NCBI GenBank assembly: GCA_013288745.1
Contig: JABDBG010000002.1
Span: forward strand, 1 to 64,000
DNA length: 64,000 nucleotides
DNA from: Bacteroidota bacterium
Lineage (GTDB): Bacteria > Bacteroidota > Bacteroidia > Chitinophagales > Chitinophagaceae
Direction of reading: 5' to 3'
How positions within the stretch are numbered: the first letter of the stretch is position 1; each line of letters opens with the position of its first letter. The notes beneath the pieces are model-generated. The model worked only from the letters and a program-made list of their open reading frames with translations, did no database searches and was not told where the DNA came from. Positions 1 to 64,000 of this stretch are shown here, one piece after another. The translations under genes and the position numbers were made by a program.

Positions 1-276
1 GATGATATGTACTCGATCATCGATGAAATTATTACAATGGGATCATATAAGAATAGTGTGATCAATATCGCCAATACTGAAAACTATAAAGTAAAGAATA
101 TTATAAAAGAGATCGAAACATTTACTAATAAAAAGGCTATTTATACTGAGCTTGACAAGGGACATACTTATTTTATTGATACAGGCCTAATAATGCCAAT
201 CTTAAAAAAATTACATATTCACTTCTCTTCCATTTATTTACCGGGACTTTTAAAAAAATATTACAGTAATAAATGA
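1..276 (+). CDS. NAD-dependent epimerase/dehydratase family protein, C-terminal fragment (5' end outside window)
   Basis: Frame open to the left edge; 'SVINIANTENYKVKNIIKEIETFTNKKA' resembles the C-terminal part of extended SDR sugar epimerases. Confidence 0.6.
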   Translation, partial: DDMYSIIDEIITMGSYKNSVINIANTENYKVKNIIKEIETFTNKKAIYTELDKGHTYFIDTGLIMPILKKLHIHFSSIYLPGLLKKYYSNK

Positions 277-1445
277 CTTATAAACAATCTATATTAAAAC
301 GGCATATTGAGTTTTTGCTAATATGGCCCATTGTTTTTATAGGAAAGATTTATGGTAAATTAAAAAAGCCCAATAAACAGTATAGTCATTTTTTATTTTT
401 CCCGGCTGCAGATATTGGCGGTTCGATAAAAGTAAATGCCGAGATCACGGAATGCATTAAGGATAAACATCCTTTGATCATTTTTTCAAAAAAGCCAAAG
501 AACAACAAATTTTTACCCTTATTCAACATTGAGGGTGTTGATATATTAGACCTGCATAATAAAATAGATAATAAGGCATATCATTTTGTAAATATTTTCT
601 ATAGAGGCGTACTGGCTTCATGGATCAATAGCAGTCCTGATGCTGTGATATTTGGAGGTGAGTCTCTTTATTTTTATAAGATAGTACCACATGTAAAAAA
701 CACGGTAAAAAAAGTAGAGTTATGCCATTTAAATACCTGGTTCAATTATTCACAGGCGTTTATAAAAGATATTACTATAAGAATATTTAGCACGCCGAAA
801 ATAAAACGTGATGCTGAACAATTATACAGGCAAAATAACTTGCCGAAAGAATATTTTGACAGATTGTTTTTTGTTGATAATAAAGTTGAAATACCGGTTT
901 ATAAACGGGTAGAAAATAACATTCTGCAAATTCTATTTGTAGGACGCAATGCACCTCAGAAAAGAATATACTTATTGGCTAAAATAGCAGACACTGCGTA
1001 TTCAAAAAAATTGCCGGTACATTTTACACTTGTGGGAGATGTCGCATCCTTTTTTGTATCCACTAATCCTGCTATCTATACAATACTCGGTGAAGTAGGC
1101 GATAGAAAAGAGTTAGAGAATATATATGAGAGATCAGATATGTTAATACTTACCTCAGCTTATGAAGGTCTGCCGTTGGTTGTAATGGATATGATGGCAA
1201 GAGGAAAAATAATATTATCGACAGATGTAGACGGTATACCTGATTATATAACGCATAAAGAAACAGGTATGTTGATAACTGAAAAAGAAGATGATAAAAT
1301 AGTTGCACAAGCAATTGAGTTGATCGAATTATTACTCAACGACCCTGAATTAAGAAAAGCAATAGAACTTAGAACTTATCGATTTGCAGTAGAACATTTT
1401 GGCGAATCAAATTTCAATAATTTTTATAGAAGGGTATTGAGTTAA
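273..1445 (+). CDS. glycosyltransferase (GT4-like)
   Basis: 'ILFVGRNAPQKRIYLLAKIAD' and 'SAYEGLPLVVMDMMARGKIILSTDVDGIPDYI' GT-B C-terminal motifs; overlaps previous stop by 4 nt. Confidence 0.85.
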   Translation: MTYKQSILKRHIEFLLIWPIVFIGKIYGKLKKPNKQYSHFLFFPAADIGGSIKVNAEITECIKDKHPLIIFSKKPKNNKFLPLFNIEGVDILDLHNKIDNKAYHFVNIFYRGVLASWINSSPDAVIFGGESLYFYKIVPHVKNTVKKVELCHLNTWFNYSQAFIKDITIRIFSTPKIKRDAEQLYRQNNLPKEYFDRLFFVDNKVEIPVYKRVENNILQILFVGRNAPQKRIYLLAKIADTAYSKKLPVHFTLVGDVASFFVSTNPAIYTILGEVGDRKELENIYERSDMLILTSAYEGLPLVVMDMMARGKIILSTDVDGIPDYITHKETGMLITEKEDDKIVAQAIELIELLLNDPELRKAIELRTYRFAVEHFGESNFNNFYRRVLS

Positions 1446-2461
1446 CTTCTGTTGTACTTCCATTTTCTGTATGCGGAGAATAGATATGATCCGAATCGGG
1501 AATTATCGATCAAAATGGCGGTCAATATCGATATTGACCGATAAGGATTGAATTTGTTTTTATCGCCCAACAATTCCTTCGATACCTCTATACATTCTTT
1601 TACAAAATCGTTTACACTTTTATTTCTTTCAGTTTTTGGAATTTGCAATAATCTATGCGATAATGATGCACAAATAAAATCAAGCATTCGATATCCATTT
1701 TTTTGTATCACATTGTTCACATCTTCCTTGCCGCTTTTATATTCCAGTAAAAATTTGCAGTATTGTAAAAAAGCGGCCTGATATTGAATGGCATTTGTAA
1801 GCTTAGATACACTATTATGTAACCGATATTGAAAAGCTACAGTATTTGATGTTGCTTTAAATGACAAGCCGGTAAGTCGTACCCATAATTCATAATCTGC
1901 AAAAATGAGGTTCGGGTAATTAGGTATTCCTCCGAGTCTATCATAATCAAAACTCCTCATTGCATAGCCCGTTCCTGTACTATCCAGGGTTCTTAAGAAC
2001 TGACAGTTTAAAAATGCGGCGGCATCTTGTACTTCAGCCATTGGTAAACAATCCTTTACTTTTTCTCCGGTACTATTGATGTACGTAAAGTGCGTTTGAT
2101 AAAGGCTTGCTGTAGGATACTTTTTGATCAAAGTATCGATTGTTGACAAGTAAGTGGGGGATAACAGATCATCGTGCCCTATAAGTGTAATAAATTCATT
2201 CTTTTTAATATCTTTTATTCTTGACCAATTTTCTTCAATTGATAAGGGCCTGCCTGCGGGAATTATCTCAATCTGCTGATGTTGTAAAGATCGCAGCCAC
2301 TCCAGCGTACCGTCAGTACTGCAATTATCGAGCACAATAATATTATACTCCTTATATGTTTGATTTAAAAGACTGTTGATACATTCCTTTACATAACTGC
2401 CACCGTTGCGAACGGGCAGTATAATACTAAATTGATTAATATTTTTCTCTAGGTTGTCCAC
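1442..2461 (-). CDS. glycosyltransferase family 2
   Basis: 'FSIILPVRNGGSYVKECINSLLNQTYKEYNIIVLDNCSTDGT' GT-A motif. Confidence 0.9.
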   Translation of the reverse strand: MDNLEKNINQFSIILPVRNGGSYVKECINSLLNQTYKEYNIIVLDNCSTDGTLEWLRSLQHQQIEIIPAGRPLSIEENWSRIKDIKKNEFITLIGHDDLLSPTYLSTIDTLIKKYPTASLYQTHFTYINSTGEKVKDCLPMAEVQDAAAFLNCQFLRTLDSTGTGYAMRSFDYDRLGGIPNYPNLIFADYELWVRLTGLSFKATSNTVAFQYRLHNSVSKLTNAIQYQAAFLQYCKFLLEYKSGKEDVNNVIQKNGYRMLDFICASLSHRLLQIPKTERNKSVNDFVKECIEVSKELLGDKNKFNPYRSISILTAILIDNSRFGSYLFSAYRKWKYNRS

Positions 2462-2462
2462 T

Positions 2463-3596
2463 TTATGATTTATCTATCAATTGTAGAAAGGGGGCAATTG
2501 CTTTGTCGAAACTATAATGTTTGGCTGCCTTAATTGCATTTTGGACATACAACTGATAATTTTCTCTGATAGTAAGAATAGCCTTTCGGATATCTTCGGG
2601 TTCCATTGTATCAATAGTTACACCGCATTTAAATTCATTTACAAACTTAAAACCGATAATATTGCTGCAAACAACCGGAACACCCGCAGCTAAATATTTA
2701 AACATTTTCCCCGAAGGGGCAGTTGCATAATTAAAATAATTATCTCTGATCGAAGGCACATCAAAATTGTAGAAACAAAATCCAATTTCATAATCGGATA
2801 GGAATTCGACAACTTCTTCATTTTCTAAATATTTATTGTTGATTTTTAATCTGTCTTTTAAATTGCTGTATTCAGCGTTAACCTTATCACTATCTTTTTT
2901 CATGATAGCGCCCTGAACGGTCATTACTTCATCAGGATATTTATTTAAATACTTAAGGCAATGGTAAAAACCCAGCTCATCATATGCGGAACCACCATAT
3001 ATTAATCCACGTCTTTTTTCTTTTATTTCAATTTCCTTAAAATTGGGAGAATTTTGTACGATAAAGGTTAAAAGCTTTTTCTCTTTAAGCAAATATTCAT
3101 ATCGCTCCGGGCTCTGAATAATTACGCAGTTAATATAATCAGTATTTATTAATGGGAAATATTGTTCATCAACACATAATTCTAAAGATAAAAAATCAGT
3201 TTTCTGTTTCAGGATAGAACAGAATAAAGCATTCAATGTATCAATACTGATAATTGCTTTAAACTTATTTTTCTTAATAATGTTCTTAATAAACAGGAAC
3301 CTGAAAAAATAGTGTTTATAATTTAATTTATTTTTCTTGAAATATTTAGCTTCTTCATTAAAAAGTGAAATAAATTGAAAAAGTAGCCAATAAAAATACC
3401 TCGTTTTTACATGGAAGTATCTGTGATAGAGAACATTTTTATTTGTTAGTTTTTGGTTATTAAAACTACGGGGATATTCTGCAGTTATAGTTACCTCATA
3501 CTTTTTTTCAAGCTCATCGCACAATTGAATTAATGTTGGCGAATAGGCGATATGCTCTCCATGAAATAATATTAATATCTTTTCTTTATTGTTCAT
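2463..3596 (-). CDS. glycosyltransferase (GT-B like)
   Basis: 'APSGKMFKYLAAGVPVVCSNIIGFKFVNEFKCGVTID' C-terminal GT motif. Confidence 0.75.
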   Translation of the reverse strand: MNNKEKILILFHGEHIAYSPTLIQLCDELEKKYEVTITAEYPRSFNNQKLTNKNVLYHRYFHVKTRYFYWLLFQFISLFNEEAKYFKKNKLNYKHYFFRFLFIKNIIKKNKFKAIISIDTLNALFCSILKQKTDFLSLELCVDEQYFPLINTDYINCVIIQSPERYEYLLKEKKLLTFIVQNSPNFKEIEIKEKRRGLIYGGSAYDELGFYHCLKYLNKYPDEVMTVQGAIMKKDSDKVNAEYSNLKDRLKINNKYLENEEVVEFLSDYEIGFCFYNFDVPSIRDNYFNYATAPSGKMFKYLAAGVPVVCSNIIGFKFVNEFKCGVTIDTMEPEDIRKAILTIRENYQLYVQNAIKAAKHYSFDKAIAPFLQLIDKS

Positions 3597-4470
3597 TCAT
3601 CATCATATTAGCTAGCTGATAAAAATCGACTGCAGGCGTCCATCCTAGACTCATTAATTTCTCAGGTGAACTTACTAGTATTTTGTATTCGGGTATATAA
3701 TTCTGTTCTAATTTTACGTGGTCTTCCCAATGTAAATTTACTTTTTCAAAACAATATTTTACCCAGTCCTTAATCGAATATGCTTTCCCACATCCTATTA
3801 CAACTTCAAATATACTATCCTGGTTTATTAATATCCATATAGCTTCAACCATATCACCCGCGTAATTAAATTCTTTTCTTACATCAATATTCCCTAATAT
3901 CAGTAGCTCTTTGCTTCCCTGGGCAATTCGTTGTACGGCCCTTACTATCTTTTGATTTACATGATGTTCTGTTCTTAAAGGACTATCGTGGTTGAAGAAA
4001 TAGCCAACATATACTTTTAACCCAAATGACTTTTGATAATAGCGTGCGGCATACACAGATTGAATTCTGGCAATTGAGTAAGGGCTATTGCCATCAAAAT
4101 CGGTGGCCTCAGTTATAGGGAGTCCCTCATTTTCGAACTGCATGGCACTTCCCGAAAGAAAAATTTTTGATTTAATACTGTGTAACCTTACAGCTTCAAG
4201 AATATTCAGTGTTCCGGTAGATATTGTTTCATGATTTTCAAATAACACATCATGCCTTGTAGTTGAATTCGCTGCTAAATGAAATATGTAGTCTGCCTGA
4301 TTTTTTTTTATTTGATCTTCTACAAAAGCATAATCACTAACATCTCCACATACGTCTGAATTTTTACGTGATATATTTATAACCTTGATCCCCTTTTTTT
4401 TTAACAGGATGCTTAAAAAAAAACCATCCTGTCCGTTAGCGCCAAAAATTATAGCAGTTGTATTACCCAT
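3586..4470 (-). CDS. GDP-mannose 4,6-dehydratase-like NAD-dependent epimerase/dehydratase
   Basis: 'IIFGANGQDGFFLSILL', 'SPYSIARIQSVYAARYYQ', 'GYFFNHDSPLR' typical of GMD/RMD family. Confidence 0.8.
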   Translation of the reverse strand: MGNTTAIIFGANGQDGFFLSILLKKKGIKVINISRKNSDVCGDVSDYAFVEDQIKKNQADYIFHLAANSTTRHDVLFENHETISTGTLNILEAVRLHSIKSKIFLSGSAMQFENEGLPITEATDFDGNSPYSIARIQSVYAARYYQKSFGLKVYVGYFFNHDSPLRTEHHVNQKIVRAVQRIAQGSKELLILGNIDVRKEFNYAGDMVEAIWILINQDSIFEVVIGCGKAYSIKDWVKYCFEKVNLHWEDHVKLEQNYIPEYKILVSSPEKLMSLGWTPAVDFYQLANMMMNEQ

Positions 4471-5179
4471 TACTAAATAATTTTTTAAGGCAGAAGATTG
4501 TATTGATATGCGTGTCAGCGTATGTGAAATAGCCTTTGGAATGCATGAATTGGCTAATACTATCTATCTTTTTTTCTGAATTATTGAGGTAACCGAATGT
4601 AATGGTTTCCACGCAAATTACTTCAGGCTGATAGGTATCAAAATCAATTGATTCTAATATATCCAGATCAAGTCCTTCAACATCCAGTGAAATAAAATTG
4701 GGGTGAGGAGCAAAATATTTTTTAAAAATGTCATTAATATTTTTAAGTGGAACCTTCTTCACCTCGTAATTAATACCTGTTTCATTTTTTCGAATGTCAG
4801 CTTCTTCTTTAGAAAAAGTGCTCCAGCCATTTACTTCTCCCGGAAACATATAAAAGTTAACGTCATCTTCATTGTTTATGCCTATGCCTATATTTAACAG
4901 GATATCGTTTGGTCTTTGCTTTTTGATAGTCTGATACATTGTAATGTCAGGTTCTATACAAACACCTTTGCAACCACGAAGATAAAAATTGTATGTATTA
5001 TTGCATAGCTTCGGTTGGTTTGTCCCAATTTCTAAATAAGTAGGATGAGTTATTTTAAGAGTAGAAAATAAATAGTCGATAATTATATCTTCTCCCGTTT
5101 GTGAATACGTCGCTTTTGCATTTAAAAAAATGACATCCAATCCTTTCTTGCACTTATTAAAAATTCGTTTTATATTCAT
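4463..5179 (-). CDS. FkbM family methyltransferase
   Basis: 'YLEIGTNQPKLCNNTYNFYLRGCKGVCIEPD' and 'ISLDVEGLDLDILESIDF'. Confidence 0.85.
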   Translation of the reverse strand: MNIKRIFNKCKKGLDVIFLNAKATYSQTGEDIIIDYLFSTLKITHPTYLEIGTNQPKLCNNTYNFYLRGCKGVCIEPDITMYQTIKKQRPNDILLNIGIGINNEDDVNFYMFPGEVNGWSTFSKEEADIRKNETGINYEVKKVPLKNINDIFKKYFAPHPNFISLDVEGLDLDILESIDFDTYQPEVICVETITFGYLNNSEKKIDSISQFMHSKGYFTYADTHINTIFCLKKLFSNG

Positions 5180-5204
5180 TGTAAAATTACTTTATAGTAG
5201 TGCT

Positions 5205-6461
5205 CTACTTTTTATAAATATCTATTGTTGGGATCGGGAAAATAAAACCTGTACCTCTTTCTAAAGCTTTTTTTTCTCTTTCTATAAATTCAGCTTTGAA
5301 ATGCCAGGGTAGTACCAGGTAATAATCCGGGTTCATTGCACGACTTTCTTCCTCACTGATAATTGGGATATTAGTTCCTAAGGTAAAAGCTCCATATTTA
5401 TCGGGGTTTCGTTCTGCTGCATATTCTACCAACATACTATTGATATTGCACCATTGTAAAATGGTATTACCTTTTGTAGATGCACCATAAATATGAACTT
5501 TTTTACCTTCGTTCTTTAATTTAATTAATAGGTCGTGCAATTCATTTTTCACTTTTTCTATTCTGTATTGAAAAGCAACATATGGTTTATCGGTATCCAG
5601 TTCTAAGTCAAACTCTGTTTGCCTGACATCATTCATCAGTTTATGATCAGCTTTGTTATAGTACAAGCTGCTTTCTTTGTGCGTAGCATAACAACGGATA
5701 CTTCCTCCGTTAATGTCATTGAAAGATATTTTAAAAATTTTCATGCCAGCCATGTTTGCAATTTTTTCCAATACTGCCAGACTATAAAATTCTAAATGCT
5801 CATGGCAGATGGTATCATAACTATCTAATGCCAGCATTTGCGGCATATAGCTCATTTCAAAAACCCATATGCCTTCAGGCGATAAAAACCTTTTAATGTC
5901 TTTTACAAAATCAACGGGACTTTCTAAATCATAAAACATCGCGATGGATGTTATTATATCCATTTTCTTATCACCAATAGCTTTTGATAATTCAGGCGAA
6001 GGGAAAATATCCTGAACAACAGTTGCTATTTTTACCTCCTGAGCAACGTCGCTGGGGTCGCAGCCGAATTTTGTCCAATTTGCAGGATAATAATTTAGTA
6101 GCGTGCCATCATTACAACCAATGTCTAATACAGTGCAATTATCCTTCTTTAGAAGTCCTAATGTACTATCAACAATTTCTTTTAAATGATTACGCATTGT
6201 AGCGTTAGTACCGCTTCTGTACCAATAGGCAGCATATAAAATTTCAGAAGGCACGCTATGTTCCATTTGCAATAAGCCGCAAGCATTCTCATCTATTTGT
6301 GGATTACAACGTAGTAAGGAACAATTGATCTTTCTGTTTGAAGGCATTTCTTTACCTGGCTTCACAAATGATCCTTGCAAGTATTGAGGGCCTAAATCTA
6401 TTACGGGAGTCAACGAAGCCGAACCACAAACGCGGCAAGTAGTTCTTTTACGAATATGCAT
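5205..6461 (-). CDS. class I SAM methyltransferase, NDP-sugar C-methyltransferase-like
   Basis: N-terminal Cys motif 'CRVCGSASLTPVIDLG', 'VLDIGCNDGTLLNYYP', C-terminal 'VHIYGASTKGNTILQWCNI'. Confidence 0.85.
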   Translation of the reverse strand: MHIRKRTTCRVCGSASLTPVIDLGPQYLQGSFVKPGKEMPSNRKINCSLLRCNPQIDENACGLLQMEHSVPSEILYAAYWYRSGTNATMRNHLKEIVDSTLGLLKKDNCTVLDIGCNDGTLLNYYPANWTKFGCDPSDVAQEVKIATVVQDIFPSPELSKAIGDKKMDIITSIAMFYDLESPVDFVKDIKRFLSPEGIWVFEMSYMPQMLALDSYDTICHEHLEFYSLAVLEKIANMAGMKIFKISFNDINGGSIRCYATHKESSLYYNKADHKLMNDVRQTEFDLELDTDKPYVAFQYRIEKVKNELHDLLIKLKNEGKKVHIYGASTKGNTILQWCNINSMLVEYAAERNPDKYGAFTLGTNIPIISEEESRAMNPDYYLVLPWHFKAEFIEREKKALERGTGFIFPIPTIDIYKK

Positions 6462-6505
6462 AAGTGTATATAATTATTGAAATAAAGTAATAAAGAGATT
6501 AATAT

Positions 6506-7360
6506 TTATGTAGTTATTATTTTTTTTAATTTTTCGGTATTTCCCCAGAAGTTCATAGGTTCAAAATTATTATATTGATAATAACCTAAATTCAATTTTA
6601 TCGTTTTATTTATTTTAGCCAAATAATCAATAACAAATTGTTTTACAGTTATTGGTTGTCCGCTACAACAATTAATTATTCCATTTATTTTCTGTTGCAG
6701 AGAAATTGCAACGATATAGTCGGCAACTGTTTCTACAGGTAAAAAATCTCTTATTTGTTCGCCGCCACTCATATTAAAAGTTTCGGCATTCTGCTCAATT
6801 GCTTTATCGAGCTGCGAAGTTAAGGAATTTGGGTTTTGATGCTTCCCAAACATATAAAATAGCCTGACCCATTTCATATTTAGTAAAAATTCAGTTCTTA
6901 CACTTTCTATAAATATCCGCAATTCGTTTTTGGCTATCGCATAAGCATTACTGGGGCTACATTCCATCTCCTCATTTAATTCACCTTCCTGCATCCCGTA
7001 CTCAAAGCAAGTACCAGTTATAGTAATATCTTTTAGTCCGTTTTTGATGATATTTTTCAGGAAAGATTGATGTCTGGGTAAGTTTTCGGTTAAATGAAAA
7101 TCGCTTTTATAATTTGGCAAGCCTTCCCAGGCTAAATGAATTAAAATATCGGGTGCGTTAAAGAATTGAAAATAATCAGTAGCATCGTCGAAGTTTTTAA
7201 GATCCAATTCAATATACTTTACTTTATCAAACCAGCTATAGGTTTTTGCTTTTTGAATATTCGATGACGTAGCAATAACCGACAACTTCTGTTTCAACAA
7301 CTCTTCAATCACATAATTCCCAATAAAACCCGTGGCGCCAGTTACTAATACCTTTTTCAT
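6506..7360 (-). CDS. NAD(P)-dependent epimerase/reductase (SDR)
   Basis: 'VLVTGATGFIGNYVIEELL', 'PSNAYAIAKNELRIF'. Confidence 0.85.
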   Translation of the reverse strand: MKKVLVTGATGFIGNYVIEELLKQKLSVIATSSNIQKAKTYSWFDKVKYIELDLKNFDDATDYFQFFNAPDILIHLAWEGLPNYKSDFHLTENLPRHQSFLKNIIKNGLKDITITGTCFEYGMQEGELNEEMECSPSNAYAIAKNELRIFIESVRTEFLLNMKWVRLFYMFGKHQNPNSLTSQLDKAIEQNAETFNMSGGEQIRDFLPVETVADYIVAISLQQKINGIINCCSGQPITVKQFVIDYLAKINKTIKLNLGYYQYNNFEPMNFWGNTEKLKKIITT

Positions 7361-8587
7361 TTATAGTATTTCTAATTCAGGAATTGCGATGACAAATTTG
7401 CCTCCCCAATCTTTAATATAAGATAGCTGTTTTGTTATTTCACTTTTCAAATTCCAGGGTAATATAATAACATAATCGGGCTTTTGTTGTTTCAGATGGC
7501 TTTCGGCAACAACAGGGATATGACTTGCAGGTAAAAATTTATTTTGCTTATGAGGGTTTGCATCCACTACAAAATCTATCAGATCGTTTTTAATACCACA
7601 ATAATTCAGAAGCGTATTTCCTTTTGCAGCGGCGCCATAAGCAGCAACTGTTTTACCTGCTTTTTTTTGATCAATCAGAAACTCAGTAATACCTAATTTT
7701 ACTTTAGTTGCCTTTTGTTGAAAATTATTGTAGTAGGAGAGTGTATTAAGTCCTTTCGTAATTTCTTGATCTATTAATTTCTTAACATTTTCTGAAATTT
7801 CTTTAGTGTTATCTTCTTTGTGTTTTGCATAAATTCTTAATGATCCTCCATGTGTTGGTATTTCTTCTACATCAAACATTTCTAATCCCTGGGATTCAAA
7901 TATTTGCTTAACTGTATAGAAAGATAAGTACGAAAAATGTTCGTGGTATATAGTATCAAACTGATTATTGTCAACTAATTGCATCAGGTGTGGAAACTCC
8001 ATTGTTATTACACCGTTTTGTTTTAACGCTACTTTCATCCCGCCAACAAAATCAACTATATCGGGTACGTGCGCGAGTACATTATTACCTAATAACAGAT
8101 CAGCCTTTTTATTATTTGCTGCCAGATCTTTCGCTAATCTTACTCCAAAAAAATCAATTATTGAATCGATTCCTTTTGCTTTAGCTGCTTCGGCTGTATT
8201 GGCTGTAGGTTCTATACCCAAAGCAGGAATATTTTTTTGTTTAAAGTATTGCAATAAATAGCCATCATTAGATGCTATTTCAATAACTAAAGAGGAATCA
8301 TTTAATTTGAATCTGTCCGTTACTATATCAGTGTACTTTTTTGCATGTTCAAGCCAGCTTGTACTAAAGGATGAAAAATAAACATAATTATTATCAAAAA
8401 TTGCATCGGACTTTTTATATTCATCTACCTGTACTAAAAAACATTTATTACAAGTGTATACTTTTAAAGGGAAAAATACTTCCGGTTCATTTAATTCATC
8501 TTTGGTTAAGAATGAATTAGATGCTGGCGAATTAATTAAATCTATAAATACGTCGGTCAATGGATTCTTGCAAAATCTACAATTCAT
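7361..8587 (-). CDS. class I SAM methyltransferase, NDP-hexose C-methyltransferase-like
   Basis: 'CRFCKNPLTDVFIDLINSPASNSFL', 'VIEIASNDGYLLQYF', 'VAAYGAAAKGNTLLNYCGI'. Confidence 0.9.
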   Translation of the reverse strand: MNCRFCKNPLTDVFIDLINSPASNSFLTKDELNEPEVFFPLKVYTCNKCFLVQVDEYKKSDAIFDNNYVYFSSFSTSWLEHAKKYTDIVTDRFKLNDSSLVIEIASNDGYLLQYFKQKNIPALGIEPTANTAEAAKAKGIDSIIDFFGVRLAKDLAANNKKADLLLGNNVLAHVPDIVDFVGGMKVALKQNGVITMEFPHLMQLVDNNQFDTIYHEHFSYLSFYTVKQIFESQGLEMFDVEEIPTHGGSLRIYAKHKEDNTKEISENVKKLIDQEITKGLNTLSYYNNFQQKATKVKLGITEFLIDQKKAGKTVAAYGAAAKGNTLLNYCGIKNDLIDFVVDANPHKQNKFLPASHIPVVAESHLKQQKPDYVIILPWNLKSEITKQLSYIKDWGGKFVIAIPELEIL

Positions 8588-8590
8588 AAA

Positions 8591-9136
8591 TTATACTCCT
8601 TTAAAATTATTATCGAGAAAAGGATGTTCCTCATCTCGTTTTGAAATATTTGATAGCGGCAATGGCCAGTTAATAGCAATCTTTGGATCATTATATCTTA
8701 TACCCGCTTCAACATTAGGTTGATAAAATTGAGAATGATGATAGATCAATTCGCAATCGTCACTCAGTGTTTGAAATCCATGTGCAAAGCCTTCCGGTAT
8801 ATACAACATTCGTTTATTCTCAGCCGATAATTCAACCCCGGCCCATTGTAAAAAGGTAGATGAATCTTTGCGTAAATCAATAATTACGTCAAAAATTTTA
8901 CCGGATATACATCGTACTAATTTTATTTCAGCAAAAGAAGCTCCTTGATAGTGCATTCCTCGTATCGTTCCTTTCTGTGCAGTGTAAGAATGATTTAACT
9001 GAACCCATTCCTTTGTGTGGCCAATTTTCTCAAACTCATGTTTGCAAAATGTTCTTGCAAACCAACCTCTTTCATCCTGAAACAGATCAAGGTCTATTAT
9101 AAAACTACCCTTTAAAACTGTTTCTGTAAATTTCAT
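8591..9136 (-). CDS. dTDP-4-dehydrorhamnose 3,5-epimerase family protein
   Basis: 'GSFIIDLDLFQDERGWFARTFC', 'GTIRGMHYQ', 'YIPEGFAHGFQTLSDD'. Confidence 0.92.
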   Translation of the reverse strand: MKFTETVLKGSFIIDLDLFQDERGWFARTFCKHEFEKIGHTKEWVQLNHSYTAQKGTIRGMHYQGASFAEIKLVRCISGKIFDVIIDLRKDSSTFLQWAGVELSAENKRMLYIPEGFAHGFQTLSDDCELIYHHSQFYQPNVEAGIRYNDPKIAINWPLPLSNISKRDEEHPFLDNNFKGV

Positions 9137-10218
9137 TTTGCCTGATATTGTTTAATCTGATCTAAAGTAAAATTAAACAAATCCATTTCATTTTTCTTAT
9201 ACCAGTTAATTGTCCATTCAATTGCCTGTTGACTGTTTAATTTGGGTTGCCAGTTCAATTCTTTTCCAGCTTTGGTAATATCTAGTTTTAACAGTCCGGC
9301 TTCATGTACCTGATCGGCAGTAGAAATATCTTTCCAGTGACCTGCTCCCCAATTATTTATAGCGATATCGACCAATTTATTTACAGGTAAATGATCGCTG
9401 GGAAGCGGGCCAAAATTATATGCAGGCGAAACTTTTGAATAATCTGTATATGCACAGATGGCTAATTGTAAATAGCCGCTTAATGGCTCTAAAACATGCT
9501 GCCATGGCCTAATCGAATTAGGGTTTCTTACTTCAATGAGCTCATTATTTTGCAAAGCTCTCACAATATCAGGAATAATCCTGTCTTTGCTCCAATCTCC
9601 GCCACCAATTACATTTCCTGCACGTGCGCTAATTATCGCTTTTTGATGTTGTTGGTATTGTTTTATATTGAAGAAAGAATTTCTAAAAGAGTTTGTCACT
9701 ATTTCTGCCGCAGCTTTGCTGGCACTATAAGGGTCGTAGCCACCGAGTATATCTTCTTCTCTGTAATGGTAATCAATTTCCTTATTATCGTAAACTTTGT
9801 CGGTTGTTATTACAATGACTGTACACTTTTTATTAAGGTGAATAACGGATTCTAATAGATTTGCTGTTCCAATTGCGTTTACATCGAATGTTTCGGAAGG
9901 GATCTCGTAGGAACGTCTAACTAAAGCCTGAGCTGCTAAGTGAAAAATAACATCGGGTTGAAAATTATTGATCTCTTTTTTAAGCCTTTCTTTATCTCTA
10001 ATATCGGCAAAAATATTCTCGAATTGCAGGTTTGATTTTGTGATATTAAATAGGGAAAATTCGTTTTCCGGGGGTAAAGAATAACCTTTAATTTCTGCAC
10101 CCAATATATGAAGCCAATTAATCAACCATGCTCCTTTAAATCCTGTATGTCCGGTAACAAAAATCTTTTTATTGCGATAAAAATTATCAAGTGTTTTGTT
10201 TAATTCCACTTTTTCCAT
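9133..10218 (-). CDS. rfbG: CDP-glucose 4,6-dehydratase
   Basis: 'KKIFVTGHTGFKGAWL', 'GGYDPYSASKAAAEI', 'ARAGNVIGGGDWSKDRIIPDIVRA'; adjacent to cytidylyltransferase. Confidence 0.95.
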   Translation of the reverse strand: MEKVELNKTLDNFYRNKKIFVTGHTGFKGAWLINWLHILGAEIKGYSLPPENEFSLFNITKSNLQFENIFADIRDKERLKKEINNFQPDVIFHLAAQALVRRSYEIPSETFDVNAIGTANLLESVIHLNKKCTVIVITTDKVYDNKEIDYHYREEDILGGYDPYSASKAAAEIVTNSFRNSFFNIKQYQQHQKAIISARAGNVIGGGDWSKDRIIPDIVRALQNNELIEVRNPNSIRPWQHVLEPLSGYLQLAICAYTDYSKVSPAYNFGPLPSDHLPVNKLVDIAINNWGAGHWKDISTADQVHEAGLLKLDITKAGKELNWQPKLNSQQAIEWTINWYKKNEMDLFNFTLDQIKQYQAK

Positions 10219-10979
10219 TTTGCAGTATTAGTTTTCCAAAGTTCTTCCAACTCTAGTTTATCACGCAACGCATCCATACATTTCCAAAATCCATTGTGTT
10301 GAAAAGCCATAAGCTGCTTATCATTCGCAAGTTTTTCAAGTGGTTCATCTTCCCACATCATATTGCTCATATCACCTTGTAAATAATCAAATACTGCTGG
10401 CCTTAATACAAAAAAACCTCCGTTGATCCACTTTCCTTCATCTTTAGCTTTTTCCCTGAATGATACCACCTCACTATTACCTGCAAGATCCATTCCGCCA
10501 AACCTAGCTTCTAATTGTATAGCTGTTACTGTCGTAATTTTATTATGTGTTTTATGAAAGGCTACAAGATCCGCAATGTTCACATCGCAAACACCATCAC
10601 CATACGTAAGCATAAAATCTTCATTACCAATATACTTTTTTACCTGCTGCAAGCGCCCTGCAGTTTTTGTATTTAAACCAGTGTCTACTAAAGTAACTTT
10701 AAAATTATCTGATTTAGTTCCGAGTATTTCCATTTTATTATTAGCCAGGTCAATAGATATATCTGAATTATGCAAAAAATAATTCATAAAATATTCTTTA
10801 ATGACATACCCCTTATATCCTAAGCAAATAATAAATTCATTAAATCCATAATGACTATACATTTTCATAATATGCCAAAGAATAGGCTTACCTCCAATTT
10901 CAACCATAGGTTTAGGGCGAATGTCTGTCTCTTCGCTAATCCTTGTTCCTAAACCTCCAGCAAAAATTACAACTTTCAT
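10200..10979 (-). CDS. rfbF: glucose-1-phosphate cytidylyltransferase
   Basis: 'MKVVIFAGGLGTRISEETDIRPKPMVEIGGKPILWHIMK', 'FMLTYGDGVCDVNI'. Confidence 0.95.
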   Translation of the reverse strand: MKVVIFAGGLGTRISEETDIRPKPMVEIGGKPILWHIMKMYSHYGFNEFIICLGYKGYVIKEYFMNYFLHNSDISIDLANNKMEILGTKSDNFKVTLVDTGLNTKTAGRLQQVKKYIGNEDFMLTYGDGVCDVNIADLVAFHKTHNKITTVTAIQLEARFGGMDLAGNSEVVSFREKAKDEGKWINGGFFVLRPAVFDYLQGDMSNMMWEDEPLEKLANDKQLMAFQHNGFWKCMDALRDKLELEELWKTNTAKWKKWN

Positions 10980-11026
10980 ATAACAGGTGAATTAAGCATT
11001 CTAAGGAATAATATGCGCTTGAATGT

Positions 11027-12091
11027 TTATTTTTTATCGACAGTTATTAATTCTGTTTCCATCATTTCCTTTACTAACATTGGTAAATCATATTTTGGTT
11101 TCCAGCCCAGTTGTTTGTTTGCTTTAGACGGATCTACAATTAATAAATCTACTTCAGCAGGTCTAAAATATCGAGGATGTATACCAACTACCTGTTTACC
11201 AGTCGGCAATTGATATTTTGGATTATTACATTTTTTTACAAACGCCTTTTCGTCAACACCTGTTCCCGTAAATTCTAATTCAATTCCTGCTTCACTGAAA
11301 GACATTTTAACAAAATCTCTAACTGTAGTAGTAACTCCGGTAGCCAATACAAAATCTTCCGGCTTTTCCTGCTGCATCATTAACCACATACCTTCAACAT
11401 AATCTTTAGCATGCCCCCAATCGCGCTTAGCATCAAGATTTCCTAACAATAAAATATCTTCTTTACCGACGGCAATTTTAGCAACGGCAATAGTGATCTT
11501 TCTCGTTACAAATGTTTCGCCTCTAAGCGGACTTTCGTGGTTGAACAGAATACCGTTTACGGCATACATATCATAAGATTCCCTATAGTTTACAGTGATC
11601 CAGTATCCGTATAGTTTAGCAACACCATATGGAGAACGAGGATAGAAGGGCGTTGTTTCTTTTTGTGGTATCTCCTGTACCAAACCGTATAATTCGGAAG
11701 TAGAGGCCTGATAAAAACGTGTTTTCTTTTCCAGGCCCAAAATTCTTATCGCTTCTAAAATTCTCAATACGCCTATTCCATCTGAATTTGCAGTGTATTC
11801 AGGAGTTTCAAAACTAACCTGAACATGGCTTTGTGCTGCCAGGTTATATATTTCGTCGGGCTGTGTTTGTTGTATAATACGTAACAAGCTTGATGCATCT
11901 GTAAGATCGCCATAATGCAAATGAAAACGATCCGATAAACTTTTATCAAAAAACAAATGATCTATTCTGTCTGTATTGATCAAAGAACTACGGCGTTTAA
12001 TACCGTGAACATTATATCCTTTGCTTAATAAGAGTTCTGCTAAATAAGCTCCATCCTGACCTGTGATTCCTGTAATTAAAGCTACTTTCAT
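11027..12091 (-). CDS. gmd: GDP-mannose 4,6-dehydratase
   Basis: '[33 protein letters not shown]', '[19 protein letters not shown]'. Confidence 0.96.
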
Positions 12092-12193
12092 TATCTATTT
12101 TAAATGTGATCAAAAATAGGGATATATTTTAAGTTTATTCCCTAATAAGACCTATAAATGTTGATTATTTTCTCTTAGCCAAAACAATATATT

Positions 12194-13315
12194 TTATTTA
12201 ACAGATAAGGCATTTGCTGCTTTCTTTGCTATGGCTTCCCAATAAAAATGTTCAAAATATATTGTAGGGATATGATTTTCAATGTCTGTCATAATAATGG
12301 CTGCAGCAAATAATTTCCAGTTATCGTTGGCTACAATTTGCATTTTATTGCCGGTGATACTAAGAGGCACGCCAATAGCTCCATTTGAAGTTGTTACCAC
12401 ATTCATATCATAACCCAATGATTCTACCAATTTAGTTTTAATGCCGCCGCCATCAATAACAGGATTAATAAAAATATCTGCGCCTTTAAAATAGGGGATA
12501 ATATCATCTACAAAACCGGCATAAATTATATTTTCATTTGTATAATCAATTAGTTTATTATAACCAGGCGGCAGACCTTTTCCACAGATTATTATTTTAT
12601 ATTTAAAATTGTGATCATTTAAAAGAACGGGATTAATTTTTTTGATGATAATATCAATGGCATCCTGATTTGGTTTGTAATCTAATGTACCATTAAAAAG
12701 CAACAATTTATCCTGACGATCAATCGCATATTTTGAATACAAAAAATCCTTCGCTATTTTTTTTTCTTCCTGGAGAGGGGCTTTGTTTAACTCGAACCCA
12801 TAAGTTATAGTGGTGCATTTTTGCTTCGCAAGATTAAAATGCCTGATAGCGTAATCTTTATCCTCGTCACTGATGAAAAAACAAATATCGGCACTTTTAT
12901 ATGTCAGCTTTTCATACAACGCCAGTATTTTCCACCACCATTTTCCTGTACTTTTAAAGCGAACATTTTCAATATTATGAGAATGGACTATTAATGTGAT
13001 TTTACATAAATGCTTTAACAATATGCCTAACCATCCGTAGTAAGGATGTTCTAATATTACGTGTGTTATCTCTCTTTCTTTAATTATTTTCTTTAGCGTA
13101 AAAAAATAAAAAAGATTTATATACCTGATTTTACTATTGGACAAAACATTCAATAGCTCATATCCGTCAGACAATTTCGGATCATTGCTTTGTACTGTAA
13201 CACAGGTAAGTTTTACTTCCCTACAAAAAAAACGGTTAAAAAATGCAATACCTTTTTGTCCGCCCATTTTTGCAGGAAGAAACTGATAGGATACAAGGCT
13301 TAGAACATTTTTCAT
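12194..13315 (-). CDS. glycosyltransferase (GT4-like)
   Basis: 'LLFNGTLDYKPNQDAIDII', 'IPYFKGADIFINPVIDGGGIKTKLVESLGYDMNVVTTSNGAIG'. Confidence 0.85.
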   Translation of the reverse strand: MKNVLSLVSYQFLPAKMGGQKGIAFFNRFFCREVKLTCVTVQSNDPKLSDGYELLNVLSNSKIRYINLFYFFTLKKIIKEREITHVILEHPYYGWLGILLKHLCKITLIVHSHNIENVRFKSTGKWWWKILALYEKLTYKSADICFFISDEDKDYAIRHFNLAKQKCTTITYGFELNKAPLQEEKKIAKDFLYSKYAIDRQDKLLLFNGTLDYKPNQDAIDIIIKKINPVLLNDHNFKYKIIICGKGLPPGYNKLIDYTNENIIYAGFVDDIIPYFKGADIFINPVIDGGGIKTKLVESLGYDMNVVTTSNGAIGVPLSITGNKMQIVANDNWKLFAAAIIMTDIENHIPTIYFEHFYWEAIAKKAANALSVK

Positions 13316-13334
13316 ATGTTAACTGATTGGAAAA

Positions 13335-15893
13335 TTAGGATACATCTTTTTGTTCCTTTGCCCTGTTTTTCCAAATCATAAAAGCACTGAGTAGTAAAAA
13401 GCCCCACGCAAATAAGCTAGCGAATTTTGCAAATGATTCACCCAATGCAACGGATTTAGGCTCAAATTTAAACTCGATCAGATGTTTACCGGCAGGAATA
13501 GCCAATCCTCGTAAAGCATAATCTACTTTGCAGTAATCAACTTGTTTTCCATCTATATAAGCATCCCAACCTTTGCTGTAATACATTTCGCTAAACACAG
13601 CAAACTGGTTTGCAGATGAATTAAAATCATAAGTGATATCGTCATTCAAATTTTTTATCAACCTGATGTAAGACGAGGAATCATATACAGGTTCAAAAGG
13701 AACTTTACTTTTAAAGCTTTGATCAATCACAACAGTATTTGCAGGGTCGATACTATCTAAGGCATTCATTTCTTCATTAGCATTATTAACATACCTGATC
13801 TCTTTAATCAACCAACAATTACCCAAGGCATATTTATTAGCTACCGCAATCGTTTGCTTAGGATTATTCTGATCTGGTATTATAACATATTTCATGTTCA
13901 ACATATTCAACACCTGAAAACTATCTTTCGCATTTGGGTTAGCGGCCCAGGCCTGAATATTTTTAAATAGCTCTTTGTTTTTTAAATCCTCAAATACTCC
14001 CAGTTTAGCCGGGCTATAGCCACCAATTGCATTGTGTTTGTAAGAAGCTATAGCATCATTAAATGTATTACCAACAGATACCTGAAAACCACTATTTCCA
14101 TCGCCAAAAGCAAGGTTCAATACCCTGAAAAACGAAGGGTCCCTTTTGATTTGAATATCTGCATTATAATCTTTATACACAGTTTCATAATCGGTAGGGT
14201 CTATAAAATTATCATCATTTAAATAACGTTTGCCAACACCAACCAGATCAATTGCGGTTAACAAAATTAATGCGGCATACACAATACCCGGTTTTATAAT
14301 TTGTTTTGTATAGAGAAAGATAACGGCCACGCCAGCTAACAGAAAACCAAGCGTTCTCCACATATCTTCTAAATAAAGAGCTTGCCTGTCTTTAACGATA
14401 GCACCTATATAAGCATTTACAAACTCACTATTATTTTGTAATGCATCGCTCAGGTTCTTTCTTAGTTCATTTGTTTCTTCATTTTTAAAGTCTGCTAAAA
14501 AGTAAAATAAAACTAACCCCGCGGCTATTGACCCTGCGATGATCAGGCTTTTTTTACCGATATCAGTTAATCTTTCTTTATCAGTTATTCTCACTAATTC
14601 ATTTACAAAGATTACCCCCAGCAATGGTACCGTTAATTGAGGAATCACCAAAGCCATTGCAGGTGTTCTGAATTTATTATAAAAAGGTAAATGATCAAAA
14701 AGAAAATAGTTCAGCGATTCGAAGTTTTTACCGAATGCCATTAAAACGCCTATAAGCGTGGCCGCTAATATCCACCATTTATGTTCGCTTTTTGATAATA
14801 CCAATCCTAATACAAATAACAGACAAATAATAGCACCAAAATAAACAGGACCGGATGTTGAAGGTTGGTCGCCCCAATATGCACTGGCAGCCTGGTATAG
14901 TTGCTGCGTTAATTGTTGTGGTATGTTTGGGGAATTTTGAAGTACATCTGCTACTTTCGAATCATCACCTAAACTTGTTGAAGATCCGCCACCAAATGCA
15001 TTAGGAACTATAAAAGTAAGGGCCTCAGCTTTGCCATAACTCCATTGAAATGCATACTCCTTATCTAAACCGCTTTTTGTTGTTTTATTGCCTGTACCTG
15101 TGCTGGTAAGAGCGCTTCCGCCACGCATACTTTCAGTAGCATATTCGTAAGTAGCGAAGTAGCCCATAGAGCATATCAATAAAGCAATTAAAGGCAGGAA
15201 GCTGCTTAGCAAAAGTGAAATAGCCAGGTGTTTATACGCTTTTTGTTTTACTGTATTTATAATAAGATATATACCAAGACAAAAAGCAATTATAATAGTG
15301 TAGTAAAGAATTTGCTGATGACTTTGCTCAATAAAACAAGTAGAGAAAATTAATAATAGAGAACCGCCCCACCAATATTTTTTATTAAAGATGAGTAATA
15401 TAGCTCCTAATATTGCAGGTGCATACGCCATTGACAATAACTTGGTATTATGCCCAACTGCTATTAATATAGGGTCATAACTACAATAACCGTAAGCTAT
15501 TGCCCCTAAAATAGAGAGCCAGGGATTTACGCCTATAACGATGCACAAAAAATAAAAACAAGCACAGGCAATAAATAGGAAATACACGGGAGCCGGTAAT
15601 CCTAATGTGAATATATCTGCAAAAGAAGATATTGATATGAAATAGGATTTAGGTGCCATTGCGATTTGGTAAGCAGGCATTCCACAAAACATACTATTTG
15701 TCCAAAGAGGATAATAACCATTTTTAGCATTAAACTCTATAGACTGCTCTGCCATGGCCTTCCATTGTTGTGTATCATGCTGCTCAACTACTTTCCCGTT
15801 TAACACCGGAGCTGTAAATACTATAGATAATAACAGAAATGTAAAAAAGGCAACGATATGAGGAACAAGGATCTTGAAATTGAAGTTTTTCAT
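13335..15893 (-). CDS. YfhO family multi-pass membrane protein (putative glycosyltransferase accessory)
   Basis: Many TM segments, C-terminal 'VFSEMYYSKGWDAYIDGK'; start chosen at MKNFNFKILVPHIV (15893) rather than the track start 15944. Confidence 0.85.
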   Translation of the reverse strand: MKNFNFKILVPHIVAFFTFLLLSIVFTAPVLNGKVVEQHDTQQWKAMAEQSIEFNAKNGYYPLWTNSMFCGMPAYQIAMAPKSYFISISSFADIFTLGLPAPVYFLFIACACFYFLCIVIGVNPWLSILGAIAYGYCSYDPILIAVGHNTKLLSMAYAPAILGAILLIFNKKYWWGGSLLLIFSTCFIEQSHQQILYYTIIIAFCLGIYLIINTVKQKAYKHLAISLLLSSFLPLIALLICSMGYFATYEYATESMRGGSALTSTGTGNKTTKSGLDKEYAFQWSYGKAEALTFIVPNAFGGGSSTSLGDDSKVADVLQNSPNIPQQLTQQLYQAASAYWGDQPSTSGPVYFGAIICLLFVLGLVLSKSEHKWWILAATLIGVLMAFGKNFESLNYFLFDHLPFYNKFRTPAMALVIPQLTVPLLGVIFVNELVRITDKERLTDIGKKSLIIAGSIAAGLVLFYFLADFKNEETNELRKNLSDALQNNSEFVNAYIGAIVKDRQALYLEDMWRTLGFLLAGVAVIFLYTKQIIKPGIVYAALILLTAIDLVGVGKRYLNDDNFIDPTDYETVYKDYNADIQIKRDPSFFRVLNLAFGDGNSGFQVSVGNTFNDAIASYKHNAIGGYSPAKLGVFEDLKNKELFKNIQAWAANPNAKDSFQVLNMLNMKYVIIPDQNNPKQTIAVANKYALGNCWLIKEIRYVNNANEEMNALDSIDPANTVVIDQSFKSKVPFEPVYDSSSYIRLIKNLNDDITYDFNSSANQFAVFSEMYYSKGWDAYIDGKQVDYCKVDYALRGLAIPAGKHLIEFKFEPKSVALGESFAKFASLFAWGFLLLSAFMIWKNRAKEQKDVS

Positions 15894-16085
15894 GCAGATT
15901 TTTTTCTTTAGGCAGCAAATTAAAAGTTTTATACCGAAAAGCACAATTGTTCAAAAAATACTTGTGCAACATTTATCGTTTACCATAAAATATAACAAAA
16001 TGTAAAAAGTTAATCACGTTTGTGGAAAATTTTAACTTCTTTCTTTTACTTGATTTTCCGAAATTTATATCTAACGAACTAACAG

Positions 16086-16961
16086 TTGACAGAAAATAAA
16101 GAAATATCGGCACTTTTTCATCTGATCGATGATCCTGACGTAGACGTTTACAATACGGTTAGTGATAAGATCATTTCTTTTGGAAAAGGCATTATACCAA
16201 ACCTGGAGCACCTTTGGGAAAATACCACCAATGAAGAGATCCAGGAAAGAATTGAATCGTTGATACATAAGCTTCATTTTCGCGACCTTACTGAAGATTT
16301 TATGCACTGGAAGAATGGTAGCTGCGAATTATTGCAAGGTGCCTTGTTGACAGCTCAATATCATTATCCTGATCTGCAAAGTATGCAGGCACTTCAGGAA
16401 ATTGAAAAATTACGCCGTAATGTATGGCTTGAACTAAACAGTTACCTTACTCCGTTAGAACAAGTAAGTGTTTTAACCAGTATTTTATATAATTATTACA
16501 AATTATCCGGAACTGAGATCGCTTATGATCATCCAGAAAATTTCCTGATCAATAAGACACTTGAAACAAAGAAGGGGAATGCTATCAGCAATGGCATAGT
16601 TTATCTCATCCTTTGCGAATTACTCGATATTCCTGTACGGGCAATCAATATTCCCAGGCAGTTTATCCTCGCTTATTTCGATCCTCAATACGAATTCATG
16701 AACCCGATAGGACATTCATCTGAGAAAATAAGTTTCTACATAGATCCTTTGAACGGACAAATATATTCTCATAAAGATGTTGAAAATTATTTCAAGCGTA
16801 TCTCTGTACCACCGACTACTTCGTATTTTAAAAAGATGAACAACAAACGCATTATTCAGTATTTGCTGGAAGAGTTGAGCAAATGCTTTGACAATGATCG
16901 TAACAGGTACAAGATGGAAGAGCTATTGCAATTGGTAAAGCTTCTTGATGATGATATCTGA
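16086..16961 (+). CDS. SirB1/transglutaminase-like family protein
   Basis: 'NFLINKTLETKKGNAISNGIVYLILCELLDIPVRAINIPRQFILAYF'; 5' end could lie upstream or use a non-ATG start. Confidence 0.7.
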   Translation: MTENKEISALFHLIDDPDVDVYNTVSDKIISFGKGIIPNLEHLWENTTNEEIQERIESLIHKLHFRDLTEDFMHWKNGSCELLQGALLTAQYHYPDLQSMQALQEIEKLRRNVWLELNSYLTPLEQVSVLTSILYNYYKLSGTEIAYDHPENFLINKTLETKKGNAISNGIVYLILCELLDIPVRAINIPRQFILAYFDPQYEFMNPIGHSSEKISFYIDPLNGQIYSHKDVENYFKRISVPPTTSYFKKMNNKRIIQYLLEELSKCFDNDRNRYKMEELLQLVKLLDDDI

Positions 16962-17016
16962 TAAGTAATATTACAAGACCAGTTGGAAATTTTCCATATA
17001 CAATTCAATATTAAAT

Positions 17017-17051
17017 AAAAAAGGTAGTCTGCAAAACAGACTACCTTTTTT
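17017..17051. terminator. bidirectional intrinsic terminator
   Basis: AAAAAAGGTAGTCT-gcaaaac-AGACTACCTTTTTT, 14-bp perfect stem between convergent genes. Confidence 0.9.
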
Positions 17052-17071
17052 ATTATAGAGATTATTATTAA

Positions 17072-18016
17072 TTAAAATAAACCGCCTTTTCTTAAAGCAA
17101 CTGTACCGCCACCGATTTTAAATCCATTTTCATAGATCTCTAATTTGTAAGCGCCTACTTCGAAGTTAGTTCCTTTCCAATCAGTATTAACTGTCTGGCG
17201 CTGGCCCTGAACGTAGTTAACTTCCACTTTTTGAGTATACACTTTTTCAGCGCTATCTCTTGGAATGAATGTACCTGAACCTTGAGACTCAACAGATAAA
17301 GGCTTTCCGTTAGGAGCAGTGATGCAAATGAACAATTGTTTTGCACCTGAAGCAACAATACGGTTTTCATCCAAATCAAAAGAAACATGTAGTTTGTTTA
17401 CTTTCTTAGCTTTTGTTGTTTGTTTTTCTTTACCACTGTTTTTAACATCAACACCAGTTACAGAGAAGTTAGATGCATGTAAAGTTGATCCAACATCAAT
17501 AGTACTGTCATTTGATTTTTTAGTAGAATCAAATGTTTGTTTAATTGAATCTCTTTGATTGATTACAGTAGCTTTTTCCTGAGTTAATTGAGCATTTTCA
17601 GCTTTTAATTCAGCTATTTCTTTTTCGTATCCGTCAATTTGAGCATCAAAAGATTTGATCTTACGTTTTAATTCTGCTAATTGATGCGCATCTAAATTTG
17701 TTTTTGACAACAATTTTTTGATCTGCTCTTCTTTATCAGCTAATTCTTTGTCTTTAGCAGTGATTTGATTGTCTTTGTCGATATCAGTTGTTTTCAAACT
17801 GTCGTAGCGGCTTGTTTCTGCAGTAAATAAAGTTTGCAAAGAATCTTTTTCAGTTGTAACTGTAGTAATTTGTCCAGCCTGTTGTGCAATCACTTCGCCG
17901 GTTTTATTCTTATCATAAATAATGTAGCCCCAGGTTGCTACTAATAAAAGGATCAACAAAATCGTAATCCATTTTTTTGAACTTGACTGTTCTTGCGGAG
18001 AATTGTCTACTGACAT
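17072..18016 (-). CDS. membrane-anchored coiled-coil protein, unknown function
   Basis: N-terminal TM 'KWITILLILLLVATWGYIIYD', long coiled coil, beta-rich C-terminus. Confidence 0.75.
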   Translation of the reverse strand: MSVDNSPQEQSSSKKWITILLILLLVATWGYIIYDKNKTGEVIAQQAGQITTVTTEKDSLQTLFTAETSRYDSLKTTDIDKDNQITAKDKELADKEEQIKKLLSKTNLDAHQLAELKRKIKSFDAQIDGYEKEIAELKAENAQLTQEKATVINQRDSIKQTFDSTKKSNDSTIDVGSTLHASNFSVTGVDVKNSGKEKQTTKAKKVNKLHVSFDLDENRIVASGAKQLFICITAPNGKPLSVESQGSGTFIPRDSAEKVYTQKVEVNYVQGQRQTVNTDWKGTNFEVGAYKLEIYENGFKIGGGTVALRKGGLF

Positions 18017-18285
18017 AGTTTTAAAAATTTTGGTAATTGAATGTTTTTTTCGAGAATAGCGTAAATCGCGTTTACAATGTTACAAAAATATTATCTATAC
18101 ATAACAATAATATCAGATAAAATATCTAAAATTTTGTTTAATCTTAAATAAATCATCAATACCAGCGCTTGTTACAATAAAAGTAGAAATTAAACGTTTA
18201 CCGCGGTTGCCATTCATCAAATAAACCAAAACAGACTCGGATACTATTTTTGAATCCTCACTTGTATTGGTTTATTTTTGCTGTA

Positions 18286-20127
18286 ATGAAACATCTCGCT
18301 TCACTCAATCGCTTTTTTTGGAACTATCGCTGGCGGCTACTTTTAGGAATTTTATTTGTTGTACTGACGAATTATTTCAGGATACTTTCTCCACAGCTTA
18401 CAGGGTATGTGGTAAATATTGTTGTCAATAAAGCCGATCATAGTACTGTTGCTACAACACACAATAATCAGAACGATATTATTGTTCAGGCGATCATCAA
18501 TCATCTGGAAGCAAAATCATTTGGTGAAAAAGTTTTATGGAGTGGCATCACCCTATTAATATTAGCTGTTATCAGTGGTTTTTTTATGTTTCTAATGCGG
18601 CAGACGATCATCGTAATGAGCCGGTTAATAGAATATGACCAGAAAAACCAGGTATTTACACACTACCAGCAACTGGATACTAATTTTTACAAAACGCATA
18701 GTACCGGCGATCTGATGAACCGCATCTCCGAAGATATAAGCAGGGTAAGAATGTACACTGGCCCTGCAATTATGTATGTTGTAAACCTTGCTGTAACTAT
18801 CGGGTTCAGTATTTACTTTATGGTAAAAGCCAGTCCCAGGTTAACGATTGTGGCCTTATCGCCTTTGCCCATCTTAGCTTTTACGATCTATTTTGTTAAT
18901 ACAATTATCCATAAAAAAAGTGAACGTATCCAGGCATTATTAAGTGATCTCACGACTAATGCACAAGAATCGTACAGTGGAATAAGGGTTATTAAGTCTT
19001 TCGTTCAGGAAAGAACCATGTTTGGCTTTTTTACAAAAAATAGTGAAGAATACAGAAAGAACGCATTAGGATTGGCTAAGACAGAAGCCATCTATTTCCC
19101 AAGCATTGCTTTATTGATCGGGTTAAGCACACTGATAACAATTATGGTGGGCGGATTGGATTATGTGCACGACCCGATACATAACAAAGTTGGTACCATT
19201 GCTGAATTTGTTTTATACATTCAAATGCTCACCTTTCCTGTAAGTGCCATTGGATGGACAGCCAGTATGATACAAAGAGCTGCTGCCTCCCAAAAACGTA
19301 TCAACGAATTTTTGCAAACCAGGCCAACTATCCAAAATGCTATCGAAAAAATTAAACCGCCGTTAACAGGCAATATCAGTTTTACCAACGTCGATTTTAC
19401 TTATCCGCATACGGGAATTAACGCTGTTAAAAATTTCTCCTTACAAGTTGCACCGGGAGAAAAAATAGCGATCGTAGGAAGAACCGGTTCAGGAAAATCT
19501 ACTATCGCACAATTGCTGTTACGGATGTATGATCCGCAGAAAGGAATGATCATGTATGACGGCGCACCATTAACCAAGATCGATATTGAATACCTGCGAT
19601 CGCAAATAAGTTATGTACCACAAGATGTCTTCTTATTTAGTGAAACCGTAAGCAATAATATCCGTTTTGGATATGATGATGCGACGCAGGAACAAATAGT
19701 AAAAGCAGCTAAACAAGCCAGTGTACACAATGAGATTGAGCATTTTGCACATCAATACGAAACCCTGATAGGAGAGCGTGGGGTGACATTAAGTGGGGGA
19801 CAAAAACAACGAATATCTATTGCCAGAGCCTTGATAAAAGAAGCTAAAATTGTGATCTTTGATGATTGTTTAAGCGCTGTAGATGTTAAAACCGAGAAGG
19901 AAATATTGAATGGATTGAATGAATACCTGGATAAGAAAACAGCTATAATCATTACCCACCGCATATTTTCATTGATCACGTTCGATAAGATTATAGTGAT
20001 CGATGAAGGAAAGATCGTAGAAGAAGGCACACACGACCAACTTTTACAAAAAAACGGTTACTACGCAGATATGTATGCCCGCCAGCAAAACCAGGAAGAT
20101 ACCAACGATGATATTTCCCGAAATTAG
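18286..20127 (+). CDS. ABC transporter, fused permease/ATP-binding (exporter type)
   Basis: 'IVGRTGSGKSTIAQLLLRMYDPQKG', 'LSGGQKQRISIARALIKEAKIVIFDDCLSAVD'; start may be 18250. Confidence 0.95.
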   Translation: MKHLASLNRFFWNYRWRLLLGILFVVLTNYFRILSPQLTGYVVNIVVNKADHSTVATTHNNQNDIIVQAIINHLEAKSFGEKVLWSGITLLILAVISGFFMFLMRQTIIVMSRLIEYDQKNQVFTHYQQLDTNFYKTHSTGDLMNRISEDISRVRMYTGPAIMYVVNLAVTIGFSIYFMVKASPRLTIVALSPLPILAFTIYFVNTIIHKKSERIQALLSDLTTNAQESYSGIRVIKSFVQERTMFGFFTKNSEEYRKNALGLAKTEAIYFPSIALLIGLSTLITIMVGGLDYVHDPIHNKVGTIAEFVLYIQMLTFPVSAIGWTASMIQRAAASQKRINEFLQTRPTIQNAIEKIKPPLTGNISFTNVDFTYPHTGINAVKNFSLQVAPGEKIAIVGRTGSGKSTIAQLLLRMYDPQKGMIMYDGAPLTKIDIEYLRSQISYVPQDVFLFSETVSNNIRFGYDDATQEQIVKAAKQASVHNEIEHFAHQYETLIGERGVTLSGGQKQRISIARALIKEAKIVIFDDCLSAVDVKTEKEILNGLNEYLDKKTAIIITHRIFSLITFDKIIVIDEGKIVEEGTHDQLLQKNGYYADMYARQQNQEDTNDDISRN

Positions 20128-20248
20128 CTATACATAAGCCTTATATACCCTTAAAATCAGGTTCTCCAAAATTTTGCCAATTCAAAAACAACTATATCTT
20201 TGCTTTGGACAAATTATTTACCCGAACCAAAACCTAAATTTTACAACA

Positions 20249-20698
20249 GTGGCGTACGACAACAACGAAAACAACAACGACAAAAAAATTGAAAGCGTTT
20301 ATAGCAAACGTATCAGAGCGGGAAAACGCAGGACCTATTTTTTTGACGTAAGAGAAACTCGTGGAAGCGATTATTATTTAACTATTACAGAAAGCCGTAA
20401 ACGTTTTGATTCTGACGGATACGATAGACATAAGATCTTTTTATACAAAGAAGATTTCAATAAATTTATTAAAGGGTTGATCGAAGCAGTTGATTATGTG
20501 AAAACCGATCTTATGCCTGATTTTGATTTTGATGCCTTCAACCACGATAATCCATACGAAGGTGAAGATGGTGCTTCTCCTGAAACAAAAGCAGCAGAAA
20601 CTACAGCTGATATAGTAGCTGAACCAGCACCTATCATTCCTGTAGAAAACATAACACCTGTAGATAACGGCAGTACGGAAGAAGTTGATAAATGGTAA
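20249..20698 (+). CDS. DUF3276 / PUR-alpha-like domain protein
   Basis: 'SVYSKRIRAGKRRTYFFDVRETRGSDYYLTITESRKRF'; in-frame GTG at 20249 (VAYDNNENNN) is a likelier start than ATG 20174. Confidence 0.85.
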   Translation: MAYDNNENNNDKKIESVYSKRIRAGKRRTYFFDVRETRGSDYYLTITESRKRFDSDGYDRHKIFLYKEDFNKFIKGLIEAVDYVKTDLMPDFDFDAFNHDNPYEGEDGASPETKAAETTADIVAEPAPIIPVENITPVDNGSTEEVDKW

Positions 20699-20718
20699 AA
20701 CCAAACTTAGTATAAAAT

Positions 20719-20748
20719 AAAAAATCCTCTCAAACGAGAGGATTTTTT
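20719..20748. terminator. bidirectional intrinsic terminator
   Basis: AAAAAATCCTCTC-aaac-GAGAGGATTTTTT. Confidence 0.9.
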
Positions 20749-20765
20749 TATGCAGTAACTATCAA

Positions 20766-22421
20766 TTATTTGCGCATTTTTTTATACGCATTGATCAATC
20801 CGTTAGTTGAAGAATCATGTGAAGTAACCGGTGCATCGGATTGTAATTCAGGTAATATTTTATTAGCCAATTGTTTACCTAATTCAACACCCCATTGGTC
20901 AAAACTATAAATGTTCCAGATAATTCCCTGTACAAAGATCTTATGTTCATACAAAGCAATTAATTCACCCAAGGAGAATGGCGTGATCTCTTTAACCAGG
21001 AAAGAGTTTGTTGCACGGTTACCCTGAAATATTTTATATGGAATAAGGGCTTCTTTTGTTCCTTCTGTAATCAATTCATCTTTTCCTTTACCATTCATTA
21101 AAGCTTCGGTCTGTGCAAAAAAGTTGGTCAATAATTTTTGATGGTGATCGCCTAAGGGATTATGACTGATCGCCGGTGCAATAAAATCGCAAGGGATCAA
21201 TTGCGTACCCTGGTGGATCAATTGATAAAATGCGTGCTGGCCATTGGTTCCAGGCTCGCCCCAGATAACCGGGCCGGTTGCATATTGCACCTGTGCACCA
21301 TTTCTATCAACATATTTACCGTTGCTTTCCATATTTCCTTGTTGGAAATAAGCGGCAAAACGATGCATGTATTGATCGTAAGGCAAGATAGCTTCTGATG
21401 CAGCATTAAAGAAGCTGGTGTACCATATACCGATCAGCGCCATTATTACCGGGATATTATGATCGAACGAAGTATCCCTGAAATGAGTATCTGCTTTATG
21501 CGCGCCTTTTAATACTGCTTCAAAATTATCGTATCCGATAGTTAAAGCAATTGACAGCCCGATAGCACTCCATAAACTGTATCGGCCTCCAACCCAATCC
21601 CAAAAAACAAACATATTTTCTGGAGCGATACCAAATTTCACTACATCTTTTTCATTTGTACTTAATGCCGCAAAGTGCTTAGCAATATGTTTTTCATCTT
21701 TTGCGGTAGCTAAGAACCAGTCCCTTGCAGAGTTGGCGTTGGTCATAGTTTCCTGCGTAGTAAAGGTTTTGCTGGCGATCAGGAATAATGTTTCTTCTGC
21801 ATTTACTTTTTTCAAAGTTTCGGCAATATGTGTTCCATCGACATTGCTAACAAAATAAGTCTGGATACCTTTTACCCAATAAGGTTTTAAAGCTTCTGTC
21901 ACCATTACGGGTCCAAGATCGCTACCACCGATACCTATATTAACGATCGTTGTGATCTTTTTGCCAGTGTAGCCTTTCCATTCATCACCGTGTATTTTTG
22001 CACAAAAGCTTTTCATTTGTGCCAGTACTTTTTGAATTTCAGGCATTACATCTTTTCCATCAACTAATACAGGCTTTCCGGAGAAATTGCGTAGGGCAGT
22101 GTGTAATACAGCTCTATCTTCCGTTACATTGATCTTTTCACCGGTGAACATTGCTTCGATAGCAGCAGGAAGCTGACAATCATTTGCTAATTGTAATAAA
22201 AGCTCTTTTGTTTTATCGGTGATGATATTTTTAGAATAGTCGAATAATATCTCATCAAACTGGATAGAAAACTTAGCAAACCTTTCTTTATCTGCTTTGA
22301 ACAAGTTGCTCATGTGCACTTGTTTCATCTCTGTATAATGTAATTGCAAAGCCTTCCAGGAAGAAGTGTAAACGGGGTTGATCTTAGGAAACATTTTTGT
22401 GTAAAGTTTAAATTTCGCCAA
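20766..22421 (-). CDS. pgi: glucose-6-phosphate isomerase
   Basis: '[21 protein letters not shown]', '[17 protein letters not shown]', '[22 protein letters not shown]'. Confidence 0.97.
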
Positions 22422-22485
22422 AGTTATCTAGAGAAATCCCAAAATACAAAAAAACAAATTTCAGTATTATGTACAGTAATAATAA

Positions 22486-22516
22486 AAATGCCATGATCAA
22501 ACCGATCATGGCATTT
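22486..22516. terminator. hairpin, probable terminator
   Basis: AAATGCCATGATC-aaacc-GATCATGGCATTT; T-run not ideal. Confidence 0.65.
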
Positions 22517-22546
22517 ACCCTTTTGTATCTTGTATTTTATCGAAGA

Positions 22547-23188
22547 TCAATATTTAAAATTCCCTTTAAAATTCTTCTTAAACTCTAAAAAATCAGGTAT
22601 TGAAACATTCTGTACGTACGGGTTATTAGGATTGTAATAAATATACTCCTGGTGATAATCTTCCGCAGGATAAAATTTTGTGAACGGAAGTACCTGCGTA
22701 GCGATCTTCGCATTGTACTTCTTTGAATCTGTTAGCTTTTTTATTTCTGCAGTAATGACCTGTTTCTCTTTATCATTTGTATAAAAAGCAATGGAACGAT
22801 ACTGTGTACCTTCATCATTTCCCTGTCCGTTAACCTGAGTTGGATCCTGACTGGCAAAGAAAGCTTCTACCAATGTCTGGTAACTTATCCTGGCAGGATC
22901 GTAGTAAACCTGCACTGTTTCTGCATGTCCGGTTGAACCAGTACAAACATCTTCATAACTCGGATTTTTGGTTGTCCCACCTGCAAAACCTGATACGGCA
23001 TCTGTTACACCTACTAAACTTTGGAATACCAATTCCGCATGCCAGAAACATCCTTCAGAAAAATAGGCTACAGATTCATTGGCTGTATGGTTTTTATTGC
23101 CCGGTATAATTTTAAGTGGTTTTGTCTGCGTTTGTCCGCATGAAACAAAAAGCACAATCGCTAAAAAAGTAGAAAATAATGATCTCAT
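22547..23188 (-). CDS. msrA: peptide-methionine (S)-S-oxide reductase, lipoprotein/secreted
   Basis: 'YFSEGCFWHAELVFQSLVGVTDAVSGFAGG', 'QDPTQVNGQGNDEGTQYRS'; N-terminal 'LFVSCGQ' lipobox. Confidence 0.95.
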   Translation of the reverse strand: MRSLFSTFLAIVLFVSCGQTQTKPLKIIPGNKNHTANESVAYFSEGCFWHAELVFQSLVGVTDAVSGFAGGTTKNPSYEDVCTGSTGHAETVQVYYDPARISYQTLVEAFFASQDPTQVNGQGNDEGTQYRSIAFYTNDKEKQVITAEIKKLTDSKKYNAKIATQVLPFTKFYPAEDYHQEYIYYNPNNPYVQNVSIPDFLEFKKNFKGNFKY

Positions 23189-23311
23189 GATAATTGATTT
23201 TGTAGAATAAACGATGCGCTAAGCGATTAGGTTTTACGGTAATTGTTAAGATAAATCCAAATGGTATACCAATTTAGCACGAAAGCATTTATTTTTGCGT
23301 AAAATTTGGAT

Positions 23312-23575
23312 ATGGGACTTAAAGAACAATTTGAACAGGCGCAGGCTGATAGTAAGCTTTTAACAAAAAAGCCTTCAACTGATGTTTTATTGCAGTTATA
23401 CTCACTATTTAAGCAAGGGCAGGAAGGTGATATTAATATCGATCCCCCAACTAATATGTTCGATTTTGTAGCTAAAGCGAAATATGGCGCCTGGGAAAAA
23501 ATGAAAGGCAAGCCAAAAGAAGAAGCCATGCAGGAATTCATTGATAAGATAAATGAGTTAAAAGCCCAGCAATAG
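23312..23575 (+). CDS. acyl-CoA-binding protein (ACBP)
   Basis: 'LLQLYSLFKQGQEGDINIDPPTNMFDFVAKAKYGAWEKMKGKPKEEAMQEFIDKI' is the ACBP core. Confidence 0.92.
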   Translation: MGLKEQFEQAQADSKLLTKKPSTDVLLQLYSLFKQGQEGDINIDPPTNMFDFVAKAKYGAWEKMKGKPKEEAMQEFIDKINELKAQQ

Positions 23576-23828
23576 CATCTTATATTTAATATTGAATAAG
23601 TAATATCGCCTTAATCTTTTTAGATTCTTATTAATATTCAATTTAAATCACCAATATTCAATAATAAGCCTTATATTTACATTGTGATTTAGCTCTGTGA
23701 GCACATAGTTTTAGATAGATTCAAATTTTTACATTCTCCACTCGTAATAGTTTTCCTCTTTTTAATCGTTTTGTTTACTGGTACCATCACAGGTATTTTA
23801 TTTTTATTTATTTTAATTTTTAGATTTT

Positions 23829-24140
23829 ATGAACATTTATGTTTCAAATTTGAGTTTCAACACAAGTGATGTTGAATTGAATGAACTTTTTGCAAGATTC
23901 GGTAGCGTTTCTTCTGCTAAAGTAATTATGGACAGAGAAACAGGCCGCTCACGTGGTTTTGGCTTTGTTGAAATGGCTTCTGACGAAGAAGGTAAAGATG
24001 CAATGTTAGGCTTAAACAACAAAGAAGTTGAAGGTCGTGCAATGAGCGTTTCTATCGCAAAAGAAAGAGAAGAAAGAAGCGGTGGTAATAGCTACAGCAA
24101 CAACCGTAACTCTGGTGGCGGTGGCAACAGAAGATGGTAA
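23829..24140 (+). CDS. RRM-domain RNA-binding protein
   Basis: RNP2 'IYVSNLSF', RNP1 'RGFGFVEM', Gly/Asn/Arg-rich C-terminus. Confidence 0.95.
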   Translation: MNIYVSNLSFNTSDVELNELFARFGSVSSAKVIMDRETGRSRGFGFVEMASDEEGKDAMLGLNNKEVEGRAMSVSIAKEREERSGGNSYSNNRNSGGGGNRRW

Positions 24141-24162
24141 TCATTAACTGATAATATTTTCG

Positions 24163-24194
24163 AAAAAGAGCTCAATTTATTGGGCTCTTTTTTT
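24163..24194 (+). terminator. intrinsic terminator of RRM gene
   Basis: AAAAAGAGCtCAATttATTGgGCTCTTTTTTT. Confidence 0.85.
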
Positions 24195-24220
24195 ATGTTG
24201 AAACTGTAGTATTTACCGCA

Positions 24221-24270
24221 AAGTCGCAAAGATGAAATGTATAAGTCGCAATTACAACTTTGCGACTTAT
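24221..24270. repeat. inverted repeat of 'AAGTCGCAAAG' word
   Basis: AAGTCGCAAAG 24221-24231 versus CTTTGCGACTT 24258-24268; nested ATAAGTCGCAA 24241-24251 versus TTGCGACTTAT 24260-24270. Confidence 0.85.
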
Positions 24271-24369
24271 TTGCATTTACTTATTTTGCTTTGCGTGAAA
24301 CAAGTTTTGGGTTTTAACTTTTGACTTTTTACTTAGCTTTGACCTTAAATAATTTAAAGCACCAAACGA

Positions 24370-25590
24370 ATGGCTCCAAAAAAGAACGCGGCAATACTTT
24401 TCATCTTCATCACTTTATTAATAGACGTGATCGGCATCGGCTTGATCATTCCTGTTATGCCAAAACTGATCAGTACATTGATTCATGGCAGTATCAGCGA
24501 TGCTTCTAAATATAGTGGCTGGCTTACGTTTGCATATGCCCTGATGCAATTTTTATTTTCACCAATGCTGGGTAATTTGAGCGATAAGTTTGGCAGAAGG
24601 CCGATCTTATTGATGTCACTCTTTGGTTTAGGTATCGATTATATCTTTTTATCATTCGCACCATCGATCGGTTGGCTATTTGTCGGAAGAACAATTGCCG
24701 GAATAGGAGGTGCAAGTTTTACAACAGCTACGGCTTATATCGCTGATATCAGCAACGAAGAAAACCGCGCGCAAAATTTTGGAATGGTGGGTGCCGCTTT
24801 TGGATTAGGATTTATTATCGGACCCGCTATTGGTGGTTTGCTTGGAGGCTTTGGTGCACGTGTTCCATTTATGGTAGCAGCAGGTTTGAGCATATGCAAC
24901 TGCATCTACGGATATTTTGTTTTACCTGAATCTTTGGATATGGCTCACAGGCGTGAATTTGATTGGAAGCGTGCTAATCCTATCGGTTCTTTGAAACAAT
25001 TATTAAAATACGAAGATCTAAAAGGATTGATCGTTGCTTATTTTTTAATCTTCTTAGGAGGGATGGCGATCCAAAGCACCTGGTCATTCTTCACTATTCA
25101 AAAATTTAACTGGAATGAGAGAATGATCGGTATTTCATTAAGTGTTGTAGGTCTGTTGATCGCGATCGTGCAGGGAGGTTTGATACGTGTTGTTAATCCT
25201 AAACTTGGAAACAAACGCAGCATGTATCTGGGATATGTAATGTATGCCATAGGCTTATTCCTTTTCGCATTCGCATCTCAAAGCTGGATGATGTTTGTGT
25301 TTTTAATACCATATTGTTTGGGTGGCTTTTGTGGTCCGGCCTTACAATCTGTTATGTCTGCACAAGTTCCAAAGAATGAACAAGGCGAGCTGCAAGGTGG
25401 CCTTACAAGTGTAATGAGCTTAGCTTCGATCATCGGGCCGCCATTGATGACGAATATTTTTTCTTATTTTACAAAAGACAGTGCACCTGTGCATTTTCCG
25501 GGCGCTGCTTTTTTCTTAGGCGGTATCATCATGCTCACAGCATTTGTTGTATCTTATAAAACATTGCATAATAACACTGCTATATCATAA
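24370..25590 (+). CDS. MFS transporter, TCR/Tet family
   Basis: 12 TM; 'LGNLSDKFGRRPILLMSLFGLGIDY', 'GRTIAGIGGASFTTATAYIADIS'. Confidence 0.92.
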   Translation: MAPKKNAAILFIFITLLIDVIGIGLIIPVMPKLISTLIHGSISDASKYSGWLTFAYALMQFLFSPMLGNLSDKFGRRPILLMSLFGLGIDYIFLSFAPSIGWLFVGRTIAGIGGASFTTATAYIADISNEENRAQNFGMVGAAFGLGFIIGPAIGGLLGGFGARVPFMVAAGLSICNCIYGYFVLPESLDMAHRREFDWKRANPIGSLKQLLKYEDLKGLIVAYFLIFLGGMAIQSTWSFFTIQKFNWNERMIGISLSVVGLLIAIVQGGLIRVVNPKLGNKRSMYLGYVMYAIGLFLFAFASQSWMMFVFLIPYCLGGFCGPALQSVMSAQVPKNEQGELQGGLTSVMSLASIIGPPLMTNIFSYFTKDSAPVHFPGAAFFLGGIIMLTAFVVSYKTLHNNTAIS

Positions 25591-25601
25591 ACCTATCTCG
25601 G

Positions 25602-26981
25602 ATGATCAAAAGTATTGATGATTTTAAAAATGTTTTTTTTATCGGCGTTGCCGGAACAGGTATGAGTGCTATCGCGCAATATTTATCCGGCATTGGTAAA
25701 AACGTAAGTGGGTCGGATCGTTATTTTACGCCGGATACTTTTAACGAGACCAAAGAAAAATTGATGGCCGAAGGCATTCAATGTTTTTTGCAAAATGGTG
25801 AAGGTATCAATGAAAAGACAGACCTCATCGTTGTTTCTACTGCGATAGAAGATACTGTTTTCGAAGTGCAGAAAGCAAAGCAATTAAATATTCCCATCAT
25901 CAAACGTTCTGAAGTATTGGCAATGATCGCTAAAAGTAAAAAGACGATCGCAGTAGGAGGCACATCAGGCAAAAGCACGACCAGCGGGATGCTATTTGAT
26001 ATTTTAGAAAAAGCCAATCTACAACCAAGTATCATCAGCGGCGCTGGATTGATCAGCATCATCAAAGAAGGAAAGATCGGCAATGCAAAAGTTGGCAAAG
26101 GAGAGTGGCTGGTTATTGAAGCAGATGAAAGCGACGGATCAATTGTTCAATACGAACCTGAGGTTGGTTTATTACTAAACATAGATAAAGACCATCAGGA
26201 AATTGATGAGTTGATAGAAATATTCGGCACATTTAAAAAGAACACCAAACAATTGTTCGTTGTCAATGAGTCGAATGCTTTGGCCAAACACTTATCAGCG
26301 AATAGCAAACATGATTTTTCTATAGATACAAAATCCGGAGCAGGCTATATTGCCACTGATTTTAAACAGGATGGCTTAACCATTTCATTTCAAATTAACG
26401 GTATTGTATTTAATTTGAATACTGTCGGCAAACACAATATGGAGAATGCTTTGGCAGCAACAGCTGTTGCCAATCAATTAGGCGTTGATCTGAAAACCTG
26501 CGCTGCTGCTTTAGAAAAATACGAAGGCATTTATCGCCGCCACCAGATATTAGGCAACAAAAATGGTGTTTGGGTAATTGATGATTATGCCCATAATCCT
26601 GCTAAATGTGCTGCTTCCATTGCAGCTTGTCAATACATTGCACCAAAAGTTATCGCTTGGTTTCAGCCTCACGGTTACGGGCCAACGCGTTTTTTAAGAA
26701 CAGATTTTGTAAAAGAAATTGCTGCTGTACTAAGACCCGAAGATGAAATATGGATGAGTGAGATCTTCTATGCAGGTGGCACTGCCGTAAAAGATATTTC
26801 ATCTAACGACCTGATAACAGATATCAAAGCTTTAGGTAAAAAAGCATTTTTTGTTGAGAATAGAAATGAATTCTTAAAAACTGTTCGTCCGCATTTAACT
26901 ACTAATACAGTTTTATTATTAATGGGTGCCAGAGATCCGGGATTAGAACAGTTTGGGAAAGATGTATGGGAACAATTATAG
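25602..26981 (+). CDS. Mur ligase family protein (Mpl/MurC-like)
   Basis: 'GVAGTGMSAIAQYLSGIGKNVSGSD', 'GGTSGKSTTSGM', 'VWVIDDYAHNPAKCAASI'. Confidence 0.88.
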   Translation: MIKSIDDFKNVFFIGVAGTGMSAIAQYLSGIGKNVSGSDRYFTPDTFNETKEKLMAEGIQCFLQNGEGINEKTDLIVVSTAIEDTVFEVQKAKQLNIPIIKRSEVLAMIAKSKKTIAVGGTSGKSTTSGMLFDILEKANLQPSIISGAGLISIIKEGKIGNAKVGKGEWLVIEADESDGSIVQYEPEVGLLLNIDKDHQEIDELIEIFGTFKKNTKQLFVVNESNALAKHLSANSKHDFSIDTKSGAGYIATDFKQDGLTISFQINGIVFNLNTVGKHNMENALAATAVANQLGVDLKTCAAALEKYEGIYRRHQILGNKNGVWVIDDYAHNPAKCAASIAACQYIAPKVIAWFQPHGYGPTRFLRTDFVKEIAAVLRPEDEIWMSEIFYAGGTAVKDISSNDLITDIKALGKKAFFVENRNEFLKTVRPHLTTNTVLLLMGARDPGLEQFGKDVWEQL

Positions 26982-26998
26982 CAGTTGAAATTCCTATC

Positions 26999-27040
26999 AT
27001 AAATAAAAATGCCCAATAATTATTGGGCATTTTTATTTAT
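26999..27040. terminator. 42-bp perfect palindrome, bidirectional terminator between convergent genes
   Basis: ATAAATAAAAATGCCCAATAATTATTGGGCATTTTTATTTAT. Confidence 0.88.
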
Positions 27041-27054
27041 AAAATATAATTGTA

Positions 27055-27606
27055 CTAATATAATGTAATAGCAAATTTACCGTTAGTAATCACTTCTTTA
27101 TTGCTACCAGTTTGTGTAGTATCTCCATTTAAATAAATGGTTCCCTGGAAAGTACCTTTCAGTGTAGTACCAACAATAGATGTAACTGTAACCGTATTAG
27201 GATTCAATATCGTGGAACCATAAAACCAAGAACTAGTACTAGTTGAATAATATTCAAAATAACCCTCGGTTGTGCTATCTCCAAACGATCCGTAAGTTTT
27301 AGCAGTGAATTTATTACTTAAGGTTTCGATACCAACATAGAGATTATTGTTAACTGAATCAGCATCTTGAAAATCAAAAACATTAAAGCCTCCACTTGTA
27401 TAATATTCATAATAGCTAGGTATAGTAGTTGTATCCGGAACTCCATCAATATCAGCAGATATTACTAGGGATACTGGATAATTTGTTGTATCGCGTACTT
27501 TAACTGTATCATTCTCAATAACTGTTTTAGTTACTGTGTTTTTTTTGCAAGATGCAAGTGCTATCAAAGCTACAAGAGCTGATGCAAGTATTAATTTAAT
27601 TCTCAT
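27055..27606 (-). CDS. small secreted lipoprotein, paralogue of next gene
   Basis: Lipobox 'LIALASCKK'; shared 'GSTxLNPNTxTxTSIxGTTxKGTFQGTxY' with 27676-28239. Confidence 0.8.
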   Translation of the reverse strand: MRIKLILASALVALIALASCKKNTVTKTVIENDTVKVRDTTNYPVSLVISADIDGVPDTTTIPSYYEYYTSGGFNVFDFQDADSVNNNLYVGIETLSNKFTAKTYGSFGDSTTEGYFEYYSTSTSSWFYGSTILNPNTVTVTSIVGTTLKGTFQGTIYLNGDTTQTGSNKEVITNGKFAITLY

Positions 27607-27675
27607 GCGTTTATATTTAAATTAGTTGAAAAATAATTTCGTAAGCGTATAATGTGTATACTTTGTTCTTTTTTA

Positions 27676-28239
27676 TTAAAGTACAGCCATACTGAATTTC
27701 CCGTTAGTAATTACTGCCTTGTTAGTCCCGGTAGCTGTAGTATCTCCTCCGACATAAACAGTTCCCTGAAACGTACCTTTCATTGTAGAACCAGAAATTG
27801 AAGTGATAGTAATTGTATTAGGATTTAGTACTGTAGAACCATAGTAATACTGTCCATTAAGGCTAAAATCAATAAAAGCTTCCGTAGTAGTATCTCCAAA
27901 TGCTCCATAGGTTTTAGCGCTATAAGATGGCGATCCTGTAGCGATATATAGATCGTAATAATTATTATTTGAATCAGATGGGTCTATGTCCAAAAAGTTA
28001 AAAGTCTTACCATTGTAACCATTATCCGTATAATACTCAATATAAGGATAGACATTAGCTGGAAAAGGAACACCATTGATATCTGCAGATACGCTATCAG
28101 CTAAAGCATAGCTTGATGTGTCAAATGTGATCACTTTAGTTGTGTCATGCTGCGTGATCGTGTTTGTTGTTGTTTTTTTGCACGATGCAAGGGCGATAAG
28201 TGCCACGATTGTAGATAGGAGTACTAGTCTAATTTTCAT
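27676..28239 (-). CDS. small secreted lipoprotein, paralogue of previous gene
   Basis: Lipobox 'LIALASCKK' and the shared C-terminal domain. Confidence 0.8.
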   Translation of the reverse strand: MKIRLVLLSTIVALIALASCKKTTTNTITQHDTTKVITFDTSSYALADSVSADINGVPFPANVYPYIEYYTDNGYNGKTFNFLDIDPSDSNNNYYDLYIATGSPSYSAKTYGAFGDTTTEAFIDFSLNGQYYYGSTVLNPNTITITSISGSTMKGTFQGTVYVGGDTTATGTNKAVITNGKFSMAVL

Positions 28240-28371
28240 ACGTTTTTCAGTTTAGTTGTTAGGTGAATATTTGGGCGAATATAAAATGTTTTAAATGAAA
28301 AAACATAATTAATTAATCGATATACGAAAAAATGGGAACCATAAAGATACTTATATGCAGTAAATTGATAG

Positions 28372-28911
28372 TTAATTATGAAAGCGTGACGCTATTTTCA
28401 ACTCTTCCACCACATTAAAAATAATCGGGCACATCGAATAATACATCAAGGTTCCAAACAAACGGTCTGTGAAATTGTCTTTATGTAAATGCGGAAAATC
28501 CCTGCATTCTGCAAAACGCTCCTCGTAAATGGTGCATTTTGTACCACCCAAAAAATGACAAGGGATCGTATTCATGATCATTTTTCCCTGTAAGCTCTCT
28601 TCAATGTATTTTGATTTCAAATCGGGAACGGTCATTTCCAAATGCGTCGCTAATCTTTCTGATTCTTCAGAAGTGATGTTTATCATTAAGGTCTTACAGC
28701 AATTACCACATTCTGTACAGTCAATTTTGGGTGTTATATCAGCATTAATGGCATGAACCAGCCAGTCGATTTTTTCGCTATCCTGTTTTTTCAGAAAAGA
28801 CCGAAAATTATCATTTTCATTTTCTCTTTCGGCGGCCAGAGCCTGTATCGTAGTTAAATTCGTTTCCAGAAAATGATTTTTAATAGTAATATGAAGCGGC
28901 AAATATACCAT
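28372..28911 (-). CDS. YkgJ-family cysteine cluster protein
   Basis: 'CTECGNCCKTLMINITSEESERLA', 'CHFLGGTKCTIYEERFAECRDFP'; start uncertain. Confidence 0.88.
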   Translation of the reverse strand: MVYLPLHITIKNHFLETNLTTIQALAAERENENDNFRSFLKKQDSEKIDWLVHAINADITPKIDCTECGNCCKTLMINITSEESERLATHLEMTVPDLKSKYIEESLQGKMIMNTIPCHFLGGTKCTIYEERFAECRDFPHLHKDNFTDRLFGTLMYYSMCPIIFNVVEELKIASRFHN

Positions 28912-29183
28912 TTAAGCACATTTAGCGTCTGCAATCTTATTTTATACACAACTGTTTAAAAGGGAAAATGATTCTGTTTACTCATTTAACTATATTTGCC
29001 ACGACTCTAAATTACTAAATTTGTTAGTATATTTGCAGCGATTGCGGATAGTTTTAAACTTAAAAATTATCAATAAAGTCAAAAGACAATAGTTAAAACC
29101 AAAAAGTAAGTATGATGTAAGACTTATGGGTTTTGACTTTTCAATTTTAACTTTCAGAAACTAACTATTATAATAACACTTGA

Positions 29184-31073
29184 ATGGCAGAAAAAGAAGT
29201 ATCGATTTATAATGAAGACTCCATAAAGAGCTTAGATTGGAAAGAGCATATCCGCCTGCGCCCGGGAATGTACATTGGTAAACTCGGAGATGGTAGCAGC
29301 GCCGATGATGGTGTGTACGTTTTGATAAAAGAAGTGATCGATAACTGTATCGATGAACACACCATGGGTTTTGGTAAACAGGTAGATGTAACGATCGAAG
29401 GCAAGACAATTACGGTGCGCGATTTTGGTCGTGGTATTCCTTTGGGGAAGGTTGTAGATGTGGTGAGTAAGATAAATACCGGTGCCAAATACGATAGCAA
29501 AGCCTTCCAGAAAAGTGTGGGATTGAATGGTGTGGGTACAAAAGCTGTAAACGCATTGAGCAATAATTTTACCGTGACCGCTTACCGTGATGGAAAAGAA
29601 AAGACGGCCGAATTTGCAAAAGGTGTTTTAATAAAAGAACATAAAGAAGTGGCGACAAAAGAACCCAACGGGACTTTTGTAACTTTTATCCCTGATGATA
29701 CCATCTTTAAAAACTTCCATTTTGTACAGGAATATCTAGACAGCCAGTTTTGGAATTATTGTTACCTGAATGCAGGTTTGATCATGAACCTGAATGGCAA
29801 AAAATATGTAAGTAAAAATGGTTTGCTTGATCTTTTACAACGCAAGACAAATGAAGATGAGATCCGTTACCCGATCATTCATTTAAAAGGTGAGGATATT
29901 GAAGTAGCGCTAACGCATGAAAATGCGTATGGTGAAGAATATTACAGCTTTGTAAACGGACAGTTCACCACACAAGGCGGTACGCATTTAGCAGCATTCA
30001 GAGAAGGCTATGTAAAAACGATCCGTGAATTTTTCAAGAAAGATTATGATGCGGCCGATATCAGGGGCAGCATCTGCGCAGCAATAAGTGTGCGTGTGCA
30101 GGAACCGGTTTTTGAAAGTCAGACGAAAACAAAGTTAGGTTCATCGAATGTATATGAAGGCGGTCCTTCGATGAGGAATTTTATCGGTGACTTTTTAATG
30201 AAGGAGCTCGATAACTATTTACATCGCAATACCGCAACTGCAGAAGCATTAAAAAAGCGTATTGAACAAAACGAAAGAGAACGTAAAGAATTAGCCGGCA
30301 TTAAAAAGCTCGCAAATGAAAGAGCGAAAAAAGCAAATCTTCATAACAAAAAACTAAGGGATTGCAAGTTTCATTACAACGATGAGGCAACGGGGAAAGA
30401 CAAAGACAGCATATTAGAAAAACAAAAAGAGAGCACCATCTTCATTACCGAAGGGGATAGTGCGAGTGGTAGTATTACCAAAGCAAGAAATGTTAATACC
30501 CAGGCTGTATTCAGTTTACGCGGTAAACCATTGAACTGTTTTGGTCTGACGAAAAAAGTAGTGTATGAAAACGAAGAGTTCAATTTATTACAACATGCGT
30601 TGAACATCGAAGAAAGCTACGAAGACCTTCGTTACAACAACATCGTATTTGCAACCGATGCTGATGTGGATGGTATGCATATCCGTTTGTTATTGATGAC
30701 GTTCTTTTTGCAATTCTTTCCTGATGTGGTAAAGAATGGTCACGTCTATATTTTAGAAACACCTTTATTCCGCGTAAGAAATAAACAGGAAACTATTTAT
30801 TGCTATGATGAAACGGAAAAGCAGGCCGCTATGAAAAAGCTAGGCAGCAAACCCGAAATAACAAGGTTTAAAGGATTGGGAGAGATCAGTCCGGAAGAAT
30901 TTGCACGCTTCATTAACACTGACATGAAATTGCAACCGGTGATGTTATTACCTGAAACACATATTCAACAATTGTTGGAATATTATATGGGCAAGAACAC
31001 ACCAAGCAGACAAGATTTTATTATTGATAATCTAAAGATCGAAGTTGATCTTGTAAACGAAGCGGAGGCATAA
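29184..31073 (+). CDS. parE: DNA topoisomerase IV subunit B
   Basis: '[33 protein letters not shown]', '[16 protein letters not shown]', '[12 protein letters not shown]'. Confidence 0.95.
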
Positions 31074-31080
31074 TAATAAC

Positions 31081-31866
31081 ATGTTTGAATTTCACGCAGA
31101 CAGAAGAAGATATTTTGATATTCAGGTAGAAAATACCCGTCAATATGTGCTGCCCTTTATCGAACAAAAATTTACAATAAAAGAAGGAACACGTGTTTTG
31201 GAAATCGGCTGTGGCGAAGCGGGTGTATTAAAAGCATTTACCGATAGAGGCTGTGTGGGCGTGGGCGTGGAGTTTGATGAAATAAGATTGGTATATGCAA
31301 GAGAATGGTTAACACATGAACTGCAAAAACAACAAATATCTTTTATCTCAAAAGATATTTATAAAGTAAATGTTGATGAAGAATTTTCAGGCCGCTTTGA
31401 TATTATTGTATTGAAAGATGTAATAGAACATATTCACGATCAGCAAAAATTAATTGCCTGGATGAAAGGTTTTTTAAATCCGGGAGGTGTTATATTTTTT
31501 GGTTTTCCACCCTGGCAAATGCCTTTTGGGGGGCATCAGCAAATCAACAAAGGAAAATTGTTAAGCAAGATCCCTTACTATCATTTGCTGCCTGGATTTA
31601 TTTACAAAGCGATATTGAAGCTGGGTAAAGAAAATGTAGCGGAAATGATGGAAATAAAAGAGACCGGCATTTCAATAGAACGTTTTGAAAAAATAACAAA
31701 AGCAACAGGATATAAAATTGTAAACAAAACGCATTATTTATTCAACCCGATCTATGAATATAAATTCGGATTGAAACCTAGGGTGCAATCAAAATTGATC
31801 AGCAGTATTCCATGGGTCCGTAATTTTTTTACGACCTGTGTTTATTATTTAATAACTCCCAACTAA
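31081..31866 (+). CDS. class I SAM methyltransferase
   Basis: 'TRVLEIGCGEAGVLKAFTDRGC', 'FDIIVLKDVIEHIHD'. Confidence 0.9.
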   Translation: MFEFHADRRRYFDIQVENTRQYVLPFIEQKFTIKEGTRVLEIGCGEAGVLKAFTDRGCVGVGVEFDEIRLVYAREWLTHELQKQQISFISKDIYKVNVDEEFSGRFDIIVLKDVIEHIHDQQKLIAWMKGFLNPGGVIFFGFPPWQMPFGGHQQINKGKLLSKIPYYHLLPGFIYKAILKLGKENVAEMMEIKETGISIERFEKITKATGYKIVNKTHYLFNPIYEYKFGLKPRVQSKLISSIPWVRNFFTTCVYYLITPN

Positions 31867-31880
31867 GTCAATAACAGCAT

Positions 31881-32690
31881 ATGATCCATATAGTTTTTAA
31901 TGAGCCCGATGTAAAAGTATTAGAACAGGCCATTGCATTAGACGAGACATTACAAGGCGAAATAATGCTGATCAGAGATGATTATGCCGTTGGTCCGTTG
32001 AACAATATTTACCTGGGCGAAGGAAAAGAAGAACGCAAAAAATGGTGGACAGACGTTCTAGCCGGTGGCGATTACGAAAGCAAAGTACAAGATGAAGAAG
32101 TAGACGATTACAAAACAGCTGCAGAATTGGTTGGCACCATGCGCCGTGATCCGGAAGAGATCATCTGGATATGGGCCGCGCAAAATAAACATGATGTTAG
32201 TGGTTATTATTGGTTATTGAAATACATGCAGGAGTTCCAGAGCCGCGTGTACATTTTATATTTAAACAATCTTCCCTTCATCAATGAAAAAGGAAATATA
32301 TTTTATCCAAACTGGCTATCGGAAATTCCTGCAAAAGAATTTTTAAAAGCAAAAAAATTATCAAGAGAAATAACGCTTAGTGAATTTGAAGTTGATCCTG
32401 ATGAGTGGACAAAAATCTGCAACGAAAACAAAGGCGCACGCATTTTAGAGGGTGGTAAAAAATTAATAAATGAAGAATACTCTTTCTACGATGCAGAGTT
32501 AAAGAAATTCATAACGGCCGATTGGCAGAAAGCATCAAAGATCATTCAGCAATATTTAGCAAAGGCAAAACACACAACGGGCGATGCATATTTATTATGG
32601 CGCCTAAAAGTAATGATCGCACAAAACATGTTTGATGTTCAGGGCAAAATAGCCAACATGAAAGATTTCGAAGTAAAAACAAAATCATAG
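31881..32690 (+). CDS. DUF1835-domain protein
   Basis: 'MIHIVFNEPDVKVLEQAI...IMLIRDDYAVGPL', 'EIIWIWAAQNKHDVSGYYWLL'. Confidence 0.85.
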   Translation: MIHIVFNEPDVKVLEQAIALDETLQGEIMLIRDDYAVGPLNNIYLGEGKEERKKWWTDVLAGGDYESKVQDEEVDDYKTAAELVGTMRRDPEEIIWIWAAQNKHDVSGYYWLLKYMQEFQSRVYILYLNNLPFINEKGNIFYPNWLSEIPAKEFLKAKKLSREITLSEFEVDPDEWTKICNENKGARILEGGKKLINEEYSFYDAELKKFITADWQKASKIIQQYLAKAKHTTGDAYLLWRLKVMIAQNMFDVQGKIANMKDFEVKTKS

Positions 32691-32693
32691 ATC

Positions 32694-33050
32694 ATGAAAA
32701 CATTATTAAAGCTCGAAGAACTGGCGATGTTTTTTGCAAGCATATATGCCTTGCATTATTTACAGGTAAGCTGGTGGTGGTATTTAATAGTGTTCGTTGG
32801 TCCGGATATCAGCATGATCGGTTATTTAGCCGGCAATAAAATTGGTGCCGCATGTTACAACCTGTTTCACCACAAAGGAATAGCCATCGCCATTTTAATG
32901 ACAGGTATTTTTTTAAGCAATTGGAATGTTGAAGTAATAGGTTTGGTTTTATTCGGGCATTCATCATTAGATCGATTTGCAGGATACGGGCTAAAATATA
33001 ATGAAGGGTTTAAGTTTACGAGTTTAGGGAAGATCGGGAAAGAAGAGTAG
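32694..33050 (+). CDS. DUF4260 family small membrane protein
   Basis: 'WWWYLIVFVGPDISMIGYLAGNKIGAACYNLFHHKGIAI', 'HSSLDRFAGYGLKYNEGF'. Confidence 0.85.
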   Translation: MKTLLKLEELAMFFASIYALHYLQVSWWWYLIVFVGPDISMIGYLAGNKIGAACYNLFHHKGIAIAILMTGIFLSNWNVEVIGLVLFGHSSLDRFAGYGLKYNEGFKFTSLGKIGKEE

Positions 33051-33052
33051 GG

Positions 33053-33100
33053 TTGAATATTGAATGTTCAATTTCAATGTATCAATGCTCAATGTTCAAG
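33053..33100. repeat. iterated-word repeat upstream of four-helix-bundle gene
   Basis: TTGAATATTGAATGTTCAATTTCAATGTATCAATGCTCAATGTTCAAG. Confidence 0.8.
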
Positions 33101-33115
33101 TTTTAAATACATCCT

Positions 33116-33487
33116 ATGCAAACTAAAAAATATGATTTGGAAGATCGGCTGGTTGACTTCACCTGCAGAATGATCGATGTTGTTGAAGCTTTGCCAAACA
33201 CTCGCGCAGGAAATTATATCGCTGGTCAATTAGTACGCTCTTGTCATTCACCGACATTTAATTATGGTGAAGTACAAGCAGCAGAATCCCGAAATGATTT
33301 CATTCATAAAATGGGGATTGTGCTAAAAGAATTGAAAGAATGTAGAACAGCGCTGAAAGTGATAATGAAGAAAATAATGATAAAACCCGCGGGAAAGCTG
33401 GATGGGATTTATAAGGAGACCGAAGAGCTAATTGCAATTGTGGCTAAGAGTATTGATACAGCTTTTAAGAATAAAGAGAATAAATAA
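33116..33487 (+). CDS. four helix bundle protein (23S rRNA intervening-sequence / S23 family)
   Basis: 'DLEDRLVDFTCRMIDVVEALPNTRAGNYIAGQLVRSCHSPTFNYGEVQAAESRNDFIHKMGIVLKELKECR'. Confidence 0.92.
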   Translation: MQTKKYDLEDRLVDFTCRMIDVVEALPNTRAGNYIAGQLVRSCHSPTFNYGEVQAAESRNDFIHKMGIVLKELKECRTALKVIMKKIMIKPAGKLDGIYKETEELIAIVAKSIDTAFKNKENK

Positions 33488-33587
33488 ATGTTCAATGCTC
33501 AATTTTCAATTCTCAATGCTCAACTGATGAGCCTAAAAATTTGAACAAATTGAAAATTGAACATTGACACATTGAGCATTGAACATT
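33487..33587. repeat. large inverted repeat between four-helix-bundle gene and parC
   Basis: AATGTTCAATGCTCAAT (33487-33503) / ATTGAGCATTGAACATT (33571-33587), nested AATTTTCAATT (33501-33511) / AATTGAAAATT (33548-33558). Confidence 0.9.
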
Positions 33588-33621
33588 TAAAAGTAAAACA
33601 CGAGATAATTCAACCATCATA

Positions 33622-36138
33622 ATGGCAAAAGAAAAGAACAAGGAGGAATACGCCCACAGCGACGCCGGCATCAGCGGACAATACAAAACATGGTTCCTGG
33701 ATTATGCCAGCTATGTAATTTTGGAAAGAGCTGTACCTGCACTGGAAGACGGATTGAAGCCCGTGCAAAGAAGAATTTTGCACGCCATGAAGGAAATGGA
33801 TGATGGCCGCTTTAATAAAGTAGCCAATATCATCGGACAAAGCATGCAATATCATCCGCATGGTGATGCGAGTATTGGCGATGCATTGGTAAACCTCGGA
33901 CAAAAAGATCTCTTAATAGAAACACAAGGAAACTGGGGCGATGTACGCACGGGCGATGACGCAGCAGCGGCACGTTATATCGAGGCACGTTTAAGCAAGT
34001 TTGCTTTGGAAGTAGCCTTTAATGCAAAGACTACCAACTGGCAATTGAGCTATGATGGCAGAAAAAATGAACCAGTGACTTTGCCGATGAAATTCCCTTT
34101 GCTGTTAGCGCAGGGTGCAGAAGGCATCGCGGTTGGTTTGGCAACGAAAATATTACCACATAATTTCTGTGAGTTGATAGAAGCTTCTATCAAATACTTA
34201 AAAGGTAAAAAGTTTGAGATCTATCCTGATTTCCAGACCGGCGGTACAATGGATGCCAGCAATTACAATGATGGCAAGCGCGGCGGTAAAGTAAGGGTGC
34301 GTGCGGTGATAGAAGAGCAGGACAAAAAAACACTGGTTATCCGGAACGTTCCTTACGGTGTTACTACAACGCAGTTGATGGAAAGCATTGTAAAAGCAAC
34401 CGACCAGGGAAAAATAAAAATCAAAAAAGTAACCGATCATACGGCTGCTGAGGTAGAAATTATTATTGAGCTGGCGCCGGGTATTTCTCCGGATATCACC
34501 ATCGATGCCTTGTATGCTTTTACAGATTGCGAAGTGAGCATTTCTCCGAACGCCTGTGTAATTGTTGATCAGAAGCCAGTGTTTTTAGGCGCACACGAAT
34601 TATTAAAGATCTCTGCAGATAATACCAAAGAGCTGTTGAAACGTGAGCTTGAAATTAAATTAGGCGAGCTACAGGAAAAATGGCACTACACCTCTTTAGA
34701 AAAAATATTCTTCGAAGAAAAAATATACAAAGAGCTTGAAAAGAAATACGATACCTGGGAGAAAGTAATTGATGGTATCAACAAAGCATTTGAGCCGTTT
34801 AAAAAAGTATTAAAGCGCGCCATCACAAGAGAAGATATCGTTAAGCTAACAGATAAGCCCGTGCGCCGTATCTACAAACTAGATATCGATGAATTAACCG
34901 CACAGATCAAATCTTTGGAAGCGGAGATCAAGCAAGTAAAGCATGATATTGCCAACCTGGTTGATTATGCCGTTGCTTATTACGACGCTTTATTAAAAAA
35001 ATTCGGTAAGGGCAGGGAGCGCAAAACGGAGATCAAACAATTTGATACCGTGCAGGCTAAGTCTGTCGCTATTGCCAATATTAAATTGTACGTGAACTAT
35101 GCCGATGGTTTTATCGGTAGCGGTTTAAAGAAAGATGAATTTGTTGCGGAAGTATCCGACCTGGATGATATCATCGCCTTCACCAAGGGTGGTATCATGA
35201 AAGTGGTACGCGTGGCCGACAAAGTATTTATCGGCAAGGATATCATTCATGTGGCCGTGTTCCAGAAAAACGATGAGCGCACTACCTACAATATGATCTA
35301 TGTAGATGGTAAAACGGGCGTAAGCTTTGCCAAGCGTTTCAACGTAACAGGTGTTACGCGCGACAGGGAATATCCATTAGCCAAAGATGAAGAAAAAAGC
35401 AAAGTGCATTATTTTTCTGCCAATGCTAACGGAGAGGCAGAGACGGTAAAAATTACCCTGAGCCCGAATTGTGCGGCAAAAAATAAAGAGCTGGAATTTT
35501 CTTTCGGCGACCAGGAGATCAAGGGACGCAGCAGTGTAGGTAATATCGTAACAAAATATCCTATCAAGACCGTTAAGTTCAAAGAAGCCGGCAAATCTAC
35601 GCTGGATGCTAAAAAGCTTTGGTTCGATGATAAATTCGGCAGACTGAATACCGAAGAAAAAGGAACCTACTTAGGCAAGTTCGATGCGGAAGACAGGCTG
35701 TTGGTTATGTACAACGATGGTAATTACCAGATAACCGACCAGGAGCTAACACAGCGCTTTGATACGGAGAAAGTGATACTCATAGAAAAATTCAACCCTA
35801 ACAAAATAGTTACTGCCGTTTATTTGGATAACGATAAACTACAGTACAATATCAAGCGTTTTAAAATTGAAACCACAACGCTCCACAACAAATTTTTCTT
35901 CATCAAAGAAGGTGATGGTAATCGTTTGGAAGCAGTCACAACCCAGGAAGAACCCGTACTAGTGGTACAAAGTGGCCGCGGACAACAAGTGCGCCTCAAC
36001 AAATTCAAGCCGGCAAAATTAGTAGAAGTAATGGGCTGGAAGGCAGTAGGAGCCAAGCTAACAGAGTACAGCAAAAGCATGGACTTTGCCTGGGAGAAGA
36101 ACGATAAAGACAATCTGCAAACAGACCTTTTTGAATAA
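33622..36138 (+). CDS. parC: DNA topoisomerase IV subunit A
   Basis: 'YASYVILERAVPALEDGLKPVQRRILHAMKEMDDGRFNKVANIIGQSMQYHPHGDASI', 'ARYIEARLSKFA'. Confidence 0.95.
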   Translation: MAKEKNKEEYAHSDAGISGQYKTWFLDYASYVILERAVPALEDGLKPVQRRILHAMKEMDDGRFNKVANIIGQSMQYHPHGDASIGDALVNLGQKDLLIETQGNWGDVRTGDDAAAARYIEARLSKFALEVAFNAKTTNWQLSYDGRKNEPVTLPMKFPLLLAQGAEGIAVGLATKILPHNFCELIEASIKYLKGKKFEIYPDFQTGGTMDASNYNDGKRGGKVRVRAVIEEQDKKTLVIRNVPYGVTTTQLMESIVKATDQGKIKIKKVTDHTAAEVEIIIELAPGISPDITIDALYAFTDCEVSISPNACVIVDQKPVFLGAHELLKISADNTKELLKRELEIKLGELQEKWHYTSLEKIFFEEKIYKELEKKYDTWEKVIDGINKAFEPFKKVLKRAITREDIVKLTDKPVRRIYKLDIDELTAQIKSLEAEIKQVKHDIANLVDYAVAYYDALLKKFGKGRERKTEIKQFDTVQAKSVAIANIKLYVNYADGFIGSGLKKDEFVAEVSDLDDIIAFTKGGIMKVVRVADKVFIGKDIIHVAVFQKNDERTTYNMIYVDGKTGVSFAKRFNVTGVTRDREYPLAKDEEKSKVHYFSANANGEAETVKITLSPNCAAKNKELEFSFGDQEIKGRSSVGNIVTKYPIKTVKFKEAGKSTLDAKKLWFDDKFGRLNTEEKGTYLGKFDAEDRLLVMYNDGNYQITDQELTQRFDTEKVILIEKFNPNKIVTAVYLDNDKLQYNIKRFKIETTTLHNKFFFIKEGDGNRLEAVTTQEEPVLVVQSGRGQQVRLNKFKPAKLVEVMGWKAVGAKLTEYSKSMDFAWEKNDKDNLQTDLFE

Positions 36139-36285
36139 ATAGTTTTGTTTACCGGCATTTGTATTTCATAGCGGCATCGTTGTGTCACTCACTTGTGCAG
36201 TATACCTTAAATGAACTTTTTTCGAATGAAAAAATTAAATGAATTTTTTATACTACTTTGCAAATCAAGAACCCTATAAATAAAT

Positions 36286-37728
36286 ATGATCCTAACACAA
36301 ATTACTATTAAAAATTTTCGCTGTATTGATTCATTATTATTTAATATAGAACCAATTGATGGAGGAAATACATATACTCTTCTAGGTATTAATGAATCAG
36401 GTAAAAGTAGTTTTCTCAAAGCTATTTCACTAATCGACAATGGAGAAGCTGATTTTCCACAAGATTTTTTCGATGATCAAAAACCTATTGAGTTATGCTT
36501 AAAGTATAAAATGTCTGATACAAATATTAAAGATTTTAAAATAGATCTCTTTGATATATATAAATTTGATAAATCAATTATTCAAGAAATTGATATTGAA
36601 GAAATTAAAGTAACAGTTCTTTGTCCTCCTGCCTTAAATTCAGCCAAACAAGAAATAGTAGACGCTAAATTTAAAAAAAGTATTTTTTCAAATTATACTC
36701 TCATTGATGAAATTGCTGTAAAAAAAGAAAAAAATGTACTCCCACAAGATGATCTTGATTTAAGATCTTACTTTAACAAAAATCTTCAAAATTATTTTTG
36801 GGACTTATCGCATAAAATAACATTTTGGAAATCATCTCCCAAATATTTATTGCTTGATGAAATTGATTTAGAGATATTTTCTAATTCTCCAAAGAGTATA
36901 TCTTTACCATTGTACAATTGCTTTGAACTTTCAGGTATAAAGGATATTAAAAAGCAAGTAGCGAAATTAACAAGTCCAGTTGCCCGCCAAAACTTAAGTG
37001 ACTTGTTAAGCGAAAGTGTTACAAAACATATTAATAAAGTATGGCCGGAACATCTAATCTCAATCAAATTTAATATCAACAACTATAAATTAACTTTCTT
37101 AGTCGAAGATAATGATGTAAAATTTCAATCAAAAACTATTAATCAAAGAAGTGATGGATTTAAGCAATTTATTTCTTTTTTATTAACGTTGTCGGCAGAA
37201 AATTTAAATGATAAATTATCGAATGCAATATTACTTCTTGATGAACCAGAAACTCATTTACATCCTAGTGCACAACTAAATTTAAAAGACGAGTTAATTA
37301 AGATATCAAAAAATAGTAACAATAATATTGTTTTTTTTGCTACCCATTCTAATTATATGATCGATAAAGATCAGATTGACAGGTGCTATAAAGTAATCAA
37401 GAAAAAAAATCACACAACTATTTTTGAAAAAATAGAGAGGACTCATAGCTCTTATGCAGAAGTTAATTATGAAGTTTTTGGGGTATTAACAACTGATTAC
37501 CATAATGAACTGTATGGGTTTATTGAAGATGACGATAAATCCAAATTAAATGCGTTACCGAAAATTAAAAAATGGTATAATGAAAAAAAGAAACAAGAGG
37601 AAGACGTTTCTTTATGTACTTACGTCAGGCATTCAATTCATCATCCAGAAAATACGTCAAACAAAAAATTTACAGATGCAGAACTTAAAAGTTCAATAAA
37701 AACTCTTAGAAATTTTAAATATCCATAA
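36286..37728 (+). CDS. ABC/SMC-type AAA ATPase (OLD/RecF-like), candidate defence protein
   Basis: 'TIKNFRCIDSLLF', Walker A 'GINESGKSSFLKA', Walker B 'AILLLDEPETHLHPSAQ', 'ATHSNYMID'; C-terminal 'YVRHSIHHPEN'; no TOPRIM motif recognised. Confidence 0.88.
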   Translation: MILTQITIKNFRCIDSLLFNIEPIDGGNTYTLLGINESGKSSFLKAISLIDNGEADFPQDFFDDQKPIELCLKYKMSDTNIKDFKIDLFDIYKFDKSIIQEIDIEEIKVTVLCPPALNSAKQEIVDAKFKKSIFSNYTLIDEIAVKKEKNVLPQDDLDLRSYFNKNLQNYFWDLSHKITFWKSSPKYLLLDEIDLEIFSNSPKSISLPLYNCFELSGIKDIKKQVAKLTSPVARQNLSDLLSESVTKHINKVWPEHLISIKFNINNYKLTFLVEDNDVKFQSKTINQRSDGFKQFISFLLTLSAENLNDKLSNAILLLDEPETHLHPSAQLNLKDELIKISKNSNNNIVFFATHSNYMIDKDQIDRCYKVIKKKNHTTIFEKIERTHSSYAEVNYEVFGVLTTDYHNELYGFIEDDDKSKLNALPKIKKWYNEKKKQEEDVSLCTYVRHSIHHPENTSNKKFTDAELKSSIKTLRNFKYP

Positions 37729-37784
37729 GGCTATTTAATTACTATATAAAAGTTTAATAAATATTTTATAATTAAAACTTTCAA

Positions 37785-38522
37785 ATGATACGAAAAAAAA
37801 CCTTAAGTGATATTAGAGATGTATTGGATAGCCATGCACGATTTACAGTTACGGATTTTTCGATAGAACAAAAAGGAAATAAAGCATTGTTAATAAAATA
37901 TAATTACGATGATGCATTTTTCTTTGACGTTGAAATACCTAATGAAACGTCATCAATACCAAGTGAGAATACTTTTTCAAGACCGCAAGACGATTATAAA
38001 TTTAGAGCTAAAATATCTCCTGGCAAGATTTCTACGATAGAAAATTTGGATTTTTATAGTGAATATATTTTTCATCAAAAGATTTCATTTTGGCTTGATT
38101 GCTTATGGGAAGAACTATTAGAAATCCCAGTTCAGAGACAATTTAAAGAACAAGAAAAAATAATTGAAGAGATAAAAGAAAAATTAAAAGACGTTCCTGA
38201 TGAATTTTTCAGCTATGAAGATGGTAATGAATTAAAAATAAAAATTGATAAGTTAGAAGCTAAATTCAACCAAAAGTTTGAGGCTGAAATTAAAGATAAA
38301 GAGAAGTTGCAAAAGAAAATAAATGATCTTCATAAAGAATTTGAAACGCTCAAGTCAACTATTTTTTCTGTTAAGAAGAAAAGTTGGTTTACATCTTTTG
38401 CCACTAAAACCTTCGTTTGGTTTACAAAAGAAGAAAATAGAAAGTTTTTAAAAGATGCAAAAGATTATATACAACCATTATTACCTGATAATATTAAAAA
38501 TCTTTTACCTCCAAGTCTGTAA
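37785..38522 (+). CDS. hypothetical coiled-coil protein, partner of the upstream ATPase
   Basis: Same strand, 56-nt gap; Lys/Glu coiled coil followed by 'SWFTSFATKTFVWFTKEENRKFL'; no family recognised. Confidence 0.7.
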   Translation: MIRKKTLSDIRDVLDSHARFTVTDFSIEQKGNKALLIKYNYDDAFFFDVEIPNETSSIPSENTFSRPQDDYKFRAKISPGKISTIENLDFYSEYIFHQKISFWLDCLWEELLEIPVQRQFKEQEKIIEEIKEKLKDVPDEFFSYEDGNELKIKIDKLEAKFNQKFEAEIKDKEKLQKKINDLHKEFETLKSTIFSVKKKSWFTSFATKTFVWFTKEENRKFLKDAKDYIQPLLPDNIKNLLPPSL

Positions 38523-38536
38523 TCCTTCCCTCACTG

Positions 38537-38565
38537 GCGCAAGTCTTCCGAAGGATGACTTGTGT
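38537..38565. repeat. REP-like hairpin or terminator
   Basis: ctgGCGCAAGTC-ttccgaaggat-GACTTGTGTgg; starts with 'actggcgca' like the REP copies near the RAYT. Confidence 0.6.
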
Positions 38566-38595
38566 GGTAACTATATACCTGTTAGACCATGGAGG

Positions 38596-38904
38596 TTAAA
38601 AATAGTTAAAAAGGAAGTCGTTCATTCCTAATGAAATGAAGTAATATATAATCAGCATTTCAATAACAGATACAATAATAGGAACCACATACAATATCCT
38701 AAATACTTTTAATAATAGAATGTTTAAAATAAAATGTAAAAGTACAAATACAGCCAATACACACTTACTCCTAAAATCAAAGTCAATTATATTATTAGTG
38801 CATAATAATTCTAATGTATAGGTATACAAAAGGATATTTAAAAAAGCTAAGGGCAGATTAATAAGGAATACAATTATAGTTTTTGGTGCAGTTTCCATTT
38901 TCAT
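38596..38904 (-). CDS. small hypothetical membrane protein
   Basis: 102 aa, about 3 predicted TM helices. Confidence 0.6.
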   Translation of the reverse strand: MKMETAPKTIIVFLINLPLAFLNILLYTYTLELLCTNNIIDFDFRSKCVLAVFVLLHFILNILLLKVFRILYVVPIIVSVIEMLIIYYFISLGMNDFLFNYF

Positions 38905-38918
38905 ATTTCAAAAGTAAT

Positions 38919-38947
38919 AAAAAAGGCTGCATAATAGCAGCCTTTAA
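38919..38947 (-). terminator. intrinsic terminator (minus strand)
   Basis: AAAAAGGCTGC-ataata-GCAGCCTTT; T-run when read on minus strand. Confidence 0.75.
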
Positions 38948-39122
38948 ATAAAGTCCTTTACATCAACTTCTAACTTTTCGGCAATCCGTTTTAAGGTAAT
39001 AGTAATGGCGATGTACGACCGTTCTCTATTTTGTTTAACCCCGAATAGTCAAGTTTGCATTCTTTAGCAAATTGCCTTAATACAATCCCTTTGCCTCTCC
39101 GAATTTCTCGGATTCTTTTACC

Positions 39123-39166
39123 CAACTGGCGCAGATATGCGGTGTTGATTTTGTGCGTGGCGTATC
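39123..39166 (+). repeat. REP-like hairpin, left copy 1
   Basis: CAACTGGCGCAGATATGCGGTGTTGATTTTGTGCGTGGCGTATC. Confidence 0.85.
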
Positions 39167-39168
39167 CC

Positions 39169-39216
39169 CAACTAGCGCAGATATGCGGCATTGGTATTGT
39201 GCGTGGCGTATCTGTG
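39169..39216 (+). repeat. REP-like hairpin, left copy 2
   Basis: CAACTAGCGCAGATATGCGGCATTGGTATTGTGCGTGGCGTATCTGTGC; stem CGCAGATATGC / GCGTATCTGTG with wobble pairs. Confidence 0.85.
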
Positions 39217-39258
39217 CTAAGTATGTAATTCTGTGCCAAGTATATTGTACATTTATTT

Positions 39259-39810
39259 ATGAGTAAAAAGTACAAATTCCGAGATAACGATAAATTATAT
39301 TTCGTAACGTTTACTATTGTTCATTGGATAGATTTATTTATTAGAAATGAATATAAAGAAATAGTTCTTGATGCCATAAGATTTTGTCAAAAGAATAAAG
39401 ATCTTGAAGTGTATGGATGGTGTATAATGTCAAGTCATTTACACTTAATTATTGGTACACGTGGTAATGCAATGAGTAATATTGTGCGGGATCTTAAGCG
39501 CCACAGTTCAGAAGAATTGCATAAAGCTATAAAAGTAAATAATAAAGAAAGCCGGAAAGAATGGATGATTTGGATGATGGAAAGAGCAGGGAAGATCAAT
39601 AATGTAAATTTTCAATTATGGCAACCAGAAAGTCATCCAATAGAATTAACCAATAACCATATTGCGCATCAGAAACTAAATTATATACATAACAATCCTA
39701 TCGAGGCAGGCTTCATAACAAAAGCAGAGGAATGGCAATACAGCAGTGCAATAGATTACAACGGAGGTAAAGGATTACTGGAAATTATACAATTAGAAAC
39801 ATTAATGTAA
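39259..39810 (+). mobile_element. REP-associated tyrosine transposase (RAYT, Y1/HUH)
   Basis: HUH motif 'GWCIMSSHLHLIIG', catalytic Tyr context 'LNYIHNNPIEAGFI', bracketed by inverted REP-like copies. Confidence 0.93.
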
Positions 39811-39814
39811 ACAA

Positions 39815-39862
39815 GCACAGATACGCCACGCACTATATCAAAGCTGCATATCTGCGCCAGTT
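39815..39862 (-). repeat. REP-like hairpin, right copy (inverted relative to left copies)
   Basis: GCACAGATACGCCACGCACTATATCAAAGCTGCATATCTGCGCCAGTT. Confidence 0.88.
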
Positions 39863-39870
39863 ATGAGTAG

Positions 39871-39915
39871 CAAAGCAATAAACATTTAGTATATTTAGTT
39901 TACAAAATCCTACTT
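39871..39915 (+). repeat. 45-bp dispersed repeat, copy 1
   Basis: CAAAGCAATAAACATTTAGTATATTTAGTTTACAAAATCCTACTT. Confidence 0.9.
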
Positions 39916-39917
39916 AA

Positions 39918-40364
39918 ATGGATAAAAAAATAAAGATATCGTCAAGCCAAATCTTAGTGAAAGTAATGTGCTTCATTGCTATAGTAATTTTTTCTAAATT
40001 AATAATAGATAACAATAATAATGATGACTTTGATTTTAAAACGTTACTTGAATATAAAATATTCTTAGCAGTTTTTATTGCTGCCTTAATTTATTTTTTT
40101 ACAAGACCTGCAATCTATTATGATAATACTAATATTTATATTAAGAAAGTAACTCAAAGTCTAATAATTATTCCTCTAAAAAAAGTCCGATCAATTTTTA
40201 AAAGCCCATTTGTAAGCAAAGGAACTACTATGTTTACTATTGAATATATTAATGATGAAAATGAAAAAGATTCAGTAAAGTTTAATGGCCGTTATTTTTC
40301 AAGTAAATTATCCAACTTCATGGCCATTTTAAAAGAAACAAATCCTCATATTGAAATCGTATAG
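39918..40364 (+). CDS. hypothetical membrane protein, bacterial-PH-like
   Basis: Two TM segments then 'YYDNTNIYIKKVTQSLIIIPLKKVRSI'. Confidence 0.65.
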   Translation: MDKKIKISSSQILVKVMCFIAIVIFSKLIIDNNNNDDFDFKTLLEYKIFLAVFIAALIYFFTRPAIYYDNTNIYIKKVTQSLIIIPLKKVRSIFKSPFVSKGTTMFTIEYINDENEKDSVKFNGRYFSSKLSNFMAILKETNPHIEIV

Positions 40365-40407
40365 GTAGAATTAGTAATAACCTTACTAACTTAACTGGCG
40401 CAGCGAA

Positions 40408-40455
40408 GCGAAGCAATAAACACCCAGTATATTCAGTTTACGAAATCCTCCACTT
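40408..40455 (+). repeat. 45-bp dispersed repeat, copy 2
   Basis: GCGAAGCAATAAACACCCAGTATATTCAGTTTACGAAATCCTCCACTT, preceded by 'aactggcgca'. Confidence 0.9.
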
Positions 40456-40864
40456 AATTATTTAAAAGCTTTGCCTTTTGCGCATCAAACTCTTGTTGCG
40501 TAAGTACGCCGCCATCAAGCAATCCTTTGAGTTTTTGTATTTCATCCGCTATGCTTGTCTGGCTACCAGACGATTGACTGGTTGATGCTTTCTTTCCTGC
40601 TTCAATTCCTTCTTTTATTTGTTTTACTTCTGCTTTGGTAAAGCCGTTGGCTGACATTTGAGTTCCGCCTGCAAAAATAGTTATTGATGAAAAACCGATC
40701 AATGGCGTTTCTATCTCAACAGAAGCAATATGATTAAAATCAAAATGCTTTGTCTCACCACTAAACAGCCCCGGAATTTTTATGGTGATCCCCGTTTCTT
40801 CCAGGTATATTTCTGAAGGGAAAATTTTATTGTCGCTTGAAAGTCTTGATGCTGTGAATTTCAT
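40454..40864 (-). CDS. SHOCT-domain protein
   Basis: C-terminal 'EIQKLKGLLDGGVLTQQEFDAQKAKLL'; start at MKFTASRL (40864). Confidence 0.85.
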   Translation of the reverse strand: MKFTASRLSSDNKIFPSEIYLEETGITIKIPGLFSGETKHFDFNHIASVEIETPLIGFSSITIFAGGTQMSANGFTKAEVKQIKEGIEAGKKASTSQSSGSQTSIADEIQKLKGLLDGGVLTQQEFDAQKAKLLNN

Positions 40865-40994
40865 ATTGTAAGGTTTTAATTTATGGTGATTGACTGCTGC
40901 CTTTTTAGACAGGCAACTTGTATACCAAAAGTAGTTGTAATCCCGCAAAGGCAATATTAAAGTATTAAGCACTGGAAAACCTACCTCTTGCGTG

Positions 40995-41036
40995 GCAAAA
41001 CAATAACATTTAGTATATTTAGTTTACAAAATCTCA
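40995..41036 (+). repeat. 45-bp dispersed repeat, copy 3
   Basis: CAAAACAATAACATTTAGTATATTTAGTTTACAAAATCTCAT, preceded by 'ttgcgtggc'. Confidence 0.88.
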
Positions 41037-41044
41037 TGCCGCAT

Positions 41045-41263
41045 ATGTCATTTCAAGCATATATAGATAATATCAAAACAAAGACAGGCAAAAGCCCTGA
41101 TGACTTCAAAAAACTGGCAGAAAAGAAAGGCTTTCTCAAAGCCGGCCAACTGGTAAAAAATGTAAAGGCAACTGAAATTACAAATTGGCTAAAAGAAGAA
41201 TTTGAATTAGGTCACGGGCATGCGATGGCAATTTATGCAACATTCAAAGGTAGAAAAGATTAA
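41045..41263 (+). CDS. DUF4287-domain protein
   Basis: 'MSFQAYIDNIKTKTGKSPDDFKKLAEKKGF...WLKEEFELGHGHAMAIYATFKG'. Confidence 0.88.
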   Translation: MSFQAYIDNIKTKTGKSPDDFKKLAEKKGFLKAGQLVKNVKATEITNWLKEEFELGHGHAMAIYATFKGRKD

Positions 41264-41301
41264 TAAGTAATAAATTCGTTACAAACGTAAACTTCAGAAT
41301 A

Positions 41302-41682
41302 ATGCAGGATATCATAAAAAAATTCAAATTCAAAGATGCCGGTATTGTTTTCAATGCGCCCGCATCCATTGAAGCTGCGTTAAAAAAACTCGGCTTCAAA
41401 ACAAGCTTTGATAAAAAAATAAAGAGCGCCAATACATTGGTCTTCATCAATAACAATAAGGAGTATTTGAATTTCCTCAAAAGTGATCTGAAAAATATTG
41501 AACCGGATAGTGTGTTATGGTTTGCTTACCCAAAAGGAACTTCGAAAATTAAAACAGATATCAACAGAGACACGATCCGTGTAACCGGAGAAGAATTTGG
41601 TATCACTACTGTAACAGCCATTTCCATTGACGATACCTGGAGTGCTTTGCGTTTTAGGCCTATTGATAAAGTTGGGAAGTAA
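41302..41682 (+). CDS. DUF3052-like protein
   Basis: 'DSVLWFAYPKGTSKIKTDINRDTI'. Confidence 0.65.
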   Translation: MQDIIKKFKFKDAGIVFNAPASIEAALKKLGFKTSFDKKIKSANTLVFINNNKEYLNFLKSDLKNIEPDSVLWFAYPKGTSKIKTDINRDTIRVTGEEFGITTVTAISIDDTWSALRFRPIDKVGK

Positions 41683-41741
41683 TTACAAAAAAAATCCCGA
41701 TAGCACCTACCGGGAAAAAACTGACTGCAGCTTTTAAAATT

Positions 41742-42191
41742 TTAAGATACCTGGATCTCTTTCTTTTCTTTAGCCGGGTTTTCTGTTTTTGGAATATTCA
41801 ATTCAAGGATGCCGTCTTTGTATGTCGCGGATACTTCATTGTCTTTTGCGTTTTCCGGCAAACGGAAAGAACGTGTAAAAGAATTATAGCTGTACTCTCT
41901 GCGGCTGTACTCGCGTTTGTTATCTTCTTCATCCCTGTCTTGCATTTCTGTTTCTGCGCTGATAGTTAGCACATCATCTTCCACGTTTACTTTAAAATCT
42001 TCCTTTTTAAAACCGGGCGCTACAACATCCACGCAAAAACGTTGATCATCTTCTGAGATATTTACAGAAGGAAATGTTTTTCCGAAATTGTTGTTCCAGT
42101 TACCGGTAAAAATATTTTCAACATCAAAGAAGTCCCTTAACCAGGGATCAACTTTTTTATGGCCGTTAGTTTTTACCAAAGTGTTTTTCAT
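41742..42191 (-). CDS. Hsp20/alpha-crystallin small heat-shock protein
   Basis: 'FPSVNISEDDQRFCVDVVAPGFKKEDFKVNVEDDVLTISAE', 'YKDGILELNIPK'. Confidence 0.95.
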   Translation of the reverse strand: MKNTLVKTNGHKKVDPWLRDFFDVENIFTGNWNNNFGKTFPSVNISEDDQRFCVDVVAPGFKKEDFKVNVEDDVLTISAETEMQDRDEEDNKREYSRREYSYNSFTRSFRLPENAKDNEVSATYKDGILELNIPKTENPAKEKKEIQVS

Positions 42192-42298
42192 AATATTACC
42201 TCCTTTTTTTTATGAGTGAGGGACAAAGCCTGTGCCATAACAACTTTCTACCGCAATAAATTATTGACATTTAAGGGTACGATATTTACTGTATAAAA

Positions 42299-42327
42299 AA
42301 ATGGACATTTTATTAAAATGCCCATTG
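42299..42327 (-). terminator. intrinsic terminator of the small ORF 42351-42470
   Basis: Minus strand AATGGGCATTTT-aat-AAAATGTCCATTTTTTT. Confidence 0.8.
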
Positions 42328-42350
42328 GAAGCTGCGTTCATAGTCTTATA

Positions 42351-42470
42351 CTATTCTGCTACAGCTGCTTTTTTGAAATCTTTAACTCTTTTAATGGCGT
42401 ATATAACTGCTAGAAGAGCACTGACTCCAAGTGCTATTTTGTGCTTTGTTTGTAAGCTTTTCATGATCAT
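42351..42470 (-). CDS. 39-aa single-TM small protein (below the ORF-track cutoff)
   Basis: MIMKSLQTKHKIALGVSALLAVIYAIKRVKDFKKAAVAE*; followed by a terminator on the same strand. Confidence 0.6.
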   Translation of the reverse strand: MIMKSLQTKHKIALGVSALLAVIYAIKRVKDFKKAAVAE

Positions 42471-42565
42471 TATTTTTTGTTGTATACCTGCATAAAAACA
42501 ATTCCCGTACCAATGAATTATATTAACGGGTACTAATTTTAATTTTCCCTATTTTTAGCAAAAAA

Positions 42566-42790
42566 ATGGCAGCAACAAAACTTACGATCAATAACAACGG
42601 CTCAATTAAAATTGAAGGTGATTTTGAAATAGTAGATAGAAACGGAAATGTATTCGGATTAGCCGGCAGGGAAGTAGTAGGTATGTGCCGCTGCGGATTA
42701 TCTAAAAATAAACCATTTTGTGATGGCTCACACAACGGCAATTTTGCGCACGAAGCTGTTGCATTTGATTTACCTCCAAAAAAGATATAA
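42566..42790 (+). CDS. CDGSH iron-sulfur domain protein
   Basis: '[18 protein letters not shown]'. Confidence 0.93.
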
Positions 42791-43561
42791 ATGAAATACG
42801 CTTTTATTCTGTTCACCTGTTTTATATTTTTTTCTTGTAAAAAAATACCTAATACAACGGCTGAATGTGCTGCAGTTAAGGCTGCTATAATTGTTTCATC
42901 AGACAGTGTATATAGTCCGGGAGATGATATTCATCTTACAATTAGTCCCAATAACCCCAGGCCTGACGGTTATATTACCTGGTATAAAAGTGGGGGAGCA
43001 GGACAGATCGGTATTAATTCATCATTGGATATTCCGAACTGTATAAAGGGTGATGAGGGATGGTATATAATGGCACTTGATAATCAAGATTGTGGCATTT
43101 CCTATATCGATAGTATTTATGTTACTGTAAAAAATGCTCCTGCGACGGCACCGTGTTCACTCGCAGACAACGCAGTAACCTTTTCTTCTATTCCGGATAT
43201 ATCACCTGCATTTGTAACATATGGTATAGATCCGTCTTATGGAACCAAGGCAATAGATGCATATGCTAATCCGGGTTATCCTGAAATGCATGTTTATTTT
43301 AATCAATACTGGAATGGTATTGAACAAGAAGATGGTAAATATAGTGTAGGTAATCTTGGCGATTTAAGTGCTAACACTGTTTATGAGGTTACAATATCCT
43401 GTTTATACAGTGGTTTAAATTTTACCGCAACTTCAGGCGATGTTTATGTATCACATGATAACAATAATAAACTGATTGTAAAATTCTGTAGTTTAAATAT
43501 GACAGGATATAATGGAACAGTTTATACTACAGTTGCTTCAGGTTCTCTAACTACTCCATAA
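42791..43561 (+). CDS. hypothetical lipoprotein
   Basis: 'FILFTCFIFFSCKKIP' lipobox, Ig-like segment. Confidence 0.75.
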   Translation: MKYAFILFTCFIFFSCKKIPNTTAECAAVKAAIIVSSDSVYSPGDDIHLTISPNNPRPDGYITWYKSGGAGQIGINSSLDIPNCIKGDEGWYIMALDNQDCGISYIDSIYVTVKNAPATAPCSLADNAVTFSSIPDISPAFVTYGIDPSYGTKAIDAYANPGYPEMHVYFNQYWNGIEQEDGKYSVGNLGDLSANTVYEVTISCLYSGLNFTATSGDVYVSHDNNNKLIVKFCSLNMTGYNGTVYTTVASGSLTTP

Positions 43562-43637
43562 AAAAAACTAATATTGTCAATAGAACCTGGTCCCAACACA
43601 AAAATGCCTCATTTTTGGAAAATTATTTAAAATACGA

Positions 43638-43937
43638 TCAAACCGTATGTTGCTGAATGATGCTCTCTAATTGGGAAGCAGGTATTACACCCGATTGTCT
43701 CCATTTAATAGTACCGTTCTGAAAAAGTATTAAAGTGGGTACGCCTTGTATCTGGTATGCAGTTGCCGCCGCAGGATTTTTATCTATATCAATTTTAATG
43801 ATCGTTGCTTTATCACCGATCTTCTTTTTTAATTCTTCCAGGATCGGCTTCATCATTTTGCACGGGCCGCACCATTCCGCAGAAAAATCTACCAGTAAAG
43901 GTTTTGATGATTTGATCAGTTCTGAAAGAGTTGACAT
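43638..43937 (-). CDS. trxA: thioredoxin
   Basis: '[22 protein letters not shown]', '[15 protein letters not shown]'. Confidence 0.93.
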
Positions 43938-44016
43938 AGTTTGATATTTACTGTCATTAGATCAATTATAATACCAATTATAAAAGTACTACTGCCGATC
44001 TTTCAATAGGATCAGC

Positions 44017-44400
44017 TTACAATAAATATAGCAAAATTGCCGCAATGATCACTCCCAGATCTATCAATAGGCTTAAAAAAAATATTGGAATAATATACCT
44101 GGTTGGCAAAGCTGCGAGATTTACAACTACAGACATAACCATAGCGCAACAAGTAATAACGTACAATAGAAAAACATTACCTAAAACGGTTACAATACCA
44201 AGCGTTGCAATGGTAAAAATAGTACCATGCCCTAAAATTCCCAGTGTCATCCACCACAGCCTGTTGCTTTGCTGGTTGTCTGCATACGTAATAAATTTTT
44301 TCCAGATCGTTTTTACTGATACATGTTCGCGTTGATCAATGTAATAAAAATCTCCTGCGTTGTTATGTGTTACTGTTTTCATGATAAATAATTTATACAA
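44017..44400 (-). CDS. small hypothetical membrane protein
   Basis: Three or four TM helices. Confidence 0.6.
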   Translation of the reverse strand: MYKLFIMKTVTHNNAGDFYYIDQREHVSVKTIWKKFITYADNQQSNRLWWMTLGILGHGTIFTIATLGIVTVLGNVFLLYVITCCAMVMSVVVNLAALPTRYIIPIFFLSLLIDLGVIIAAILLYLL

Positions 44401-44617
44401 AAATCGATAACATCATGCTGCAGGAAAATGAAGCAGCTCATGTATAAATATGATATTTATCAGTTATTTCTATAACTTAGAATTTATTCATTACAATTTT
44501 TCCACAGAATGATCCGGATATTATCTTATCATCATCATCAAATTCCACCGGTATACAAATAAATAAATTAGTACTTTTGCGCACTTTACAAAATATGCCA
44601 GCGCATTAAATACTACT

Positions 44618-45082
44618 ATGACCATACACGACATTCGTAAAATACGATTAGAAAAGATCGCCGATAAAGCCACCCGCTGGATCGGCTCTACAACATCATT
44701 GATAGTTCATTCAATTGCATTTATAGTGGCATTTGTTCTTCCATTGATACATGTGATCAGCTTCGAAGAAATGTTATTGGTATTAACTACTATAGTTTCA
44801 CTGGAGGCTATTTATTTATCCATTTTTATTCAGATGTCTGTAAATAAAAACAGTCAGGATATTGAGATCATACAGGAAGATGTAGGGGAGATACAGGAAG
44901 ATATTGACGAGATACAAAAAGACGTTGATGAGATACAGGAAGATATTGAAGATATGGAAGATGAAGAAGAAGAAATTATAGATGACAGTATCATAGAAAA
45001 GAAAGAAGCCGATGCATTGGCAGCCATACAATCCATTCTTTTAAAATTGCAGAAAGATATAGACCTGTTGAAGCACAAATAA
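44618..45082 (+). CDS. DUF1003-like membrane protein with iterated coiled coil
   Basis: Two TM segments then 'EIQEDIDEIQKDVDEIQEDIEDMED' encoded by ~21-bp repeats. Confidence 0.7.
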   Translation: MTIHDIRKIRLEKIADKATRWIGSTTSLIVHSIAFIVAFVLPLIHVISFEEMLLVLTTIVSLEAIYLSIFIQMSVNKNSQDIEIIQEDVGEIQEDIDEIQKDVDEIQEDIEDMEDEEEEIIDDSIIEKKEADALAAIQSILLKLQKDIDLLKHK

Positions 45083-45084
45083 AA

Positions 45085-45117
45085 ATGTGATAATGGATCT
45101 TCATCACATTATCACAT
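45085..45117. repeat. inverted repeat between convergent genes
   Basis: ATGTGATAATG 45085-45095 / CATTATCACAT 45107-45117. Confidence 0.85.
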
Positions 45118-45140
45118 CTCCATATCATCACATCAATAGT

Positions 45141-45569
45141 CTAATTAGGTATAATTACAACTTTAAATCCAACCGTACCTAAAGCTGAAGAAGGATCTGT
45201 ATTTGCAAATACGCCGGTAGCGCTCACATCTACCTGTAAGTAACCATTACCGTTATTATCAATGCCTGTTACATAAGAGTAATCAACCCCATCAACAGTA
45301 AATGGCATTAACGTTTCTAAAGCTGTCTGATCCCAATAAACAAGAACCGCTTTATTATTTAAAACATATGGGGTTATACCGGGAACGTTGACAAAATACT
45401 CCCATGTATTTGCAGAACTTGGAGTAGGAGCCAGCCAATCACTTGGATTAGCTACATACTGATAGGCTACAGATGGTTGGGGATTTTTTGTACAGGAAGT
45501 GAATGTTACTGCCATTATCGCTATTGAAGCACAGATAAAAACATTGCGTAAAGTAGTGATTGATCTCAT
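45141..45569 (-). CDS. hypothetical lipoprotein
   Basis: 'VTFTSCTKNPQPS' lipobox. Confidence 0.75.
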   Translation of the reverse strand: MRSITTLRNVFICASIAIMAVTFTSCTKNPQPSVAYQYVANPSDWLAPTPSSANTWEYFVNVPGITPYVLNNKAVLVYWDQTALETLMPFTVDGVDYSYVTGIDNNGNGYLQVDVSATGVFANTDPSSALGTVGFKVVIIPN

Positions 45570-45731
45570 ATTAGTTATTTAAGCACTAAGATAGGTATTT
45601 TAATAAATATTTATATATATTAATCACCCAAAACTTCGGATAATTGAATATTTTTGGTGTATGATTGTTAATCTTTTATAAGGAATAAACTTTATTAAAA
45701 AATGGCAGTCTACACACTTATAAAAAAATAT

Positions 45732-46286
45732 ATGAAAAAATACCTTTGCTTAGCAATTATCGCTTCGGCGCTGATCCTTACCTCTTGCGGTAATGGAAAA
45801 ACTTATTTTACACCATCTATCAGAAACAAAATAGAAGGCAATGCCATTCCATTAACTAAAATTCAATTCTACGTAGACCGTAATATTGAATTAACGCGTG
45901 TATTGGAAAGCGGTCAAACGCAGGTTACTGCAGGTTCCGTTAAATTTATGAATGGCCAATACATGAATGTTATCGAATTGAAAAAAGGCACCCCGGGCGT
46001 TTGTACAATGACAGACCCAAACAGGTTATCAATATCTTTTGAAGTAGGCTCCAGCTACCTTAATTTTGGCAGAACGCGCAATGGTAGTGACTATGACCCA
46101 TACCGCATTCTGGCTGATAGCTGGGTTAGTGATTATGGTCTTATTACCTATGATGGTAAAATTTACCATCTTGAACCAGGAGGAACAAATGCTACATTGC
46201 TGATCAAAACAAAATGGTTAAGAACCAATAAAGTTGATGTAAGACAAATGAAAGGCAGAACAGTTGATGGCGCTACTCCTCAATAA
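45732..46286 (+). CDS. hypothetical lipoprotein
   Basis: 'KKYLCLAIIASALILTSCGNGKTYF' lipobox; start at MKKYLC. Confidence 0.75.
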   Translation: MKKYLCLAIIASALILTSCGNGKTYFTPSIRNKIEGNAIPLTKIQFYVDRNIELTRVLESGQTQVTAGSVKFMNGQYMNVIELKKGTPGVCTMTDPNRLSISFEVGSSYLNFGRTRNGSDYDPYRILADSWVSDYGLITYDGKIYHLEPGGTNATLLIKTKWLRTNKVDVRQMKGRTVDGATPQ

Positions 46287-46307
46287 ATAATAACAACTTA
46301 ACATTAT

Positions 46308-46334
46308 AAAGAGTCTTCCGGTTGGAAGGCTCTT
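46308..46334 (+). terminator. intrinsic terminator
   Basis: AGAGtCTTCC-ggtt-GGAAGgCTCT followed by TATTTTTA. Confidence 0.75.
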
Positions 46335-46494
46335 ATTTTTATAGGCTAATCCTGTTTTTATTACCGTTCACCGAAATTCTCTTGGTGCATAATACAAATT
46401 GATAAATCTTTGTACCGTAAAGAAAATTTAAAACATCGGGTGCAGTTATTCGTCTCCACTCAAAAACAGTTTACTCTCTTCGTAAAAATAACCA

Positions 46495-47295
46495 ATGGAA
46501 AATATTATCTCAGTAGAAGGTGTTACCAAAAAGTTTAAAGAGGTTACGGCTGTTAATAATATCAGCTTTACGGTTCGGGCAGGAGAAATATTTGGATTTC
46601 TTGGTCCAAATGGCGCCGGAAAAAGTACTACCATAAAAATGCTGACAACTTTATTAGCACCAACAGAAGGCAAGTTACTATTGAACGGCCATGATGTGGT
46701 TAAAGAACAAAATACTGCAAGAAAAACTTTCGGCATTGTGTTCCAGGATCCAAGTCTGGACGGCGATCTTACTGCTTATGAAAATTTGCAATTGCATGCT
46801 GTTTTGTATAAGCTGGATAAAAAAACGATCGCTCCGCGTTCAGAAGAGTTATTGAAATTAGTTGAATTGTGGGATAGAAAAGATTCACTTGTTAAAACAT
46901 TTTCCGGTGGTATGAAACGCCGCCTGGAAATCGCAAGAGGTTTATTGCATCATCCTACAGTACTTTTTTTAGATGAGCCTACTTTGGGATTGGATGCACA
47001 GACAAGAAATCTTTTGTGGAACTATATCACCGCATTGAATGAAAAAGAAGGAATGACCATCTTCTTCACCACACATTATCTTGCCGAAGCTGAAGCAGTG
47101 GCTGATCGTATCGCGATCATCGATCACGGAAATATCGTTGCCTTGGGAACATCAGAAGAATTGAAAAAACTAACGGGTACAGACAATTTAGAAAAAGCCT
47201 ATTTGGAATTGACAGGAAAAGATGTTCGCGACGAATCGTTAAGCAGTTCAGCAAGTAAAAAAGAAATAACAAGAAGGGTAGCACACAACAGGTAA
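46495..47295 (+). CDS. ABC transporter ATP-binding protein (DrrA/CcmA-like)
   Basis: 'GFLGPNGAGKSTTIKMLTTLLAPTEG', 'FSGGMKRRLEIARGLLHHPTVLFLDEPTLGLD'. Confidence 0.95.
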   Translation: MENIISVEGVTKKFKEVTAVNNISFTVRAGEIFGFLGPNGAGKSTTIKMLTTLLAPTEGKLLLNGHDVVKEQNTARKTFGIVFQDPSLDGDLTAYENLQLHAVLYKLDKKTIAPRSEELLKLVELWDRKDSLVKTFSGGMKRRLEIARGLLHHPTVLFLDEPTLGLDAQTRNLLWNYITALNEKEGMTIFFTTHYLAEAEAVADRIAIIDHGNIVALGTSEELKKLTGTDNLEKAYLELTGKDVRDESLSSSASKKEITRRVAHNR

Positions 47296-47316
47296 TAACC
47301 AAACAAAAATAATTAC

Positions 47317-48063
47317 ATGGATACAATATACATATTATGGCTTCGCCAGATGAAAAAATACAGGCGCTCAGGACTACGCATGGTGCTAAGCATTGTGCAG
47401 CCGCTGGTTTATTTTCTGGCACTTGGTTATGGATTTAATTCGATCTTCGAAAAAGCGGGCAGGGGCAGTTATGTACAATTTATTGTACCGGGTGTTATTG
47501 CACAAACCATTTTATTTACGTCCATTTTTTGGGGAGCTAATATTTTATTCGATAAGCAATTCGGCTTTTTAAAAGAAACATTGGTGGCTCCGGTATCACG
47601 CACTAGTGTAATGTTAGGCGGTGCTTTGGGTGGCGCAACGATCGGTGTGATACAAGGCGTTGCCTTGTTTATCATCGCATTGATATTTGGTTTTCATCCT
47701 TATAGCTGGCCCGCATTAGGGATTACCGTACTTGCAATGACCATGTTATCCCTGGCAATGGTAAGTTTTAGCTCAGCGGTTGGCGCTATTGTTGATGATA
47801 TGCCAAGCTTTATGGCAGTAACTAATTTTCTGGTGATCCCGCTTTTCTTTTTATCCGGTTCGATGTATCCGTTAGATAATATACCCGGCGTGATGAAAGT
47901 GATCGCTACACTCAACCCGCTTTCCTATGCAGTGGATGCCATGCGCACAACATTGATCAACCAGAGCCATTTTGGACTACCGATCGATTTTGCTGTGATG
48001 ACAGGCACAATGGTGGTGCTATTTATCTTCTCTATTTATCAGTTTAAAAAAATAGAAGCATAG
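47317..48063 (+). CDS. ABC-2 type permease
   Basis: Six TM; 'FLVIPLFFLSGSMYPLDNIPGVMKVIATLNPLSYAVDAMR'. Confidence 0.93.
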   Translation: MDTIYILWLRQMKKYRRSGLRMVLSIVQPLVYFLALGYGFNSIFEKAGRGSYVQFIVPGVIAQTILFTSIFWGANILFDKQFGFLKETLVAPVSRTSVMLGGALGGATIGVIQGVALFIIALIFGFHPYSWPALGITVLAMTMLSLAMVSFSSAVGAIVDDMPSFMAVTNFLVIPLFFLSGSMYPLDNIPGVMKVIATLNPLSYAVDAMRTTLINQSHFGLPIDFAVMTGTMVVLFIFSIYQFKKIEA

Positions 48064-48081
48064 GGCATATCAAATAATTGA

Positions 48082-48119
48082 ACAAAAAGGAGACATCGGG
48101 CAAGATGACTCCTTTTTGT
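48082..48119 (+). terminator. intrinsic terminator
   Basis: ACAAAAAGGAG..ATCgggcaaGAT..CTCCTTTTTGT. Confidence 0.8.
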
Positions 48120-48179
48120 TTATAATAGGAGTTATGTATATTTGAGCTCTTTATTTTCCCAACTTTTTAAACCTGTAAA

Positions 48180-48635
48180 ATGACAAGTGTATTTAATGAA
48201 AGCGATGTTACCGAAATGATCAATCGCATCAATAATTTAAATCCTTCATCAAGGCCGTTATGGGGGAAAATGAGTGTGGCGCAAATGTTTGCACATTGTA
48301 ATGTTAGCTATGAACTTGTTTATGAGAACAAACATCCTAAGCCGAATGCGTTTACAAAACTGATGTTGAAATTATTTTTGAAAAATTTGATCGTAACAAA
48401 TAAAACACCTTATAAAAAAAGCTCCCCAACTGCACCTTCCTTTTTAATTAAAGACGATAAAAACTTTGAAGAAGAAAGAAACCGCTTAATAGAGCACATC
48501 AAAAAAACACAGGATCTTGGAGAATTTTATTTTGATGGAAAAGAATCTCATTCATTTGGGAAATTAACAAAGCACGAATGGAACGTTATGTTTTATAAAC
48601 ATCTCAACCATCATCTAAAACAATTTGGCGTATAA
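48180..48635 (+). CDS. DUF1569-like protein
   Basis: 'RPLWGKMSVAQMFAHCN', 'HSFGKLTKHEWNVMFYKHLNHHLKQFGV'. Confidence 0.8.
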   Translation: MTSVFNESDVTEMINRINNLNPSSRPLWGKMSVAQMFAHCNVSYELVYENKHPKPNAFTKLMLKLFLKNLIVTNKTPYKKSSPTAPSFLIKDDKNFEEERNRLIEHIKKTQDLGEFYFDGKESHSFGKLTKHEWNVMFYKHLNHHLKQFGV

Positions 48636-48639
48636 AAAT

Positions 48640-49728
48640 ATGAAGCAACTAAAATTTATCAGCATTTTTATGCTACTGGCTAATTGCTTATTTGCACAAG
48701 ATCTGGCGAATTATGCTGATTCGATCCGCAAAGCAAATAATATTCCCGAATTGGCTTTTGCTGTAGTAACAGGAGATTCAATATTGGAGATGTCTTTCCT
48801 CGGGCATCATTCTATTAATTTACCGGATACTGCAACGAGTACTGACAGGTTCCATCTTGGATCGCTAACAAAAGCCATGACAGGTTTTATTGCCGCTAAG
48901 GTTGTTGAAGAAGGCAAAATTGATTGGAATACCAAATTTTTTGACGTGTATCCAGAATGGCAGCGCACTTGTGATTCGGCCTATTTCAATATCACCCTGG
49001 CTGAGCTTTTATCACATAGAGCAAGAATAAAACCATTTACAGAAGATAATGAATACTTACCCATTCCACTTTTTAAAGGCGATAAGGAAGAAAGAAGAGA
49101 AGGGTTTGGAAAATGGGTGCTGACCTTGAAGCCTGTCATTGAAGACACCAGCGTACACTATAACTACTCAAATGCCGGTTATGTGTTAGCGGCATTAATG
49201 CTGGAAAGAGTAACCAACAAAACCTGGGAAAAATTAGATAGTATCTGTTTCAACCAGTGCCTTGGAATAAACACCAGGTTTTCCTGGCCGGATAACCAGA
49301 CTAAAAAAGATACCTGGGGCCACTGGATGGTGGGCGATTCTTTAAAACCTGTACCATCAACTGTTAAATACCATTTAGACTATGGAGAACCGGCAGGTGA
49401 TATCAATATTACCTTGCCTGATTATATAAAATTTATACAACTTAATATTCAGGGTTTAGAAGGCAAAGATAATTTCCTGAAAGGGTCAACCTATACTTTT
49501 ATACATAAAGGAATTCCTAATTATTCTATCGGATGGGCAAATATTTATGATAGAGGTAAAGAATTTTCTGCTCACTCGGGAACTGCAGGAACATATTTTG
49601 CCACCGTGTCGATCGACAGGCAAAAAGATATTGCGTATATCATTTTCATGAATACCGCAACAGATGATGCTGTAAGCGGTATACGCGTGTTATTGAAGCA
49701 ATTAAAAGTTAAATATGGTTCCTGGTAA
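48640..49728 (+). CDS. serine hydrolase, class C beta-lactamase family
   Basis: 'FHLGSLTKAMTGFIAAKVVEEGKIDW', 'YNYSNAGYVLAALMLERVT'. Confidence 0.9.
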   Translation: MKQLKFISIFMLLANCLFAQDLANYADSIRKANNIPELAFAVVTGDSILEMSFLGHHSINLPDTATSTDRFHLGSLTKAMTGFIAAKVVEEGKIDWNTKFFDVYPEWQRTCDSAYFNITLAELLSHRARIKPFTEDNEYLPIPLFKGDKEERREGFGKWVLTLKPVIEDTSVHYNYSNAGYVLAALMLERVTNKTWEKLDSICFNQCLGINTRFSWPDNQTKKDTWGHWMVGDSLKPVPSTVKYHLDYGEPAGDINITLPDYIKFIQLNIQGLEGKDNFLKGSTYTFIHKGIPNYSIGWANIYDRGKEFSAHSGTAGTYFATVSIDRQKDIAYIIFMNTATDDAVSGIRVLLKQLKVKYGSW

Positions 49729-49767
49729 GAACTCATTTATTAGTTAACGTTCCTTCGCAAAATCTAC

Positions 49768-49885
49768 CAGTTCCTGTGGAAGCGCCTCTTTGGCTGTGGT
49801 GCCAAGCGTAGCATGGCAGACAAAATCATGCGAAGCAGATTTTCGTCAATGGCCAAAGTAGCGCTGGAAAAGGAACACAGCCCAG
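49768..49885. ncRNA. candidate multi-stem structured element (RNA or repeat)
   Basis: Nested stems GTTCCT/AGGAAC, AGCGC/GCGCT, CTTTGGC/GCCAAAG enclosing TGCCA..TGGCA and AAAATCaTGC-gaa-GCAGATTTT hairpins. Confidence 0.5.
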
Positions 49886-49994
49886 CGGCTATGAGCGACT
49901 AAGGTCTAATAATTATCAAACTACTATGATGGAGTAAGAAGTATTTTGCCGGGAAGGCGGAAAGACGCTTAGAGTAAGAAGCTAAGTAATTATT

Positions 49995-51146
49995 TTAAAA
50001 CGCTTTACCATGTGTTTGCTTAATTAAAAAATTAACCAGTTTTGGAAACGGCTTCATTATCGCGATAAAAATATTAGTGACCGTTTTATTCCCAAACAAA
50101 TATTGGATCATCCTGCCCATTTGTAACCGCTTATTAAAATTAACGTTCCATTCTTGCACATAGCGCTGTTCCATTTCTTCTCTTGAAATATTATTTTGTA
50201 AGAAGGCTGTTACCTGCTCAAACGCAAGCTTGCTGCCATGAAGGGCCATACTCATGCCGTTACCACACAAAGGGGTTATCATTCCCGCTGCATCGCCGAT
50301 AAACAATATATGATCAGCTACCTGACTTTTTTTAGCAAAGCTTATTTGCGAGATCGTGAGCGGTGCATCATATAACATATCAACCGAAGAAAATATTTTT
50401 TTTAAGTGAGGGTTCTGCGATAATATATTTTGCTCCATCGCTTTGATATTACCGTTACTTTTTTTAAGATTTTTGGCAGTTGTTAAATAGCATAGGCAAT
50501 ACATACCTTTTTCAATTTTTGAAATGCCACAATAACCATCGTAAAAATTATGTAATGAAATAATATCGGCAGGCAGATCAACCACAACGTGATATTTTAT
50601 GCCCACATAGTTATTAGTATTATTTTTTGCTGCAATAGCAAAGGGTCTCTTCCATTTTACATCAAGGTTACTTCTTTTACCAAAGCTTCCGCAAGCTACT
50701 TTGGCAGTATAACTATTTTCTCCATCTTCAATAATAAAAATATCATTTGTAAAAACAATATCTGTGATCTTTGTATTTTCTTTTACGATTACTCCATTCG
50801 CTTTTGCAATTTGTACCAATGTATCATCCAATAAATAACGACTGATGCCAAAGCCTCCGAGTGGCAGCCTATGTTCTAATAAGTTTCCATTGGGTGCAGA
50901 GATAGTCAGCCGATTAATATGCGAAACATTTAATGCATCCAGGTCAACACCAAGTGATCGTAAAAAATCCCAGGATTCCATACTGATGTATTCGCCACAA
51001 ACTTTATGAAATGGATAGGTTTCTTTTTCAAATAAGATAACACTATATCCTTTTTTAGCTAATTGGATAGCAAGCGATAATCCCGCTAATCCGCCACCGG
51101 TAATAGCTACATCGAATATTGGCGTATGTTGTGTAGGATTACTCAT
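49995..51146 (-). CDS. NAD(P)/FAD-dependent oxidoreductase (geranylgeranyl-reductase-like)
   Basis: 'VAITGGGLAGLSLAIQLAKKGYSVILFEK', 'ILFIGDAAGMITPLCGNGMSMAL'. Confidence 0.9.
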   Translation of the reverse strand: MSNPTQHTPIFDVAITGGGLAGLSLAIQLAKKGYSVILFEKETYPFHKVCGEYISMESWDFLRSLGVDLDALNVSHINRLTISAPNGNLLEHRLPLGGFGISRYLLDDTLVQIAKANGVIVKENTKITDIVFTNDIFIIEDGENSYTAKVACGSFGKRSNLDVKWKRPFAIAAKNNTNNYVGIKYHVVVDLPADIISLHNFYDGYCGISKIEKGMYCLCYLTTAKNLKKSNGNIKAMEQNILSQNPHLKKIFSSVDMLYDAPLTISQISFAKKSQVADHILFIGDAAGMITPLCGNGMSMALHGSKLAFEQVTAFLQNNISREEMEQRYVQEWNVNFNKRLQMGRMIQYLFGNKTVTNIFIAIMKPFPKLVNFLIKQTHGKAF

Positions 51147-51844
51147 GCGATTTTATTATCAACAATAATTAACCAGCGAAATGCCCACTGCCAGCGGATA
51201 GTGTATTTTTTTATTCCTGCCCGTGCAAATAAGTGTACCCAGTCTTTTTTTACAAAGCTGCGTGCTACTGATAAAGCAGCATCATTTTTTACAAGATAAG
51301 AGTTGCTGAAGATCTTCGTTAAATATTTAATAAGATAATAGGGTAGCCAATGACGTTGCAAGTCGTTAATAAAAAACGCTTCACGACTATTTTGCTGCAG
51401 CCATTGTAACATATCGATCAACTGATCATTCCTAAAATGATGACAAAACAAAGAAGAAAAAATAATGGTAGGATTGCGATCGAATTGTACAGCAGCATAA
51501 TCACTGCAGATCCATTGGCAATTTAATTGCGGATATCGCTCGCGTGCATAATTGATGCAACCTTCGTGCAGATCGATACCAATAAATTGCGCTTTGATAT
51601 TATGCTTTATACAATACTGATAAATAGCAAATAAATTATCACCGCCGCCACAACCGATCTCACAAATAGTAACCGGGTGGAGAGGATCGATCGATCTTTC
51701 TATCCCGCGAAGCGTGATCGAATGTCCGCCAAGCCAGGTATTGATAAAATTAAGTTCGGTAAGATTTTGTTTCAACGCATCGAACGGGATATTATCTCCA
51801 TCCAACAATTCTTTCTGACCACTGCGTTGACGAAGGTTTATCAT
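51143..51844 (-). CDS. class I SAM methyltransferase
   Basis: 'TICEIGCGGGDNLFAIYQY', 'GIDLHEGCINYAR'. Confidence 0.87.
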   Translation of the reverse strand: MINLRQRSGQKELLDGDNIPFDALKQNLTELNFINTWLGGHSITLRGIERSIDPLHPVTICEIGCGGGDNLFAIYQYCIKHNIKAQFIGIDLHEGCINYARERYPQLNCQWICSDYAAVQFDRNPTIIFSSLFCHHFRNDQLIDMLQWLQQNSREAFFINDLQRHWLPYYLIKYLTKIFSNSYLVKNDAALSVARSFVKKDWVHLFARAGIKKYTIRWQWAFRWLIIVDNKIA

Positions 51845-52923
51845 GCAGATAAGATAAAGGTTTCCATTGTTAACCCGGGGCCGAAGGCTGCACCAAATAT
51901 TTTTTCACCTTTTTTTGTGTTTGCCTTCGCTACTATTTCTTTCAATACAAATAATATCGTTGGGGAAGACATATTACCATAATCTTTCAACACATCATAA
52001 CTGGATTGCAGTTGTCCGTTTGTAAAACCAAGACTCTTATGTACCGATTCTAATATTTTTTTTCCTCCGGGATGAATGCACCAATGCGAGATATCCTGCT
52101 TCTTTAATTTCGCAGCAGTCAATGCATTGCTTGTGAGCTCATCGAAATCTTCTTCTATCAGATCAGGAATATAACTGCTCAAGGTCATTAAAAATCCTTT
52201 TGAAGATATATCCCAGGCCATGTCGCTGCTCCCTTTAGACGCTACCATTGAATAAAAATTATCGATGTTTATTCCGTCAGCATTTTTATCTCCCGTAATT
52301 AATACGGCCGCAGCACCATCAGCAAAAAGCATACTGCTCGTCATGTTCTCAATAGTAGGTTCATTCTGAAAATGTAAGGTGCAAAGTTCCGTACAAACGA
52401 TCAATACAGTAGCAGTTTCATCAGCCAGACAAAATGCATTCGCGATCTTTAGCGCATGTATTGCCGCATAACAACCCATAAAATTTACAGAAGTTCTTGT
52501 TGTAGTAGGAGGCAAGTGCAATAATTCAAGCAGCTCAAGATCTAAGCCCGGCGCACTCATTCCTGTACAGCTTACTGTTATGAGATGTGTTATTTTTTCT
52601 TTTGGAAATGATCCGATACAATCGGTGATCGCTTTTACTGATAATGGTGCAGCATATTGCTTGTATACTTTCATTCTATCTTCTACAGAAGGAAATGGCT
52701 CCAGGTTCTCTGTCGGAGAATAAAATTGCCAGTCTGCAGCTTCAGAACTATAATCAGGAATAACAGAATAACGTGTGTCAATTCCGCCTTGCCTGTATAG
52801 GAATTGTAATTTGCGGCTATCCGTTTCAGAGAGCGCATACACTTGCTTCATGAACGTCAGGATATTTTGCTGATCATGTTTAAAATTTGGCACCGCTGTA
52901 CCTATGGAGACTATCTTACTCAA
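51841..52923 (-). CDS. type III polyketide synthase (chalcone/stilbene synthase family)
   Basis: Cys 'VNFMGCYAAIHALK', His 'WCIHPGGKKILE', Asn 'YGNMSSPTILFVL'. Confidence 0.95.
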   Translation of the reverse strand: MSKIVSIGTAVPNFKHDQQNILTFMKQVYALSETDSRKLQFLYRQGGIDTRYSVIPDYSSEAADWQFYSPTENLEPFPSVEDRMKVYKQYAAPLSVKAITDCIGSFPKEKITHLITVSCTGMSAPGLDLELLELLHLPPTTTRTSVNFMGCYAAIHALKIANAFCLADETATVLIVCTELCTLHFQNEPTIENMTSSMLFADGAAAVLITGDKNADGINIDNFYSMVASKGSSDMAWDISSKGFLMTLSSYIPDLIEEDFDELTSNALTAAKLKKQDISHWCIHPGGKKILESVHKSLGFTNGQLQSSYDVLKDYGNMSSPTILFVLKEIVAKANTKKGEKIFGAAFGPGLTMETFILSA

Positions 52924-53842
52924 AATGATTCCAGATTAATAAAATGATAAATGCCATATTAGTACAAGTCGCCGCGATCCAATTCATGCGCATGGTATTT
53001 TTAAAACTTGCGGCGCGCTGATCTTTTCTAACTTGTAAGAACCACCATGAAAAATAAATAATAATGGGAATAAAAAAAAGAGTGATCAATAATAATTTAT
53101 TGATGCTATGTTCTTGTACAAAGAACTGCGCCATTAATAACCAGGCTACTAAATAAACCAACCCGCAAAAAATAAACGTGCCCGAATATCCAAGTGTATA
53201 ACTGATGGTTTTTACACCATCGTCCGCATCTTGTTTATGCTGATATATCTGTGTCAGGGGATAGAATCCTCCAATCAGTAAAGCACAGATCAATATTCCC
53301 TGCCATGGCAACATACAGATACCTGCAGCATCAGTTCCATAATACACCATATAGAACGTTAATGCCCCCTGGAAGATGATCACTGTGAGATAGCCGATGA
53401 TAGCATATTGTTTTAATCGTATGCCCCTGTAACTATAAGCCTTAGACGCTAATATGTAGACTAACATCAGTGCAGCAAAAACAGGACTTACCAATAAACT
53501 TAATAAAACACCTATAATATCCAATATCATTGTCAGATAATATAATTGTGTTGATGGTGGTGGTGGTTTTTCAATACCGCCGATACTTTCTGTATCCTTG
53601 TCCATATAACTATTGTAACCATTGCTGGCAGGGTATATTAAAAAGTTAAGGATAAAAAATATCAACGCTGCATTGCTCCAATCAATATGCGGCACCATCG
53701 ATAAAGTAAAAAAATACAACGGCGCAAGGAAAAAAGAAAAAGGTATCCGTAATAGTTTTATGCTTGCAGCAGTTATCATGCGCCCGGTTTTATTTATCAG
53801 TGTAAAATAATATGAATTAGTTAAAGATATTTTATCCATCAT
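52916..53842 (-). CDS. UbiA-family prenyltransferase
   Basis: 'YPASNGYNSYMDKDTESIGG' and 'QIYQHKQDADDGVKT' Asp-rich motifs, multiple TM. Confidence 0.88.
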   Translation of the reverse strand: MMDKISLTNSYYFTLINKTGRMITAASIKLLRIPFSFFLAPLYFFTLSMVPHIDWSNAALIFFILNFLIYPASNGYNSYMDKDTESIGGIEKPPPPSTQLYYLTMILDIIGVLLSLLVSPVFAALMLVYILASKAYSYRGIRLKQYAIIGYLTVIIFQGALTFYMVYYGTDAAGICMLPWQGILICALLIGGFYPLTQIYQHKQDADDGVKTISYTLGYSGTFIFCGLVYLVAWLLMAQFFVQEHSINKLLLITLFFIPIIIYFSWWFLQVRKDQRAASFKNTMRMNWIAATCTNMAFIILLIWNHFE

Positions 53843-53858
53843 AAAAATAAATAGTCAA

Positions 53859-54752
53859 TTATGAGTTTCCTAATTTACCGTAAATAGCAGTCACCCATCT
53901 TCTGGGCAATCTTATTAAAAATGAAGATGCTAAAGTGGCGAGTTTGCCTGGCACTATCAATAACCTTCCCCGTAGCGTTTTCTTTACTGCCACTTCACCA
54001 ACCTTATCCGGCAGTAGTGCCATTTCTTCTCCCACTTTGCCCATTTTTTCTTTGGTGTCTTTTATTACTTCAGGCTTTGTAAATACCGGGCCGGGGCAAA
54101 GCACACTTACGCTAATATGTTCTTTTTTCAATTGATACCTGAGCGAATAACTAAAAAATACAACAGCCGATTTGGTTGCTGAATACATATTTTTTGATGG
54201 GATAGGAGCTAGTCCGGCCATACTCGCCACATTTAAAATATAAGAAGGCGCATTTTTCTCCAGCAACGGAAGCAATGTTAAGGAAAGCGCCATGCAGGAC
54301 TCAACATTCAATCTTACCATATACCGCAGTGAATCTAGCGGCAATGATAAAAAATCCCTTGAACCGCCAATACCCGCAACATTGCAAAGCATTTTTAAAT
54401 GTATGTTTCGATCCGTGCACCATTTTGCAATTGCCTCTGCGGATGAATCTTTACTAAGATCGTACACCAGTATCTCTACATGAACATGGTATTTTGTTTC
54501 TAATCTTGTTTTTGCCGATTCTAAAGTATCTAAATGCCGTGCAATTAAAATTAAATTGTATTTGCGTTTGGCCAATGCTTCTGCAATACCATAGCCGATC
54601 CCTTTACTTCCTCCTGCAACCAATGCATAAGGTGCAGCAGCATCATACTGTATAATGGAAGAATCAATAAAAACAGGAGGCGCTACACTCGGCTTTGCAG
54701 CAGCTGTTATACTGCATGCAACAAAAAATAGAATACATAATTTTTTCATCAA
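53859..54752 (-). CDS. SDR-family oxidoreductase with apparent N-terminal signal peptide
   Basis: 'MMKKLCILFFVACSITAAAKP' then 'ALVAGGSKGIGYGIAEALAKR', 'YSATKSAVVFFSYSL'. Confidence 0.9.
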   Translation of the reverse strand: MMKKLCILFFVACSITAAAKPSVAPPVFIDSSIIQYDAAAPYALVAGGSKGIGYGIAEALAKRKYNLILIARHLDTLESAKTRLETKYHVHVEILVYDLSKDSSAEAIAKWCTDRNIHLKMLCNVAGIGGSRDFLSLPLDSLRYMVRLNVESCMALSLTLLPLLEKNAPSYILNVASMAGLAPIPSKNMYSATKSAVVFFSYSLRYQLKKEHISVSVLCPGPVFTKPEVIKDTKEKMGKVGEEMALLPDKVGEVAVKKTLRGRLLIVPGKLATLASSFLIRLPRRWVTAIYGKLGNS

Positions 54753-54937
54753 TAGATAATTGCTTGTTAAATGCTTAACAAAATATGCGCCGATTTTAGT
54801 AGCAATTATTTTAAAAGATTTACCGAACCTGATTTACATACGAAATTTGCCGAAAAGCGGATGTAATTACTCTGAAAACGTTGCGGATGGAAGAAAGGAT
54901 GCCACAGCTATAAAAAAATTGAACTGTAAAGACTAAC

Positions 54938-55354
54938 TTATTTAAGTGCCAATACAAAACGCTTAAGCTCTGCTATTTCACTAGCAGTAAGCGTTTCATT
55001 CTTATCATATTTAATTTTTAGAAGCAGGACAGTCTTATGTTGCGGGCGTTTTTCCAATATTGCAGTTATCATTTCACCAACGACCCTATCTTTTTCAACT
55101 ACTGTTGCGGGTGCAGATATATCAGATTTATATCTGGTGGGCATCTTCTTTATTAAAGCTTCAAGTGTTGCTAATTTACTTGTGGAGATATTTTCTATCT
55201 GAGCGGTCTTGCTGTATAAACCTTCCAATTGCTTTTTGCTGAGGCTTCCACGCTGTTGGTATTGTTTGTAAAGACTTATTATGAAGGAAGAAACAGGGTA
55301 GGCGACAATGCATTCCTCTAATATCTCATTAACGATGTCTATCCGAGGCTTCAT
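54938..55354 (-). CDS. hypothetical protein
   Basis: 138-aa ORF, no family recognised. Confidence 0.6.
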   Translation of the reverse strand: MKPRIDIVNEILEECIVAYPVSSFIISLYKQYQQRGSLSKKQLEGLYSKTAQIENISTSKLATLEALIKKMPTRYKSDISAPATVVEKDRVVGEMITAILEKRPQHKTVLLLKIKYDKNETLTASEIAELKRFVLALK

Positions 55355-55369
55355 AAGTTATAAGTGGTA

Positions 55370-55461
55370 AGTTTTAAGTTATAAGTACTGCCGGTGCAAT
55401 TTATTTACGTTTTGTTATCAGCAAGGGTGTTTTCCAAACATAAAACTTATAACTTAAAACT
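55370..55461. repeat. 17-bp perfect inverted repeat with ~58-nt spacer
   Basis: AGTTTTAAGTTATAAGT 55370-55386 / ACTTATAACTTAAAACT 55445-55461. Confidence 0.92.
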
Positions 55462-55471
55462 CAGAACTGTA

Positions 55472-55693
55472 TTAATATTCGTCTTCATTGAAGAAGAAGT
55501 CATCCTGGCTTGGATAATCGGGCCAGATATCTTCTAATCCTTCATATACTTCACCTTCGTCTTCTAATTCCTGAAGATTTTCAATTACTTCAATAGGAGC
55601 GCCACTTCTGATGGAGAAATCTATCAATTCATCTTTCGTTGCAGGCCATGGTGCGTCTTCTAAATGAGAGGCTAATTCGAGTGTCCAGAACAT
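55472..55693 (-). CDS. DUF2795-domain protein
   Basis: 'ELASHLEDAPWPATKDELIDFSIRSGAPIEVIENLQEL'. Confidence 0.88.
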   Translation of the reverse strand: MFWTLELASHLEDAPWPATKDELIDFSIRSGAPIEVIENLQELEDEGEVYEGLEDIWPDYPSQDDFFFNEDEY

Positions 55694-55882
55694 CTTCTAA
55701 ATGGGTTTAATTTTTGCAAATGTAAAAGTTTGGTGGAACTGACCAAATGTGTTTTTTGGTTAAAAGTAAAAAGTTAAAAAGTAAAAGTAAAAAAACGGCT
55801 ATTTATCAGTAATTATTGCCTTATTTATAGGTGTTTTTTGTTTTTCCGTTTAATTTTTTCCTTTTTACTTAACTTGTGCCTC

Positions 55883-56539
55883 ATGCTGAAGGCTACAGGT
55901 ATTTTTAAGAATTATGGAACATTGCCCGTATTAAAAGGGGTAGATATCACCATTCAAAAAGGAGAAATTGTAAGTATCGTGGGCTCTTCTGGAGCTGGGA
56001 AAAGTACTTTATTGCATATACTTGGCACATTAGATAAAGCCGATAAAGGAATAATAACCCTGGAAGATGAAAAAGTGGATCAACTGACGGGTAAAAAACT
56101 GGCTGCATTTAGGAATAAGCATATTGGCTTTGTTTTTCAGTTCCATCATTTATTGCCCGAATTCACTGCTTTGGAGAATGTTTGTATCCCGGGATGGATC
56201 GCAGGCACCAAAAAGAAAGAAGTGAATGAAAGAGCCCTGGAATTATTAAGCATTTTAGGCTTATCGGGCCGTTTAGAAAACAAACCCAATCAATTATCAG
56301 GTGGAGAACAGCAAAGGGTGGCTGTGGCAAGGGCGCTGATCAATAACCCATCGATAATCATGGCAGATGAACCCACTGGCAACCTTGATAGCAAGAACGC
56401 CAAAGAACTGCACCAGCTATTCATCGACTTAAGAAAAAATTTCAACCAAACTTTTTTGATCGTGACCCACAATGAAGAAATGGCTCAAATGAGTGATAGG
56501 ACTTTGCACATGAAGGATGGGTTTATGATCGATGGTTAA
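55883..56539 (+). CDS. lolD: LolD-like ABC transporter ATP-binding protein
   Basis: '[23 protein letters not shown]', '[18 protein letters not shown]', '[15 protein letters not shown]'; start MLKATG. Confidence 0.88.
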
Positions 56540-56546
56540 ATTGCTG

Positions 56547-56616
56547 GTGTTAAATTGTTAATTGAAATACAACGTGATGCCTCAATCAACAATTTATCCA
56601 TTAAACAATTAAACAC
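56547..56616. repeat. imperfect inverted repeat between convergent genes
   Basis: GTGTTAAATTGTTAATTGA / CCATTAAACAATTAAACAC. Confidence 0.75.
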
Positions 56617-57169
56617 GCGGCTTCCAGGGAATCTCGGCTACATTCAACAAATGGCCCGTATATCTTGCCAAAACAAACAGATAATCACTTAAACGGTTGA
56701 GGTATTTAATTACTAAGGGTTCTACAAATAATTCATGTTCCTGCATATTTACACAAATACGTTCTGCTCTTCGGCAAATGCAACGGGCTATATGCGTTGT
56801 TGATATGGCAGGGTGTCCTCCGGGCAAGATGAAAAATTTCATTGCGGGTAACACTTCATTCATTGCATCGATCTCTTTTTCCAGCAGCTCAACGTCGGTC
56901 TCTTTTAGATCAGGGATCTTCATCTTAGTTTCCTTTTCAGGATCACATGCTAATGATGAGCCGATGGTAAACAACCTGTCTTGTATCTCTCTTAAAATAT
57001 CTTTACTGTGAATAACTGTTATTTGATCCGAGACCAATCCTATATAAGAATTCAATTCATCAACGGTACCATAACTTTCAATACGCAGATGGCTCTTGGG
57101 AACTTTTGTTCCGCCGATCAAACTTGTTTTGCCAAGGTCGCCTGTTTTAGTATATATTTTTAGTGCCAT
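56609..57169 (-). CDS. cob(I)yrinic acid a,c-diamide adenosyltransferase (PduO type)
   Basis: 'MALKIYTKTGDLGKTSLIGGTKVPKSHLRIESYGTVDELNSYIGL', 'RCICRRAERICV'. Confidence 0.93.
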   Translation of the reverse strand: MALKIYTKTGDLGKTSLIGGTKVPKSHLRIESYGTVDELNSYIGLVSDQITVIHSKDILREIQDRLFTIGSSLACDPEKETKMKIPDLKETDVELLEKEIDAMNEVLPAMKFFILPGGHPAISTTHIARCICRRAERICVNMQEHELFVEPLVIKYLNRLSDYLFVLARYTGHLLNVAEIPWKPRV

Positions 57170-57255
57170 ATTTATGTACGATTTACAATGTTGGATGTAC
57201 GATGTAAAAGATCTATATCGCATACCAAACTTCGTACATTATTCTAATAACACAA

Positions 57256-57281
57256 AGCCCCTATTCAAAAGAATAAGGGCT
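57256..57281. terminator. intrinsic terminator-like hairpin
   Basis: AGCCCcTATTC-aaaa-GAATAaGGGCT. Confidence 0.65.
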
Positions 57282-57308
57282 CATGCTTAATATATTGTTT
57301 TCAGTAAA

Positions 57309-58280
57309 TTAGTTAACACTAACATCTGCTGATGCAGTAACATTTACAGTTGCATTTGATTTTGCATTTACAACAAGCGATAAAATATCTAATGCTGTAG
57401 CACTTGATGTAAACATACCTTGCAACACAAGCTTACCATCATGGTTAACATCGTTATAGCTTGCAAAATGTATTTCGTAAATACCGCTATCTAAATAACT
57501 TAATTTATAAGTTCCTGCAGTTACAACTGAACTGGTAACAGCATTTGCAAATTTAATACCGCTAGCACCTTGTCCTTGTAATTCAGCAGCAGAATATGTT
57601 CCTGCTTTATAAATATAAGCGATTACAGTGTCTGAAGCATAAACAGTGTTTGTAAATGTACCTGAAATATTAGCACTTTCAGTTGCATCTACTAAACGTA
57701 CTGAATTTTGTAATTCAGCTGCTGTAACAAGAGTAAAAGAAGCAGTATCTCCTGTTAAAGGATGAGTGATCATTTTACGTAAATCAAAATCCGCAACAAG
57801 TGCATTAAGCGCTGCTGTATCTTTTAAAGTAAAGTTTTTGGCAACTGTAATAGTATTAACAGAACTTGTTAAGGCATGTTTTACATTATCCGTAGTTAAT
57901 ACATATGCACCTGGTGCAACACCACTTGAATCTTTAGTATAATCCAACACAAACGTAATAGTGCTGTATGATTTTCCTTGAAGACTGAAATTGCCGATAT
58001 TTCTAACATTGCCATTTTTGAATGCTGCTAGATCAACCGTCGTTTTATTAAATCCTTTGATGCTTTGCCCATCCAATTTAATATCTGCAATAGTTACAAA
58101 TACGCCACTTACTGATGCGTCATCTATTGCCCCATCGGTTGTACCCATTGATGTTTTAGCATTGCCTGAATTTTGTGAATTACTACTGCTTTTTTTGCAA
58201 GAGATCAATGATAAAGAAGATAATAAAGCTCCCGCTATAATTATACTTGTAAGTCTGTTTGTTAATTTAATTTTCAACAT
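57309..58280 (-). CDS. DUF4382-domain lipoprotein
   Basis: 'LSLISCKKSSSN' lipobox, 'ASVSGVFVTIADIKLDG', 'LDYTKDSSGVAPGAYVLTTDNVKHAL'. Confidence 0.82.
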   Translation of the reverse strand: MLKIKLTNRLTSIIIAGALLSSLSLISCKKSSSNSQNSGNAKTSMGTTDGAIDDASVSGVFVTIADIKLDGQSIKGFNKTTVDLAAFKNGNVRNIGNFSLQGKSYSTITFVLDYTKDSSGVAPGAYVLTTDNVKHALTSSVNTITVAKNFTLKDTAALNALVADFDLRKMITHPLTGDTASFTLVTAAELQNSVRLVDATESANISGTFTNTVYASDTVIAYIYKAGTYSAAELQGQGASGIKFANAVTSSVVTAGTYKLSYLDSGIYEIHFASYNDVNHDGKLVLQGMFTSSATALDILSLVVNAKSNATVNVTASADVSVN

Positions 58281-58579
58281 GATTTTTTAGTTTTTTTTAT
58301 TAGTTTTTTATTGATTTATTTCTTTTGTATTTTTCAAACCACATGCCCAATAATTAATTTGTAAAAAAATTAGTCACGAATTGATAAATTTTATATAAAA
58401 TAAAATCTTTATAAATAATTGATTATCAATAATTTACATATTTATAGAAAAATAAATTTCGCGAGAGGACTTATAAAATATTGATGAAAGTGATTTGTGG
58501 GGAACCGAGTAGTATATTCTACGTACAAAAAAATAACGAGTAATAAGTTGCTGAATGATTATTGAAGAAGCAGAAGGAA

Positions 58580-59284
58580 TTATGATTGTGCAATCATATT
58601 AGTTGTAATAATATCGCTCGCAATTATTCCATCCTTCAAGCGAACAACACGTTTTGCATAATTTGCGATGTCTTCTTCATGCGTTACTAAAATAACAGTG
58701 TTGCCGTCATTATGTATCTTAGTAAGGATATCCATTATTTCGTAAGATGTTTTAGAATCAAGGTTACCTGTTGGTTCATCTGCTAAAATAATAGAAGGAT
58801 TATTGATAAGTGCCCTCGCAATGGCAACTCGCTGGCATTGTCCGCCACTTAATTCATTTGGTTTATGATGACTGCGGTCGTCTAACCTAACTTTAGTTAA
58901 GACTTCCATCGCCCTTTCCAGTCTTTCTTTCTTTTCAATACCACTGTAGATAAGTGGGAGGGCAACATTTTCTATAGCAGTTAAACGCGGCAATAAATTA
59001 AATTGTTGAAAAACAAACCCGATCTCTTTATTGCGAACTTCGGCAAGGTCATTATCAGGCATGCCGCTTACGTCTTTTCCATTCAAAATATATTTACCAC
59101 TTGTAGGAGAATCGAGACAACCCAATATATTCATCAGGGTTGATTTTCCCGAACCGCTTGGTCCCATCAAAGCCACGTATTCATTTTTATAAATATCGAT
59201 ATTGATACCTTTCAATACCTGCAATTCTTGCTTACCCAAGTAATAACTTTTGTTGATATCTTCTAAATGAATAATGCCCTGCAT
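58580..59284 (-). CDS. MacB-type ABC transporter ATP-binding protein
   Basis: '[25 protein letters not shown]', '[32 protein letters not shown]'. Confidence 0.94.
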
Positions 59285-59287
59285 TTT

Positions 59288-59398
59288 TTAATTAATAATT
59301 GATAATTAATAATTTCTTGGTTGATGGTGTCTGTACTAAATAGTAATACTTCAATAATTTGAAGGAATTATTAATTACTGATTATTAATTCTTAATTA
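59288..59398. repeat. imperfect long inverted repeat, right arm overlaps gatC stop
   Basis: TTAATTAATAATTGATAATTAATAATTTCTT (59288-59318) / GGAATTATTAATTACTGATTATTAATTCTTAATTA (59364-59398). Confidence 0.85.
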
Positions 59399-59675
59399 CC
59401 TTAGGTACCTTAAAGAATTGCTCATCATGCATAGGCGCATTCTTTAACGCCAGCTCTCTGCTTATACTGCCTTGTACCTCATCTGCTCTTAAAACATTCA
59501 CATTATCACTCATATGCAATAATGGCTCAACACCCGTAGTGTCTAATTCATTTAATTGATCGATGAACTGTATCATATTCTGCAGATCGCTTTTAATAGC
59601 GGCTTTTTCTGTAGCATTAAATTGTAACCTTGACAGGCTCGCTAACTTATCTATTAATTGGTCATTTACTTCCAT
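59385..59675 (-). CDS. gatC: aspartyl/glutamyl-tRNA amidotransferase subunit C
   Basis: 'DKLASLSRLQFNATEKAAIKSDLQNMIQFIDQLNELDTTGVEPLLH'. Confidence 0.93.
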   Translation of the reverse strand: MEVNDQLIDKLASLSRLQFNATEKAAIKSDLQNMIQFIDQLNELDTTGVEPLLHMSDNVNVLRADEVQGSISRELALKNAPMHDEQFFKVPKVIKN

Positions 59676-59725
59676 AGATCAAAAGTAGTAAGATTTTACT
59701 ACTTAAATATTATCTTCGCGGACTT

Positions 59726-60730
59726 ATGAGCGGTCAAAAAGAAATAGTAATGAGTGGCATTCGCCCCACGGGTTTTTTGCATTTAGGCAATTACTTTGGG
59801 GCTATTCGCAATTATGTACGCATGCAGGAAGAATTTAACTGCTTTTTTATGGTGGCAGACCTGCATTCACTAACCACACATCCCGATACGAAGGAATTAA
59901 AAGCTAATGTACATAGGGTTTTGGCAGAAAATATTGCCTGTGGATTAGATCCTGATAAAGTAGCCTTGTATTGCCAGAGTCATGTGCACGAAACATCGGA
60001 ATTATACCTGTATTTAAATATGATGGCCTATAAAGGTGAGTTGGAAAAGACAACCACTTTTAAAGACAAAGTTCGCCAGAATCCTGAAAATGTTAATGCG
60101 GGTTTATTAACCTATCCTGTTTTACAAACAGCAGATATTGTATTGCACCGCGCAAAATATGTTCCCGTTGGGAAAGACCAGGAGCAGCATTTGGAAATGG
60201 CGAGGAATTTTGTGAACCGTTTCAACCACCGCTATGGCGAAGTTTTTCCTGAGCCTGTTGCCTTTAATTATAATGAAGAATTAGTGAAAGTACCTAGCCT
60301 TGATGGCACAGGCAAAATGAGTAAGAGTGAGAACCAACTGGCAACTTTATACCTGGCAGATGACGATGAAATGATCCGTAAAAAAGTAATGAAGGCAAAA
60401 ACAGATGGCGGCCCAACAGAAAAAAATTCAACTAAGCCTGATTATATCGAGAACATTTTTGGATTGATGAAGCTAGTGAGTAGTGAAGATGTGATTAAAA
60501 AATATGCCGGTGATTTCGATAATTGCACCATTCGTTATGGTGATATGAAAAAACAACTGGGAGAAGATATGGTGAACTTTATTTCTCCCATCAGAAATAA
60601 GGTAGATGCGATATTGCAGAACGAGAAATATTTAAAGGAAGTAATGGAGCAAGGTGCCGAAAAGGCAAGAAAAAGCGCCAGGGCAACGATGGAACTTGTA
60701 AGAACAGCTATTGGCCTGAACTATTATTAA
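59726..60730 (+). CDS. trpS: tryptophanyl-tRNA synthetase
   Basis: 'SGIRPTGFLHLGNYFGAIRNYV', 'DGTGKMSKSENQ' (KMSKS). Confidence 0.97.
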   Translation: MSGQKEIVMSGIRPTGFLHLGNYFGAIRNYVRMQEEFNCFFMVADLHSLTTHPDTKELKANVHRVLAENIACGLDPDKVALYCQSHVHETSELYLYLNMMAYKGELEKTTTFKDKVRQNPENVNAGLLTYPVLQTADIVLHRAKYVPVGKDQEQHLEMARNFVNRFNHRYGEVFPEPVAFNYNEELVKVPSLDGTGKMSKSENQLATLYLADDDEMIRKKVMKAKTDGGPTEKNSTKPDYIENIFGLMKLVSSEDVIKKYAGDFDNCTIRYGDMKKQLGEDMVNFISPIRNKVDAILQNEKYLKEVMEQGAEKARKSARATMELVRTAIGLNYY

Positions 60731-60835
60731 AAAAATAAAAAATCCAGAACCCAAATACGGAAAATATTGTATAATTTGAACGCCTGTTGATCTATATACC
60801 CTACGCATCTGAAAACGGGAACTTTATAAATTATT

Positions 60836-61471
60836 ATGGCAAAGACAAAAAAACCTAAGCATATTGCTATAGCCGGAAATATAGGCGCCGGTAAAACTAC
60901 GTTAACAGAATTGCTTAGCAAACATTATAAATGGATACCTCAATTTGAAGATGTGGATCACAATCCATATTTAAACGATTTCTACGAGGATATGCCCCGA
61001 TGGAGTTTTAACCTGCAGATATATTTCCTGAACAGCAGGTTGAATAATTTATTAGATATTCAGCGAGGAACAGAAACAATTATTCAGGACAGAACGATCT
61101 ATGAAGATGCCAACATCTTTGCACCAAACCTGCACGATATGGGCCTGATGGGCAAACGCGATTTTACAAATTATTATAATTTTTTCGAGACCCTGAAATC
61201 GATGGTTCAACCTCCCGATCTTTTGATCTATTTAAAAGCATCGGTACCAACATTGGTAGCGCAGATACAAAAGCGTGGGAGAGAATATGAAGAAAATATT
61301 CGCCTTGATTATTTAAAAAAGCTGAATGATTATTATAATAACTGGATAGAAAATTATAAAGAAGGACCGTTATTGATCATCGATGCCAACACCAATAAGT
61401 TTGCAGAGAACGAAGAACATTTAGGACAGATCATTTCTCAAATAGATTCTACCTTATTCGGGCTTTTCTAA
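60836..61471 (+). CDS. deoxynucleoside kinase
   Basis: 'HIAIAGNIGAGKTTLTELLSKHY', 'IIQDRTIYEDANIFA'. Confidence 0.93.
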   Translation: MAKTKKPKHIAIAGNIGAGKTTLTELLSKHYKWIPQFEDVDHNPYLNDFYEDMPRWSFNLQIYFLNSRLNNLLDIQRGTETIIQDRTIYEDANIFAPNLHDMGLMGKRDFTNYYNFFETLKSMVQPPDLLIYLKASVPTLVAQIQKRGREYEENIRLDYLKKLNDYYNNWIENYKEGPLLIIDANTNKFAENEEHLGQIISQIDSTLFGLF

Positions 61472-62127
61472 AAAGTTACAATGCCATTTTTTATTGCGTA
61501 GATAGCTAAGCCAACCCTGCTTTTTACATTCAGTTTAATAAAAAGAGAATCCCGGTGATTATCGATCATGCGTGGCGTTAGCTTCATAATATCAGCGATC
61601 TCTTTATAGGTCATATCTGTACTGGCTAATTTCAAAAATTCAATTTCAATACCATTTAATATCGATTTGTCTAAGGAAGAATTATTAGCATGATTGATCT
61701 GAAATAAGGTAGCCAGTTTACCTGTCACACCATGGGAATAATGATACTCGCCATTGGCAACAGCAGTAATAGCCGATTTCAATTCGTCAGGATGTACATC
61801 TTTTTTTAAAAAGCCTTTTACACCAAGCTGTAATAAACGTATCAACGCAATTTCAGAATCGTACATAGTCAATATCAGCACACCAATTTGAGGATACTTA
61901 TCATGCAACCATTTAGCCGTATCATAACCGTCCATCTCGGGCATGTTAAGATCAAGCAATACAATAGAGGGAACATTGCCATGCTCAATTTCATGCACTA
62001 ATTCTTTACCGTTGCCGGCTACATTCATTACATGGCAGTCATCAAAAGTATTAATAAGGGAAGCAAGGGCATCTCGCAAGAGGACATGATCGTCTACTAA
62101 TATTACGTTGTAGGGTTTAGGGTGCAT
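61468..62127 (-). CDS. LuxR/NarL-family response regulator
   Basis: 'YNVILVDDHVLLRDALASLI', 'VLLDLNMPEMDG', HTH 'MTYKEIADIMKLTPRMIDNHRDSLFIKLNVKSRVGLAIYA'; start at MHPKPYN. Confidence 0.93.
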   Translation of the reverse strand: MHPKPYNVILVDDHVLLRDALASLINTFDDCHVMNVAGNGKELVHEIEHGNVPSIVLLDLNMPEMDGYDTAKWLHDKYPQIGVLILTMYDSEIALIRLLQLGVKGFLKKDVHPDELKSAITAVANGEYHYSHGVTGKLATLFQINHANNSSLDKSILNGIEIEFLKLASTDMTYKEIADIMKLTPRMIDNHRDSLFIKLNVKSRVGLAIYAIKNGIVTF

Positions 62128-62230
62128 AAATAAAGTTTTTCGTGGTATTGGATAGAATGGAAAGATAAATAAAAATGCAACAATAGTGTTACTTTTAACT
62201 ATCAATAATTTATAAAAAATCAGAACAGTC

Positions 62231-62521
62231 ATGTTAACAAATAACGACATACTTAAAAAATTGCGCGTAGCGCTCTCTTTACATACAGAAGACATCATAC
62301 AAATATTAGCTTTAGCAGATTTTGAGATCAGTAAAGGCGCTTTAGGAGATATTTTTAGAAACGAAGACCAGCCGGGTTATATGGAAGCAGGCGATCAGCT
62401 CTTAAGAAATTTTTTAAATGGATTGATCATTTATAAAAGAGGAAAGTTCCCTAACGCTAAGCCACAACCTAAAGATGATAATGGAGATGTTGGTCCGCAA
62501 CGTAAAGACAGACCTGAATAG
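62231..62521 (+). CDS. DUF1456 family protein
   Basis: 'NNDILKKLRVALSLHTEDIIQILALADFEISKGALGDIFR', 'LRNFLNGLI'. Confidence 0.85.
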   Translation: MLTNNDILKKLRVALSLHTEDIIQILALADFEISKGALGDIFRNEDQPGYMEAGDQLLRNFLNGLIIYKRGKFPNAKPQPKDDNGDVGPQRKDRPE

Positions 62522-62535
62522 TAATATTGCTGTGA

Positions 62536-63795
62536 TTATTTCGAATCCTTCATCACTATCTGAATAGTATCTCTATTCTGCTGGCTCAATAATTTTATTT
62601 TTCCTTTGGTCAATTCTTGTATAACCGCATCTGTAAAATGTCTTACCGTTAAAAGCGTCAAATGTTTTTCTAACTGCACATCAAACATCTCGCCTGCTGA
62701 CAGTGCCAGCTTTTCAATTTTCTCGGGCTTATCGTCCAAACAATACAAAATACTAATGGCGCCGTTCTGAGACAGGTTGGGCCTGATCTTTATAGTTTCG
62801 AATAATTCGTACAGTTTACCAACAGGTTTTTCTTCCACAAAAGAAAAATCTTTCGAGCGAAGCTCCATCAACACCTGTTTTTCTTTTACAACAATAATAG
62901 GAGGTAAGCCCTGTACCGCTTTTTTACTAATGATCGTTCCCGTTAGTTCGGGTTTTAAAAAACAACGTACATGCAGGGGAATATTTTTATTCTCAATCGG
63001 TTTGATCGTTTTAGGATGTATCACCTGTGCACCATAATAAGCCATCTCGATCACTTCGCCATAACTTAACTCGTTAATGATTGTTGCATCAGGAAATTTT
63101 TTGGGATCGGCATTAAAAACACCATCTACATCTTTCCATATTGTCTGACTTTCTGCATTCAGCATATTTGCAAAAATGGCGGCGGAATAATCGCTTCCTT
63201 CTCGGCCTAAAGTAGTGCTTTCATTTTCATCTGTTGCGCCAATAAATCCTTGCGTAATAACTATTTTTTCTTTAGAGAAAAGTGGCAAGATATTTTTTTT
63301 AACTTTATGTTCTGTCACTTTCCAATCGATCGTTGCTTCTCTAAAATTATCATCGGTACTAAATATATCTCTTACATCAACCCAGGTATTTTTAATATGG
63401 ACTGAATTAAAATAGTCGCTGATAATAGCGGTACTCAATAATTCACCGCAACAAACTATCTGGTCATAATAGTAATCATAATCCCTTACAGGTTTATCAT
63501 GCAATAACCATTCTACTTCAGTAAAAAGATCACTTAAAGTAGCTACTTTTTTCAATCCTAATTTTTCTACAAGTGTTAAATGTTCCAGCTTTATCTCGGT
63601 AAAAAAATCAAGAGCTTCCTCTTTATTGCCGGCAAAAAAAGATTCGGCCACCTGCTCCAAAGCGTTGGTGGTTTTGCCGATGGCAGATATTATTATTAAA
63701 ATATCATCGCCTTTGAACGATTCAATTATTTTACCTGCATTTTTTATCCTTTCGATACTGTTAATACTGGCGCCGCCAAATTTAAAAACCTTCAT
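62536..63795 (-). CDS. aspartate kinase
   Basis: 'MKVFKFGGASI', 'TLGREGSDYSAAIFANMLNAESQTIWKDVDGVFNADPK'. Confidence 0.93.
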   Translation of the reverse strand: MKVFKFGGASINSIERIKNAGKIIESFKGDDILIIISAIGKTTNALEQVAESFFAGNKEEALDFFTEIKLEHLTLVEKLGLKKVATLSDLFTEVEWLLHDKPVRDYDYYYDQIVCCGELLSTAIISDYFNSVHIKNTWVDVRDIFSTDDNFREATIDWKVTEHKVKKNILPLFSKEKIVITQGFIGATDENESTTLGREGSDYSAAIFANMLNAESQTIWKDVDGVFNADPKKFPDATIINELSYGEVIEMAYYGAQVIHPKTIKPIENKNIPLHVRCFLKPELTGTIISKKAVQGLPPIIVVKEKQVLMELRSKDFSFVEEKPVGKLYELFETIKIRPNLSQNGAISILYCLDDKPEKIEKLALSAGEMFDVQLEKHLTLLTVRHFTDAVIQELTKGKIKLLSQQNRDTIQIVMKDSK

Positions 63796-64000
63796 CTGTA
63801 CTACTTGTTATTTGGGTTGATTGAGTTAATTCGTTTAATTTAGCCCTCTCAAATAATTTGCAAAAGTCGTAATTCTTAGCTAATTATAGCAAGTATTTAA
63901 AATGCTATTTTGAGAACGGCAAATGACAAATATTTGAAAAGATATTTTTTTACTTAAATTGCTCTGCTATTAGGCAGATTGGCTATGCAAAAAACAATTA

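Follow-up and report, generated by a model that had tools for sequence, protein, structure and literature searches.

How did a sequence of about 50 bp come to lie three times, in diverged copies of one and the same orientation, inside 1.2 kb of a bacterial genome, and what does the REP-type transposase unit beside it have to do with its duplication? An earlier note on the window, as we call the whole stretch of 64,000 nucleotides analyzed here, had described three same-oriented copies of a 45-bp module, and these proved to be real. A repeat search recovered them at 39869-39911, 40407-40449 (86%) and 40993-41035 (77% without gaps), at intervals of 538 and 586 bp, and a sequence model of 57 positions (R1) placed them on the plus strand at 39863..39915 (copy 1, 57.9 bits), 40401..40454 (copy 2, 56.3 bits) and 40989..41039 (copy 3, 53.7 bits), scores that come from a model built from the same three copies, while the best non-module match in the window reached 10.2 bits. 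A 36-nt string from the module matched exactly at 39875-39910 only, and the 22-nt core of the module was found three times against an expectation of 0.01. The stretch of about 50 bp common to the aligned copies is TGNGTAGCAAAGCAATAAACATTTAGTATATTTAGTTTACAAAATCCTAC; in the core of the alignment, copies 1 and 3 differ by one substitution and a 1-nt deletion, and copy 2 is distinguished from copy 1 by transitions, one of which falls inside a TATATTTA box.

The copies had further been said to separate three single small genes. This is correct for the genes themselves, which encode a PH-like protein (148 aa, 39918..40364, plus strand; no Pfam or NCBIfam match), a SHOCT-domain protein (136 aa, 40454..40864; Pfam SHOCT) and a DUF4287 protein (72 aa, 41045..41263, plus strand; Pfam DUF4287, 1.4e-24), but the SHOCT gene is on the minus strand and copy 2 therefore sits between two convergent gene ends. 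Copy 1 ends 2 bp upstream of the start codon of the PH-like gene and copy 3 ends 5 bp upstream of that of the DUF4287 gene, each occupying the start region of its gene. Copy 2 extends to the SHOCT stop codon, and thus no annotated sense gene lies downstream of it; the SHOCT gene has an upstream TACTTTTG box of its own, 61 nt before the ATG. The -7 element of the primary sigma promoter in Bacteroidota is given as TAHHTTTG, the G at -5 being nearly invariant in Flavobacterium johnsoniae (PMC6847099), and upstream of the genes in the window TAnnTTTG was enriched (10 versus 0 in reversed controls), whereas TAnnTTTA was not (8 versus 9). The box in the module reads TATATTTA in copy 1 (39890-39897) and in copy 3 (41014-41021), at a distance of 20-23 nt from the ATG in both, and is altered to TATATTCA in copy 2; the box does not have the G at -5 of the Flavobacterium johnsoniae consensus (PMC6847099). 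The suggestion that the module supplies a promoter agrees with the position of copies 1 and 3, although their box is not of the TAnnTTTG type, and does not suit copy 2. In summary, the position of copies 1 and 3 and the box changes in copy 2 favor a role as start region, and promoter activity of copies 1 and 3 is plausible from their position. The same observations could be explained by a selected operator or promoter that co-regulates the PH-like and DUF4287 genes, the REPs being irrelevant: copies 1 and 3 are nearly identical and keep the distance from box to ATG, the geneless copy 2 has the altered box, and TAnnTTTG is enriched in the window. However, the lack of enrichment of TAnnTTTA and of further copies in the assembly speaks against such an operator, which would also leave the other REP flanks described below unaccounted for, and we regard it as distinctly unlikely.

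Neither the pattern nor the model found the module elsewhere in the assembly from which the window comes (next match, E 0.2), which comprises 1.96 Mb in 84 contigs and is 71.7% complete. Likewise, the exact 22-mer was absent from 85k GTDB genomes and viral contigs, sets that may lack entries very close to the genome of the window, and in 398 other genomes of the family five matches with two mismatches were obtained at a control level of four, which is about chance. Among 93 genomes of the genus, the best match (L096 in genome G417; E 4.9e-4 per genome) lies 35 bp upstream of an ATG, with a gene for an IS200-type transposase about 0.9 kb off; it is borderline and was not counted. Compared across its own genome and relatives, the 45-mer gave no sign of dispersal, its copies in the assembly being confined to this locus, and the reading as a dispersed element was rejected, with only three local copies and none, or a chance-level number, in relatives. 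Nor does the 45-mer qualify as a REP or REPIN itself, since it forms only weak folds in place of a hairpin and its three copies in the assembly are all local; Rfam yielded no relevant match, and the single-strand folds were unremarkable. The two flanks of a copy are able to base-pair with one another (on the best strand, background fractions of 0.055, 0.029 and 0.006), using different letters at each copy, which is suggestive with n = 3 sequences only. As a source of the module we also considered the topoisomerase subunit gene at 29184-31073, which contains a stretch similar to copy 2 (30481-30520), but the likeness concerns copy 2 alone (p 0.014 window-wide) and was taken as chance.

The locus as a whole is lineage-specific, since all 18 relatives fetched keep the two topoisomerase subunit genes in synteny but have none of the window's genes between 36 and 46 kb behind this pair. 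The DUF4287 gene is present in 10 of 93 genus genomes and stands, in several relatives, directly behind a DoxX-like gene and without the module, which is not the arrangement in the window. Behind the topoisomerase gene, the variable region also holds an AAA ATPase (AAA_15/AAA_21) and a coiled-coil protein (36286-38522), which resemble a defence-type pair, and at 33056-33523 a four-helix-bundle gene (TIGR02436) lies between direct repeats of a TTCAAT-rich sequence.

The unit to the left of copy 1 consists of a gene for a REP-associated tyrosine transposase (RAYT; 183 aa, 39259..39810, plus strand; NF047646, 96.5 bits at a cut-off of 80; Pfam Y1_Tnp), whose HLH (HUH-type) motif is intact, and of palindromic REPs in inverted arrangement on its two sides. 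According to a model built from the REPs of the same genome (R2), two of these lie on the plus strand to the left (39122..39166, 55.9 bits, E 1.7e-14; 39168..39222, 77.9 bits) and the third on the minus strand at the right end of the REP-RAYT-REP unit (39810..39864, 72.6 bits). The outer end of this third REP is at the same time the left breakpoint of copy 1, with the junction CGCCAGTTA / TGAGTAGC. A REP-like piece had been reported before each copy of the module. A full REP adjoins copy 1 only, the other two copies having REP fragments; at copy 2 a 12-nt REP tip, TAACTGGCGCAG (40392..40403, plus strand), is the perfect inverse of the tip of the third REP, but at copy 3 the 8-nt TGCGTGGC is not significant, given 515 REP 8-mer matches in the window, and can be aligned in register with the module's own sequence. 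On the right side of copy 3 an 11-nt REP-like match, ATGCCGCATAT (41036..41046, plus strand), overlaps the DUF4287 start codon and is possibly due to chance. An intact RAYT of the NF047646 family between inverted palindromic REPs corresponds to known REP/RAYT systems and REPINs, but the whole assembly, which is incomplete, contains only eight REPs in three clusters (contig C2 with the window, C56 and C57), whereas more than 100 per genome are usual (PMC2817692). A high copy number is usual but not strictly defining for these systems, and the unit beside copy 1 is a low-copy RAYT unit. RAYTs as a family are widespread and maintained by vertical inheritance, and what these transposases do for the host is unresolved (PMC8049555). 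To the left of the RAYT gene, a minus-strand helix-turn-helix (XRE-like) gene at 38933-39191 appears broken, and its 5' portion extends into the REP.

A link between module and REPs, which the earlier note had drawn for this locus, gained further support when the 60-nt flanks of the REP units were searched for direct copies nearby that scored 40 bits or more and compared with control intergenic windows, since the other two REP clusters likewise have short local copies abutting REPs. A copy was found at 4 of 8 REP flanks compared to 11 of 471 control windows (2.3%), giving P 1.9e-5 with and 2.4e-4 without the locus in the window; as the test was devised after the repeats in C56 and C57 had been noticed, these values represent a contrast with the background and not a blind prediction, and the sample consists of four REP units from one incomplete assembly. 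In all four units the duplication is one-sided, affecting exactly one flank, the other copy lies 0.5-2.1 kb away in direct orientation, and the homology stops at the REP end or a few bases off (GCTGGGAAG / tagcgcag, cgccagtg / GGAACTTG, ctgtacc / AAAATTTTAG and cgccagtta / TGAGTAGC). Three of the four copies carry gene-start regions, namely copy 1 of the module (61.7 bits to its local copy), a 124-bp unit in C56 and a 53-bp unit spanning an ATG in C57. In C56 the REP adjoins the 124-bp unit, which is itself another hairpin repeat and whose other copy is 0.96 kb away, and both copies are start regions of genes that are unrelated. In C57 the DNA directly behind one REP is a 53-nt copy of a gene start 2.1 kb off, including the ATG and the first codons, and behind a second REP it is a copy of the 3' portion of a gene at a distance of 1.4 kb; these copies may be what is left of a paralogous operon after partial deletion. 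The same contig has a gap of N (8229-8328), with an identical 95 bases on either side, which may be a scaffolding artefact.

The scars described above suggest that REP ends serve as breakpoints of small local duplications which are able to hand a gene start to a neighbour, and we judge this proposal to have an even chance of being correct. The end of a REP or of a REP-RAYT unit would act as the breakpoint, the break arising either through nicking by the RAYT or through replication stalling and template switching at the REP hairpin; a stretch of 45-140 bp from 0.5-2.1 kb away would then be copied beside the REP end, and an unrelated neighbouring gene would thereby gain the same start region and possibly a weak promoter. 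In the window, REP-anchored duplication would then have multiplied one gene-start region, the sequence immediately before a start codon, into three modules nearby and in direct orientation, a reading for and against which we see the balance as equal. Alternatively, the start region may have been reused without any contribution of REPs, through tandem duplication and loss of the redundant gene or through homology-assisted gene insertion, with the REP-RAYT unit inserted next to copy 1 later. It counts against the proposal that about 2% of the control intergenic windows likewise show a local copy, and that start regions are also duplicated without REPs: on contig C1 of the same genome (L160, 40001-60000) a 60-bp start region that includes a perfect TATTTTTG and ATG, found at 4033-4092 and 5232-5290, stands before each of two neighbouring genes that are unrelated, and there is no REP in the vicinity. 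REPs are thus at most one route to the duplication of start regions. The close likeness of copies 1 and 3 and the drift of copy 2, which has no gene behind it, also speak for reuse of this kind. However, a random later insertion would rarely hit the breakpoint of a duplicate, yet REP end and breakpoint coincide at 4 of 4 REP units. Had a REP inserted into an existing duplicate, homology would be expected to either side of it, but none of the units shows this. We consider the REP-free sequence of events rather unlikely. Common start regions of high score were enriched among neighbours, as a score of at least 50 was reached by 3 of 2240 neighbour pairs compared to 2 of 13080 random pairs, and the three such neighbour pairs among 784 genes in 0.89 Mb of the genome are those in C56, in C1 and in the window.

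To our knowledge, based on a limited literature check, a one-sided local duplication at REP ends has not been described. Promoter propagation, or mobile promoters, was reportedly the subject of Matus-Garcia et al. in 2012, and the likeness lies in near-identical start regions before unrelated genes, here copy 1 before the PH-like and copy 3 before the DUF4287 gene. Mobile promoters are dispersed, whereas no genome-wide dispersal was found in the assembly and the module is strictly local, with all its copies in direct orientation inside 1.2 kb. That RAYT/REP systems systematically generate one-sided duplications of 45-140 bp of nearby gene boundaries, and so pass on promoters or start regions, is a tentative and at present doubtful generalization. 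The interest of REP ends as breakpoints depends on such generalizing, which is a matter of direct computation on existing genomes: if reproducible, the gene-start duplication scar at REP ends would be a concrete product of RAYT activity and, if true, the mechanism would offer genes a way of gaining expression signals.

The layout of the locus had also been likened to a cassette array, which is too strong a term for three unrelated genes, one of them reversed, with no recombinase recognized and no attC-type site. Integron cassette arrays and CALINs (PMC9024848) likewise combine small genes with repeats between them in one orientation; in this genome, however, a different repeat is found at each locus. 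Reading by eye, we noticed no integron integrase among the ORFs of the window, and on inspection the module core, TAAAC...GTTTA, does not fit the attC R boxes (RYYYAAC...GTTRRRY); no recombinase-driven cassette array was evident at the locus. A remnant of a mobile gene-cassette array, in which the modules would be sites of recombination or promoters of cassettes, with the PH-like, SHOCT and DUF4287 genes as cargo, is nonetheless brought to mind by the only relative of the PH-like protein among 59 genus genomes (42% identity, genome G412); a scan of the remaining genome contigs gave nothing further, and there was no phage match. The G412 gene lies beside another RAYT-like gene and within an array in which direct repeats of about 160-230 bp stand between units of one or two genes, and a 47-nt module recurs before some of its genes. 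This repeat occurs in 6 of 93 genus genomes but not in the window's own genome; neither the repeat nor its 47-nt module had a match in the window or in sampled contigs of the same genome, and the SHOCT and DUF4287 homologue loci fetched were without it. Together with the reversed SHOCT gene and the lack of a recognizable integrase or attC R box at the locus, these findings speak against a cassette remnant, which we consider improbable, and the G412 array is a lead on where PH-like genes live and not evidence for an array in the window.

Such arrays were observed at L084 (contig C25 of G412, 5980-19001), in G452 (contig C34, about 203-222 kb), in G451 (contig C160) and in G423, with all repeats in one orientation. 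In arrays of the L084 type the 47-nt module is a dyad and no recombinase or attC boxes were identified; they are possibly an undescribed cassette system. On another contig of the window's own genome (L148, contig C9, 9106-10340), a gene for a 191-aa pentapeptide-repeat-like protein lies between direct repeats of roughly 250-330 bp, which contain the palindrome AAGTCC...GGACTT.
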